A stretch of DNA of 64,000 bases, from the NCBI RefSeq assembly GCF_024139115.2, contig NC_085140.1, forward strand, positions 335,545,099 to 335,609,098, given 5' to 3'. Origin of the DNA: Armigeres subalbatus. Lineage: Eukaryota > Arthropoda > Insecta > Diptera > Culicidae. A model generated the notes under the pieces. The model ran no database searches. It was not told where the DNA came from and worked only from the letters and a program-made list of their open reading frames with translations. Both the position numbers and the translations under genes were made by a program. This document shows, in pieces, positions 1 to 64,000 of this stretch; position 1 is the first letter of the stretch; each line of letters begins with the position of its first letter.

Positions 1-682
1 TGCTGCGGTGTCAGGTCTGTAGAATGGGCTGCTTCTGGAACATTTTCTGCGGCTGTACTGGCATGTTTTGGCTGATGGTGGCCTCGGCGCTGGCGGGCCG
101 AAAAGCGGATGATGCGGACGATGCTGTTTTGCGAAAAGTTGCGAGTGCTGTCGAATCGATGCTGCTGTGGCTTTGTTTGTCCCGGTTAGAATGAACGAAA
201 AAAATCGTTTTGCGCTATTTTATGCCTTCTCAACAAACCCAGCGGCAACTCATTCGCTGGTGTCTGCACCCATCAGAATCAAGCGAACAAATGACGCGAG
301 GAACAAGCAGCACCCATATTTATAGGTTTCAGTGCAGTCAATGTTTTGCTTCGAAAACAGTTTTAGGCCTATTGAAACAAATTTTTCGGGTCATATCAAG
401 TATGAATATGAAAGGCATACTTAAGATCTGTCGATTAAGGGGTTTTCCGAAGAGATCCGTTCACTGGGACAAACGCTATTATCATTCAAAATCTTTCAAC
501 ACAGCGTAACGCGGTCGATTTAGAAATATTGAAATGACACCCGGTATAGTGAAGAGAGACGTAAGTCCTACGTCAAAAACCTTGAACACTGTCAAAAATT
601 ATAACTTGAAAACGGCTTGTCGTGTTAGTATCTTCGACAATATTTTAGGTAATAATTGTTGCGACTATGAGGAAAAATTGTA
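1..682. other. Unassigned DNA left of the mariner remnant
   Basis: Moderately GC-rich at the far left (1-180) and AT-rich after that. The longest plus-strand frame (210-509, 99 codons) has no motif I recognise and is probably chance. No repeat, RNA gene or splice pattern was seen. The short string acgtaagtcctacgtc near 560 resembles one near 5885 but is too short to interpret. Confidence 0.4.
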
Positions 683-774
683 AGGACTGTTCATTAAAGA
701 AAGTAGACACCTGTTTTTCAAAGGAACATGTTTATTTTTGAACAAATTCATGTGGTTACTTCATATAAATGACA

Positions 775-782
775 ATCAACAT
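775..782. repeat. Target-site duplication, left (hAT-like MITE)
   Basis: The 8 bp string atcaacat is repeated exactly at 1491-1498. It flanks the palindromic element on both sides, as expected for hAT-type insertion. Confidence 0.8.
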
Positions 783-1490
783 TAGGGTGGCTCAAATTAG
801 TATGGGAAAAACTTTTTTCAATTTTTTGATGGGCCGCCCTCTTATTTGGTTCTATTTGATGCCCTGATGCTCTGGACAAAATTTCAGCCAAATCGGTCAA
901 CGTTTGGGCGGTGCTAAACTCGTTGGAAGTTTATATGCAAAAATGTATGCAGAAACATCCAAAAACAGTGAATTGCAGTTAAACGGCACAACTTAGGAAG
1001 AAACACTATGATACTCATCCAGATCTTGAAGAATTTAATACAGAATGTTATGCAGAAAACCGCGAGAAGATTAGAGTTTGCCCGGCTAAGTTATTATCAT
1101 TTCTCTATAGTGAGGTTTGAGCAAATTTCGTTTCTTTTACCTTTGAAAAGAAATAAATTCACCCCTACAACACTCCAGTAAAATGCTAATATCTTTGCCT
1201 AATAAACTCTAATCTTCTCGCGGTTTTCAGCATTACATTCTGTATTTAATTCTACAAGAACTGAATGAGTATCATTGTTCTTGATCGTAAATTGTACCGT
1301 CCAACTGCAAATCACTGTTTTTGGATGTTTCTGCATACATTTTTCCATATAAACTTCCGACGAGTTTAGCACCGCCCAAACGTTGACCGATTTGGCTGAA
1401 ATTTTGTCCAGAGCATCAGGGCATCAAATAGAACCGAATAAGAGGGCGGCCCATCAAAATTTTTGAAAAAGTGTTTTTTGAGCCACCCTA
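783..1490. mobile_element. hAT-like foldback MITE, 708 bp
   Basis: The outer ~190 bp on each side are inverted copies of each other, starting tagggtggctcaaa and ending ttgagccaccctaa'-type sequence at 1477-1490. A second inner inverted pair lies at about 1000-1080 and 1200-1270. There is no transposase. The terminus fits the hAT pattern yAGnG, and the target duplication is 8 bp (775-782 and 1491-1498). It sits inside the mariner remnant, so it is the younger insertion. Confidence 0.8.
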
Positions 1491-1610
1491 ATCAACATAC
1501 ATATGAACGAATTCACGTGATTTTGAATATTTACTTCTCATTTCTGAAGAATGCTCGGACTTTTCTGTTGACACCTCTTATTAGATTCTGCAAACTTCTT
1601 CCGTAACTTT

Positions 1611-2102
1611 TCATTGTGCCGCAGACCAAATTTTCTTGAAGCAGTTACCAGAGCTTGCTTCTCTTCCATCTTCCTTAAGATGCCGCGTAATTATTGCCCA
1701 GTATTTTTCGATAGGACGCAGTTCAGGACAGTTTGATGGATTTTGGAATTTTTCGGCAAAATCGACTTTTCCCTTCATCAGCATCTCCAACGTAGCAGAA
1801 GCGTAGTGAGCCGATGTCACATCCGGCCAAAACAATAGAGGATCCATATGCTTTTGGTAGATGGTTAGAAGTCGTTTTTTGATACATTATTTTCTTAAAT
1901 TTTCACCGTTGTTTGTGAAATACGGAGAACTTTTTAAGTCGCAGGAGCAAATTGCTTGCCATACCAAAACCTTTTCCCCATTTTTTTCAGATCGGATATA
2001 CCATACGTCATCAGGAACATCTTTCCTCTGTTCAGCGTTGAAAAAATGTGGCTCTGGAAGTGTACTGGTGCCCAATTTGACATATATCTCGTCGTCCATC
2101 AA
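1611..2102 (-). pseudogene. Decayed mariner transposase, C-terminal catalytic part
   Basis: This is the catalytic core of a Tc1/mariner transposase, which cuts and rejoins the element ends. Reading from 2102 downward, the first conserved block is MDDEIYVKLG, carrying the first catalytic Asp, followed by KVLVWQAICS. After an in-frame TAA at 1887-1889 the same frame continues as KKRLLTIYQKH, then FWPDVTSAHYA with the second Asp, and CPELRPIEKYW with the final Glu. Exactly 37 residues separate this Asp from the Glu, which defines a DD37E catalytic domain. The N-terminal helix-turn-helix region is missing and one nonsense codon is present, so the gene is inactive. The family assignment is firm. 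ITmD37E as the subgroup is from memory. Confidence 0.82.
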
Positions 2103-2305
2103 AATGCACTGTACCAGTTATGCAGAATTTATCTGCGAGTTGATAAACTGATCCGACCTATCGTTCGGAATTTCTAAGGTTTTTCAAAATTTTTCAGGTG
2201 TGCTGCAAAAGTAAACATTGTCTTTACACACAGATTGAAAATTACCAATTTTTCGTTAAGTTTTAACATTACCACTTACCACTTACTTTATAATGAGCAG
2301 TCCTT

Positions 2306-3345
2306 CCTTACACTGAAAAAATAAAAATGCTCAGTCATTGAAAATTAATCCTCATTATCGATTATCTAAAAAAATCGATTTTTTTTTTCATATGTTATGG
2401 CAGCATTATATGTATTTTCTTGCACTATGGTTCATAATAGAGAAATTATGGACAAAGAAGTTATATTTTTTCAATTTCAAAAATGATCGATTTTTTTTAT
2501 TTTACATTTTTATAAACTCAATTTTATGAAAGTGCAGACCCCATTCGATTTTAGCAACAAACAATTTTGACAACAAATTTTCAACACATTTTTATAAAGT
2601 CTCATAGTCTTTGTGAAAAACTAGTTAGAGCCCTAAACTGATTAGAAAAAATAGCGTAAACATTTTGTTTTAAGGAAAACGCTCAAATTTTAAAATTCTC
2701 TTAAAATATTGGTTACACCCCGAATTCGACGTAAAAAATTCTAAAAAATTCGCGTGGCTTTTTTCAGTTTAAACGCTTAGATTTTAAAATCAGCGTAAAA
2801 AAGTGTCACAGTGTGTCTAGTGTCACATTATATGAAGAAATGTTCAATATCATGAGAAAACAAAAACCATTCGAATCTTCCAAATTCGAACCATTTGATT
2901 CACATGACATTGCACGTTACACAGAAACATATTTGACGAAGAAACGATTAAAAACATAGTTTTCAATTCCCTGCAAGACTGCGAGGCTAAATATTTCCCA
3001 GATAAGCTCAATACAACAGTCGAACGGAAAATAAAATTTGTATTTATATGAAAATGCTGATTTTTGATTATTTATCATCAGTAATTGATAAACAGTTTAG
3101 AAATATGTAAGCCAATCAATCACGTACATCCATCACAAATACAGACATCAGAATCAAGAAACTTGCGGGTTTGGATCTAATCCTCAGTTTAAAAAAGATT
3201 TCATGCAGAGCGGATGCATCAAAGCGATCGCAGCGGAGCGGACACAGCAGCACGGAGGCGCTGCACAATGACGGAAACCCGGACAAAACCTCAAAACTTT
3301 TTTCGTTAGTTTTGCGAAACTCGTTTTTTTAATTTCACACTTATG
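2306..3345. other. Unassigned AT-rich DNA
   Basis: Strongly AT-rich with many homopolymer runs. No coding pattern or known repeat was recognised up to about 3170. At 3190-3265 a segment (gcggatgcatcaaagcgatcgcagcggagcgg region) resembles 4850-4920, suggesting one half of a diverged duplicated repeat. Confidence 0.4.
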
Positions 3346-3353
3346 TTAAATGA

Positions 3354-3647
3354 TGGGGGCCCTCCTTAGCCGTGCGGTAAGACGCGCGGCTACAAAGCAA
3401 GACCATGCTGAGGGTGGCTGGGTTCGATTCCCGGTGCCGGTCTAGGCAATTTTCGGATTAGAAATTGTCTCGACATCCCTGGGCATAAAAGTATCATCGT
3501 GCTAGCCTCATGATATACGAATGCAAAAATGGTAACCTGGCTTAGAATCCTCGCAGTTAATAACTGTGGAAGTGCTTAGTGAACACTAAGCTGCGAGGCG
3601 GCTCTGTCCCAGTGTGGGGATGTAATGCCAATAAGAAGAAGAAGATA
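3354..3647 (+). mobile_element. Feilai-type tRNA-derived SINE
   Basis: The head begins with a run of G and cctccttagccgtgcggtaa. It contains a Pol III A box and, at about 3420, a perfect B box (GGTTCGATTCC). A tRNA-unrelated body follows, and the element ends in a GAA-triplet tail (3633-3645). An 8 bp target duplication, ttaaatga, lies at 3346-3353 and 3648-3655. I recognise the body as Feilai, an abundant Aedes aegypti SINE, so the length of about 294 bp and the triplet tail fit. It copies passively through RNA using a LINE's enzymes. Confidence 0.88.
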
Positions 3648-3974
3648 TTAAATGAACTGATTCCAAAATTTGATGATTGTAGCTTGTAAATTTAGTTTTT
3701 GGTGGCTTGTTGAATTTAATGCTGTAAAGCACATCCCGAACAAATTTGTATGGAAAAAGAAAATTTGACTAAAGTTGTTTCAGGAACGATTCGGAACGAT
3801 CTGGGATCATATATTGAAACCTATTTTTGGTCCACTTTCCTGTGGTTAGTGTGGTGATTTGCTCCTAGCTGCTCCAAAGCTGGAAATTTACTGCTGCATT
3901 GTTAGAAAGATGACGTTGTTAATGCTTCAGACCTTAAGGCTTGCGCCTTCTGCTACCGAAGGCAACTTTTAGTC

Positions 3975-4167
3975 GTCGCCAAATGGTTAAGTTTTGCACT
4001 TCGAAGAAAGTTCGTTCCGGATTAACTTTCTTTTGTTTAAAATGGTGAACCGGAAAAAATCGATTTCATTTACAATGACTAATAGAAACATTACAAAAGG
4101 ATCTTGCCAGAAAGCTCATTTTCCGCCGACGACTGCCAAATCGATAAAGACGCCACCTTAGTGAAAA
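3975..4167 (+). repeat. Diverged direct repeat, copy 1
   Basis: Matches 5288-5466 in the same orientation with many substitutions. Shared blocks include gttaagttttgcact, aaaatcgatttcatt and ttccgccga followed by aaatcgat.aagacgcca. No coding potential was recognised. The partner pair 3190-3265 / 4850-4920 has a different spacing, so the two duplications have drifted or been rearranged. Confidence 0.65.
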
Positions 4168-4270
4168 TTATTTACAGCAACCACTCATCGGCGATCGTCG
4201 CTCGAACCAACAGTTGCCAAGCAATAATGTTTTGTAATTGAAGAAATTTCATCTTGGGCCAAGGGAATAA

Positions 4271-4590
4271 GGGTCTGTTCAAATATTACGTAACGCGTAA
4301 AACCTTGATTTTACGAACTTCCCGCCTCATCGTAACAATCTGTAATAAATTTAAAAACTACCCCCACCCCTATGCGTAACGCGTAACAAATACAGTTTTC
4401 TGAAAAAATAAATCTAGAATTTGAAACACGACAGAATAAATTATTAAGTATTGTATATTTTATGCTATTTGAAAGATAATAAATATTTTTTTAAATTTCA
4501 ATTTTTTTCTATGCAATTAATTTGTTACGGGTAATAATATATCAAAAGACCCCAGTCCCCTACTGCGTTACGTAATATTCGAACAGACCC
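4271..4590. mobile_element. MITE with TAA target duplication, 320 bp
   Basis: Terminal inverted repeats of about 26 bp: the left starts gggtctgttcaaatattacg and the right is its inverse with one or two changes. The flanks are TAA on both sides (4268-4270 and 4591-4593), as for PIF/Harbinger-like elements (TWA targets). No ORF of note. A second internal acgcgtaac motif occurs near 4378. Confidence 0.75.
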
Positions 4591-5035
4591 TAACTAACAG
4601 CTCATAATTAAATTCAGAATAGGTCCGCTCTCTGCGGAGTCCCGATCAGAACGACTCGCGCGCGCCGTAAACCAGCTTTCTTGTATCTAAATGAATTAAT
4701 CCCATTAGCTCCGCCCCTTCATTAATCGTTATGAGTGCACATTATATTTACACCCATATCAGATCACAAAAGTGAGGGCTAACGGGCCTAATTTATTGAA
4801 AACATGAAAGCTGCTTTCCGTTGCACAAGAGCCATTTTGATTGGGATTCCGCAAAGAGCGGTTCAACAAGATTTGATGCAGCGGAGCAGACACAGCAGCA
4901 CGAAGGCGTGGGTAGCAGTGGCAATGCGAAAAATCATCGAGTGGCTGTCAGACAATTTCAACGCAAGTTTCCGACAAGCATTTGGATAAAGTTAGTTAAT
5001 GGAAAGGCGCATCTGGAAAAAAAATGGTCATAAAA
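4591..5035. other. Unassigned DNA with half of a duplicated repeat
   Basis: Short overlapping frames at 4804-5033 show no recognisable motif. The stretch 4850-4920 is similar to 3190-3265. Otherwise nothing is seen. Confidence 0.35.
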
Positions 5036-5170
5036 CGAGTCAAGTACGAGACACTGAAGACGGCCTTACTGTTGAGGTCGAAATACGTATCTGTCAAGAT
5101 ACAATTAAGTGGTGGAATTCAATGGGATTGTATAAACTCGTCTTATGACAAGTGAAGACATTCCACTAGA
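5036..5170 (+). repeat. Dispersed repeat R1, copy without insertion
   Basis: Starts gagtcaagtacgagacact, then gttgaggtcgaaatacg, ggtggaatt.aatggga and cttatgac.ag. The same series occurs at 29373-29705, where a MITE splits it, and in shorter scraps at 27147-27180, 43853-43895 and 53775-53800. This copy shows the uninterrupted state at the position of the MITE in the 29 kb copy. Family unknown. Confidence 0.7.
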
Positions 5171-5287
5171 AAGCTCAAAATAATTTTCTTATAAAAACAA
5201 TTGGTTCTTCTCAGGATTGATTGCAAAAATGGACTGCTGTGGGTGATTCCATCCATTCAAACAAATTTATTGCATCATCCCTTCACC

Positions 5288-5466
5288 AAACGATTAAGTT
5301 TTGCACTTTCAAGAAAATTTATCTTGGATTAACCTTCTTTTGTATAAAATGGTGGCCCGGAAAAAAATCGATTTCAATTCCAATGACTAACACAAACAAA
5401 ACCAAAAAATCTTGCTAGAAATTTTCACTTTCCGCCGATGACACCCAAATCGATGAAGACGCCAAT
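5288..5466 (+). repeat. Diverged direct repeat, copy 2
   Basis: Counterpart of 3975-4167, about 1.3 kb downstream in the same orientation. The two copies share the gttaagttttgcact start and the aaatcgatgaagacgcca end. Confidence 0.65.
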
Positions 5467-5486
5467 ACATCTTCTTGGATAAATAG

Positions 5487-6170
5487 TTAAGGTCCTGAAA
5501 AGGACTGTGTATAATTAATTCTTGAAGTTCTCCTCCCTGTGCCACGTACGCCTCCGTCCCGGGCGAAAACCAAACGATGCAAATATGTAAATATATTTGC
5601 GTTTGGTTTCATGCTACTTCCGATTCTGCTCAATTCTCCTTTATTTCGGAAATTTTTGAGGATGGTGCCTTCTAGGATTGTGATATCCTCCACTGAAAGC
5701 CAGTCGAGTGGCTTCAGAGCCGATGCGGCCGATGAGTCATGTTAATTCCACGGTTGGAAACTCAAAGTCCATCCAACTGGGGGCACTTTGACTTCTTCAT
5801 TCAGTTGACCTCCGAGCAGTTTGCTCAATGTTATTAAAGAGATACAAATTATTATGGCAAGTACCATCCATTTCGTATAGCTACGTAGTCCTACGTCACC
5901 TTTGCGTACAACCCAATTGGGCTGAGTTTTTGAGTTTTTTTTTTTAAATGTTTAATGTATGACCCTCAAGCTAGGATAGAGTTAAAATGGAAATCTAATG
6001 ATGCGAATTAGGATTTTTGATCATAAAGAATGTACCCCTGTGTTCAGAATAATAGGCCGACTTTCATACAAAATGGCCAAGTTTGACCAACTGTAACTTT
6101 GTACCCCAATGACCGATTGAGCTGAGTTTTGGCTGTGAACTACAAATATGTTGAACTACTCGTGAGAACC
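5487..6170. other. Unassigned DNA with a short minus-strand frame
   Basis: A minus-strand frame from about 5740 to 5487 reads without stops for roughly 80 codons (it includes DWLSVEDITILEGTILKNF) and could be a decayed retroelement or exon fragment. I do not recognise it. 5870-6170 holds short dispersed-repeat-like phrases about a constant 'aaattgggctgagtttt' motif and nothing codable. Confidence 0.3.
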
Positions 6171-6174
6171 ATGA

Positions 6175-7130
6175 GACCCATGAGAACAAGAACTACTTGG
6201 AATGTAAATATCCCAAGGTGAGATTACACAACTTGTTTATTCTTTAATAACTCCCTAGAGCAAATTACAACAACATGAACTAATTGTAATGCAAACATAT
6301 GTTCCAATATCCTCCCTTTCGGCGGTTGATCTGCAGATCAAAAACAAGAACTATTTGGAATGCAAACATTCACCCAGATGAGGCTGCACAACTTGCTTTT
6401 GCTTCAATTAATGGCTTCATTACGGAGGTTGATCAGCAGGTCTTGACTCTATGAGGTTCGTTGACTACCTTGAATCAATGACACCAATAAGAACTACTCG
6501 GAATGCAATCATATACCAAGAGACGGTCACACAAAGTGTTTAATGTTCCATAAATGCCTCCACTACGGAGGTTGATCCACCGACCGTGACTCTATGATTT
6601 TCATAGACTACCTGGAATCTATAACATCCACAAGAACTACTTGGAGTGGAGTCATAAACAAATATAGGGTCACACAAACTTGTTTATTCTTCAATGAATG
6701 CATCAATTTCAGAGGTTATTCCGCATACCTTGACTCTATGGAGGCTGTTTAGAACCCATGTTACCCTTCCCAAGAAGATCTACTTGGAATAAAAGCATTT
6801 ATCAAGAAGGGTTCACACAACTTGTTAATTCTTGAATAACTGCTTGCGTAGCGCTGGTTGATAAGATGACCTTAACTACTTGGAGCTCGTAGACTACCTG
6901 AAACCTATGATAATAACAAGAACTACTTGGAATGTGATATGTGATTCACATACTAAGAGGTAGTTACACAACTTGTTGATTCTTCAATAAATGCCTTGTT
7001 TATTCTTATAAATAACTCGATTATTCTTCAATAACTGCCTCCATTATGGACGTTGATCCACAGACCTAGAGTCTATGGAGTTTGGAGACTACCTGGAACC
7101 AATGACAACAGCATCAGCGTCGTTGTCATG
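6175..7130 (-). repeat. Satellite A, about 143 bp monomers, minus orientation
   Basis: The phrase aagaactacttggaatg recurs at about 6188, 6347, 6488, 6633, 6773 and 6920, mostly 140-147 bp apart. It is the reverse complement of the array at 17490-20262. The copies here are more diverged from each other than in the main array, with small insertions, suggesting an older or unhomogenised block. Confidence 0.85.
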
Positions 7131-7715
7131 GTCGCCACAGAGTTGTTGAATTTTCGTTAATTCTAGAATGTTCCAAACATCTTATGGGAGGCTATAGAAG
7201 CAATCTACGAGGCCTTTGCTATACTAGTTAGTAGACCAGGCTAATGATTAAATTCTGCCAGTTGCCAGTCAAGTGAATACATTAGTGCTTAAAGGAAACT
7301 CGTTTTCCTTCTTTAGCGGAAAGACCAACCCCTGACCGAAGGCCACCAGGTGCCGCGCCAAGAATCACTTAATCATGGTCAAAACCTGAAAGAAATCTAT
7401 TAAAAATGAATTTATGTCTGTCTGACCCGTATAGACTCGGAAACTACTGAATCGATCGGCGTAAAAATTTGTTTTGCTGCCGGGGAAGGTTCTTGAGATA
7501 ATTCAAGACCCCTCTCCGCTCTAGAAGGGGAAGGCTCCCAAAGAAATGAAACACACATTTCTACATAGCTCGAGAACTAATCAAACAAATGAATTGTTTT
7601 GTGAACCTTCCGGGACTCGCTTCATCCTGAACCGCTCACGCATTCCCGCCTGTGTTGCGAAAAAGAAGCGTGCTTTTTTCGAACCTGTTGTACTTTTTAC
7701 AACGGCGCGAGTCCC
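7131..7715. other. Unassigned DNA
   Basis: No repeat or gene recognised. 7260-7330 has a short internal echo (ggaaactcgttttccttc). Confidence 0.3.
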
Positions 7716-8176
7716 CGAAGGTTAAATATCTTTGCTGTACATATGCACAGCACATGTTTCGAAATGCACAAATTGATATGAAAGTTGCGAAAAAGAATCC
7801 ATGTGTCTTGGAGGGACTCGAACCCTCAACCTCCTACTTTCTCGAATAATAAACAAGGTGGGCTCTCTTGACTGTGGATATACAACAGTGAAGCACATGT
7901 GAAGATTGGACAAATCAAGCATCCGGAAGATATTCAATTTGCAAAAAAGAGCTAACCGCGGTGGAGGTTGGTACTCGGATTCTGATGGCTTTTCCGCAAA
8001 CGTGACCTTTAAGTGGTCTTGTTGTGTAGGGGTTATCACGCCTGTCTTGTTCTAGAGAGTAGGAGGTTGAGGGTTCGAGTCCCTCCAAGACACGTGGATT
8101 CTTTTTCGCAAATTTCATATCAATTTGTCCATTTCGAAACATGTGCTGTGTATATGCACAGCAAAGATATTTAACA
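7716..8176. repeat. Large inverted repeat with tRNA-like arms
   Basis: 7716-7846 is the reverse complement of 8050-8176, with few mismatches over about 125 bp. Each arm holds a tRNA 3' half with a perfect B box and the same 3' tail (a 'ttctttttcgcaa' region leading to gttaaatatctttgctg at the outer end). The 200 bp spacer is not inverted. The structure could be a pair of tRNA-derived SINE copies inserted head to head, or a foldback element that captured one. Confidence 0.75.
8015..8106 (+). pseudogene. tRNA-like sequence (tRNA-Val-like), probably a pseudogene or SINE head
   Basis: Acceptor halves ggtcttg (8015-8021) and caagaca (8086-8092) pair at 6 of 7 positions. A 3 bp D stem (gtg / cac) surrounds taggggttat. 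The T arm gaggg-ttcgagt-ccctc (8069-8085) is perfect and joins the acceptor strand with correct spacing. A TTTTT Pol III stop lies at 8102-8106. The anticodon arm is too long and does not pair, so it is unlikely to be a working tRNA. The D-arm sequence is closest to tRNA-Val from memory. Confidence 0.6.
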
Positions 8177-8179
8177 AAA

Positions 8180-9254
8180 AAAATGATTTTCGTACGACCG
8201 AGTTACCGAATAATATGCAATTAAACAAATGAAACCAAATTTGGCATGTGGAGCAAGAAATGTATCTACATATGTTGGTTTGAGGCCCCTCCATGCTTCA
8301 AAGGACAAATCAAATACAAATTTTGAAAACAATCAATTTTTGGCGAGACGAAGTTCAACGGAGCTGCTAGTGAATTATGATGTTATCAGGATTTGTAAAG
8401 CTCAACAAGCTCCAACAATGACTCTGGAATCTATTCAGATGTCAACCCAGTAGTTGCCGCATTGTTCGATGCAATATGTAGTACAATAAGCATACACACG
8501 CCTCTTCACCGAACACACTCACTCTGATCTCAAGAGTTCTTAAGATGATCCTCAAGAAATTCTCCAGGCAGAGGCCCATCCACGTTCCGAGTTGTTATTA
8601 GCATTAGACGATTCGCATAAATTCGTAGGTTGGACTATTGTATGAGAGTAGCATCCCTTCCATCCATTGCCACATATATTGATTTGGAACTAACCACTAT
8701 CTTTTAGATGGAATCAAGGCACTCTCCAACAATCGATATCTGTTCTGGTCACGTCCTTGCGAATGCTAGAGAGAAAGGATAGTTAGTTGGAATAGTTTGC
8801 AATTTTTTGCAACTAAACTGTACCAACATGGTATGACCGATGTGTCTAAAGATTGTAGTGAAAAATAAGCGAACTTTATGACAAATTTCAAGTTTATTGG
8901 AGCAAATTGCACATGTACTGATTTTAGTGGGTGGAACTGTACTTGTACCACTTTTTCTGGGAAAGAAATGACCATTGTGATATACACCAGAAAATAAAAT
9001 GTGCATATCTTCAGATTTAGTTGCCAAAAATCACTTTTTCGTTATTCCCTTACTAGATCTTTGCAAATAGAATCCGATCGTAAAAAAACTCAAAATTGAC
9101 AAAAATGGTTTATGTACCACTTTCGCTGGCACCGGTTCATATGTGAAAACCATACAGAAATTTACATGAACTGATGAGGGAAATTTTCCAGGAGTTTTCC
9201 ATCCAGAAATTCTAGGACACGTATTATTCATTCCTCAGAACTTCTGGATAAGAG
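8180..9254. other. Unassigned DNA
   Basis: Short frames (for example 8229-8453 plus and 8749-9027 minus) have no motif. 8700-8760 contains ctggtcacgtccttgcgaa, which recurs at 31250-31275 and, weaker, at 32628. That points to a small dispersed repeat of unknown family. Confidence 0.3.
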
Positions 9255-9690
9255 AATATGAATCCCTAAAGCTCATAGATAAGGAATTCTTGGAATGAAT
9301 TAAAAAACTGGGAGTATAAACCACCTTCCCCTACAATTTCACAGGAATTCTTGAAGAAGGAATTTGTTAGAAGTCCTGTCGAAGGAATTCCCCAGAATAC
9401 AAGGAGAAGAAATTTTCAATAATTCATAGGAGAAGATTTCCTAATAATTCGTGAGGAAGAAATTCCTCACAGCTATTAGTGAGAGAATGATCTAGAACTT
9501 CTAGGATAAGGTGAGTAATTTGCCAGGATCCTCGGAGGATAAATTCCTCCGAATTCCTTTAGGAGGAATGAACTCTAATTTTGGAATAACGGATTCCACA
9601 AAATATAAATTGCCCTGATCGTTTGGAGGGGCAATTCCCCAAAATTCCGGAGAATTTCTATAGAAGGCATTCTTGTAGGAGTAATATTTA
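9255..9690. repeat. Decayed GGAATTC-rich minisatellite
   Basis: Variants of aggaattcc / gaagaaattcc recur every 15-35 bp without a fixed period. Similar material is at 10430-10700, 53041-53115 and 57490-57790. No coding content. Confidence 0.6.
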
Positions 9691-9725
9691 TTTATTTATT
9701 TATTTTTATTTATTTAATAATAATC
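9690..9725. repeat. TTTA microsatellite
   Basis: A short run of ttta units, slightly interrupted. Confidence 0.85.
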
Positions 9726-9835
9726 GTCATCTGACATCAAAAGTCTCATTGACTATAAGGATACAAATGTCTCCTAAATATAATTATCATACAAACATGG
9801 GTAAAATATACTCACCAATCAGAATACACAAGCTA

Positions 9836-10250
9836 CACGGGTAAAAATCCGTTCCCAGAAATGAGAAAATAATTCATGATTCCATGAATCCGTCGTGTTT
9901 CCATGCTATGAAAATACACCATGAATATAAATCATGATTTCATGATTTATTTTCGCGTAACGCAACCAATGCGTTACAATTTGGTTGTTAAGATCGACAG
10001 AATAAAAAAAAAAGCTCAACAGGGGATTTGAACTCGAGTACATTGAGCGAGAGTCCGGCGTGCTACCTCTCAGCCGTTCTTACTTCTTGGAAATGGAGTG
10101 TTCGAAGTATAACGGGTTATGCATACTGGCGACTGATGAGGATTGCCTAGTACCATGAATAATGTTCCTGAAATCATGAACTATAATCATGGTTTCATGA
10201 ACTGACCTGATTCATGATTTCATGATTTTTTATTCATGCCTGTGGGTATG
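9836..10250. mobile_element. Palindromic MITE-like element with catgatt repeats
   Basis: Both halves are full of the self-complementary words catgatt, atcatga and catgaat, arranged inversely about a centre near 10030. The outer ends are cacgggtaaaaat (left) and the inverse of gcctgtggg (right), a weak terminal inverted repeat. A tRNA-like stretch occupies the centre. No clear target duplication was found, so the ends are approximate. Confidence 0.5.
10015..10080 (-). pseudogene. tRNA-like sequence inside the palindromic element
   Basis: On the minus strand it reads ggctgagaggtagcacgcc (A-box-like D arm), then cgagttcaaatcccc (B box), then a long T run just after (plus-strand A run at 10006-10015). 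The T-arm stem does not pair, so this is a degenerate tRNA or SINE head and not a functional gene. Its Pol III boxes could still be recognised. Confidence 0.5.
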
Positions 10251-10700
10251 CATTTGTTTCCGTACATTAATACAATAAAAAAGGACTTAGCAATCTTCAG
10301 TTTTTGTGCTAATTGGTGCCTCGAAAATTCGTTGCGAAAAGTCATTGTACAGCAGTCGGCGATGGATCAAAATCAACTTTGTTGAAATTGAAATATGCCA
10401 AAGCGTCTGAAGGAGAAATTCTCCAAAACTACTAATGTAAGAATATTCCACATTTTTTGTATAACGAGTTCCTAGAATTCGTGAAGAAGAATTTCTCCAA
10501 AATATCAAGGGGAAATTTCCAGAGAATTTTAGAAAAAGGAATACCTGGGTTGGGTGGGTTGTTGTATGTTGTGATGCAGTTTTTTATTTTATTGGTGGAA
10601 TAATTCCCCATAATCCCTTAATGGGCAAGAAAATCCTCAAAATTCATCTAGATGGAAGAAACCAGAATGATTGGAAAATCAGTCACGGATTACAGAATTT
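10251..10700. repeat. Low-complexity DNA with more GGAATTC-type minisatellite
   Basis: Scattered gaattc / ggaaatttcc words as in 9255-9690, strongest from 10430. No gene seen. Confidence 0.4.
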
Positions 10701-13080
10701 TGTATAAATCTTCAATGTTTCAATCAATTATTGCTAACTGCTAGGATTTTTTATTAACTTCCATAAATGGTTATAGATGTAGTGAACCAATTGAAATGAA
10801 ATGCTAAGAAATCGTATGATTGTCAAGGAATCTTTTTGAGAGCTCAGAATTCCTTACGGACTAGATTTCAAGCGGGGTTTGGGATGTTTCGTATTTTTTT
10901 TTCTGTGTAGATTTCGACTCGGCTTGACATACCTACACAATTTTTAAATCTGTTTTTCTCTCCGTCCTGGGTAATCATTAATTACCATTTGCTAGAAAGT
11001 AAGTCCAACAACTTTACAATAGGCTCGTACATCAAGTAAACAAACTAACGCTCATTCGTCAGCGAAAAGGGCATTTCACGCACGGGATCCGGTAAGCAAA
11101 TAGTGGCACCAGCTTCTCCCGTCAATGTGATATTCTTCTGCACAGGAAGCTAAGCAGAGAGTGACTATCGAATTAAGCTCCCGAGCATTGTGCTGCAGTT
11201 AGTCGTCGGTGTCTAATATCGAAGCGCAAACTATGAGGATGATGATGATGACTGTGCGCCCCTTGTTTTCCTGTTGATGTAGCCATGCCTGTCGTACGGT
11301 ACGACACGACGATAGCAATGACGATGGTTATCTACCAAAGTGAATATGTGAGCACTTCGCCCGGTCTTTTCATCCGATGAGCGCCGGTGTCGATCGGTGT
11401 GGAGGGTACTGAATTTGCCCTGATGGCATCATCATTTGTGTTCCATTTAGAAGCTAGAGAAAGAACCCACCACGTCCCGAAATGGGTTGATTGAGACGAT
11501 TACGAAAAATGATGATGTTGCCCTACCACTCACTCCTGTTGTGGTGACGGATATGATGAACTTTCATTAGGGATGCGTCCGTCTAGCAAGTGGGATCATA
11601 TTGCGAAGAAGTGCTGCATTTGTTGGAGTGCATCATGCGTCAGCTATGCAGTTGGAAGTGGTAATGAATCAAATGTGATGAATTAGTTGGTTTATGCGTT
11701 TGCGGTCTGGTCAGGATTGGCCCAGCGTGGGGACGCTGGGGACACATTGGTTAAATTTTGCAACAGCTTCACTGTATAGAATCGTAATGAGCTTATGGTG
11801 CGTTGGCGCTATTCAGCGCTGTGATTTATTGACTACCACTCAGTGGAAATGGGACCTATCCTCATGCCAGCTGTTCACTGCAGTCAGCAGAAAAATCCCA
11901 ATTGTTGTCAGTTTAGAAACTTTTTCCATGCATCATTACCGTTTGCGCTTCCACTTTTCCGGAAGCAGCACAGAGGATTACAACCCAGCTAAAAGCAAGC
12001 TGGGGGAGGATCGCAATTATGCTACGCATCTCCCCGGGCTTGACAAGCGAGCACGGCGTTCCCAATCCCGAACCACCTTCACGTAGCTGTGCAATTAGCG
12101 TCAGAATCCGGTTTGCAATTTTCCAGCGCAAAGCACCTACCACTCAGTCAGTAGAGGTAGGTCCCAACAAGCACGTCTTCCCTTGGCTGCCAGCACAGCG
12201 GTGTGTTGCTTTCTGCGAAAAGATAATAATTGCACCTGCAAAAGTCACGACCAACAAAGCGCACCGGTGTTACATGCACTTATCGCTCATTTCCCCCAGA
12301 AGTTCCATTCCGTTTGCCCTCGGCCCTCAGCGATGGGGGGAAAACGACGAAGGTAAACTGAGACTTTTCGAGGACGTGTTTGTTACAGGCAGCCACTACT
12401 AGCAGCAGAGTCTCGGTGGATCCTGCCGGCGAAAAGGATGAAGTTCGCCTCTACCGACCGCATACCTACAGTCAGTTGGTTTTATGTAGTTACGATTGTT
12501 CCAACTTTGGGGAAATGGTAGTTGCTCAGAACAAAAGAGTGAACTTATTTCCCGGAGGAGTACGTGGATTGCAGCGCAGTAGCTTTTTTTTTCTATTTTC
12601 TGACATGTTTCCTTAACTCGGAAAGTGGTTCACGCACCGAACTGCCCCCTTGATATGAGACATAAAAGCTACGGAATTTTCAAGGGAAAAACTGCAAATT
12701 CTCTGGCAGTCACAAAGGAACTTTTTTAGGATGTTATCCGGCATTCTCAATAAGAATTTTTTGGTAATTTGTGAGAATTGTTTTAGAGCTTTCGAAATAA
12801 AATTTTTCGGAACTTCTGAGTGGAGTTTTTGAAAATCGTTTTGATATCGAATTTGCACAATCGAAGAAATCAGCCAAGATTCATTTTTTTATTCAAAGCA
12901 TTTTTACAAACCAAGAAATTTGTTTTTTTAGTTTGGTTATTCGCTCTGCCAACAAGTTACCGGCTTTTACCAATATTGGCAAGTTTTTTCTCGCGAAGTT
13001 TCCGGAAACTTATTAAAATTGTGGCCATATCTGCGACACTAGGAAGGATCTGTACAATTCCGCTCTTCTACTTCAACTAA
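10701..13080. other. Unassigned, single-copy-looking DNA
   Basis: 11,000-12,600 is more GC-rich and less repetitive than its surroundings and could be an intron or intergenic region of a host locus. Open frames at 11694-12086, 12019-12402 and 12380-12616 lack recognisable domains, use alternating frames and show no splice-consistent pattern. I do not call a gene. From 12600 to 13080 the sequence turns AT-rich with minisatellite-like aggaa words. Confidence 0.35.
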
Positions 13081-13479
13081 GAAGCTTGGAACCTTCTTAC
13101 CGAAGCGCTGCTGATCCCACAGATTTTTTGTATGTTATGTCAAGAACGGCATAAGGGTCGGCAGATGGGCTGATGAAGTAGGGTGAAGGTGACGAAAAGG
13201 TACGTGGTCAATAATTGTGCAATTGGAGAATTACCAATTTGGCCTAATCCAAGCTGAAAAGACGAAGGAGGACGCATGATCATCGTTAGCCAAGCACCAT
13301 ACAAAAGGCAACGCTGTCCCTGAGGTTTTCACTGCTGCAATAGTTGTGTGAAACCTGGTACACGGAAATGGTGAGGATACGGACAAATAACTCAAAAGCT
13401 CATGTTAAATTTGATTCGGGAAAACTGTTGAACTAAGTGAACAAACAAAATCTAAATTCAACTCGGGAATAAGCACTCA

Positions 13480-13693
13480 CGGTTCGTTCAAATCGCACCG
13501 GGGACTAAGACAAGGTGACAGACTTTCGTGCCTGTTGTTCAATATTGCGCTAGAAGGTGTCATGCGGAGAGCCGTGTGTAACAGCCGGGGTACGATTTTC
13601 AACAGATCCTGTCAATTTATTTGTTTCGCGGATGACATGGACATTGTCGGCCGAACTTTTGCAAAGGTGAAAGAAATGCCCTAGTAGCACAAT
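13480..13693 (+). pseudogene. Non-LTR retrotransposon RT fragment (LINE family 1)
   Basis: One frame gives HRGLRQGDRLSCLLFNIAL, then EGVMRRA, then CQFICFADDMDIVGRTF. These are reverse transcriptase motifs with the catalytic FADD box. It is the same family as the minus-strand copy at 56420-57300 and the plus-strand copy at 61488-64000. The fragment stops at 13693, where the foldback region starts, and the family resumes at 14641 with about 60 codons missing. From memory the family looks RTE/JAM1-like. The clade is not verified. Confidence 0.75.
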
Positions 13694-13763
13694 TTCTATC
13701 AATTTTGTTGCAGCAACACCTGTGACTAGATTTAGTCGTAGGTCACTGTGACTGGTATGTAAT

Positions 13764-14550
13764 AAGGGGGAAGGGTCGTTTGGCCGAAATCCATTCGGCC
13801 TAAAGCCATTTGGCCGAATACCACTAGGCCGAACGACCCTTTGGGCCTAAACCTATCTGGCCGAATGTCGTTTGGCCGGAAGGGTCATCCGGCCATATAG
13901 GCCATTTGGCCGAATATGACATATGGCTAAATAAGACATGAGGCCGAATAGGGTTTTTAGCGGAAAGGGTCATTTGGCCGGAAGGGTCGTTTGGCCAAAA
14001 GGGTCATTTGACCGAATAGGATATTTGGCCGAATAAAACATTTAACCGACTAGCACATTAGGACGAATAGGTCATTTGCAAAATGAGAAATTAGAAGTGA
14101 AAAGTGGGACGTCTCACTTTTCACTCCTCATTTCTCACTTCTCACTGTGAAAAATGAGTTGTTCGAAGTGAGTAGGGAGACGTCTCACTACTCACTTCGT
14201 GGTTCTCACTTTTTACAGTGAGAAGTGAGAAATGTGGAATGAAAATTGAGACGTCTCTCTTCTCACTCCTAATTTCTCACTTTTCAAATGGCCTATTCGG
14301 CCAAATAACCCTTTCGGCCAAATTACCCTTTCGGCCAAACAACCCTTTCGGCCAAATGACCCTTTCGGCCAAACAACCCTTTCGGCCAAATGACCCTTTC
14401 GGCTAAATGACATTTTCGACTAAACGACCCTTTCGGTCAAACGACCTTTCGGCAAAATAACCTTTTCGGCCAAACGACCTTTCGGGCTATTAGCATTCGG
14501 CCAAATGATCTTTAGGCTAGTGGCATTCGGCCAAATGGCCCTTCCCCTAT
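13764..14550. mobile_element. Foldback minisatellite element built from TTTGGCCGAA units
   Basis: 13764-14075 is a decayed tandem array of about 20 bp units with ttggccgaa. 14285-14550 is the same array inverted (ttcggccaaa). The outer ends match as inverted repeats (ataagggg..aaggg against cccttcccctat). The centre is made of gagaagtgaga-type inverted words. It interrupts a LINE remnant. No clear target duplication. Related single-polarity material is at 15600-15960 and 40075-40790. Confidence 0.65.
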
Positions 14551-14640
14551 GATAAGTCCCAACAAACAATTTAGGCTGAATAAGCTAATTTTTTGGCTGA
14601 AGAAAAATGTTTTTGGTTGAATAAACGCTCAATCAGCTTC

Positions 14641-15115
14641 CAATGTTTGTTGAGGTGTGATACTCGGGTGGAAGGCCCACCTAGAAAGCAGTGTTACGAT
14701 AGATGGGGATACCCCCGAGGTGGTCGATGAATTCGTCTACCTTGGATCCTTGCTAATGGCTAATCATAGTGGTAGTCGAGAAATACGAAGGCATCATCTG
14801 TGGAAGTCGGGCCTACTACGGGCTCAAGACGAAACTGCGGTCAAAAAAGATTCACCACCGCACCAAATGTGTCGTGTACAAAACGCTGATAAAACCGTTG
14901 GTCCTCTACGGACATGAAACTTGGACCATGCTCGAGGAGAACTTGCAAGCACTCAGAGTGCTCGAGAGACGGGAGCTTAGGACCATCTTTGGCGGTGTGC
15001 AAGAAGACGATGTGTGGCAGCGAAGGATGAACCATGAGCTCGCCCAGCTCTATGGCGAACCCAGCATCCAGAAGGTAGCAAAAGCCGGAAGGGTACGATT
15101 GGCAGTGTACGATGG
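14641..15115 (+). pseudogene. LINE family 1, C-terminal domain remnant
   Basis: Continues the RT fragment at 13480 after the foldback insertion. Two frames carry the C-terminal region: EFVYLGSLLMANHSGSREI first, then, after a frameshift near 14785, CVVYKTLIKPLVLYGHETWT, QALRVLERRELRTIFGGVQ and DDVWQRRMNHELAQLYGEP. The same order of motifs is typical of the segment after RT in this LINE family. It breaks off at about 15115, where the frame loses similarity. Confidence 0.75.
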
Positions 15116-17115
15116 TGAGCAAGTTTCGGCAGCATATCAGGAAGCGCACTTGAAGAAGTTCAACATTGCTTCCTCCATTTCGCTTTACTACGACTGCTGT
15201 GGAAAAGCCCAGTGAGGTTGCCCCCCTACGAAATCCGGTTCCAGCGCACACGATTGGAGTATCCACGAAAGTGACGCACATTTCTGCAAACAATGTTTGC
15301 CTTGAACATAATCTTAACATGTCCAGATCTTTTGCAGCAAGTGCATATTTTTATTCCTTCTCGCCGCTTCCATCAGACTTTGCTGTTTCGGACTGCACGC
15401 CACTGTACAACCTGCGAACAAAACAACGCTTGAGGTTATGATTTTACTGTCAGAAGAGATTTTTTAAAGTTTTAATCGGTACAATCAGTCTGTACCTTGG
15501 TCTTTACAGTGAAAGCTGAAGAAAAAGCCATCATCGAAACGAGAATAACAAACCTTGTTCATTATTGTTTGTCATATGATACGTGCAGCACACGACATGT
15601 ACGGTCGTTGATCTGTTCGGCCAAATGACATTTGCATACAATTGACATTTTTAGTCGTATACGACTTTTTCGACTGCATAAACATTCGGTCAAATGGCTT
15701 TTCTTCTAAACTTCTATTTCGGCTAAGCTGCCAAATTACCTATTCGGCCAAACAACTTTTTAAGTCAAATAATCGGAACGACCGAACAATATTTTCATTC
15801 AAACGACTTTTCAGATAAATTACCAGCTCGGCCGTATGTCTCTTAAGGCCAATTGGATCTATGCGAGTTGCCTTTCAGCCTAACGTGTTATTATGTCTAG
15901 ATGTATTCGGCCTAATGGCTATCGACCGGAAGGGCATCCGTTTAAACGACCCTTTCCCGACCCAAACACGTTGACACCAGTTGTGGTAACTGTAGTCTAG
16001 TGACTGCCTGAAAAATAAATCCTTCCCAAACAAACTATTGTCAAAACATTTCAAAACCTTTCATTTGTGGCGTTGCGACTAAATGAATTATTAGTTAGGC
16101 GAATCATGTCTTCAGACTCGTTCATATTGGGTACTTCATACGGCTTGCATAATACAGATGCTCCAGTCCAAAAAATACAGCGCAAATGTTTGACTTTGAA
16201 TAAAACAAAAGAAAAAACTTTCACACTTAACTTCAACCCTGCGACTAGCTGAAGCAAAGCCTAAGTTTTCTTTTCCACAAATCGCATTGCAATAAGCAAG
16301 TGTGGCCATTTTCCAACAATTTCCACTTTCTCGCAGTGCTGTGCCTTTCAAAAGCCTTTCCAAGCCACACTTAAACCGAGCGCCTCCTCTTCCGCCGCGA
16401 CCCGCTCGTCGTCAGTAATTCACTGTTCCTCATCCATTACTGTACTACTGACTCACGGATTCGACCCACTGCGAACTCAGCATCAACCTGCCAGCTAGTT
16501 TGCGACTCATTAGTGTAATGAGAAGCAGGCACTGTCATTATGCTTTTTACCGGGTGACCCCGCCCCCCTTCCTTAGCCATGTTGTTCCTTTGGGACGCAT
16601 CAACAAGACTCGTTTTCTACGCTAAACGATAACGAGCACAATCCGGCGGCAGGGAGGAAATAAGTCATCAGCGTGAACAAAAGTAGGGAGGGACGTTCAA
16701 TATGCGCCCCCTAAGCAAATCTTCGAATTTAACGATGATAATGGTCGAAATTATGTACTTCCAATGTGTTAACCACTAATTTAACTTATCATCTATGATA
16801 CGGAATAAAAATTTGGACGAAAAACCAATTATATTCCGAGAAAACGATTTTATTTTGAAGCGCTGCATTTTCGTGCAATTTCAAACCATGCGGGTTGAAA
16901 CGCGCCACCCCGAGGCTAAAACGCGCCAGCCTAAAAATGTAAACAAACAGCAGTGAACTGACAGAAGAATCAAGTATCAATTTATGAAAAGTCCTATTCT
17001 CGTTTCCACTGCAATGAAATGTTAATTAATTTTTTTTTGCTAAATTTTCGTGTAACTAGTTGATGTGTGCATACAAGATATGTTTATTCTTTAATTTATT
17101 TGGTGGGCGCATGTG
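15116..17115. other. Unassigned DNA including a decayed GGCCAAA-type stretch
   Basis: 15600-15960 has scattered ttcggccaaatga-type words, as in the foldback element. 16370-16520 is a GC-rich single-copy-looking stretch. 16800-16960 is AT-rich with gcgccac repeats of no clear period. No gene recognised. Confidence 0.35.
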
Positions 17116-17119
17116 ACCT

Positions 17120-17485
17120 TGTGCATTACGGAGCCAAATCACGATTTTCTGTGCATGGTACATGTATCACACTTCCAAGAAGTGAGATCTTACGGTCTAC
17201 ATGAGTAACCAACGATCTACCGGACTGCTTCGAATGTGATATATGCCCTTTGTGATACGTAGAATAGAACGTGTTCACATCATAGGTTCTTGATAGTCCA
17301 AGAAATCTCTGGATTAAGGCTATAAAGTCTATAGAAGCAACAAAAAATCGATCGGACGGTTTTAAACATGGTACATGCCCTTTACGACACATAGAATAGA
17401 ATGCGTACCCAGCATAGGTTCTTGGTCATCCAAGAAATCCCTGGAATAGGCCTTTCGGTCTACACGCGGAACCAAAGATTACTTG
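17120..17485 (-). repeat. Satellite B, minus orientation, about 2.7 diverged monomers
   Basis: Reverse complement of the array at 20327-23672: tagaatagaa.g.gt..., ataggttcttg..catccaagaaatc, then ctggaataggccttt. It abuts the plus-strand satellite A array directly. Confidence 0.75.
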
Positions 17486-17489
17486 GATG

Positions 17490-20262
17490 CGAAGTGGTAT
17501 TACCTGTTGTCATGGTTTGTAGGTAGTCTACGAACTCCATACATTCAAGGTCTGTTGATTAACCTTCGTATTAGAGGCAGATATTGAAGAATAAACAAGT
17601 TGTGTGACCCCTACTTGGTATATGTTTGTATTCCAAGTAGTTCTTGATGTTGTCACTGATGCCAGGTAGTCTACGAACACCATAGATTCAAGGCCTGGGG
17701 ATCAACCTACATAATGGAGGCAGTTATTCAAAAATAAACAAGTTGTGTGACACCTCCATGGTATATGTTAGTATTCCAAGTAGCTCTTGTTGTTGTCGTG
17801 GGCTCCAGGTGGTCTACAAGCTCCAAAGAGTCAAGGTATGTTGATCAACCTCCGCAATGGAGGCAGCTATTGGAGAATAAACAAGTTGTGTGACCCCTTC
17901 TAGGTATATGTTTGTATTCCAAGTAGTTCTTGTTGTTGTCATTAGTGCCAGGTAGTCGACGAACTCCATAGAGTCAAGGCCAGTGGATCAATTTCCGTAA
18001 TGGAGGCAGTTATTGAAAAATAAACAAGTTGTGTGACCCCTAGTTAGTATATGTTTGTATTTCAAGTAGTTCTTGTTGTTGTCGTGGGCTCCAGGTAGTC
18101 TACAAGCTCCATAGAGTCAAGGTATGTTGATCAACCTCCGCAATGGAGGCAGCTATTGGAGAATAAACAAGTTGTGTGACCCCTTCTAGGTATATGTTTG
18201 TATTTCGAGTAGTTCTTGATGTTGTCACTGATGCTAGCTAGTCTACGAAATCCATAGATTCAAGGCCTGGGGATCAACCTACGTAATGGAGGCAGTTATT
18301 GAAAAAAAACAAGTTGTGTGAACCCTTCTTGGTATATGTTTGTATTGCAAGTTGTTCTTGTCGTTGTCGTGGGCTCCAGGTGTCTACGAACTCCATAGAG
18401 TTAAGGTCTATAGATCAACCTCCGTAATGGAGGCAGCTATTGGAGAATAAACAAGTTGTGTGACCCCTTCTTGGTATATGTTTGTATTCCGAGTAGTTCT
18501 TGTTGTGGTCGTGGGCTCCAGGTAGTGTACGAACTCCATAGAGTCAAGGTTTGTAGATCAACCTCCGAAATGGAGGCAGCTATTGGAGAATGAACAAGTT
18601 GTGTGACCCCTTCTTGGTATATAATTGTATTCCAAGTAATTTTTGTTGTGGTCGTGGGCTCCAGGTAGTCTACGAACTCCACAGAGTCAAGGTCTGTAGA
18701 TCAACCTCCGTAATGGAGGCAGCTGTTTGAGAATAAACAAGTTGTTTGACCCCTTTTTGGTATATGTTTGTACTCCAAGTAGTTTTTGTTGTTGTCATTG
18801 GTGCCAGGTAGTCTACGAACTCCATAGAGTTAAGGCCTGTGGATCAACCTCCGTAATGGAGGCAGTTATTGAAAAATAAACAAGTTATGTGACCCCTTAT
18901 TGGTAAATGTTTGTATTCCAAGTAGTTCTTGGTGTTGTCGTGGGCTCCAGGTAGTCTACGTACTCCATAGAGTCAAGGTCTGTAGATCAACCTCCGTAAT
19001 GGAGGCAGCTATTGGAGAATAAACAAGTTGTTTGACCCCTTTTTAGTATATGTTTGTACTCCAAGTAGTTTTTGTTGTTGTCATTGGTGCCAGGTAGCCT
19101 ACGAACTCCATAGAGTCAAGGCCTGTGGATCAACCTCCGTAATGCAGGCAGTTATTAAAAAATAAACAAGTTGTGTGACTTCTTCTTGATATATGTTTGT
19201 ATTCCAAGTAGTTCTTGATGTTGTCGTGGGCTTCAGGTAGTCTATGAACTCCATAAAATCAAGGTCCATGGGTCAACCTCCGTAATGGAGGCAGCTATTG
19301 AAGAATAAACAAGTTGTGTGACCCCTTTTTGGTATATGTTTGTACTCCAAGTAGTTCTTGTTTTTGTCATTGGTGCCAGGTAGTCTACGAACTTCATTGA
19401 GTCAAGGCCTGTGGATCAACCTCCGTAACGGAGGCAGTTATTTATTGTTATTTATTGAAAAATAAACAAGTTGTGTAACCCCTTCTTGGTTATGTTAGTA
19501 TTCCAAGTAGTTCTTGTTGTTGTCGTGGGCTCCAGGTAGTCTTCAAACTCCATAGAGTCAAGGACTGTGGATCATCTTCCGAAACGGAGGCAGTTATTGA
19601 AGAATAAACAAATTGTGTGTCTTCTTCTTGATATATGTTTGTATTTCGAGTAGTTCTTGTTGTCGTCATGATTTCCAGGTAGGCTACTCCATAGAATCAA
19701 GGTCGGTGGATCAACCTCTTTAATGGAGGCAGTTATTTGAAAACAAATAAGTTGTGTGGCCCCTTCTTGGTATATGCTTGTCTTTAAAGTAGTTCTTTTT
19801 GTTGTCGAGGGCTCCGTAATGGACGTAGTTATTGAGCATTAAACACTTTTTGTGACCCCTTCTTGGTACAGTAATATCCCGATTTTTTCAATCCTAGTAA
19901 ATTTTGGGGGGATGAAATAGAAAAAGGCAAAATACGTGAAAGGAACCCGTAATTTCTTGTCGAACAGGCTTACAAAATTCTTGACAGATTCTCTGTAATT
20001 ATCCATAATAAACCACAGGCGGTGAAAGTTATTTCATGAAATTTATTGTTGTTGTTTAAAAACTTTTGTGGTGATAAAATCGGGTCGAAAACGTGGTAAA
20101 ATCAGGGTCCACAAAATCAGGGTAGACAAAGTCGGAGAATGACAAAATCGGGTAAATACTGTATATGTTCGCATTCCATGTGGTGCATGTTATTGTCATG
20201 GGTTCGAAGTAATCTACGAAATTCGTAGAGTTAGGGCCTGCTGATTAACCTCCGTGATGAAG
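17490..20262 (+). repeat. Satellite A array, ~143 bp monomers in ~286 bp dimers
   Basis: About 17-18 monomers. ataaacaagttgtgtgacc recurs near 17591, 17735, 17876, 18020, 18161, 18305, 18445, 18590, 18731, 18877, 19018, 19163, 19305, 19460 and 19600. Two monomer types alternate: one with attggagaat and the other with attgaaaaat, linked respectively to gtcattggtgccagg-type and gtcgtgggctccagg-type segments. This gives a higher-order dimer. One stretch (about 18370-18680) breaks the alternation. A MITE interrupts the last part (19869-20161). Confidence 0.9.
19869..20161. mobile_element. pogo/Tc1-like MITE inserted in satellite A, 293 bp
   Basis: Terminal inverted repeats cagtaatatcccgatttt (left) and the inverse of aaaatcgggtaaatactg (right). 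TA flanks on both sides (19867-19868 and 20162-20163). The satellite phrase 'ttcttggta|tatgtt' is split exactly at the TA, which proves insertion into the array. No ORF. The ends are pogo-like by eye. Confidence 0.8.
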
Positions 20263-20263
20263 C

Positions 20264-20326
20264 CACCCTCAACATGGTTTTACTTTGTAGCCGCGTGTCT
20301 TACCGCACGGCCAAGGAGGCCCCTAC
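20264..20326 (-). mobile_element. Feilai SINE 5' fragment
   Basis: Reverse complement matches the first ~63 bp of the SINE at 3354 (cctccttggccgtgcggtaa, gctacaaagta..accatg, gagggtggct). It keeps the 5' end and lacks the 3' body, the opposite of normal retrotransposon truncation. It lies exactly at the junction between satellite A and satellite B. Confidence 0.8.
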
Positions 20327-23300
20327 CACAAAGGGCTTGTACCACTTGTTGAGCAATCCGAAAGATCTCTGGTAACGCGTGTAGATCTAAAGAAATATTC
20401 CCAAATTTTCTTGGATGACCATGAATCTATGCAATGGACGCATTCTATTCTATGTACCATAAAGGAGTTGTACCACTTTTGAAACAAGCCGAAAGATCTC
20501 TGGTTACGCGTGTAGCTCTTAAGGCCTATTCCAGGGTTTTCTTGGATGACCATGAACCTATGCAACAGACGCATTCCATTCTATGTACCACAAAGGGGTT
20601 GTACCACTTTCTACACAAGACGAAATATCTCTGGTTACGCGTGTAGATCTTAAGTCCTTTTCAGAGTTTCCTTGGATCATCGTAAACCTATGCAATGGAC
20701 GCATTCTATTCTATGTACCACAAAGGGGTTGTACCACTTTTGAAACAAGCCTAAAGATCTCTGGTTACGCGTGTAGATCTTAAGGCCTTTTCCAGAGTTT
20801 TCTTGGATGACCATGAACATATGCAATGGTTGCATTCTATCCAATGTATCACAAAACAAAGGTCCAAGCTCCAGGAGGTTCCACATGTACCACAAAGGAG
20901 TTGTACCACTGTTGAAACAAGTCGGAAGATCTCTGGTTACGCGTGTAGATCTTAAAGTCTATTCCAGAGTTTTTATGGGAGACTATGAACCTATGCAATG
21001 GACGTATTCTGTTCTATGTGCCACAAAGGGGTTGTACCACTTTTGAAACAAGCCGAAAGAGCTCTGGTTATACGTGTAGATCTTAAGACGAATTCCAGAG
21101 TTTTCTTGGATCATTATGAAACTATGCAATGGACACATTATATTATTTGTACCACAAAGAGGTTGTACCACTTTTGAAACAAGTCGAAAGATATCTGGTT
21201 ACGCGTGTAGATCTTAAGGCGTATTCCAAAGTTTTCTTGGATGACTATGAACCTATGCAATAGACGCATTCCATTCTATGTGCCACAAAGGGGTTATACC
21301 AATTTTTAAACAAGCCGAAAGAGCTCTGGTTACACGTGTAGATCTAAAGGTCTATTCCAGAGTTTTCTTGGATCACCATGAACCTATGCAATGGACGCAT
21401 TCCATTCTATGTACCACAAAGGAGTTGTACCACTTTTGAAACAAGTCGAAAGATCTCTGGTTACGCGTGTAGATCTCAAGGCCTATTCCAAAGTATTCTT
21501 GGGTGACTATGAACCTATGCAATGGACGCATTCTATTCTATGTGCCTCAAAGGGGTTGTATCAATTTTGGAACAAGCCGAAAAAGCTCTGGTTACGCGTG
21601 TAGATCTCAAGGTCTATTCCAGGGTTTTCTTGGATGATCTTGAACCTATGCATTGGACGCATTCTATTATTTGTACCACAAAGGGGTTGCACCACTTTTG
21701 AAACAAGTCGAAAGATCTCTGGTTACGCGTGTAGATCTCAAGGCCTATTCCAAAGTTTTATTGGATCACTGTGAACCTATGCAATGGACGCATTCCATTC
21801 TATGTACCACAAAGGAGTTGTACCACTTTTGAAACAAGCCGAAAGATCTCTGGTTACGCGTGTAGATCTTAAGGCCTATTCCAGGGTTTTCTTGGATGAT
21901 CTTGAATCTATGCATTGGACGCATTCTATTATTTGTACCACAAAGGGGTTGTACCACTTTTGAAACAAGACGAAAGGTCTCTGGTTACGCGTGTAGATCT
22001 TAAGGCATATTCCAAAGTTTTCTTGGATGACTATGAACCTATGCAATTGACGCATTCTATTCTATGTGCCACAAAGGGGTTGTATCAATTTTGAAACAAG
22101 CCGAAATAGCTCTGGTTACGCGTGTAGATCTTAAGGCCTTTTCCAGGGTTTTCTTGGATGGTCATGAACCTATGCAATGCACGCATTTTATTCTATGTGC
22201 CACAAAGGGTTGTACCACTTTTGAAACAAGTCAAAAGATTTCTGGTTACGCGTGTAGATTTTAAGGCATATTCCAGAGTTTTCTTGGATCACCGTGAACC
22301 TATGCAATGGACGCATTCTATTCTATGTACCGCAAAGGGTTGTACTACTTTTGAAACAAAGCCGAAAGATCTTTGGTCACGCGTGTAGATCTTAAGGCCT
22401 TATTTCAGGGTTTTCTTGGATGACCATTAACGTATGTAATGGACGCATTCTGTTCCATGTGCCACAAAGGGTTGTACCACTTTTGAAACAAGTCAAAAGA
22501 TCTCTGGTTACGCGTGTAGATCTTAAGGCCTATTCCAGAGTTTTCTTGGATCACCATGAACCTATGCAATGGACGCATTTTATTCTATGTACCACAAAGG
22601 GGTTGTACCACTTTTGAAACAAGCCGAAAGAGCTCTGGTTACGCGTGTAGCTCTTCAGGCCTATTCCAGGGTTTTCTTGGATGACTATGAACCTATGCAA
22701 TGGACGCATTCCATTCTATGCACCACAAAGGGGTTGTACCACTTTCTAAACAAGACGAAAGGTCTCTGGTTACGCGTGTAGATCTTAGGGTCTATTCCAG
22801 AGTTTTCTTGGATCACCGCGAATCTATGCAATGGACGCATTCTATTCTATGTACCGTTAAGGAGTTGTACCACTTTTGAAACAAGCCGAAAGAGATCTGG
22901 TTACGCGTGTAGCTCTTAAGGCCTATTCCACGGTTTTCTTGGATGACCATGAACCTATGCAATGGACGCATTCCATTCTATGTACCACAAAGGGGTTGTA
23001 CCACTTTCTACACAAGACGGAAGATCTCTGGTTACGCGTGTAGATCTTAAGCCCTTTTCAGAGTTTTCTTGGATCACCGTGAACCTATGCAATGGACGCA
23101 TTCTATTCTATGTACCACAAAGGGGTTGTACCACTTTTGAAACAAGCCGAAAGAGCTCTGGTTACGCGTGTAGCTCTTAAGGCCTATTCCAGGGTTTTCT
23201 TGGATGACTTTGAACCTATGCAATGGACGCATTCCATTCTATGTACCACAAAGAGGTTGTACCACTTTCTGTACAAGCCGAAAGGTCTCTGGTTACGCGT

Positions 23301-23672
23301 GTAGATCTTAAGGCCTATTCCAGAGTTTTCTTGGATAACCGCGAATCTATGCAATGGACGCATTCTATTCTATGTACCTTAAAGGAGTTGTACCACTTTT
23401 GAAACAAGCCGAAAGAGATCTGGTTACGCGTGTAGCTCTTAAGGCCTATTCCAGGGTTTTCTTGGATGACCATGAACCTATGCAATGGACGCATTCCATT
23501 CTATGTACCACAAAGGGGTTGTACCACTTTCTACACAAGACGAAAGATCTCTGGTTACGCGTGTAGATCTTAAGGCCTTTTCCAGAGTTTTCTTGGATGA
23601 CCATGAACATATGCAATGGTTGCATTCTATCCAATGTATCACAAAACAAAGGTCCAAGCTCCAGAAGGTTCT
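20327..23672 (+). repeat. Satellite B array, 131 bp monomers in 262 bp dimers
   Basis: About 25 monomers with ggttacgcgtgtag, ttccagggttttcttgg, atgaacctatgcaatgg, cattctatgtaccacaaagg and ttgtaccacttttgaaac in order. Spacing is 131 bp (for example repeats at 23092, 23223, 23354, 23485). In the right half two types alternate: gtagctctt / agggtttt / cattccatt / ctttctacacaag, and gtagatctt / agagtttt / cattctatt / cttttgaaacaag. That makes a 262 bp dimer. The array is split into two blocks ending in the same special sequence (20808-20883 and 23598-23668). Confidence 0.93.
20808..20883 (+). repeat. Variant terminal unit of satellite B, internal copy
   Basis: Carries atgaacatatgcaatggttg, atccaatgtatcacaaaac and aaaggtccaagctccag, which do not occur in ordinary monomers. 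An almost identical copy closes the array at 23598-23668, about 2,790 bp to the right. Confidence 0.85.
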
Positions 23673-24110
23673 CGAAAAACTTTAAAGCCTTGAAAATGAT
23701 AATGAACGTCTTACTATGCGTCATCACGGATCTTTACCACTTATGACTTCTTGATTTCTTGGCGTACCAAGAACATTTTAGCGCCTCAAGCACTCAAACA
23801 ATGGGACGACCATGATAACGAAAACAATTTGGACGAGCCTAATACCGAAATAGGTAAAAGACACATCACAAGACTAAAAGTGTGTTAAATATCAAACTTT
23901 GCTTACCTTAAAGATTGCAAACTTTTTCACGCTCAAAATTCGAAATAACGCTCCCTCCTTTTACGCTCAAAATTACAAATAACGCTCTCTTTTTACGCAC
24001 AAAATCGAAATAACGCTCCCTCTTTTTACGCTCTGATTCAATTTACACTCCCCCGTTTGGGGCGCAAAAAGAGGTTTTGCAGTACTAGATTTAAAATGGT
24101 CCGATAAATC
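23673..24110. other. Unassigned DNA right of satellite B
   Basis: 23930-24070 contains a short three-fold repeat of 'ttttacgctcaaaat.cgaaataacgctccctc'-type units (about 45 bp). Otherwise nothing is recognised. Confidence 0.4.
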
Positions 24111-24111
24111 T

Positions 24112-24465
24112 TAAAGTGACGGGTGTAGATCTTAAGGCCTAACTCCAGGGGTTTCTTGAATTACCCAGAATCTCTTACGATGGCTCATTCTATTCTAACC
24201 ATCCAAAGGACATGTGCCAGGGGTTTCTTGGGTGACCGAAAACCTCTGCCGTTGACTTTTCTATTCTTCACATCCAAAAGGGCATGTACCACATTTAAAG
24301 CTGTGCGATTGATCTGTAGTTACGCTTGTAGATCTGAGGACCCTAACTCCATGGATTTCTTGGATGACCGAGAACCTCTGCCGTTGACTTATAATATTCT
24401 ACATCTACACATCCAAAAGGATTTATTGGATGCCCAAAAATCTATGCTGAAAAACTCTATTCTGA
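24112..24465 (+). repeat. Satellite B, strongly diverged edge units
   Basis: gtgtagatcttaaggcctaactccaggg, ttcttgg.tgaccgaaaacct and acatccaaaa.ggcatgtacca recall the satellite B monomer in order but with low identity and irregular spacing. This is as expected for array edges that no longer exchange sequence. Confidence 0.65.
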
Positions 24466-24469
24466 GTAC

Positions 24470-24985
24470 TCTACACACTATTTACTTCTCTCCCTTCTGC
24501 ATCTATTCTTGCTCTTTTCTCTATTCTTCAATTTCACTCCTTGCTTCCCACCATGCACCTCTCACGTCTCGTTTCTCATTTCTCACATCCCATTTATCAA
24601 TTATCATATTCCTCTTCTTGCTTTTTTACTCATTTCTCACACAAAGTATCTCGCTTACTACTTCTCCCCTTCTACTACTTGCTTCTCGCTTTTCACTAAT
24701 CACATCTTATTTCGCACTTTTACTGCTTTACTCGCTTCCTACTTCTCAATTCTCATTCTTTTTCTTGCTTCTCCACCTCACTCCTCAGTTCTCATATCCC
24801 AAATCCAGCTTACAATTCACGATTGATTATAAAACTATTTAGGGCTTTTTAGTCGAATTCTGAATTCCTACTTCTCACTTGTTGTTTCTCACTTCTCACT
24901 TCTCATCACTCATAACTTCTCACTCATCACTTTTCACTTTTATTTTATCACTTTTCAATTTTTACTATTTTACTTTTTAATTGAT
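24470..24985. repeat. Pyrimidine-rich degenerate minisatellite (ttctcactt words)
   Basis: Dominated by cttctcactt, tttctcat and similar words. The long open frame here (24156-24842) is a by-product of the skewed composition. The same words form the centre of the foldback element at 14.1-14.3 kb. Confidence 0.65.
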
Positions 24986-27145
24986 AATATTTTAAAAATA
25001 AATTATTATCGGCACACGCCCTTCTCAAACTATGACATCCATAGTCAAGCACATTAGATGGGCGCGTTTTATCCTGCATGCAGAGATTTTAATAAAATGT
25101 GAGTTTTTCTATGAAAAATGTAGTAAAGTTAACTTTTAGTAACTTGGCACAATCTTTACTAATTTGTTTTTCCAGACATGTGCAAAGATTATTGAAAAAA
25201 TGTTTTTATCTAGTGGAAAATCCTTAAGGGAACGGAAGCTTAAATTTTATCAAAAAGCGGAAAAAAACAAATTTATTTTTAAAAATTTCATTATAAATGT
25301 TTTGACTATTATTTTTAGTTTGTTGATCTAAAAACATGTTTAGGCGCCAGCTGCCATCGGTTTTGTAACTTAATTTAGCCTATTAACCCAGAAAATGCAA
25401 TGGCTCGTATTAGCTGACTGGCGCATTTTAAACCTAGTTCCCCTACACATTCGCATTTTTCCTGAGATCCGGTGATGGTTACATACTGAATGCATCATAA
25501 TAAAGGAGAAATTTGTTGTAAATAGGAATTCGATTTTTTATAAGAATAAGTTTAATACAAGATGTTACTCACTTAGTTATTTCCGAAGCTAACCCAAAAC
25601 TAGGTGCCCAAATAGTAGATAATTGAATTGAGTTTGAATTTATGTTTTATTTGTCGATAAGGAACTTCAGTTTTAATTAATCTGAAAACCAAACCAAATT
25701 TTCGAATTTAAAATTTGAAATGAAAATTTCTATTCTATTATGGCACGTCCATACTTTATCCGATTGCTAATAGAGATGTAGAAAACTTGTACCCAATTAT
25801 GTGGAGAGACTGTTGCGCCGCTTGTTGCGAGACAAACTAGGTTAGATGAAGATTTATTTTGTATTCCTTCGTGAAAATGTGGGAAGGAAGTTTTGTAAAT
25901 AAAGCATCATTTCTTTGTAATAAACTGGAATTCTTCTCCCAGCTAACTGTAGAAAAGTTAAACATCGAAGACACTTGTACATCACATGTAGATTAGTAGG
26001 AAGAATCTAAGCATGAATTATGGAAGAAAATCACGCAATGCAAGTATGAACGAACATATCTAATCCAAAAATTTCACTTTCAGTTGGTTGATCTATCGGT
26101 TGCAGTAAATAATACATTTGAACATAGGAGTTACGTCGAAGCGCTTAAAACCTGTACTTACATGCAGAATAATACTTTATCCTTAACAAGAATGTACAAA
26201 ATAAACAATTACCAGTATATAATAGCGAAAACAGATAAGCACATAGTAAATGATCATGAATTAAAGCATATCTGACGATAATGGAGACAAAGTTGAAGTA
26301 AATCGGCGAAAATAGATATTCGCGAATGCCTAACGCACTAGGAAGGAAATAAATGACGTGCTCTTCTATCTGGCACTGTCATGCTTTTTTATTCTATCTA
26401 ACCATCTGAAAAAAAAAAACAGAAAACAACAAAAGCACCGGAAGCTCATTTTCTAAAACTTGACCTTATTAAATATAATCGACAAAGTGGTAGTTGACGA
26501 ATGTTGCTCATAAACAAGAAACACAATAATGCTTTGTATTGAATAACCGAGAGGAAGAGAATATCACGTTTGGCAAATGGTCGAAGTCGATGGAAGGAAT
26601 GTTATTGATTGCTCCGTAAAGCATGGTAATGTTCGGAATGTTGTACCATATAAAACTGAAAAGAAAGCTGAAATCAGTGATGGTGTGAGATGGAGAATTT
26701 TGTGATGAGTCAGCTGGTTGAAGAAGCAAGCTGGGAAGGAAGTGTACGAATGTAACAATAAACAAAAATAGTATTTTAAATAACAATTAATGAAAGTTGT
26801 TTGAAAATAATTCATTTTCATCCGAAACACCCGACAATCGAATTGTAAAATTTGGAAAGCTTTGATCACCGCGTGACTTAATCGAATTGTAAGCCTGGAG
26901 ATCAACTGGAACAATGGCATCCATTGTTTATACCGAAAGAATTAGATGAGCCGAGCACGTAGCCAGAAAGGTGAGGAATGAGGATTAACACTGTTATCTT
27001 ATAAGTACGCGAAAATTATGTCTTGTTCGTATGCTTACTTCGATCATCTGTTTTATTGCTTATTGTTTTCAAAAAATATGTTAAATTTCAAATTATTAAA
27101 TGACTATGGTAAGTATGTAATCACATCTATAAACAATAATAAACT
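24986..27145. other. Unassigned AT-rich DNA
   Basis: No known repeat or gene. Minus-strand frames at 26508-26786 and 26564-26920 read 92 and 118 codons. The first starts with a hydrophobic stretch (MLFKILFLFIVTFVHFLPSL) that could be a signal or membrane segment, but no family is recognised, and both frames lie in low-complexity AT-rich DNA. A chemoreceptor-like fragment was considered and not supported. Confidence 0.3.
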
Positions 27146-27205
27146 AGTCGAGTCAAGTACGAAACACTGAAAACGTCCATTCCACACACAAACAGACGTT
27201 ACATC

Positions 27206-27403
27206 AAAAGATATTTTAGTTACTAGATAAAGATTGTCGCTTCGGTCTCCTTTCTTCTGCTGTCCGAAACATGTTGGGTACCAAGCTGTCAAATCGTATG
27301 GATTTTCCTTCTTTGACATTTAGCTCCCCTATCCTCGCCAGCAAAAGATGTTCCGGACAGCGACGACAACGACAATCTTTATCTAGTAACTAAAATATCT
27401 TTT
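27206..27403. mobile_element. hAT-like MITE, family M1, copy 1 (198 bp)
   Basis: Perfect terminal inverted repeats of about 35 bp starting aaaagatattttagttac and leading into agattgtcgct. Exact 8 bp target duplication gttacatc at 27198-27205 and 27404-27411. The core (acatgttgggtacc, tttgacatttag, gccagcaaaagatgtt) matches the element at 42458-42653. Confidence 0.85.
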
Positions 27404-27819
27404 GTTACATCAGAACAATTTCCATCGATCATGACTTCTCCGATCAATTTGAATTTGATTGATTATGCGTTTTTATTATGCAAACCAACACCACCACCAG
27501 GTAGCCGAAGCCTCCCCCTATCTGTCTATGGTAATGGTTTGCGTCGGAGTGCCATCAGATCGAACAAATCGACGTTTGAATCTTTGTTTACAAAATCACA
27601 TACGTCCTTTTGAATAAGTACCCGAGATTTATTAACAATAATTAATTACAAATATAACAACAATGTTACCACAAAAGTTCAACTCAATGGACGCAGTGGT
27701 GCCTCAAAAAAACAACAACGGAAAAGCACTTACACTTTTGGTTTCGTCCAGACGTCAGTACAGGGATGCCAGATACAATTTTTATAACCCCCTGAAATGA
27801 GATGTACTTCTTGAAACTA

Positions 27820-28230
27820 GGGATCCTATAATGAGAGATATGCGAAAGCGGCCATTGTAAGCCAATCGAGCATTGAGAACTGTCAAAGCGTGAGCCAAAT
27901 GAACGTTGTTATTGTTGCAGTTGAGACGAGGTTGAGAGGTATTGAGATAGATTTTAAGAAAAATTTCATCGAATTAACAATTTGTTTTACTTTCGCGAGT
28001 AGAAGTAATCTAGTTTATGTATCGTGTTTCGCCTATTTGTATTGCACTTTTATTTTAGTGATAATGCTTATTTAAACACTGTTAGTGGACAGACAAACAT
28101 ATTCCAAATTGTTATCAAATGCAAAGTCATATACAAGCTGCGGCAAGTGCTGGAAGCGTTTACAAACAAAAGTAACAGCGTTGCTAAATCGCCTGGAAAA
28201 GTATTTGCATATCTCTCATTATAGGATCCC
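27820..28230. mobile_element. TA-target MITE, 411 bp
   Basis: Perfect 24 bp terminal inverted repeats beginning gggatcctataatgag, with TA immediately outside both ends (27818-27819 and 28231-28232). No transposase. Short frames inside (27890-28224) are not recognisable. Confidence 0.8.
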
Positions 28231-28316
28231 TACTTGAAACCTTCTACTGATTGGGTGGCGCTAGTGTTGCCTATCCTATTTTAAGCTCCGTTCATACCGC
28301 CACGAAAGCATTGGCG

Positions 28317-28709
28317 ATTGGCGCTTTGATGATGCATGAAGAAGAAGAAGCAGAAAGATGATAATCAAAAATATTCGCACGGGAAAACATATGAAGAAAT
28401 TTTTTAAACTCTTCTTTAAAATTCTAGAAGCAGTTTAATTAAAACCGGTAAGCAGTACGGGGTTAGACTTGTTTTCTACTGCACAATAAACACAATATTT
28501 CAATTTCAATTTTTATTCTGTGATATGATACCATACTTAATACACAATATAAGAAAAGTCCAACCCCGTACTGTTTACCGTTTTTAATTACATTGCCTCT
28601 AGAATTTCAGAGGAAAGTTTCAAAAATATCCTCGTATGATTTCCCGTGCGAAAATTTCTAAATATCATCTTTCTGCTTCTTCTTCTTTATGCAACATAAA
28701 AGCGCCAAT
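28317..28709. mobile_element. Foldback element, about 390 bp
   Basis: The left ~190 bp (attggcgcttt, gaagaagaagcagaaag, then acc.gtaa.cagtacgggg) is an imperfect inverse of the right ~165 bp. A short AT-rich loop lies near 28510-28545. No target duplication recognised. Confidence 0.75.
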
Positions 28710-28740
28710 TAATCACGTCGAAAATCACGCAACAATGCAA

Positions 28741-29039
28741 TAGACCAGTGCATGATGACGTAGGTTGACAGTTCACAGAGCTTGTTTACAGGGACTCTAG
28801 AGTCTCTAGAGCAGCTTCCGGAAAAACTGTTTTGCGATTAATTAAGAATATTGATGTCTGCTGTGATTGATTTATGGTAGGACTCAAAGCATATCACTAG
28901 AATATTCGGATCAAAATGATTTTGAACGAAAATTACGGATTTTTATTTCCAGCTGATCGATTTTAATTCTAACACCTTGTAAACAAGCTCTGTGAACTGT
29001 CAAATAATTGAGGTTAAGTCAAGATCTTGCATTGGTCTA
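28741..29039. mobile_element. TA-flanked MITE, about 300 bp
   Basis: tagaccagtgca ... tgacagttcacagagcttg at the left is inverted at the right (caagctctgtgaactgtca ... tgcattggtcta). TA at both ends. A short palindrome actctagagtctctagag lies near the left arm. Confidence 0.7.
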
Positions 29040-29372
29040 TACATCTCTTTGAATATAATTCAACATGTCAATGCAACACATGCCGCTTACGCATCCGACT
29101 GTTCTGACTTCGTGTGTTTATTGCTTAACCGGCAATGTTCACATCCAGCACCATGTTGCAGCACCATGTTTTTGGCTTCATGCAAGTTGTTCGTGGATGA
29201 CAGCCGTTTCATGGGGGTGATTTTTATAAGTCTGTATCAATCTCAGCATAATGTCTGTAATTGTCTGTATGGAGTTTAGAAGGTACAGGATAAAGAAAAT
29301 TATTCAAAAATCATCAACTTTGACAACGTAGAATAGAAAGATTTCAATAATCAAAAAGTCGGTGTAAGACTC
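29040..29372. other. Unassigned DNA
   Basis: An open frame at 28992-29279 partly overlaps the MITE end and has no motif. Nothing else seen. Confidence 0.3.
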
Positions 29373-29705
29373 AGTCAAGTCAAGTACGAGGTACTGAAGA
29401 TATGTAAGGTTGAGGTCGAAATACGCATTTTGGAAGTTACTGTAAAGTTACAATCAAGTGGTGGAATTAAATGGGATAATACCACAGAGAACAGACATGG
29501 ATGCTCGAACAAAATATCGTTAAAAACGTGTGTAAAGATTTCAATCGCACCTAAGCGCCGCCAACGCAGGCTGCCCGACATAAAAACTCAATCTCACTAA
29601 GTGATGGCGTTGGCATATACTACATAAACAATGTAGTGAAGATGAACGTCTGTTCTCTGTGATAATACTATCTCGTTTTATGACGAGGGAAGATATTCCA
29701 ATGTA
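29373..29705 (+). repeat. Dispersed repeat R1, copy split by a MITE
   Basis: caagtcaagtacgaggtact, gttgaggtcgaaatacg and ggtggaattaaatggga precede the MITE. ctcgttttatgacgaggg and gaagatattccaatg follow it. The order and content match 5036-5170 with the MITE removed. Confidence 0.75.
29483..29661. mobile_element. hAT-like MITE, about 178 bp, inside repeat R1
   Basis: Perfect 14 bp terminal inverted repeats cacagagaacagac / gtctgttctctgtg. The flanks are gataatac at 29475-29482 and 29661-29668 (8 bp, sharing one base with the right terminus). The uninterrupted sequence is seen at about 5130-5145. Confidence 0.85.
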
Positions 29706-29749
29706 TGTTGTTACATTAGCATACATTGATAATATTAACGCAATTTTCT

Positions 29750-31065
29750 AACTGAAAATCCATTGGGAAGTCCAAAAGAGGAGAGGCACAGAAGAAATAA
29801 ATCCGTTTGGAAACCCAAGGAACGGAACAGACATCTTTTGGGTTTACAAACGGAGAACCTTTGGTCTTTCGAACTTTTTTGGGCTTCCGAACGGAACTTC
29901 TTTTTGCGCTTTTGATTGACCTTTTGAGTTCCAAACGGAATCTTTTTAGGCTTCGGAATCCCAAAAGGATATCCCTTGTACAGAAACAAACAAAAAATAA
30001 TCCATTCAGAAGCCCACATGGCTTTCCCATCTTCCTTTCCTTTCGAAAGTCTAAAAGGAATCCGTTTGAAAGTTAAGTCCAAAATAATTTCGTTCAGAAG
30101 TCCAACAAGGTTCAGTTCAAAAATCCAAAAGAATTCTGTTTTGGAAGCCCAAAATAATTGTGTTCATAGAATTCCTTCCAGAATCCCAAATAATTGCGTT
30201 CAGAAACCAAGAGAAAGGCCTTGTTTTGGGTTTACGAACCGAGATTTCTTGGTTTTCTAAACGGAGCTTTTTTGACTTCCAGAAGGAACTCTTCTGTTTT
30301 TTTTAATCGTTTCTTTTTGCGCTTCCTAACAAAATCCTTTTAGAGCTTCGGTAGGAAATCCCATAAATATTTCAAAAGGAATCTCTTGTCCAGAAGCAGA
30401 CAAAGATTCCGTTTAGAAGCCCAGAACACTCAAATCGAAAGTCCGTAAGTAGTTCTTACGAAAGTCTAAAAAGATTCCGTTCGGAAGACCAAAAGTATTC
30501 CGATGATTTTGTTCAGAATCCCATCAGAATTCCTTTTGGAAATCCAAAAGGGTTTCCTTGAAAAGCCCAGAGTGATTCCTTTCGAAAGCCTAAAATAATT
30601 TCGTTCAGAAACTCGAAGGGATCCCGTTAGTGAACCCAGAAGGATTATGTTCGGAAGTTCACATAATTCTGTACATATTCTGAACATATTACGTACGAAC
30701 GGATATCTTTTGGGCACCCTAATGGAATTCTTTAGGCTTTCGAACGGGATCATTTTAGGTTTCAGAATGGATTAATTTTGGACTTCTGAATGCAATCTTT
30801 TTATGTTTCCGAGAGGAATCAAAGAATCTTTCCATTCGCAATTATAAAAAGATTCTGTTTGTAACTCAAAAGTAATCCGGTTCAAAATACTAAAAGACTC
30901 CGCTCGGAATTCTAAAATAATACTAGTTGGAATCCTCATGGAGTTCCGTACAAAAAAACCCATAACGATTTTGTTTGAAACCCTAAAATGGTTTAATTGG
31001 AAAGCCCTACAGGATTCTGATTGGCAGCCCAAAGTTTTTAAAACTGAATGTCTATAAAAGTGTGT
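29750..31065. repeat. Decayed minisatellite, ~25-30 bp units
   Basis: Variants of 'ttccgttcggaagcccaaaagga' recur throughout 1.3 kb with irregular spacing. The several open frames of 90-115 codons on both strands arise from this composition and are not genes. Confidence 0.75.
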
Positions 31066-31249
31066 AACATCAATCAAAAGTCTTTATAATGTCTGTAATC
31101 TGTATGATGTCTGCATGCAAGACCAAATGTCATACAAAGGTAATCAAATATACAGTGAGGTCTGAACATATTGGTACGAGCGAACACATAGATAGAGATG
31201 ATGCTAACCACTACCTGGAATCAAGACATTTTAAAAATCGTCTAGATTT

Positions 31250-32220
31250 GTCCTGGCCACGTCCTTGCGAACGGTACTTGTCAATAGCCGTCGACGGCAT
31301 CAGGATGTGGATTCGGGTAGCAGGTAGCGACTTGTCGGTCCAGGTCCGATGGGAATGCAGGTACACCACTGGCTGACCGCTGGTGCTGCACTCTGGGCTG
31401 TTGATTCGACGCGTTGACCTCACAAGGACCCCTTACCGGCGGATGGTATTGGGACGGCCCTCCGAAATGGCTGCGTGCTGGCGACGCACCCGACGAAAGG
31501 CTTAGATGTTGGGTCGAGGAACTGGCCGCTCGTCAGCGACGTACTGGTCGAATGCTGGGATGTTAGCTCAATGAAAATTGCCGCACGCCGGTGGACGGAG
31601 TTCTTGGCGAGGTGGTCGCACGCTGGCGACTCCTGAGAGATGGCTTGGACAAACCGCCGCAAGCTGGCGACGCTGACGAAGGACTTGAGCAGACTTGATA
31701 CACTGGATGGTTCGAATCGGCTTTACAAAACCGTCGCACACTGGCGACGCGGACGAAATGCTTGAGCAGGCTTGATTTGGATCGGATGCTTTTCCTTTAC
31801 ACGCTAGCGGATGGCTTGTCTTCTTCCCAATCTGGTCTCACGCAGGCGACCCACCGGAGAAATGGCTTGGTCGATACACGAAATGGTCCCCCACTGGCGA
31901 CGCGGATGTCTTGACAGGCTTGACACAATGGTCGCAAGCCGGTGAAGTGTTGGATGGTGGGCTTGAGCAGGCTTGGTTGAAACAGTTGCACGCTGGGCTT
32001 GGCCGGACTTCTCGCACACCGGCGTCCCGCCGGAAGGATGGATTCAGCTTCGGATTTCCGCCGAATGGCTTTCAGGTCTCCAGAAATGGTCGCCTACAGG
32101 AGATACGCTAGCCGGATGGCTTGGGTGCCAGCACGTGCTGGTTTGGCAAAATGGTCGCACACCGGCGACGCGTTGAACTGATGGCTTCTCACAATGGCGA
32201 CTCTCGGTAGAACAAAGCAC
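31250..32220. repeat. GC-rich decayed minisatellite (gcacgctggcgac units)
   Basis: cgcacgctggcgacgcgga-type cores alternate with cgaaatggcttgagcaggcttg-type cores at 50-70 bp spacing. The composition is unlike the AT-rich neighbours. It may be the untranslated leader of a retroelement whose other part lies at 39512-40074, beyond the 7 kb insertion. Confidence 0.6.
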
Positions 32221-32430
32221 GAGAGTTCCGTGCTGGAGAAATAACGTGCTGTCGATCGGTCTCTTCACAATGGCGGAATCCCTTTGTCTTCGATGGCCCA
32301 CGTGCTGTAGTTTCGCCCTCGGTTCGTCTGCTGTTGAATATACCACCACCACTTGTTCCGACAAGCACTGGAGAAAAAGAGAAAAAGGCCCTCTAGGACC
32401 TGTCCATGCATTAGTACCCCCCTTTTTTGC

Positions 32431-32453
32431 CTCACAGGCCTCTAATTACAATT
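32431..32453. repeat. 23 bp direct repeat, left (candidate target duplication)
   Basis: Begins ctcacaggcctctaatta and is identical to 39489-39511. The sequences on either side differ between the two copies. Confidence 0.8.
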
Positions 32454-32830
32454 AGCTTAGCTTAGCTTAGCTTAGACTGACTGTACATATCTATGGTTGC
32501 TACTCCGTGATTGACCAGGATCAGTGAAGTTGCACAATGAATCAATTGAATGTTTAGCTGGGAGTGGCTACAAAATTCTCACTGTGCAAGTTCAGTGACC
32601 CAAACAATATAATGATCAATAACGGCGCCGGCCACGTCCTTACAGTCAGGTAGGAAGCGGGAAGGAATGCTAGTAAGTGAATTTTGCTGCTCGGAGACCG
32701 TGTTTACCTCTGCGTCTCCACAAAAAAACACAGGAAGGATGGTTTGTTAGTGGTAAGGTATCGTTGGATCTGGATTCACTATGATAAGCGATGCGACCAT
32801 AATGAGATATTTAAACGCGTGTGCTTCCGA
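32454..32830 (-). mobile_element. Minus-strand non-LTR 3' end with (GCTAA)n tail
   Basis: The 32454-32475 tail is followed by a GC-balanced block (ctgactgtacatatctatgg, accaggatcagtgaag, ggcgccggccacgtcc) that I associate from memory with the shared 3' ends of I-clade MosquI and Gecko-like elements in Aedes. No ORF survives. The identification is tentative. Confidence 0.4.
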
Positions 32831-33073
32831 TCAACCTTGAGTAACTGTAAAGAAACAAAAAACAAAAAAATATAATAATAATAATAATTACACCTTTTCA
32901 ATTTTTGTTTCGTATTTCTGCACCTACAACAATATAAATATAAATATAAATATATGCATGTATTTTTATGAAAGTAGAGCAAATCGGAATTTTTGATCCT
33001 AATATTCGACTTAATGTAACAATGGAGACCGTAATTGAATTTGGAAAAAAGGGGTTTTCTTATCGTATAAGGT

Positions 33074-33310
33074 GGTATGAGAATTGCGAATGAATAGTTA
33101 GCTTTCACGAGTTCATTCATACTATGACATAAGTTAATTCATGTTTCCATTCACACCAATATATAGCCAGGTATACTGTAGAAGCACAAGGTATAAGAAT
33201 TGCGAGTGAATAATCAGTTTCTACAGTTTCTACGAGTTCATTCATACCATGATATTAGTTGATTCATGTTTCCATTCACACGAATACATAGCCAGGTACA
33301 ATGTGGATGC
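33074..33310 (+). repeat. Tandem duplication upstream of the OTU-LINE (about 116 bp units)
   Basis: The series ggtat(g/a)agaattgcg, gaatgaatag, cacgagttcattcata, catgtttccattcacac and atagccaggta occurs twice (from 33074 and from 33190), with a partial third start near 33300. The second unit has about 10 extra bases. The position just 5' of the coding region suggests 5' UTR monomers, as some LINEs use for promoter activity. Confidence 0.7.
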
Positions 33311-33461
33311 ACAAGCAGAGAGGAGAGAAATACTTTATTTCGCCACACAACGCCAGGTCAAATTTTTCGAAGATTTTTCAGCTACCTAGTTCACAGCAAT
33401 TATTTCTTGTTCCTGTCACATATACAGTTTCTTTTTGCGTACGACAGTCATCATATTTGAG

Positions 33462-33520
33462 GTATGTAAGAAATCATCAAAAAAAATCTTGTAATATTAT
33501 AACACAATAGTATCTTATAG
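33462..33520 (+). other. Candidate 5' UTR intron (59 bp)
   Basis: Starts gtatgtaag and ends tatcttatag, three bases before the ATG at 33524. Size and borders fit short insect introns. It lies outside the coding frame, so there is no frame test, and an earlier acceptor at 33510 is possible. Confidence 0.5.
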
Positions 33521-33523
33521 ATT

Positions 33524-34140
33524 ATGTCTGTAGATCAAATCGAGGATGACAAAGGCACTCGCTTCTGGGTTCTGCGTATTCCAGGGGACGGTGATTGTCT
33601 CTTTGGATCGGTAGTTCACCAGGTATATGGTGTAACACCTACCCATCATTTATTTCGGCATTATAAGCGACAGCTGAGAGAAGCAGCAGTGAATGAGATT
33701 ATGGAGAATTTTGAATTATATGCCGATCAACTTGTAATATTTGCTGAAGAATCCATTCAAGAGAATTCGTCAATGGAAGTCAAGGTTCGTAAATATCTTG
33801 AAAATATGTGGAGTGATGGTGTATGGGTCGGTGCCGACACCATAGTTGCACTTTGCAATTCTAGACCAACATTTGAAAAGGTGTAACAGCCAAAATTTAT
33901 TCCTTCTGATTCTTCGGCTACCTATAAAGCTATATATGTGGACAAAGAATCAGAAGGAATAAATTTTGGCTGTTACCCCCTTTTCAAATGTTAGTCTAGA
34001 ATTGTCCCCAAATAGCCATTACGGTATACCAAGACAACGGAAAAATCGAATTTACTCCAACACGATCCGAAAACGAGGAGTGGCCGTCCTATAAGATTTT
34101 TTCCGGGATGTCATAAATGGGATCCGCACTCATTACGACA
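33524..34140 (+). pseudogene. OTU cysteine-protease domain 1 of the retrotransposon (disrupted)
   Basis: OTU proteases cleave ubiquitin-type isopeptide bonds. From the ATG at 33524 the product shows IPGDGDCLFGSVVHQVYG at residues 19-36: the catalytic DGDC motif with Cys25. After about 100 residues comes VWVGADTIVALC, matching the central OTU segment. The domain resumes after a MITE with ITVYQDNGKIEF and ends with GIRTHYDSV, where the His (34131-34133) fits the catalytic base. Two lesions break it: the MITE (33863-33995) and loss of one T in the run at 34097-34102. With these ignored, all key OTU positions are present, so the protein was probably active when the element moved. What it deubiquitinates, if anything, is unknown. 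Confidence 0.8.
33863..33995. mobile_element. Palindromic TA-target MITE inside the OTU domain
   Basis: gaccaacatttgaaaagg, cagccaaaatttattcc and ttctgattctt on the left are inverted on the right. The target was probably the palindrome caattctagaattg, split at its central TA, which makes the inverted repeat appear to extend over 33856-34004. A half copy of the same family lies at 46497-46577. Confidence 0.75.
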
Positions 34141-34745
34141 GTGTATTGTGTTTCCGACCACAAGAGCTGCCATCTTTTGAACTTGACAATCTAGAGACAT
34201 ATAACGTCATGCTCTATAATTCAACTACCAATGTAACTGCTGTACAAGTTGGCAATGTAGATCAATCTATATTTACTGCGATACATCATCAACTGACACG
34301 TAAGATACCAACTGAGGACGAATTAAACATCTATCGGGGACTAGTTGCGAGTGAACTTGAAAACCAATCAGATACTTTCTTGAGGTCTTTTGAATTCCAC
34401 CGCGATGTGAGTCTGATTTCGATACCTATCTGTTTCGTTTGCGGATTGGTCGACATGATGGCGGCTTTGTATCCTTATCTCTAATGTCATCGCTCTTTAA
34501 AGTTAAAGTTTATATCCATAGTACATCTAAGATCACCAATCGGCTTGAGCCTATCGCTTGTGGAGGAAGGGTTGTACTTCATATTCTAGACCAAGAGCTA
34601 GATACACACAGTATATACTCCAGCGTAGTATCTCTTGAGCATCTGCATAGCACTGTACCCTCTCGACCATGTCGAAGGTTTATGCCGGACGCTATGGCTA
34701 TTGCAGCGAAGATAGCTCGAAAAGAAGAATCATCTTCCCAGGACA
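34141..34745 (+). pseudogene. Second OTU-like domain, catalytically degenerate
   Basis: After a short linker (LPSFELDNLETYNVMLYNS) a second OTU-like fold begins: VGNVDQSIFTAIHHQLTR replaces the expected DGDCLF block, so the nucleophile Cys is absent (Ser in its place). The downstream order is as in domain 1: ELNIYRGLVASELENQ, then FDTYLFRLRIGRHDGGF, SLSLMSSLFKVKVYIHS and a final HSIYSSV. An insertion of two bases near 34405-34409 shifts the frame between FHRD and ESDFDTYLF. The tandem active plus inactive arrangement suggests the second copy became a binding or structural module. The OTU relation rests on motif order only, so confidence is moderate. Confidence 0.6.
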
Positions 34746-35630
34746 CTGTTCACTCTGACGTTCCTGCTATCACAGCGCATGGAATCCGATTAGCTTCTCT
34801 GAATGTTAATGGTTGTCGAGCGAAAGCCAAGCGAGATGCAATAGATGCGTATTTGCTATCTAAAAGTGTACATATAGCAGCCCTGCAGGAAGCTAATCTT
34901 GATTGCGTGTATTGCCTAACCGCTAATTATAAATGGTATATGGGAGCAACTTCTGGTAATCGTAAACGCGGTCTAGCCATTCTAATACGGATCGGTTTAG
35001 ATGTACAGCAACCAACTACCAAGAATTTTGGATTTGGTATACAATATTTGAAGCTAACTTACAAGGTATAATTACATGATATTGCTATATTTGCTATCAG
35101 AAATTTATTAAACTATTTATAGGTTGACACCACTTCCCTCATACTGCAAATTATAAATGTTCATGGACCAAACGAAAACGCAGATAGCTTTTTTGCTGAT
35201 CTAGGTGGGGTAGTAGGTGGACTAAACCAAACAGACAATGTGATTATTATTGGCGATTTCAATAGCCATTAGAGCTGTCATGGGCTAAGTTTTGAGGAAT
35301 CTGCCTTAATTGGTAAATACGCTGGCTACGAACAATTTAATTCAAATGGCTTACAGATGAAGCTGTTTGTGGGATTATACTCTTTTGCTGTACGGAGTAC
35401 TCATGCGGTGGCGAATTCTGGATTTAAGTGGACATGGACAAATGGCCGGACTAAAACTCAGGTTGACCACATTCTGACTCACGCCAGATCCAGATTATTT
35501 TTGAAGCGGCTTCAGTGTACAACACCAAACGTAATATCCACTGACCATAAGATTTTGCTTTGTAGCATTGTGGCGAATCGGTCAGCTATGCACACTCAAC
35601 CAAATCAAAGCCGGAGGTTTAATCATCGAA
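34746..35630 (+). pseudogene. APE-type endonuclease domain of the OTU-LINE
   Basis: AP-endonuclease-like domains of non-LTR elements nick the target DNA. Here LASLNVNGCRAKAK begins near 34790 with the conserved Asn, then AALQEANLD has the catalytic Glu near 34890. After the intron at 35066-35122 come INVHGPN and IIIGDFNSH (35244-35269) with the Asp and Asn. KTQVDHIL and STDHKILL follow, with the final Asp-His near 35540. All active-site blocks are present. One nonsense codon (TAG at 35270-35272) directly follows GDFNSH. The frame across the spliced intron is continuous. Confidence 0.85.
35066..35122 (+). other. GT-AG intron in the APE domain (57 bp)
   Basis: acaag|gtataat ... tatttatag|gttgac. 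Splicing joins LKLTYK to VDTTSLILQIINVHGP in one frame. Read unspliced, a TAA stop comes at once (35069-35071). 57 bp is a usual mosquito intron size. Confidence 0.8.
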
Positions 35631-36659
35631 GTGTTCCAGTCGATCCTTCTCTCCTCAAAAATGATGTTGTGAAGCAAAATTTTATAAAAGAATTAGGTAA
35701 AAGTCGACTTTCAGTGGATTCAACAGCATCTATAAACGATCAGTGGAAAGGGCTGCGACAAAAACTACATCACGCCGCTGAGACCGTACTAAAAAAGCCC
35801 ATGCACTTCTTGGTTAATCGGGAATGTAGGAGAGCTCTCGCTAAGGTTAAAAAGTATTCGTTTTGGGTGAGCAGATCGATGAACCCCAAATGGCGCTACC
35901 GATTGATGGAAGCAAAGCAGGAATTACGGAGGGCACAACGCGAATACAAGGAGAAGCAAGTGGAAGAATTCTTCAAAGACTTACAGAAGTATCCAGCCGG
36001 GGAGCGGATAAACCGAACGTTCCGGTACCTAAAAAGATATAAGAAGAGCAAAACTAACTCCAAGCGTGGGAGAAGGATTCGCTTGAGTGATTGGCTGATT
36101 GATGCGGGCAATTCAAGTCAAATACCGAGTGACTTACCCGAATTAGTAAGTGAGGAGTTGCATGCTGGTCCTACCCTAGAGGAAATCAAATCAATAATAA
36201 TTCGGATGAAAAATGGTAAAGTTCCCGGAGTCGACGGTCTTCATACCGAGTTTTTCAAGTATTACGATGAGAATACTATAGGAGAGTTACATCAACTGTT
36301 GTCGAGAGTTTGGGAGCGTAACGAATTACCAGAAGAGTGGAAACATGTAGTAGTAGTGCCGATTCCGAAAACAAAGGATCCAAAAACTGTCGGTGACTTC
36401 CGTCGGATCTGTTTAAGTTGTACAGGGTACAAAGTGTATGCAAGCTGGATTCTGGAGAAGCTCCAGAATATTATCGGTCCACTAGGAACCCATCAGGCAG
36501 CTTTTTTGCACGGTAGATCTACCACGGACCACCTCTTTGTTCTTCAAAGAGTTTTACAGGAGTACTGGAATGAAGGGAAGCCGTTGGTTTTGATGTCGTT
36601 GGACATTGAGAAGGCATTTGATACCGTTTCTCTAGAGTCATTGCCTGCTATATTACGAG

Positions 36660-36746
36660 GTAATTTATTATATAAGCAAACTGTTAATCTCTTTAACTGA
36701 AATGAAGCCCGACTTTTTTGTAAGACGTTTTATTTTGTTGTTTTAG
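36660..36746 (+). other. GT-AG intron in the RT domain (87 bp)
   Basis: ttacgag|gtaattt ... ttgttttag|ttagagg. Splicing gives LPAILRVRGAPINFINRVL in one frame between RT motif blocks. Unspliced reading ends at a TGA at 36698-36700. The intron is phase 1, with a T-rich acceptor tract. Confidence 0.85.
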
Positions 36747-37787
36747 TTAGAGGAGCCCCAATAAACTTTATTAACCGTGTTCTCCAATGCCTAAGAGGGG
36801 AGCATATGCAGGTACTCTGGGAGGGCCAAATGACACGTCCGATGCTTCGTAATAAGGGGATTAAGCAAGGGTGCCCATTATCGCCCTTTATTTTCAATTT
36901 GATTATGGATGCTGTGTTAGAGTCTGCGGCCGAAGAAGTGAATTTGCGGCTCAATCAGGAAGGACGTTTAACGTTACCCATGATACTGGCATTCGCGGAT
37001 GACCTGATTATAATAGCCGAAACTATTGAAGATATTGAGGAAATAATTAATAAGCTAACCGAATATCTATCCTATGTTGGGCTTTCGCTTAATGAGAATA
37101 AGTGCAAAGTACTAATTCGGGAGCCGCGATCTGAAGCTATATCAGAAGTCGTAATCTGTGGGAAAACGTATAAGACCACAGAACCATTACGATACCTCGG
37201 AGTACATTTGACGGCCAGACTAGAGCGTCCACAAACTGTGCGAGCAAGATGTAAGAATGCTGTTAAAGTGACCCAAGCAATCATGCAATTTTTAAGAAAG
37301 TACAACCCATCTTGGCAGATAGGTCGAACAATCTATGAGACTGTGATTGCACCTGCGATGTTATATGGGACGCAAGTGGCCATACTTACAAAATATAGTA
37401 GAAAATCACTAAGAGGGTACGAAAAACAGATAGTTAAAGGGATGTCCAGCCTATGTCGCGATGCTGAAATAAGCAACCAGTCCGTTAACAGGTTATTGCA
37501 AAAAAGAAGGATCACCAAGAAAGTTCGCATGTACCAAATGAGGTGGTGGGGCCATGTTCGTCGTCGTCCGAGATCTCATCCAACACGTGCTGCTGCTCGT
37601 TTAAAAGCCACGAAACTTCGACCCTGTCGACCAGGTTTCACTTGGTGGGATTGCATTCAACAAAATATCAGTCACTATGGCGATTTAAATTATGCGGAGT
37701 GGAAAGAATTAGCTAATGACCGTGATAAATTTCATAAAAAATTACTGGACATTTACGATCGAGATGAGTCCGATTGCAGTGATTGGG

Positions 37788-37860
37788 GTAAGTTATAGGT
37801 TCAATGTTCGGAGAGTTCTACTCAGCAAAACCCAACATAATGTGAATTTTTTCATTCTAG
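37788..37860 (+). other. GT-AG intron at the 3' end of the OTU-LINE frame (73 bp)
   Basis: gattggg|gtaagtta ... ttcattctag|aatcc. The donor is a perfect consensus. Spliced, the frame reads DCSDWESLPDTS and stops at 37881-37883. Unspliced it stops at 37796-37798, losing only a few residues. Confidence 0.7.
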
Positions 37861-37883
37861 AATCCTTGCCTGACACATCGTAG

Positions 37884-39488
37884 TGAATATGGGAGAACAA
37901 CACATACCGTTGAAATAGTAAATGAATGTGGGGGAAATAACAGCGTTTAAGATATGAGATATTTGTTTGATTATATGTTTAAGAAATAAAATAGATAAGG
38001 TATTGTTTGTTCCACCAATCCCATTTTGTTTACATATTCGTCAAATTGATACAATTCTTACGATTCAGCATAATGTCATTGTACTTCACTTAAATAAGAA
38101 AATACAAACAAGAAACTCACCTTGTAAATCCTTACCTATCTTTACCTATGAGGCTGCGCATAGTACCACCACCCAAAGTTCGAGCGGTGCCGAAATTTGT
38201 TTATTAGGTTCTGCAGCGTCTGTATCTAACCTCAAACTGATGACTGATTAGTAGTACTTCGCGTTGGACTTGGGGGCAGCCAACCAATCACGAACTCGAT
38301 CCTTGTCGGAGTCAGTGGAAAGTACCACTGAACTGTCAAAAGAGTTCATTCGACGAGGACCGAATTCATTCGTGACGTCATGCTGCAGAACCTGATAACA
38401 CATTTGAAATGAACCATATACGTCAATGAGAGTTCATTCCGACGTCGCTCAAGCTCCGACAGCTAACCCACGCACGTCCCACAGCTTGAATGGAGCAATT
38501 TGTAATACACATCCTACCTACACATACACATTCACCGTTGTCATACACTCCAATTGCGTTTTCCCAAAATTTTCATGCAACTTTATTACGTACCTTCGCA
38601 TCTATGCATACATACCGACCCTCTATAGAATCCTATAAGACTACCGTTTACCACACCACCAACACACACCGGTAAAGTCAAACCGGATGAACGGGATGAA
38701 CACTCATGTAACAGTGTTGACAGGTGCATCAATTGATGGTAAAATTTCTTGTTTTTGGAATGGTGAAGGGGATAATATTATTCGATATATCCAATTCTGG
38801 AGGTACGAACTTGTTTGTTCTATCAAATACGATCGCAATTAAAAAAAATTATATTGTAGTTACGTAACGGAGCACAATATAGAATAGATGTATGCATATA
38901 TATATATATATATATTTTTTTTTTTCAAGTAATGCACTAAAACATTATCTCTATTGAACCGGACACTTTATTAACTGGAATCACTGCAAACATAAAAAGT
39001 GTTTCTTCCAAGCAAGGTCATTCAATGCATATCGATTCACTACTATGGATACACATCATATGCACTTTCCACAATCTCGCCAAACGCCAATACTCCAGTC
39101 ACATCCAATCTACAATACAAGCATAGATCCATATAATTGTCGACCGATTCCGCTATCATCCGCACACCACCGAAGCTCGTGCCTGCGCCGTGTACTCATT
39201 TTTCCTACATATACATACACACTTCCTCAATCTCAACCCACGTTAACGCTGATCTGCTGATCAAGCTGCGGCAAGCCGCTGATACCATGCAGAAAAGATT
39301 AATTTTCTCCACCTTCCACTGGAAAGATCACACATATTTCATGACACACCACTAACGCCTTCTATAATAATCACTTCAAACATCCTACACTTAATTTATC
39401 TTGATCTAAAACCAATTTTATTCGCTATTTAAACCACACGAGAAAGAAAATCAAACGCGACGCTTGGCAGTGCTCTCAGTGGAAAGTT
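37884..39488. other. 3' flank of the OTU-LINE and right part of the 7 kb insertion
   Basis: No coding region recognised. 38890-38930 is an AT microsatellite followed by a T run. cctacctacacatacacattc-type phrases recur at 38510-38545 and 39205-39230. 39300-39488 could be the 5' UTR of a minus-strand element ending at 39488 (inference from the 23 bp duplication). The OTU-LINE 3' end could not be placed. Confidence 0.35.
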
Positions 39489-39511
39489 CTCACAGGCCTC
39501 TAATTACAATT
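39489..39511. repeat. 23 bp direct repeat, right (candidate target duplication)
   Basis: Identical to 32431-32453. Confidence 0.8.
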
Positions 39512-40074
39512 GAGCACAAATTACCTTTTTCTCAGACTAATATCACACGTTCACAATTTTTTGTCGAACGGTGTTCGGCCTCTTGGAACGTCTAAAGAAC
39601 AATGAATATAATTAACAATGGCTGCTCGTGATTTTCGTCCACTAACACTAACCGTGTTCTTTTCTATGTACTACTCAGATTACTTAGCACTTTGCTTAAG
39701 GCCACTTCACCACTTGGTACTTAATCAATTAAATCAAATCTTGTAATTTGAACTAATAGGGAAAACACCGACGCGCACTACTACTCTCTGTCGTGGTTGT
39801 AGAGGGACTGAATTCCTCGGGCTCAAAACCGAGCTCTCAAGAAGGAAGTACGACACAGCAACGAGCACTCGGAGTTGCCTATCTGTCTGGCCAACCTTCC
39901 ATGTTCCACCTGTTGGCAGATGAGAGAAGCTGGTGAGCTCTCTGTTTTGCTCACGCTCAAACCGCTGTAAGGTGATGGCTACTCAGTGTCGGAGTACACG
40001 GCGTGTTTGACGGGACAGGAATATTGTACTTGCGGTAGAGCCGACAAGTAACAGATTTGGAACCACCGGTTACA
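39512..40074 (-). mobile_element. LTR-like sequence, possibly continuing 31250-32453
   Basis: On the minus strand it starts TGTAACCGGTGGTTCC at 40074, resembling the start of an LTR. If the 7 kb insertion is removed, this stretch joins directly to the GC-rich minisatellite block on the left. No second LTR, primer-binding site or gag/pol is visible, so this is a weak call. Confidence 0.3.
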
Positions 40075-40790
40075 TTCGGTCGAAAGTTATTCGGCATGAA
40101 GCCAAGGATGTTATCGATCATTTAGTAAATCTGCCTTCGATCATTTAGTAGTTTGTCAATAACTCATTCCAGATACTAAATTTCAAAATATGTTGTATGG
40201 TGGACTTCTAGTGCAAAGGTTTATCTACAACTCTGCCTAACAGTTCGTTGTTTGAATTTCACTAATAACGGAGCTATAGTGCTAGTAGCAGTAACTTAGA
40301 CTAAATGATTGCATATTTTGTTATCATTTAGTATAAGTATAGCAACTAGCACCGTAACTCCTTTTATAGTGGATTTCGAACATCGACCTGTTACGGAGAG
40401 TTGTAGAAAAACCTTCGAACTAAAAGTCCACCATACAATACATTTTGAAATTAGGCCTCTGGAATGGGTTATTGACAAACTACTAAATGATCGAAGGCAG
40501 ATTACTAAATGATCGATAACATCCTTGCATGAAGCCATTTGGCCCTAGTCGAATAAGTTAGGGCAAAGGTCATCTATGCGAATTCCATTTGGCTGAATTG
40601 AACTTATGGCCGAAACGGATATTAGGCCGAAAGTGTCATTTGGCTGAAAGTGACATATGACAGAAAAACACATGCTGCCAAAGGAAAAGGAACACTTGAC
40701 TACCCATTCCTCACTTCTCATTTAGCTTAATGGTTATTCGACCCATTGATTGGGCTTAATGACCTTTGGCCTAAAACATAAACGGTAGCC
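40075..40790. repeat. TTTGGCC-type minisatellite remnant, split by a MITE
   Basis: ttcggtcgaaagttattcgg at the left edge and catttggccctagtcgaat, ggccgaaacggatattagg, gtcatttggctgaaag on the right resemble the units of 13764-14550. A hAT-like MITE occupies 40103-40527. Confidence 0.55.
40103..40527. mobile_element. hAT-like foldback MITE, 425 bp
   Basis: The terminal arms (about 140 bp) start caaggatgttatcgatc and are imperfect inverses. Exact 8 bp target duplication catgaagc at 40095-40102 and 40528-40535. The caagg start fits hAT ends. Confidence 0.85.
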
Positions 40791-41785
40791 ATATGACTAC
40801 CAAGCCTGTAAGTAGAGCATTAGTTTGGGTAACATCTCAAATGAATTTATTTGAAAGGTGCAACATGCACAAGATCTCTAGGGAGATGTTGATACTCACA
40901 TGGACATGTTGGATTGCTATAGGTTTAGTTAGGAATCAAGTACAGAAGATATATGCTGCCGAAGACCCAAAGACCCCAAAGTAAAGAAGGACATCATGCC
41001 ACGTTGTTACCGATGGCCTTGAATATCCAATAATAATAATACTGTAGGTCCATATGTGTTTTGTGGATCTGTATAACAAAAAACTTTCGTAAAATGTATT
41101 TAAAGCAACTATAGAATGGCCTTTAGGATGTTTTGGAGGCATTAAAGTAGTTTTAAGTACAATACTGACACAAATCCCATATATGTAATTGAATCATATT
41201 GAATAACTTCGATCATTAGGGATTATATCAGGATCGGCGTAACTGGGCGTAACAGGGGCGTAACTGTATTGATCGATTCCTCTTAATTGATTTTATATTT
41301 TGTTGATAACTCAATTGTTTCAAAAGCTACAATCGTAATTATTGATTCTGGTGCAAGATACAATCATCATTTATCACGCCAAACCATTAAATCATCGACG
41401 AAACTAGCGCAATTCGGTACAATAATAAAAAGAAAACATCGACGAAGAGAAATCGATCTATGCAGTTACGCCCATATGAAACTAAGCGCGAGATATGTAA
41501 AATTTAAAGATCGTCCTGCGTATTTACGGGTTAAGCTTATTACGCATTGCAAGAAAAATTTGGAATCCAGGATAATTCAAAGCGCCTCCACTGAATATTT
41601 TCCTGGTAAATGATCAAAGGCAGCTATTGTGAAATTTGCAATGTTATGTTTATATTTATTTATGACATTTCGTCCTGATTCATTCAACGCGAAATGAACA
41701 ATTCCAAAAAATATTTTACTGCACATAAAACGATGTCTTGCCGAACAGAAAAAAAAATCAGTTATATTTAAAGTTTACGAGTTTT
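40791..41785. other. Unassigned DNA
   Basis: A 108-codon plus frame (41287-41613) has no recognised domain. A short tandem phrase cgtaactgggcgtaac lies near 41240. Nothing else seen. Confidence 0.3.
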
Positions 41786-41789
41786 CGGG

Positions 41790-42040
41790 CCGCAGGAACT
41801 ATGCCCAAGGATTTGACAAACCGTCCTCTGGTCAATGCAAGTTGTTGGGATGGTTTAGGATGGGATTGGGTTTGAAAATGAGCTCTGTTAAACTTCTTTT
41901 AAAACCTACATTTATCCACGACTAGGCACTACTAAAGCGATCGAGTGCCGCTTAAAGTACGCTAGCCCGAATCTTGGCGTTGGGTGAGACCTGACTCGAG
42001 AGCTCCTCGGCGAGAGGTGGCAGGCTCAATAAGCCGTCTG
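41790..42040 (+). mobile_element. LINE family 1, 5' UTR fragment
   Basis: Similar in order to 61488-61760: gcaggaactatgcccaagg, tttgacaaaccgtcct, gggattgggtttgaaaatg, ctctgttaaacttct, ccgcttaaagt and ggcaggctcaataagccg. It continues after two MITEs at 42654 with aaccaaccgatacgaa. No coding region follows with confidence. Confidence 0.65.
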
Positions 42041-42442
42041 CAGGGAATCAATTTTTCTGAAATGCGCATGCGAAACAAGCGACAAAAAAGAACCAACGAC
42101 AAAGCTTTGTTTTTGTCGAAGATAATAATGACAAAGATTCGAAAATTTTTGTCACTAACAAAAAAGAAGACAATCTTGTGGCTAACTTTTCATTATTTCT
42201 AGAGCAAATTTCGGTTTTAGGCTATCATAGTTTCTGCTTTTATGGAAATATTCGAGAATCGAACAATGATTACAAAATTAGCATCGTATTTTCGAAAATA
42301 TCAGAGCATGCTAGGTAAATCATTCTTGTCATATTGTGTTCGGGTTCTGATAAAGGTTTGTCGCTAGGTGCGTTTGTCAGTAACAAACTCTGTTGACGAC
42401 AAAGGGTATATTGTTAGGCGTTGCTCGAATATTGATTCCCTG
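42041..42442. mobile_element. hAT-like MITE, 402 bp, first of two in a LINE 5' UTR
   Basis: Termini cagggaatcaat / attgattccctg. Exact 8 bp duplication gccgtctg at 42033-42040 and 42443-42450. Internal gacaaag / ctttgtc words are inverted between the halves. The terminus matches the CAGNG pattern of hAT elements. Confidence 0.85.
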
Positions 42443-42457
42443 GCCGTCTGTAAAACC

Positions 42458-42653
42458 AATAGAGGTAATAAACTATAGAGGACGATTGTCGCTGCGGTTC
42501 CCTTTGTTATCGTTCCCAAACATGTTGGGTACCTATCTGTCAAAACGTTCTGATTTTTCCTTAGTTGACATTTAGTGCCCTATCTTCGCCAGCAAAAGAT
42601 GTTACGCCAGTGACGACAGCGACAATCTTCCTCTATAGTTTATTACCTCTATT
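42458..42653. mobile_element. hAT-like MITE, family M1, copy 2 (196 bp)
   Basis: Terminal inverted repeats of about 35 bp starting aatagaggtaataaac. Exact 8 bp duplication gtaaaacc at 42450-42457 and 42654-42661. The core matches 27206-27403, but the outer 20 bp of the termini differ between the two copies while staying self-matching within each. Confidence 0.85.
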
Positions 42654-42661
42654 GTAAAACC

Positions 42662-43015
42662 AACCGATACGAAGTGGGGCATCCTCCGCGTACATCGTAC
42701 ATCAACTCCAGCATACATTGGCACCTCAAACAAAAAGTCCAATGCGTTTCGGGTTAGTTGACTCTTCAGCCAGGTACTAATTATTATTCAATCTTTTCAT
42801 GTCTGTGTACGTCAAATCATTGGACTTCACGGCAGCTGATTTGTTGTTATGTTTGAACTGCATTCAACGCACACTATGTGTGATTTGTTCTATGCGGGGA
42901 TTTCCCTCTGCGCGTTATTTCCGCGAAGCTATCCAAATTTTTCTTTTTCTCCGTAATACCGTCCCTGGCGTCTGTTTTCCAAGGCTTCCAAAAATTAAAA
43001 CTGCTGATTATGGAT
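42662..43015. other. Unassigned DNA after the two MITEs
   Basis: A 73-codon frame (42799-43020) has no motif. The first ~30 bases continue the LINE 5' UTR fragment. Confidence 0.3.
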
Positions 43016-43019
43016 CATG

Positions 43020-43290
43020 AATTATGAACCCGAGTTGCCCAGGAACCCCAAAAATATCATTCCTATCACTGATTTGTGAAATCATGAAATTTGGATTGTC
43101 GCACGACCTATTTTGGCTCAATTTAGGAAATAGCCATTCCAAAAGATTGTGGCCGGATTCAACTCGAGTGGCCCAGGGACCCTAAAACTTTCATTTCCAT
43201 CAATGTTTTGTGAAATCATGAAGGTTGAGGTGTCACACGACCTGTTTCGACTTAAATTGGTAAATGGCCACTTTTTCCGGGGACAACTGA
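43020..43290 (+). repeat. Tandem pair of ~130 bp units
   Basis: Two units share cgagt.gcccagg.accc, ttgtgaaatcatgaa, tcgcacgacct.tttt/gac and aaatggccacttt-type ends. Only two units are present. Confidence 0.65.
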
Positions 43291-44935
43291 CCCCGACGGA
43301 TTCGAGAATAATTCTAGAACCGTACTGAGGATTGACCCAAACCTGGTAGGAATAAAAAAATCCGCATCAAATAAGCTTTGTAGCAATAAAATCAGTTGAC
43401 AAAAAGTGATCGAAAAGACTTTTCTCCGTGTTTTGTATAGAGTGGCACCATTGTGCAGCGTCTTCTGGTGACAATTTCATACGAAACATTGTTTCGTGTA
43501 ACATGCTCGCAAGATGGTGGTACAAAAGGTTGAAGCCGTTACCTACACTCATCGAACTGGACTATCGAAATTCATAACTGGCGCATTATGAATCTTATAT
43601 CGTTTATTCCACCAACAGTGCTTCTTATACGCAGTTACCTTCTCGAGCATTCAAGCGTAGATGGGCGTATGGCCTCCCGACCTCGACGTCCATAGTTCGA
43701 ACCCAGTCTGCCGCACTTTACTTTTTTTAAATGAAAATCGTCGTTCATAAGGCAACATATTGAAATTCATACCGATTCCTTATGGCAAATTTTCATAAGG
43801 CGTTTGATTGAAAATTATACGTCCATTTTCCTCAGTGTATGTTTGTCTGTGGCCTTTCTGTTGAGGTCGAAATATGTATCTGCTAAGCTTAGAGCAAAGT
43901 TAAAGTACATGCTGATGTTTTCTCTTCCAGGACCAAGTTCGACTAAATGTTGTTCTTATATGCTTTTGATGGTTCAAACATTACACGCAATAAAAATGGC
44001 CATCTATATATTCAGTATATTTATAATTATCGGAACCAGGGTTGTAAATATTCGGCAGCACTGGATGAAGGTGATGTTTTTTATATCATTTTTTTATTTT
44101 CTTCCTGCTTTGAAATCAACCTCACATTCCCGGAGAGGCAAAAAAGTAAACAACAGAACTCACATCACCCCTTACGCCGCGAAGATGAAATTTACCACAG
44201 CAAAATGTACACATTCACCCAGCAAATTGAAAAAATTCCCCCCGCGTTTAAATGGGCCACTCACAGTCATACGGTAAGGCGCGAACTGAGCAGCGCGAAC
44301 TCAGAACGACTTGTGAGTGGCTGAATGCGAAATTGAATAGTCGGTGTTGGAAATTATTTTTCGGCTGCACCCAGACGCACTCACCACGGCGGCGATGAAG
44401 GCGACAGCAGATTTTACTGAGATCCATGTTTTTCACTGCATTGACTGTGAAATATTTCTACCCTGATCGGAACAGTTTGTTTTCAATGTGCTTATTCGTC
44501 CATGGCCCTAATTCCCGTCATATGTATCAAATACTAGTTCACTAAATACTCGCGAATGATAATTTGAAGCAACGAATGTATCACCTGACGAAATAGAAAA
44601 AAATGTACACTATGATATGAACTCATTGCAGTCACATTCCGGTGTTATTTTCTTGTAATACGCTTCAAGCACACTTTGCGATTCAGATAATCGGGACGAT
44701 TTTCCACTTCTAGCGAACGCCACGCAACATCGTCATGAAAATCGATGTATATTTTGTAAATTTTAAACTAGCTTTCACTACCAATTTTTCACTTTTATTT
44801 TCACTGCACACTAGATGGAAGCAATACCTATTGCTGACCTAAAGAATCATTAAAAAAAAAACTCCCGAAAGGCGTAAAAAGCTCACGTCGGTGGCTTGAG
44901 GTTAGGAAAAGACAGGTGAGATACAAGGCGTACAC
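43291..44935. other. Unassigned DNA with small repeat scraps
   Basis: 43655-43715 resembles a degenerate tRNA (gtagatgggcgtatgg, agttcgaaccca) with poor stems. 43853-43895 is a scrap of repeat R1. 44160-44450 is more GC-rich and single-copy looking. The frames 43804-44277 and 43947-44324 have no recognised domain. Confidence 0.35.
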
Positions 44936-45365
44936 ACTAAGGAGTAAGCATATGCGGTATTTCGAAAAATTTCGTTTCAGGTGGTTCGAAACGAAATTCC
45001 GCGGAATTTCGCGGAATTTGAGCATGGCGAAATCTGATTTCTTGATTTCGTTTCGTTTCGTAAAATTACAAAAATTTCGCTAGAAAAAACTAGCTTCTAA
45101 CGAAATTTAACGGAATTCCGCGGAATTTCGAAACGAATTTAAACTAACCCATACTTTATATTATAAAAAAATTTTGGCTGCGCCGCTGAACAAAATCGTT
45201 AAGTTGTTTTCAAAACTTTAGGTTACACAATTTTTTCTATTACGGCTAACTAATCCCATTCTTAGGGGACAAATACGTAAGTAGTTTTCTTCTATAAAAC
45301 GTCTTCAGTGTTTCCATGATTAACATTTTGTGATATTTTTTTACTATTTGCACAATATGAATGCA

Positions 45366-45590
45366 GAATCGATCGTGTTGCTGCTGGTCATGGGACGGCA
45401 GCTAGTCCGGGAGAACGCGAAGTGATAAAAATCTACCTCGCGTTGCAGAAATTTGTTTAACCAGTGTGCAATCGATCGTGTTGATGCTGGTCACGCCAGC
45501 TAGTGTGGGAGAACGCGAAGTGATAAAACTAATGTCTGCAACAAAGAGCACAAAATTATTTAGTGTGGAATCGATCGTGTTGTAGAAGAT
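45366..45590 (+). repeat. Tandem repeat, ~101 bp, 2.2 copies
   Basis: aatcgatcgtgttg recurs at about 45368, 45469 and 45570, followed by ctggtca, cagctagt and gggagaacgcgaagtgat in the first two. Confidence 0.75.
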
Positions 45591-46496
45591 TATTAAACGA
45601 AGCACATTGATCTTGCGTTGGATTGATTTGAAACACAGTTTTCGTCTTCTTGTTTTCAAAATAACTTCGTTTACAATAAATATTTAGTCGCTTACCAAGG
45701 GGCTTCACATGAATTACCTTCTCAACTAACCAACGATTCCTTTTCCGTAGCGCTCACGGAGATGCAGAGCATACCTCGGTCTCTTAAAACAAAGAGTGTT
45801 ACACTAATTTTCGTCTCCTAATACTAAATTGACTATAAGCACCGTTATTGACCAGCATCGTTATTGTTCATAAATTGCAAACTCCGAAGCAAGTATACAA
45901 TAAGAATAACTTTTTTGTGTCCCAAGAATAGGGGAAGAGGTTCGGTTGTGGGCACCCTTTTGTCTTTTGTCTAGTTGATCTCATGCCGACATTTGTATAC
46001 CAATGGAAAGCTAGACTGTGTACCTTTTTTCAATCAATTATGTCTAAATTATTATAAAAAACGGCATGAAAACGTCATTTGAAATAAGTTAGGGAGCAAC
46101 TAAAATGATGTTGAATGATTTGTTAATAAAATAAGGGTGCCCACAACCGAATTTCGCAGCCGTTTTGGAAAACGAAGAAAAAAATGCATATTTGCTGTTT
46201 CTCGGCCAATCATGATTAGCAACTACGACGTGTACAGTTAAGAAACGTTATTAAGCTCTTCTTCAACTATTTGCACAATATGTGAGGAACATTGCAGATT
46301 TGTGGGCATTTCTAGATCTACGCATGAAATTTGCAAAAAAAAATCAAGAACGGGTTGAAAGATCATTAAAATTGCTGAAAATTCTTTACTTATGATTGCT
46401 TTTAGCACATACTGACCAATGATCAGTGACCATAACAGCTGTTCTCATCTGCCAAGGACATGTATATAAGACTATCGGTCTGTGAAATGCACATGA

Positions 46497-46577
46497 TTCT
46501 TCTTGTGAGCAAATGTATGCTATATATGTAGACGAGGAATAAGAAGGAATAAATTTTGGCAAACATACCCTTTTCAA
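46497..46577. mobile_element. Half copy of the palindromic TA MITE
   Basis: gctatatatgtagac, agaaggaataaattttgg and cccttttcaaatgtt match the right half of 33863-33995. The left half is replaced by unrelated sequence. Confidence 0.65.
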
Positions 46578-46827
46578 ATGTTGATCTAGTAATATCAATT
46601 CTATATCTGCGTATACGCCTGGCAGATGTGGATACATAGTTAAGTATCCCACTAAATAAAACAATAAATTTAAAGCATTCGTTTTGAAATTTTGACTAAG
46701 TCAATACTGTAGAACCACGCTGACAAGATAATATGAAGTATGCTTCAGCATAATTACATAATTCTTAAGTGAACTAAGGTTTTGAACGAAATTTGAATCC
46801 GTATATGAAAAATCCCACAATTTCTTT

Positions 46828-46878
46828 TTTTTATGTCTTTATTAGGGAGACTTTCAGCCCGAGGCTGGCTCGTCTCCG
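46828..46878 (-). mobile_element. 51 bp LINE 3' tail with 14 bp target duplication
   Basis: The minus strand reads gcctcgggctgaaagtctcc, aataaagacat and a short A run: an extremely 5'-truncated LINE end with a polyadenylation signal. cccacaatttcttt flanks it on both sides (46814-46827 and 46879-46892). Confidence 0.75.
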
Positions 46879-47364
46879 CCCACAATTTCTTTATTTTTAG
46901 ATACTTACTTATATAAAACTGATATAAAATTGATCAGATTCAGGAGCACACACTCCTCCTGAATTCCTATGAAAGCGGCACAAATGCTGGGGTATTGCTT
47001 TATCGCCAATGGTATATGCGGCGAGAATGTGGCGATTTATCACAGATTCCCTTTTCAGTTATTATAACTCTTTTGGTCGCAAAACAGTTATTCGACTTCG
47101 AAAAAGTTAAAAAAGTTAAATCAGAATTGCGTACATAATGTAAAACCAATTCAAAAAAAATTTCGCGGAAAAAAAAAATCAAAATTTCGTTTCGTTTCGA
47201 AAAATTTCGAATTAAATGAACCTCGATTTCGTATCGTTTCGAAGTCTCGAAAGAAATCTATATTTCGTTTTGTTTCGATCCGAATCAACATAGACATTTT
47301 AAATTTCGTTTCGTTTCGTTTCGTTAGGAAAAAGTGTGTTATCGCATACCCTTACTAAGGAGTA

Positions 47365-49200
47365 GTATTGGAATATCGGGCAGAATGTGAAACCTCGCTG
47401 TACACAGAGACTAAGAATGAAATAAACGATGTATCAGTCAGTAGCCTGCCTTGGAGTGATGATAATTCGAGTTTTGTTTTTTTCTTTATGAGAAAATGAA
47501 TGAATAATGTGAATATTCTTATATGAAAACAAAACTACGATGATTATTTGCTTTCAATAACATTTTTGTAGCCAAACCCTTCTATTTCAGGTCAAATAAT
47601 TGTTTTTGCTTATGCTCACAGGTTGGTTGCAATTCATCCTAAAGCAACCCCAACCATCAAGCTTCATTCGAGATGAAAGTGAAATACTCCAATTCCGTCA
47701 CTTATAAATTGCAAGTTTTATCATCCACCTGCCTACGCTTTTCAAGCAAATGGCACAGCGCAAAGCCGCGAAGGTCAGGAGCAAATTTATGAACCGACAT
47801 AAGCCTTCATGTCGACCTGAATAAATCATAACTAGAGGAGTCGCCTTCACCGTGTCTGTGTTTCGGAAGCGACTCGCTCAAGTACCTACAGCATGGATGA
47901 GAAATGAGCTTGAAGCCACTAATGCTCGACGCCATGATGGACGGCGGGCCTTGGCAGCCATCACAGTGCCTGCCAACGAGACTTTCGCTAGCGCCGGAAA
48001 CTGGGCAATGGCGATGAAGCTCACCACGGGAAGAGTCGAGTGGAAGGACGCAGCTGTCGACGGTTAGACATTTGTGAGGTGAGTTATTGGCGGGTCTGAA
48101 TCGGAGGTGCGACTTGCTCATTTGCATTTGGTTTAGAAAAGGCCGGATAGGAAGGAAATCAAAATCAAATCATATAGAAAAATTAGAACTGTATTCCATC
48201 AGTTTTTATTCGACGTTTGAAAAACAAATTTACTTTCCTATCTAAGTGTTGTATACGGAAGAACGATGCGTAGTTCTCATGGAAGTATTACTTTATTGAA
48301 GAAGTATCATTTATTATGCTTAAAGATTTTTTTAGCCGAATAACGAATAATATGTAGATTTCCGAATAACATGTTACAATGCTTTATTGAATTCTATATT
48401 TTTGCTTACTCGATGTATTTTAAATTAGAGAAGAGTTCACTGCAGTATCAAGCATTAGAAATAGGACTCAAATGAAATTCTTAACTGATGTGTATTTGTC
48501 AGTGTGCTCCGAACAGAAGAATCGTCTGTTTCGAATGCTGTCACTAAACTTGGGTCTGTTTCCTTAACTAAATAGTCGCCATCAACCGTCCGACGTCTCC
48601 GTCCTGGAAACTGCGATTATAATGACTGAAATGGTTGCACGACCCAAAAGTGAGAAAAGCATCATCATTACCCGTGATGCCCGACAACTGCTGCTGGGGG
48701 CACGATTCTTGCAATGACAAAGGAAGGCAGATAAACTTATCCGGAAACGCACAGACATAAATTTATTTTATCATTTTCCTCCATAATTTTAATACAGTCA
48801 CAATGGATGGCGTCATCCAGAATATGGGTAGGATCTGGGTAGGATGGAAGGCCATGGGACTTTAGCTTTAATGCAGTGCTAATGCGACAGAAGCACAAAA
48901 AAAAAGAGTCCAGGGCGACGACGTTTAAAGATTTTTATTCCGTTGTTCCTGTTAAAGAGGTTGTTAGCACCAGTACTGCAATTTCTCATTTTCAATGAGA
49001 GATGTCACGCGATGTTTACATATCTGCCCATTTCAATATCTATAGAAACGCGAAGAATGAATGGCACGCTAGGAAAATTTAAAAAATTATTTGTCCTGTG
49101 ACAGGGCATACAATTTTAGCAATATCTGCTTTATTTTTGTGTTTATTACCACTTTCAATTAAAGGAATGTGATTAATTTATCAACTAGTCACTATTCTTC
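47365..49200. other. Unassigned, partly single-copy DNA
   Basis: 47620-48130 is GC-richer and has a 71-codon plus frame (47852-48067) and a 106-codon minus frame (47807-48127) over the same bases. Neither has a recognisable domain, so I cannot say which, if either, is real. The rest is AT-rich with nothing seen. Confidence 0.35.
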
Positions 49201-49204
49201 GCAT

Positions 49205-49248
49205 ATCTTCTTCTTCTTATTCTTCTTATTCTTCTTGTTCTTCTTCTT
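49205..49248. repeat. TTC / TTCTTA microsatellite
   Basis: A run of ttcttcttat and ttcttcttc units immediately left of the Helitron-like element. Confidence 0.85.
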
Positions 49249-49711
49249 CTATATAATAAAAATGAAATGGTTTGTGTTCGTATTCGCATAACTTGAAAAC
49301 GGTTGGATGGATTTTCATCATCCCATCAGCAGAAACGTCCGTTATAGTATCCGACAGGTTTATATATTTTTTAGGAGAAATCACGAGTAAATATGAGTAT
49401 ATCGTAAAAAAACTGAAATTAGTATTTGTATAGAAATTTCGCATGGGCAGATCACAACACACAGGACTGATACTTGTATACCTTCACCACAGTTTGTTTC
49501 GTAGTCAACATTGAAAATTCCGCACTGACAGCCATAAGGATAATCACGGGAAGAAAAGAGATAGGTGCGATCCACACTGACAGTTCCATAAACGAAAAGC
49601 AGAAGAAAAGAGACTGCATCTGTACTACGAAAACACAACCAAAACATCAGACCCCGATCACAACACGCATTTTCGCCTACTATGCAGGACAACGTCTGCT
49701 GGGTTAACTAG
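49248..49711 (+). mobile_element. Non-autonomous Helitron-like element, about 464 bp
   Basis: The 5' end tctatataataaaaatgaaa and nearby gcataacttgaaaacggttg are typical of insect Helitrons from memory. The 3' end carries a small hairpin (gcaggac / gtctgc) and finishes gggttaaCTAG followed by T, fitting the CTRR end and A|T insertion. There is no target duplication, as expected. The 5' flanking base is T, not the expected A. Confidence 0.6.
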
Positions 49712-50345
49712 TATCTATTATATATTTAAATTATATTATATTTATATTAAACATAAAAACTTAATTTTTCAACTCTTTCTTAAAATACTATATCTTCTTG
49801 AATTTCCTTTAGAATTTCTTCAGATCTTATTTTCGTAGTTCCTTTAAAAATATCCTCTGGAAATCCACTTGAAAATACAGTCGACTCTCCACATCTCGAT
49901 ATTGGACCATCGAGATAAGGAGAGATCGAGGAATGGAAGGAAAATTGAAATGGGAACTAGATTGAAAAAAGTACATCCCTTTGAAAAACCGACAACAGAA
50001 CAAATGTCATTTATTGTTATGAATACTCAAATGTGGAGGATTACGATTTGAAAAATGTATTGGACCCTCAGTGGGTTCAAGTCCCATCCAAGGAAAAGTG
50101 GTTACCTCCAATATTTTTTTTTTTAAATCATAATCTTCCACATAATGTACATATTCACATTCACAGTTTTCATAACATTGCAAATTAATGTCCAAGTCGG
50201 GTGGTCTAATACCCGGAACATAGGCAATTAACAATTATTGAACTGTCATTTCTTGTTTTGGATGTGCTTGTTATTGGTCATCTAGTAGCCTAGGAAGAGA
50301 CTCCGAACAAAATATTACCAGAACACATCGAGATAGGTTGGATCT
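49712..50345. repeat. AT-rich DNA and a dispersed repeat with catcgagata words
   Basis: 49873-49930 contains the palindromic set ctctccacatctcgat / atcgagataaggagag. catcgagatagg returns at 50325. In between, 50070-50095 has a B-box-like ggttcaagtcccatcc. Family not known, limits uncertain. Confidence 0.4.
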
Positions 50346-52865
50346 GAGGGTGGCTCCGTTTCAAGCCCCCTTTCGCCCGATTTTTTCGCATTCCAAAAAT
50401 AATTCAAATCCGCCAAAATTTTTTTTTTGATTTTACGCTGAAACAAAATGAGCGAATAAACTAAAAATCAAGCAAAATCTCCAAATTTCAGCGACTTTCA
50501 AAAGTTAGATCAAGTTCTGAGAGCAAATATCAAACCTTACCATATTGGAAAACTGGTCAAAGCTTCGCAATGCTATGCTTCGTCTAAGAAACGCTTCAAC
50601 AATGAACCAGTAGTTAATCCTCATGGAAACTTGGAAGATGATCACGACAAATAAGTGTGAAGAATCTAATTTATTATTTTATCAAAATTTAAATGAAAAA
50701 AGGTTCAATAAAATATGAATCGTTGGCTACAAGTCTGCCGATACGTGGATCAAGCAAGAGATCGAGTACTCAAGCTCAAAACGAACGACATATAGTTTCG
50801 GTCGGCCTCTTTTGTACCACTCCTAAATATAACACTGGGAAACGATGCTGAAAAGTGTATCCGGAAATTACCTCAAAAAACCCTCAAAAAGTACCAGGAT
50901 AGTGGCGATAGTGAACAGGATACTGAACATAGAAAATAGGGATGTTGTTTGATAAGTTTCAGGAGTCTATATCGGCCTGGTAGTCTCTTTATTGACTATA
51001 TGTCATTGGAGATTCAACGAAGGTACGCAAGCAGAAATAGTGAGGTGAATTTGAACTGGTAGAACGATAGTAGTTCTGGAAGTTCTGGAAATACAGGTGA
51101 GTATTTCTTTATTCTTAACATTATTTTTGATGACGGAAATTTTAACTTGTTTCGTGATGGACTACCCGTATTATCCTCTCATCGCAGTCCACGGTCCGAT
51201 TGGCACGTACACGTTTTTAAGATTATGAGATCCAAACACACAGAATCCTTAAATACTATTTTATTGAACCCATGCACAATACACAGTTACAATACTATTT
51301 TGTTGTTTTGTTGATCTGCAAATCTTTGTAGTTGAAATAAACCAAGTTGCGCTTCACAGCAAGTTGTTGGTGCACAATCTTAGTAATTTTGTTTGGATGA
51401 GTCAGCTTAAGCTGTGCATATACTTTTATTCTTATTTAAGAAGGTAATGGTGGTGATTTATTACCCACAAAGGTTAAGGGTGGGGGGAAGATAATGAGAT
51501 TTTACCTAATCATCAAGCTCCTTTTTTGTGATATTCATATTATTATTGTCAAAAATTATCATCCTGGTCCGCAGAACAAAACAAACTCATCATCTCCGAA
51601 TTGACGATGCTAAGCCTTTTCTTGCAAGAATTTTGGGGAGTCTATGTTAATCTTTTTTGTATTTATCATATTCCTTCCAGTCTTGAATAATAGCCCATCA
51701 AAATTTTAAATTCAGTAGGACTGTTCGCCTAATTGTATAGATTGTGTCGGTATTTACAATGACCATATAATTTTCTCTCTACAATTCTATTTCAGAATTT
51801 ATCAAGGGTTTATGCTTTGCTATGCTATTTGTTAAGTATTGGATTTATTTCCGAAAATTGTCGAATAATGTTTCTATCCTCCATTCTTTTTGTGAAAAAT
51901 CGGTAGTGAATGAAAACTTTTGGGTTTTTATTTGAGATTCTCCAAAAGTAAAAATCTGGCTCCAGAGAAAAAGCCAATTATTGTTTCTAATGGGAATTAT
52001 TGTTTGATTTCTATAAACTGAATCATTACACAATGTTCGGTTGTTTATAATGTACCTGCATTTGAATAGTGCGAACTAACGTTACGTCACAAAATTTATT
52101 GATTTGTATATATTTTAAAATCACTGTTAAGCTTGAATTTTCATTTACTTATAGAGAACGTTATTTTGTATGGTGGAATTTCACCAAGGAGTAAATCAAA
52201 AATGCTAGAATCAAGATGAAGATGAACGCACTGGATTTTTTGCTAGGATGGATAAAACATAACTGCGGCAGCGATAGCGACAGCCTCAAAATTAACAGCT
52301 ACCGGTACTTACTCAACTACGAACACCACGAGAATCTCCAAATCAGCCAAGTTGGAATTGCGGCCAGACTGGATCTGTTTTGATAGTGGATAAACTCAAC
52401 TGGTGAGCACGTTTCAATTCTTTCCTTTCTTTTTGAATTGCTTTATAAATTTAAAAACTTGAAAATGGAACACTAAATACGTACAGGGCATCGTTTGCTG
52501 CTATTGCCGCGAATATTGTGGGAGTCCCAGGTATTCGGTTCACGCTTTAGTTAGCAACGGTGGCTCTTCTCGACCTTCTATTCCCTGAGTAGTTAGTGCG
52601 AATAAGGGCGTCCTTGTGAAGTTTTGCTGTACCTGTTATGAACAACTAGTACATCCCGTACCCTATACACTTCCTGAAAAAACCTTTTTTGCTTCAGGAG
52701 TGAATCCTTTTTTAGTACTAGTCTTCGTAACAATAAGGGCACCATCACGGAGCATGAGATATGATCAAATTATTCGTAGTACTACTTGACCAACACCCCC
52801 AGCTGGGTGAGGGGTAGAGGATGACACACACACACACACACACACAATTCCGGGATGAAATCTTG
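50346..52865. other. Unassigned AT-rich DNA with a CA microsatellite
   Basis: No gene or long repeat recognised. 52829-52848 is a (CA)n run. Short frames are in AT-rich context and carry no motif. Confidence 0.4.
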
Positions 52866-52874
52866 GAGCAACTT

Positions 52875-53012
52875 TAGGGAAGATCCATAAAGTACGTCAC
52901 GCAAAAATCGGCGATTTTCGACCCCCCCTCCCCCCTTCGTCACACTTTTTGTATTAAACCTCTAAAATTTTTGTATGAGTCGTCACGCTGCTCGGTACCC
53001 CCCCTCCCCCCT
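52875..53012. repeat. C-rich dispersed repeat, probably half of a MITE
   Basis: gatccataaagtacgtcacg at one end followed by two ccccccctccccccttcg-type C tracts and gtatgagtcgtcacg. The matching inverted terminus is missing on the right. Confidence 0.4.
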
Positions 53013-53040
53013 AGGAACTAACTTTAAAACCAACTTTAAA

Positions 53041-53115
53041 ACTAAAACCTGGAGGAACTTTCGGAGGAATTCCTGGGGTAACTACAGAGGAAATTCTTGA
53101 AGAAATGGAATTGCT
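53041..53115. repeat. GGAATTC-type minisatellite
   Basis: ggaggaactttcggaggaat-type units, as at 57490-57790. Confidence 0.6.
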
Positions 53116-54280
53116 GGAGGAACTTGGATGAAATCCTATATATAATATCCCTGTTTGTCTGTCCAGTGACTAGCCAACCAGACGCAGCACGCGGGGAAAT
53201 TCTCACAAAAAAATAAAATATTTGACACTTCATTTCTTTTTTACTATCAGATGAAGAAAACAAAACCAGTGACAACCTTATAGACAACCAGACACAGCAT
53301 TTGATGAAAAAAAATCACAAACAACAAACGTTGAAAATTCTGATTGTTTTAAATGCATGAATTAATCAACCGTTTATACTGAAAAAAAAAGACAGGTACT
53401 ACTGCGTCCACAAATAAACTAGTTTTTGAATAAGGCCGATACAAATATTAAATTTATTTTATGTCCGACAGCTCTTGAAAAACACGAGGGGGGGAAATAA
53501 AAAAAATAACAAGGAAACAAAAAAAAAGTTCAAAATGCGAATAATTGCATGAAAAATTTGGAATTTTAATGGAAAATGATAGAGAAAAATATGAATATTT
53601 GTTACATATTTATCCAGTAATGAACTTAGCACAAACTTTGTGAAATTAAAAATATTGGAACTTATTCTGAAGAAATTTTGGTTTTTCTTAATGGGATAGC
53701 TTTTGCTGATAGACTCACTGTTGAATCCATAACACCAACATTTTTAAAGTACGGCTAGAGTTATAAGCTTTTATCAAGTCAACTCAAGTCAAGTATGAAC
53801 CTCAAATCGGTTGTACTGGGGCAATGGTCAGGTGTACTTTTGAAATCAGAGATGTGTTATCTGAACATGGATGTTTTATGCAGGTTCGGAATTACAGACT
53901 TCCCGGACAATATGGAATAGATATGTGAAGTGTGAAGTAGAATCGGTGGAGCACGTGATATCAGCTCGTCATCATGCTCACGTTCCTAAAAGTATTGAAA
54001 TGCCATGCAATTTGTTAACGGCCTCGGATAAACCCGTAGAGAGGATGCAATGGACGCTGAACTTACTCATCCAAGAAATATGCGTGGATCAGCTGCGACT
54101 GTTGTAAGGAGGTCATTTTGGCACTGAGCACTTCCCAATCATTACACTTTCTCAGCACCCATGTACATGTGGCATTCATTAAGTTAAATCCAATTCTCAC
54201 ACACCCACTCTTGTGTTCTGAGCACCTTTTCGGGTACATGGGGCCAACGTTAAGGATCTCCTATCTCCTATCGACTTTGT
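53116..54280. other. Unassigned DNA with repeat scraps
   Basis: 53150-53310 holds a local two-fold repeat of ccagtgac..gccaaccagac. 53433-53500 (ggccgatacaaatatt, aatttattttatgtc) is inverted at 57420-57485. 53775-53800 is a scrap of repeat R1. A 78-codon frame at 53871-54107 is not recognised. Confidence 0.4.
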
Positions 54281-54853
54281 TTATTTAGGGTTTAGCCGCC
54301 AGGCGATCCTGAGTCTGCTTCTGCTGCGATGTCCTGCCGGATTCCAGCGCTGGCTTGCAGATTTCGTCTCTGCTCTTACGTTGTCTGTGGCCGGCCTACG
54401 CCCATTCACACTGTGGAGTTGCCGTTGATATTGGATCTCGATGGCATCGTCGATAGGGCTCAGCATTCGGGATCCAGTTGTGCGCCCACCAGGTCCGAGC
54501 TGTAAATCATAGACATCGGGTGATGAATACTTGAAATCTATGTGGTCTCTGCCAATATGCACCAAGTCTTACTGGCGTAAAACATCACAGATTTCACAAG
54601 AGTTGAATATTCGAGGTTTGGTGCATTGCCTGGACAGATTGGATCTCCATGTTCTGCTGCTGCGACTGCTAGAGAGGTCCATGATTTCGCCGACTACGAT
54701 GAACGATGCACCGATTCCGTGGTCAATTAGTACCAAATGGAGGGACTCTTGAAACTCAATGACCTGCTCCAGGATACTGCAAAGCGTGACAGAATGGTTC
54801 TCACATGATCGTCCGAGGCGAAATCCTGCCTGCTGCCGTCGGAGAATTGTCAA
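54281..54853 (-). pseudogene. LINE family 2 remnant: RT fragment plus C-terminal tail, minus strand
   Basis: From 54853 downward: LRRQQAGFRLGRSCENHSV and LEQVIEFQESLHLVLID, the RT block that normally leads into the catalytic domain. The frame then loses similarity. At 54400-54281 the C-terminal tail appears as SASQRWNPAGHRSRSRLRI, with a frameshift inside. Most of RT is deleted. The tail matches 58206-58399. Confidence 0.7.
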
Positions 54854-55139
54854 CCTTCCCCTATATCTGAATTAGGAGAGGTTGTCAAAACTAGAAGAAG
54901 TTGTTGTAAGTGGTCGAGCCAACGTTTCAGCTGATCAACTGGATCGATGAGTGACTGACATGTCGCGTCTTTATCTATCAACCACGGATTCATTCAGGCG
55001 TTGTGAAATATTGAAGAGGAAATGAATATCGCCGGTTGTTGCGGGTTTCCCCCCATCGCATTGTCGGCCGGGGAGTCAACCCGCGAGCGCTTCTAACGTC
55101 TGCAGCCAGCAACATTTGGCTTACTTCCCAGACCTGTTT
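54854..55139. other. Unassigned DNA between LINE remnants
   Basis: Probably further decayed LINE sequence, but no motif can be read. Confidence 0.3.
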
Positions 55140-56345
55140 TTAGTTGGCTGGATTAGTATTTGACTCCTCTGGAAATGGATCAGCTGAAAACGGAGACGAT
55201 GCCTTCTTGAGTCCACAATAAACGCAGCGCTGACATCGCGTTTGACTATCATATTCTAATTGGCGACAACGCATTGCTCGGATTCAGCGGTGTCAGGAGA
55301 GGCTCGGGCGACGAATCAACATAGACCAACCAGAAGATCCTGCTGTGAATAAATCGTTCGTTGAAGACCTTAGAACTCGGGTAGTAGATGTTCTCGAAGG
55401 TGGCAGCGTAGAAGATAAGTGGGCAGTGAAGAATGCTTTTATCGAAATCGGCGAGAAAAACTTAGGTGAGCTGCTCACTCATTGAAAAGAGTGGATCACA
55501 GATGTAACCCGACGGAAGATTGAGGAGCATGGAGAAGCAAAGGATGAGGAACGTGAATAATCAAAGGAGTAAAGTAGAGTCCGTCCTGTATGTATCCCTG
55601 TAAGTGGGAGTCGGGCGCTGCTGAAGACAGGACAGGCGGGCATGGGTAGACTTCCTGACCGATGAAGAAAGGATGGCTGCAGCAACCGGAGGTTATTGCA
55701 CCAATCACTTTTTGACTTGGACTTCGAACACTTGGAACTTGGAGAACTTCGAACAGCGTCCTCAAGTCTCAGCCAGCGTTCTTCAAAAAGCACCCATCCG
55801 AGGTTTACAATTGGAACTACTGGCTCATGATCACGAAGCGCTATATTATTTAACAATGCGACGCTCATTTATGCTGAGTGGGCCCAAAGAGCTGACCGTT
55901 TGCTTTTTTGTGGCGTCTCACCATCAAAGTCAGCAGGACCAGGATGTTGAGTGTCAACGGGAACAGCTCCGCAAACTTTGCAGTAGCCGGACGATCGGAG
56001 GATTTCAATATCTTGACAGTCTGATATCATCAGATAGCGAAATTGGGATCGACATGGAATCACGAGCTGGGGATAAGAGTTATCGAAATATTTGGAAACA
56101 CAACCGGATTGATCCACGCACCAAAGTTCGAATGTACCACTCGGTCTTGAAACGTGTTGAGTATAGACAAAGATAACTCAGATGATGTTTAAAATTTACA
56201 ATTCGGACGACCTTTCAGCTGGATAACGTGTGCCGAGCAACATAAAAGCCATCGAATACCGATAACAATATGTAGATGTTCGAGAACATTGATGGAAATG
56301 GGTAGTCCACATATTGCAAGGCAGGTAAGATAATAAGCGTGACCT
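55140..56345 (+). pseudogene. LINE family 2 remnant, plus strand, internally deleted
   Basis: 55230-55480 reads SDYHILIGE.RLRI-like sequence, then RRINIDQPEDPAVNKSFVE, DLRTRVVDVLEGG and VEDKWAVKNAFIEIGEKNL. This is the linker between endonuclease and RT. 55980-56160 reads GFQYLDSLISSDSEIGID and later RTKVRMYHSVLKRV, from after RT. Near 56290 is WKWVVHILQ, corresponding to the WRWVGYTLR block of 58206-58399. The RT itself is missing. Stops and frameshifts are throughout. Confidence 0.65.
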
Positions 56346-56419
56346 GATAGGATATAGAATATTTATGCCGATAGATATTTGTTTATTTATTCAGACAAAG
56401 GCCTAAGTGGTCTGTGCGG

Positions 56420-57300
56420 TATATAAGATTCTTCTCCATTCGGCTTGGGCCATGGCTACACCTCGCCAACCACGCAGCCAACGGAGGGTCCGCAAGACAT
56501 CTTCCACCTGATCGATCCACCTTGCCTTCTTGTGCCCGTCGGATCGTTGTCGAGAACCATTTTCACCGGGTTACTGTCCGACATTCTGGCTACATGCCCG
56601 GACCACCGCAGTCGTCCGATTTTCGCGGTAGAACGATGGATGGTTCTCTCAGCAGCTCATGCAACTCGTGGTTCATTCGTCTCCCAAGTACACAAATTCT
56701 TCAACCACTTCGATTTCGTCACCATCGATGCAAACTCGCGCTGGGTGGCTCACGTTGTTTTCATGTACTTCGTCTTGGACGTGTTGATGACTAGTCCAAT
56801 CCGTTTAGCTTCCCTCTTCAGTCTGATGTAGACTTTCTCCATCTTCTCAAAGTTACGTGCCATAATATCTATGTTATCGGCGAAGCCAAGTAGCTGGACG
56901 GGCTTATTAATCCCTACTCTTCGTAATACCCCTTCCAAAGCGATGTTGAATAGCAGACACGAAAGACCATCACCTTGCCGTAACCCTCTGCGCATTTCAA
57001 AGGGACTCGAGATTGCCCCTGAAATTCTAACTATGCACATCACCCGATTCATCGTCGCCTCGATCAACCGTATCATTTTATCCAGAAATCCGCGTTCGTG
57101 CATTAGCTGCCATAGCTGGTCCCGATCGATTGTATCATATGCGAATTTTGAAGTCGATGAATGGATGATGCGTGGGCACGTTGTACCTATTCGCGGCATT
57201 CCTGCAGTACTTGGCGAATGGCGAACACCTGGTCCGTGGTGGAGCGTTTGCCCATAAAACCCGCCTGGTACTGCCCCACGAACTCCGATAAATATATATG
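56420..57300 (-). pseudogene. LINE family 1 RT and C-terminal remnant, minus strand
   Basis: From about 57300 downward: sequence equivalent to the GFMGKRSTTDQVFAIRQVLQ block in broken frames, then YDTIDRDQLWQLMHERGF, RRGLRQGDGLSCLLFNIAL, QLLGFADNIDIMARNFEKM and GLVINTSKTKYM. The catalytic FADD box is FADN here, which should abolish polymerisation. The C-terminal part (around 56640-56420) carries GRLRWSGHVARM and RWIDQVE-like motifs in decayed form. Same family as 13480-15115 and 61488-64000. Confidence 0.8.
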
Positions 57301-57489
57301 CTGTTATTTTCATTTGAAATATTCTTGGTGACAAATGTATGGTCTATAAATGACATATTTCGTATCAAGATTAAAACAGTGATGCAAAATTAAAAAAATA
57401 TTAAAATCGGCAAAAGAAAATTTTTTTTTTCGCCCCCTCAATATTTTTGGTGACATAAAATAAATTTAATATTTGTATCGGCCTAATTG
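57301..57489. other. AT-rich DNA with inverted partner of 53433-53500
   Basis: 57420-57485 reads, inverted, ggccgatacaaatattaaat and tttattttatgtcac. Together with 53433-53500 it brackets the LINE cluster. Confidence 0.45.
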
Positions 57490-57790
57490 CGGAAAGAATT
57501 CTTGAAGATACTTTCCGAGGAATTCCTGGAGAACCTGACCGAAGAATTCCTGGAGGAACTTTCAAAATAATTATCGGATGAACTTCCGGAGGAATTTCCA
57601 GAGGAATTCCCGGAGGAACTTCTGAAGGAATTCCTCGAAGACCTTCAGAAGGAACCCTTTGAGGTCCTTCGGAAAGAATTCATTGAGGACATTTCTAGAG
57701 AGCCTTGCGGAGGGATTCCTGGAATAGCTAGAACTTGCTAGAACTTGCGGAGAAATTCCCGGAGGAACTTGCGGAAAAAATCCTGGAGGA
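57490..57790. repeat. GGAATTCC / GGAGGAACTT minisatellite
   Basis: About 12-15 units of 'ggaggaacttccggaggaattcc'-type sequence, roughly 18-24 bp each. This is the best-preserved of the four GGAATTC tracts. Confidence 0.75.
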
Positions 57791-58205
57791 ACTTGCGAAT
57801 ATAAAAAAATATAAATAAATATAAAAAAATATAAAAGAAAATATTATTTTTGTTAAAACTTTATTTTTTCAATTCATTTCTTTATTATTTATTTATTTTT
57901 GATCGAAAACATAAAAAAATATGTTAGTTCATAAATCTTGATAATAATCGATAATGATCGATTGATACGAGATTAATTCGTAGTACGGTCACAATGTGCC
58001 TCGATAATCAAGTTTCCGGTCAAAAATACAAAGGTATCCGCGGCTGCACTGGACGTCATGCCATCCATGATTTGCTACTAGTTTCCCATTATTAGTCTCC
58101 GGTTACACGGTGATGTAGGAGGGGCTATATTGACATCGTCTCATCCTTATCAGATTCCATAATATGAAGGCAGCATTTTTCACATTAATAATATCGTTAC
58201 AGGTC
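57791..58205. other. AT-rich DNA
   Basis: 57795-57910 is ataaaaaaatata low-complexity sequence. The rest is unassigned. Confidence 0.4.
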
Positions 58206-58500
58206 AGAGCCCAGGTCAGATTCCTGTCGACTTCCTTTATTTCCTTGTTCAGGCTACGCCGCCACGAGCCCCTGGGTCTGCCTCTGCTGCGATGTCCTGC
58301 TGGATTCCAGTCCAGCGCTTGCTTGTAGATTTCGTCTCCGCTCTTTCGTAATGTGTAGCCGACCCACCTCCATTTACGCTCTCGAATTTCTGTCGATATC
58401 GGTTTTTGATGACTTCGTCGATGGAGCTCAGCATTCGAGATCCAATTGTGAAGCCACCTTGTTGGATTGGCGCTGATGATGAGTTTCGCCGTTTAAGAGC
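58206..58500 (-). pseudogene. LINE family 2 C-terminal fragment, minus strand
   Basis: From about 58399 downward one frame without stops reads TEIRERKWRWVGYTLRKSG, DEIYKQALDWNPAGHRSRGR and PRGSWRRSLNKEIKEVDR. This is the conserved C-terminal tail of the family seen at 54281-54853 and 55140-56345. It starts inside the protein and has no initiator, so it is a 3' fragment. Confidence 0.8.
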
Positions 58501-59570
58501 GTTCGGCCAGGTCGTTCAGCTTACGCTGCATATCAGAGCTTCGAACGTATGGAGCTACGGGACAAAAATCATAACTTACATTCTACACGTTTTAACTCAA
58601 TGGTGTCTTTGGGAAAATGGTTGTAAACTATTTTTTCTACTAGTTGTATTACTGACCTATGTTAAATTGATAATTGAAAATATGCTTCGTATAATCGAGA
58701 TCCATTTGGGAAAATTGTCACTTATGATAAAAACTAATATTTGCGTAATTGACCTATGTTGAATAGATAATTGCATAAATGCCGTAAACGCCAGATTTTA
58801 CGATATGCCTCAAAGAATCAGGATCTTTTTACGAAAAATATGAGGTATGATAACAGTTTCCATTACAACAATTGACCAATTTCCAATTGATCATCTCATA
58901 AGTGACGTAAACGCCAGCTCTAATGTTTTATACTATAGAATCAGGATATCCTTAGAAATGATTCGAGGAATTAACGAGTTTTAACGACGGTATCAGAAAT
59001 CATTGGAATTTGTTAATTTTTTTCCAAGTTCGTTTATTTTGTAGGCTCAGGCGTGTATAACACTTTACGGAGCCATGGTTATCGATACGTACAATCAATA
59101 TCATCTTATAAAGTTAGTAACAGAGGGGTAGAAGCCAGCGTATTCGTGGTGACTCGAGGTTAAGTTTACAATGTTTAAGGATGGGTGGGGATCAGGATTC
59201 GGGAATCAAGGAATCATCATAATCAAGGAATTTCAGCTGCTCATCCGGGCATTTGGCATCAGGGACGATGTGGCGTGTCGTCGTGTTCAAGGAATGGTTC
59301 GACTGGGAGCATCTTCCGGATGGCCAGAAAATGAAGGATGTCTGACATGGCCGCGGATTTGACCAGAGACAGTGTTGTTTTTAATGTCGATAATTTTTAA
59401 TGGAACTAGCGCCACGACAAGCTGGCTGTTATCTGAGCTCTCAGCCTTCGACAACTTTTGAGTGTAGGTGCTATGTCTTGAGCTTCCATCAAAAGCCCAT
59501 TAGCATACAAGTTTTACCGTCCTTGAGCTCTCTACCGAAAGTTGCATAATGATTAGCGAGGTACAATTCA
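58501..59570. other. Unassigned DNA
   Basis: 58500-58960 has two or three diverged repeats of a 'aattgacctatgttgaa.agataattg / cgtaaacgccag' phrase (about 130 bp spacing). A plus frame at 59171-59362 has no motif. Confidence 0.35.
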
Positions 59571-59972
59571 TTAGGTCTTGCAAATCAACCTCAGCGGACG
59601 TTTCAACGCGTAAAGACTAGGAAGCAGATTTGCATGAACCTCATGTAAAGTACTTCTAAGCAGATTGTACTTTCTCTCGGATAAACCAAAGTCAATGTAT
59701 ACCGCCAGTGCTTGTGCCACTGTCATAATCTTTTCTTGATTTGCGCTTGAGCTTCTTGATATATTGATCGCAAATTCTAGCTCCTCAGGTTCATTATTAT
59801 TGATCAGGTCTGCAACACGTTGTTTCTTTGTTTTATTTGAACATTCCTGAAACGGTTTTTGAGGTCTTCCCTTCGCGATGTTGAATGAAGACTCGGCAAT
59901 ATCGAAATTTGGAGGCGAATATCGAAATTTGTTGCAGCGTTCTCTCCTCCATCGGCCAGGGAGTCCATCCAC
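59571..59972 (-). CDS. Uncharacterised protein fragment with GRPxKxF domain (133 aa)
   Basis: An open frame without lesions. A basic segment GRPQKPFQECSNKTKKQR (near residues 35-52) is followed by a helical acidic stretch (NNNEPEELEFAINISRS) and ALAVYIDFGLSERKYNLLRS, TLHEVHANLLPSLYALKRP. From memory this arrangement occurs at the N-terminus of a repetitive family of uncharacterised insect and cnidarian proteins, probably transposon-linked. That memory is not firm. The basic block could bind DNA. No catalytic motif is visible. The frame stops at 59571 without a following domain, so it may be an exon or a truncated copy. The Met at 59972 may not be the true start. It lies between two LINE remnants. 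Confidence 0.45.
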   Translation of the reverse strand: MDGLPGRWRRERCNKFRYSPPNFDIAESSFNIAKGRPQKPFQECSNKTKKQRVADLINNNEPEELEFAINISRSSSANQEKIMTVAQALAVYIDFGLSERKYNLLRSTLHEVHANLLPSLYALKRPLRLICKT

Positions 59973-60169
59973 GGTCGTTCGACGCTAACGAAATGGTTGG
60001 TTTGATGAGGTGTGCCAGCGAGTGACGGACGAGAAAATATGGTTGGGAGTCGAATGCTAGTGGCTCGTACCCGTTCCATAGCTAAAGATAGCTAAAGCGC
60101 AGGAGAGCATGGATAGAAACGATATGCGGAGGTTTTACGCAACTGTCAATGGCGCGCGGCATAAGACTG
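59973..60169. other. Unassigned DNA upstream of the minus-strand frame
   Basis: A second minus-strand frame (60079-59804) overlaps and may hold the real upstream coding sequence if there is a frameshift. Not resolvable by eye. Confidence 0.3.
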
Positions 60170-61275
60170 GACGAGGTTAAAAGGCTCTAAACGAGCTGGA
60201 AAACAGTAAAGCTTCTGGGAAGGACGAGCTCCCGGTCAAGCTTCTCAAACACGGAAGTGAGCAGCTGCATCAATCAATCCACCACATTATCCAGACAAAA
60301 TGGAAGGATGAAGAACTGCTTGCCGGCTGGTTGGATGGCCTCATATGCCCAATCTATAAGAAAGGGCACAGTCTGTGTGTGCCAATTCCAATTGCCAGTC
60401 TGTGTGTGGACACAGAGTGTGCCAATTACAGAGGGATCACCGTTGTGAACTCGGCGTACAAAATCCTGTCATGATGGCCGATCAACGACGGATGTTTAGC
60501 CTGCGGATGATCCTTGATATATTTCGAGAGTACAACTTGCAGACTCACCATCTGTTCATTAATTTCAAAGCAGCGTACGATTCAGTGAAGAGATATGAGC
60601 TGTGGCAGATAATGTCCGAACATGGTCGGACGAAGTGTCAGCCTCGTTTGTGACCTTAGACGGATTGAAGCAGGGTGATGCACTTTAGAATTTATTGTTC
60701 AACATTGCACTCGAAGGCGCTATTCGGAGATCTGGCGTGCAGAAGAACGGCACTATCATCACACGGTCGCATATGCTCCTGGGCTTTGCGGACGACATAG
60801 TCCTTATTGGAATCGATCGCCGAGCAGTAGTGGAGGCTTTTGCCCCACTGATGAGGGGGACGGCGAGGAAAGCCTTAACCATTAACTTGCTCTATACAAA
60901 TATCTGATTCTACCAGTGGCTTTTTATGGACATGAAGCATGGACGTTGAAAGAGGCGGACCGGAGAGCTTTCGGGGTTTTCTAGCGAAAAGTGCTGCGCA
61001 TGAATCATGAGCTTGTAAGTATACAAAGAAGAAAATATTGTGAATCGTATAAAATACGGCAGACTTCAGTGGACTGGTCACTTAGTGCGAAGTTCGGAAG
61101 AAAGAATAGTGAAAACAATGTTTATCAGAGAACCAGATAGGGGCCGACGATTTCGCGGCGACCGCTGGCTGCACGCGGTGGAATCTAACCTGGTGATCCT
61201 GAACGTTCGGCGAAACTGGAGGAACATCGCCCAAGACCGACGATTATGGAGCTCTACAATATGCCAGGCATAGGT
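60170..61275 (+). pseudogene. LINE family 3 RT remnant, plus strand
   Basis: ALNELENSKASGKDELPVKL, LDGLICPIYKKGH and CANYRGITVVNSAYKILS give the first RT blocks in one frame (60180-60470). After a stop and frameshift come FINFKAAYDSVKRYELWQI, a QGDAL block and LLFNIALEGAIRRSG, then LLGFADDIVLIGIDRRAVV with FADD intact (60790 region). The C-terminal part reads FYGHEAWTLKEADRRAFGV (60930 region) and GRLQWTGHLVRSSEERIV (61055 region). At least four frame breaks. About 60 codons between the RT and tail are missing. Confidence 0.75.
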
Positions 61276-61424
61276 GTATCGATGCTGTAGCCAATCAGGT
61301 ATCCATGTAGGTAATTCTAGAATTTTTAAAAGTAGGTTTAACTATTTACAAATTCCTTTCTACGTACAATCTCAGTTTTTACATTTCTGGTTTTTACGAT
61401 TGCTTAAAATATTAAACAGGTTTT

Positions 61425-61487
61425 CATGTGATTCGTTACTTGGGCTCACTGGTGACCGCCGATAACGATACCAGCAGAGAAATTCGG
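61425..61487 (+). pseudogene. LINE family 1 C-terminal scrap
   Basis: RYLGSLVTADNDTSREIRG matches the YLGSLLMANHSGSREI block at 14735. It is cut directly by the 5' UTR of the next LINE at about 61488, which looks like one family-1 element inserted into another. Confidence 0.65.
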
Positions 61488-61736
61488 GGGCAGCAGGGAC
61501 TATGTCCAAGGGCTTGACGATCCCTCCCCAGGCCATCTGCGAGTTGTGGTGCCTGCCTGGGATGTGGTGGGGTTTGACAGTGGGCCCTGTTAAGCCTCTA
61601 TAAAAAGCTGCATGTATCCGCAAGTAGGCTCCGCCAAAGCGACCGTGTGCCGCTCAAAGCGCACAAGCTCAAGTCCTGGTGTTAGGTGGGACGCTAAACA
61701 GCCCTGACACGACGGCCTTCCGACGAGACAGGAGGT

Positions 61737-62849
61737 TTGCGCAGGCCCAATAAGCCGCCTTTAAAAACAACCATTACGAACGACATAGAAGATAATACGA
61801 CTCGATACAATCGGCAACGACCTAGGCGACGAATAAAGGATCACGATTGGAAGCTTGGAACATGGAACTGCAAGTCGCTAGGCTTCGCAGGTTGCGACAG
61901 GATAATCTACGATGAATTACATCCCCGCAACTTCGATGTCGTAGCGCTGCAGGAAATCTGCTGGACAGGACAGAAAGTGTGGAAAAGCGGGCATCGAGCG
62001 GCTACCTTCTACCAAAGCTGTGGCACCACCAACGAGCTGGGAACCGGCTTCATAGTGTTGGGAAAGATGCGCCAACGCGTGATTGGGTGGCAGCCAATCA
62101 ACGCAAGGATGTGCAAGCTGAGGATAAAAGGCCGTTTCTTCAACTATAGCATCATCAACGTGCACTGCCCACACGAAGGGAGATCCGACGACGAGAAAGA
62201 AGCGTTCTATGCGCAGCTGGAGCAGACATACGATGGATGCCCACTGCGGGACGTCAAAATCGTCATCGGTGACATGAACGCTCAGGTAGGAAGGGAGGAA
62301 ATGTATAGACCGGTCATCGGACCGGATAGTCTGCATACCATATCGAACGACAACGGTCAACGATGCATAAACTTTGCAGCCTCCCGCGGAATGGTAGTCC
62401 GAAGCATTTTCTTCCCCCGCAAGAATATCCACAAGGCCACATGGAAATCACCTAATCAAGTAACGGAAAACCAAATCGACCACGTTCTAATCGACGGTAA
62501 ATTCTTCTCCGACATCACGAACGTACGCACTTACCGCAGTGCGAATATTGAATCCGACCACTACCTCGTTGCAGTATGTCTGCGCTCAAAACTCTCGACG
62601 GTGATCAACACGCGTCGGAGTCATCCGCCGCGGCTAAACATTGGGCGGCTGCAAGACGGTAGACTAGCCCAAGACTACGCGCAGCAGCTGGAAGTGGCAC
62701 TCCCAACGGAAGAGCAGCTAGGCGCAGCATCTCTTGAAGATGGCTGGAGAGATATTCGATCCGCCATTGGAAGCACCGCAACCGCTGCACTAGGCACGGT
62801 GGCTCCGGATCAGAGAAACGACTGGTATGACGGCGAATGTGAGCAGTAA
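61737..62849 (+). pseudogene. LINE family 1 APE endonuclease domain
   Basis: The nicking endonuclease of the element. Near residues 38-80: KLGTWNCKSLGFAGCDRI with the conserved Asn, then FDVVALQEICWTGQKVWKSG with the catalytic Glu. Then NELGTGFIVLGKM, INVHCPHEGRSDDEKEAFY and VKIVIGDMNAQVG with the Asp-Asn. ENQIDHVLIDG and SANIESDHYLVAV bring the final Asp-His. All active-site blocks are intact. A TAA at 62847-62849 (after NDWYDGECEQ) ends the frame, but the same frame continues beyond it as VEEKNAAWARLLQHR, so it is a nonsense mutation. No good ATG is visible at the start, so the true start is uncertain. Confidence 0.85.
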
Positions 62850-63245
62850 GTTGAGGAGAAGAATGCAGCATGGGCGAGATTGCTGCAACACCGCACGAGG
62901 GAGAACGAGGCACGATACAAACGGGCGCGAAACAGACAAAACTCGATTTTCCGGAGGAAAAAGCGTCAGCAGGAAGATCGAGACCGTGAAGAGACGGAGG
63001 AACTGTACCGCGCTAAAAACACACGAAAGTTCTATGAGAAGTTGAACCGTTCACGTAAGGGCCACGTGCCACAGCCCGATATGTGCAAGGACATAAACGG
63101 GAACCTTCTTACAAACGAGCGTGAGGTGATCCAAAGGTGGCGGCAGCACTACGAAGAGCACCTGAATGGCGATGTGGCAGACAATGGTGGTGGTATGGAG
63201 ACGAACCTAAGAACACGCGTGTAGGACATCCGACTTCCGGCTCCG
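62850..63245 (+). pseudogene. LINE family 1 linker between endonuclease and RT
   Basis: Continues the frame: basic and probably coiled-coil (RENEARYKRARNRQNSIFRR, then KKRQQEDRDREETEELYR), then KFYEKLNRSRKGHVPQP and IQRWRQHYEEHLNGD. A TAG follows at 63222-63224. The WRQHYEEHLN block is the usual sign just upstream of RT in such LINEs. Confidence 0.75.
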
Positions 63246-64000
63246 AATCTCCAGGTAATCCAGGAGGAGATCAGCCCGCTGAAAAACAACAAAGCCCTGA
63301 GAGTTGACCAACTACCAGGAGAGCTGTTTAAACACGCTGCACTGGGTAATTACCAAGGTTTGGGAGAATGAGGTTCTGCCGCGGGAGTGGATGGAAGGTG
63401 TCGTGTGTCCCATCTACAAAAATAGCGATAAGCTGGATTGCAGCAACTACCACGCATCATATCTCTGAACGCCGCCTACGCCCTCCCAAATTTCATGCTG
63501 CCGACTAACACCAATTGCAAGAGAGTTCGTGGGGCAGTACCAGATGGGATTTATGGGTGAACGCTCTACCACAGACCAGGTGTTCGCCATACGTCAGGTA
63601 TTGCAGAAATGCCGCGAATACAACGTGCCCTCACATCATCTATTTATCGACTTCAAAGCCGCATATGATACAATCGATCGGGACCAGCTATGGCAGCTAA
63701 TGCACGAAAACGGATTTCCGGATAAACTGATACGGTTGATCAAGGCGACGATGGATCGGGTGATGCGCGTAGTTCGAGTTTCAGGGGCATTCTCGAGTCC
63801 CTTCGAAACGCGTAGAGGGTTACGGCAAGGTGATGGTCTTTCGTGTCTGCTATTCAACATCGCTTTGGAGGGAGTAATACGAAGGGCAGGGATTGACACG
63901 AGTGGTACGATTTTCACGAAGTCCGTCCAGTTATTTGGTTTCGCCGACGACATTGATATCATGGCACGTAACTTTGAGAGGGTGAAGGAAGCCTACATCA
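63246..64000 (+). pseudogene. LINE family 1 reverse transcriptase, 3' part outside the window
   Basis: The early blocks (ISPLKNNKAL, then a broken WEN/VCPIYKNSDKLDCSNY segment) have frameshifts at about 63340 and 63460. From 63520 one open frame reads FVGQYQMGFMGERSTTDQVF, FIDFKAAYDTIDRDQLWQL, RRGLRQGDGLSCLLFNIAL and FGFADDIDIMARNFERVKEA, with an intact FADD box (about 63940). The protein continues past 64000, so the C-terminal region cannot be judged. Confidence 0.85.

Follow-up and report, generated by a model that had tools for sequence, protein, structure and literature searches.

The window analysed here, a 64,000-nucleotide stretch of the Armigeres subalbatus genome (contig NC_085140.1), contains what is probably a now dead APE-type non-LTR retrotransposon of two-strand design. 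Its plus strand carries a gene for an OTU-APE-RT protein interrupted by three segments that comparison of copies identifies as spliceosomal-type introns, and the RNA that is copied in this family appears to be antisense to the RT gene. Introns are expected to be erased by retrotransposition, and searches of the open-access literature showed no APE-type LINE reported to have introns or an antisense template. An APE-type family that keeps its introns, together with evidence at the DNA level for an antisense template, offers a testable mechanism; if this is true, the enzyme of a LINE is not bound to its own mRNA and a selfish element can gain and keep introns.

Insertion and dispersal of the element

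In the window the element forms a 7,035-bp insertion (32454-39488, assigned to the minus strand as that of the inferred template RNA) bounded by identical 23-bp target-site duplications on the left (32431-32453) and right (39489-39511). Its homology to three near-identical copies (L009, L010 and L027) begins at 32452-32463. These four copies lie on two chromosomes, and each has its own perfect target duplication of 19-23 bp and all three introns. In all, 127 matches are spread over three chromosomes and small contigs. Fifteen relatives are flanked by target duplications of 15-30 bp. Exact duplications of this length were found at 16 of the 25 loci whose ends were examined, and in the chance control a 15-mer was common to 1 of 320 shuffled pairs. 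Where several direct repeats were present (L015, L016, L017, L022, L023 and L028) the one adjoining the tail was chosen; L017 has a longer repeat than the chosen one, L023 has three others as long, and the outer 257 bp of L023 have no match to L022. Copies cleanly truncated at the end away from the tail are L009, L028 (compared with L022) and L041, the last retaining approximately 300 bp at the tail end within a 14-bp duplication. Variable target duplications, a 3' tail and truncation opposite the tail are thus all features of the family, which is a mobile element and not a host gene.

Coding region of the window copy

Coding exon 1 (33524-35065, plus strand) encodes an OTU domain (PF02338, E 1.5e-10), a linker and the start of the APE endonuclease (PF03372, E 1.3e-4). 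In the window copy this exon is disrupted by frame changes and by an insertion, a palindrome in the OTU part (33861-33999) that is missing from L009, L010 and L027. A related palindrome lies elsewhere in the window at 46494-46589. Exon 2 (35123-36659, plus strand) contains the remainder of the APE domain and the first part of the RT, exon 3 (36747-37787, plus strand) the remaining RT with its FADD motif (RVT_1, E 4.1e-20) and a C-terminal part, and exon 4 (37861-37883, plus strand) terminates in ESLPDTS and a stop. PF03372 was matched in two pieces of the window, both slightly below the curated cut-off, which is exceeded in P0014 and P0001. A second OTU-like domain had been suggested by eye; it gave no Pfam match, and confidence in the predicted model of P0014 is low over this region (residues 168-355). 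Approximately 100 nt downstream of the stop is an AATAAA (37985-37990, plus strand), a possible mRNA poly(A) signal that recurs 99-127 nt past the stop in L009, L010, L027, L011 and L013, a recurrence counted without a chance control. Beyond it lies a second private insertion (38205-38394), also missing from L009, L010 and L027.

The protein shows signs of constraint. Among five antisense families of subclade A pN is 0.25-0.30, and between L022 and L024 it is 0.15, with synonymous sites saturated in both comparisons. Near copies give dN/dS values of 0.07-0.71, which in part reflect decay.

Introns in the RT gene

The original prediction placed short GT...AG segments at 35066-35122, 36660-36746 and 37788-37860, and each does begin with GT and end with AG. 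All are on the plus strand. Intron 1 has 57 nt and phase 0; intron 2 has 87 nt and phase 1 and separates the RT stretches LDIEKAFD and GIKQGCPLSP; intron 3 has 73 nt and phase 1. That their retention would bring early stops also holds: the frame from 34439 to 37890 contains seven stops, five of them within the segments (35069, 35120, 36698, 37796 and 37838). The stop at 35270, in the APE domain, is a true nonsense codon, and the seventh, at 37871, is met further along if the frame is read unspliced. A+T content is 66-81% in the segments compared with 57-58% in the exons. When the 253 GTs were ranked with a splice-donor matrix, the donors of introns 1, 2 and 3 ranked 26, 3 and 1. Frame-restoring GT...AG pairs spaced 45-129 nt were enumerated for introns 1 and 2 and for an ordinary nonsense codon as a control, giving one, six and five pairs respectively. 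Evidence of this kind from a single sequence is weak, and it is the comparison of copies that decides.

Alignment of copies at the intron positions, as had been proposed, puts the intron 2 donor at an identical position in all 20 loci (the window and L009-L027). The acceptor AG is present in 18 of these; it is lost in L023, and in L024 it falls beyond the stretch examined. A further 20 short samples comprised 12 with intron 2 (the acceptor being altered in L058), three intronless relatives and five that were unreadable. Intron sequences are unrelated between subfamilies, and introns 1 and 3 are markers of one subclade. The claim that removal of each segment joins conserved protein blocks was too strong for intron 3, where only seven residues are gained; this intron rests on its presence in all 11 subclade-A copies read. 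Of 23 unannotated database ORFs, 20 have G or R where they run on past the donor site, in keeping with what G|GT or C|GT demands. With GT...AG ends, fixed position and diverged sequence, and with the acceptors of L023 and L058 as exceptions, sequence comparison confirms the three segments as introns of spliceosomal type. A fourth candidate, preceding the ATG (33462-33520, plus strand), has the second-ranked donor and is kept in L009, L010 and L027; it is not clear in six other loci and is unproven as a 5'-UTR intron.

Polarity of the copied RNA

A 5-bp repeat of variable number (32454-32475; AGCTT on the plus strand) is the putative 3' tail of a minus-strand template RNA, and the number of repeats differs between the window copy, L009, L010 and L027. 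The tail forms part of a conserved, structured 3' module (32454-32798, minus strand), recognised by identity between families and by a covarying fold. Families of one subclade show 68-82% identity in the module over 52-349 nt; comparison of subclades A and B gave no more than a 36-nt BLAST match. It is also common to high-copy short relatives. The right end (38874-39474, minus strand), which would be the 5' part of the template, has three copies genome-wide, and the left end has 41 among the matches listed and 2,192 first-look candidates.

Thirteen copies of the intron clade have a duplication, and in 12 of them the repeat tail is found upstream of the ORF and on the opposite strand, so that the copied RNA would not carry the enzyme gene in sense orientation. 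L011 and L014 have the tail module upstream of the ORF without a duplication. All ten oriented copies of subclade A are antisense (L012 and L025 were not oriented; overall this applied to 5 of 25 loci). No ORF of more than 130 aa was found on the template strand in ten elements. In three intronless relatives the layout is the ordinary sense one, as it is in L020, L021 and L026, three copies from two families that keep intron 2. In L020 and L021 the 3' module is downstream of the ORF; L026 has a 21-bp duplication, a downstream tail and truncation on the upstream side of its ORF. Reading of the tree suggests that orientation has switched at least twice.

The covarying structure of the module favours the minus strand. 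The consensus fold of nine families, optimised on the minus strand that it favours, has an energy of -26.9 kcal/mol there and -11.6 kcal/mol on the plus strand, and its minus-strand pairs include 42 G-U cells as against 5 A-C cells. The plus strand also folds better than shuffles (z of -6.7, compared with -19.8), and seven of the nine single sequences have the lower energy on the plus strand.

Proposed mechanism and alternatives

It may be proposed that the plus-strand mRNA is spliced, perhaps ending near the AATAAA at 37985, and translated into the OTU-APE-RT protein. A separate full-length minus-strand RNA, bearing the 3' module but devoid of long ORFs and of splice sites at the intron positions, would be recognised in trans by this protein and copied by target-primed reverse transcription. 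Introns would survive each round of copying because the template is antisense and splice sites are absent from it. In the small subclade of L020, L021 and L026 unspliced sense RNA would be copied instead; intron 2 is kept in these sense copies, and antisense copying is therefore neither the only route nor necessary for retention. Taken as a whole the antisense-template explanation is, on the sequence evidence, a likely one. With somewhat less assurance, the family may be thought to represent an ambisense class of LINEs in which the coding region has been flipped at least twice relative to the RNA 3' signal and the enzyme acts in trans on antisense RNA, the gene thus being free to acquire introns, with intron 2 preceding 1 and 3, and to keep them through many rounds of retrotransposition.

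The intron-containing gene could alternatively be a passenger in non-autonomous antisense units, with the enzyme supplied by a sense-oriented element that has the same 3' end. Sense L021 and L026 do share the module with antisense L022 and L024 (73-79% over 136-150 nt), and the high-copy relatives with this 3' end make copying in trans likely within the family; against this, the protein is under selection in the antisense families and every oriented subclade-A copy is antisense, and we regard the idea as unlikely. Still less probable is a template of unspliced sense pre-mRNA throughout. The layout of L026, with that of L020 and L021, is what this would produce, but the 12 other duplications have the tail at the other end, and for the window family four insertions contradict it. 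Of the two options in the original prediction, mobilisation of unspliced RNA was right in outcome; an antisense RNA had not been considered there, and an unspliced sense template seems to apply to that small subclade only. The suggestion of a host-like, exapted gene with ordinary introns finds an echo in NCBI gene models in Culex, Aedes, Wyeomyia and Topomyia, but a single locus lacking target duplications is not what is seen: matches are dispersed, some are truncated, and the four near-identical insertions at different sites refute it, leaving it hardly any credence. Equally little can be given to chance GT...AG pairs in a decayed copy; the control nonsense codon shows that such pairs arise readily, but intron positions are conserved across diverged copies.

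Other readings were dropped. The 345-bp matches to the left end were considered as a SINE, but the seven sampled (L033-L039) share sequence beyond 345 bp, and two of them, followed further, enter a tandem array of approximately 96-bp units; target duplications were sought for these and for L040 and L042, and none was convincing. An inverted (twin-primed) origin of L026 is argued against by L020, which runs colinear with L026 and shares its 3' end. Exact tracking of orientation by introns is contradicted by L020, L021 and L026. No confirmed relative was found in the DNA of viral_contigs and genome_contigs.

Relationship to known elements

The element shares with APE-type LINEs the APE endonuclease, the RT, target duplications, a repeat or poly(A) tail and truncation opposite the tail, and may stand near RTE-like clades. 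It differs from them in its spliceosomal-type introns in the RT gene, its N-terminal OTU domain and a template RNA that appears antisense to that gene. SINE-LINE pairs share a 3' end, and here too short relatives bear the same 3' module, although on the strand opposite the enzyme gene.

In one account (PMC3846280), Penelope-like elements are set against all other retrotransposon types on intron retention, and an antisense template is proposed for them. Dispersed intron-containing copies are common to both systems. Penelope-like elements have a GIY-YIG endonuclease in place of APE, and no GIY-YIG domain was found in a Pfam scan of six window pieces that detected APE and RVT_1. Terminal repeats are likewise absent here, with no repeat of at least 25 bp joining the element ends. 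In contrast to Penelope-like elements, it is the side of the tail itself that points to an antisense template in the present family.

Mobility and damage of the window copy

A Pfam scan of the window region showed coding sequence for three domains: OTU, AP-like endonuclease (APE) and reverse transcriptase (RT). The OTU part of this copy is disrupted by a palindromic insertion (33861-33999, with a related palindrome at 46494-46589) and by frame changes, and a nonsense codon at 35270 is a further break. A 190-bp insertion (38205-38394) is private to the window copy. Between OTU and APE, 34200-34700 resembles by eye a second, degenerate OTU domain, which we regard as a candidate. Named protein relatives come from Culex, Aedes, Wyeomyia and Topomyia. 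In the Culex pipiens gene model P0010 an RT of this family is joined to a PF00521 domain, which we take to be a topoisomerase family; this joining is perhaps an annotation artefact.

When the window copy was compared with three related genomic loci (L009, L010 and L027), the shared unit was found to begin at 32452-32463 and each of the four sites carried its own perfect duplication (23, 23, 19 and 22 bp), with a 5-bp repeat in variable number at the gene-upstream end. This confirmed a mobile element, and the suggestion of the original prediction that this may be a host-like, exapted gene was not borne out.

Introns in the RT gene

GT...AG introns had been predicted at 35066-35122, 36660-36746 and 37788-37860 (introns 1, 2 and 3). 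The case from the window sequence by itself was suggestive only, because an ordinary nonsense codon taken as a control likewise has five frame-restoring GT...AG pairs. A protein search with exon 3 in the 1.336 Gb assembly, which has three chromosome-size contigs, returned at least 127 matches, spread over small contigs as well as all three chromosomes (best candidates scored, intronless relatives included), and 20 loci (L009-L028) were picked by score for reading. The intron 2 donor occupied the identical place in 20/20 loci read (the window and L009-L027; L028 is without exon 2), and 18 of them show the acceptor AG, which is lost in L023 and lies outside the stretch read for L024. Introns read complete measured 51-203 nt, the longest containing insertions. 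Among 20 further short samples intron 2 was present in 12 (with an altered acceptor in L058), three were intronless relatives (L046, L047, L062) and five were unreadable at this point (L044, L048, L050, L051, L057). The prediction of introns in the RT gene of a non-LTR element is thus upheld, and at the DNA level the introns are confirmed. Introns 1 and 3, present in 11/11 copies read of subclade A (the window, L009-L017, L027), are absent from the subclade-B copies read (intron 1 from 5/5 read by eye, L018 and L021-L024; intron 3 from 8/8, L018-L024 and L026), and intronless relatives exist. Between subfamilies intron sequences appear unrelated.

The unannotated protein P0014 (60% identity over 39% of the query in the search; 48% in the alignment) has an open frame across intron 1, which contributes ~23 residues, and terminates within intron 2; the two introns sit where they do in the window. 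In its AlphaFold model (mean pLDDT 69, pTM 0.39) a low-confidence segment (465-483), flanked by two confident strands, coincides with the intron-1-derived peptide. The 28 proteins listed for the intron 2 site comprise 23 unannotated ORFs and five NCBI models. Twenty of the ORFs run on beyond the site, 16 with G and four with R, the residues demanded by G|GT or C|GT; 19 of these end within 32 residues past it, in a set biased toward such endings since the query alignment ended there and candidates were length-limited, and P0208 passes through the entire intron. Of the remaining three ORFs, P0214 stops before the site, P0015 stops at it but with other residues, and P0215 is uninterrupted. Among the NCBI models, P0210 stops at the site and the other four (P0001, P0005, P0010, P0213) extend across it.

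Phylogeny and selection

In a first tree of 54 exon 3 rows, a branch (99/97; 0/500 shuffles as low) separates 14 uninterrupted rows, including the gene model P0006, from the other 40, of which seven were labelled intron-bearing, five are gene models or close to them and 28 had no state. A second tree (37 rows) grouped the intron-bearing copies as a single clade (100/98) made up of A (100/99) and B (100/99). Between families synonymous sites are saturated and pN is 0.12-0.30 in A and 0.14-0.32 in B; selection therefore acted on the protein for a long period during which the gene already had introns. Values of dN/dS between near-identical pairs (0.07-0.71) point to partial decay on recent branches.

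Polarity of the copied RNA

When a copy is made by target-primed reverse transcription, its tail shows where the 3' end of the RNA lay, and truncation occurs on the side of the RNA 5' end. L009 is shortened at the end opposite its repeat tail, and a tail-like repeat adjoins the duplication on the same gene-upstream side in L013, L015, L016, L017, L022, L023, L024 and L028; where several direct repeats were listed (L015, L016, L017, L022, L023, L028) the tail-abutting one was chosen, the alternatives including a longer one in L017 and three equally long others in L023. The right end of L028 is 590 bp shorter than that of L022, and L041 keeps ~300 bp at the tail end within a 14-bp duplication. 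From the sides of tail and truncation we infer that the copied RNA is antisense to the RT gene. The template strand of 10 antisense elements has no ORF >130 aa from ATG; by raw count, 9/10 antisense copies checked (L015 is the exception) have a hexamer resembling a poly(A) signal no more than 500 nt past the RT stop.

Three intronless relatives have the usual layout, with the tail downstream of the ORF (poly(A) in L030 and L031, a repeat in L032). Duplications were found in 16/25 loci examined, 12 antisense and four sense (L026, L030-L032); four more show a tail module without duplication, upstream in L011 and L014 and downstream in L020 and L021. Orientation counts rest on these 20 loci, L012, L018, L019, L025 and L029 having no assigned orientation. 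Among the copies with duplications, introns were read in 11 antisense loci (the twelfth, L028, is without the exon 2-3 junction) and intron 2 in L026; L030-L032 are intronless.

The module beside the tail (32454-32798 in the window) is 68-82% identical over 52-349 nt among families within one subclade, with a single 36-nt BLAST match between A and B. That of antisense L022/L024 is homologous to that of sense L021/L026 (73-79% over 136-150 nt); judged by this alignment, these copies share the RNA end, with the gene flipped. For nine families the template strand gave a consensus fold of -26.9 kcal/mol, with two-sided changes at 24 of its 34 pairs and with 42 G-U against 5 A-C cells at the template-strand pairs; the other strand gave -11.1 to -11.6 kcal/mol, and column-shuffled controls averaged -1.2 on either (z -19.8 and -6.7), for a structure optimised on the favoured strand from nine sequences. 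Against a strand bias, 7/9 single sequences have lower energy on the strand opposite the template. Taken together, the tail side, truncation side, flipped module homology and strand-biased structure in DNA make an antisense template for the window's family quite probable, our confidence being slightly reduced because the L023 truncation is not clean (its outer 257 bp are without match to L022) and the A and B modules are weakly alignable.

High-copy relatives (L033-L039, L063, L064) have the same 345-bp 3' end; a search for target duplications there found none, and two traced further enter a tandem array of ~96-bp units. In L019 a 94-bp piece within the exon 2 region (5924-6017) matches the 3' end of L024 at 94% identity and may reflect the insertion of one element into another.

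Since L020, L021 and L026 (21-bp duplication) keep intron 2 in sense layout, orientation and introns are strongly but not exclusively linked. L021 and L026 differ by a pN of 0.175 with synonymous sites saturated, so intron 2 may have persisted over a long period with no antisense template. As we read the 37-row tree, with rows without orientation left out, orientation switched at least twice; a tool count that treated rows without orientation and reference rows as further states gave six changes for antisense and three for sense.

Comparison with Penelope elements and other features

In PMC3846280, dispersal of intron-containing genes sets Penelope elements apart from 'all other retrotransposon types', and an antisense template is proposed for them. 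The window's APE-type family would resemble them in both respects, its template being deduced from DNA. We found no report of introns or an antisense template in APE-type LINEs in the open-access literature, and passages from PMC11167929 and PMC7728395 do not treat this point.

Elsewhere in the window, tandem arrays with periods of ~143 and ~131 bp occupy 17505-19815, 20324-23645 and 6339-7113, the first matching the last in inverted orientation. Further RT-like stretches at 56762-57279 (reverse strand) and 60187-63990 (forward strand) are 24-52% identical to the family's proteins.
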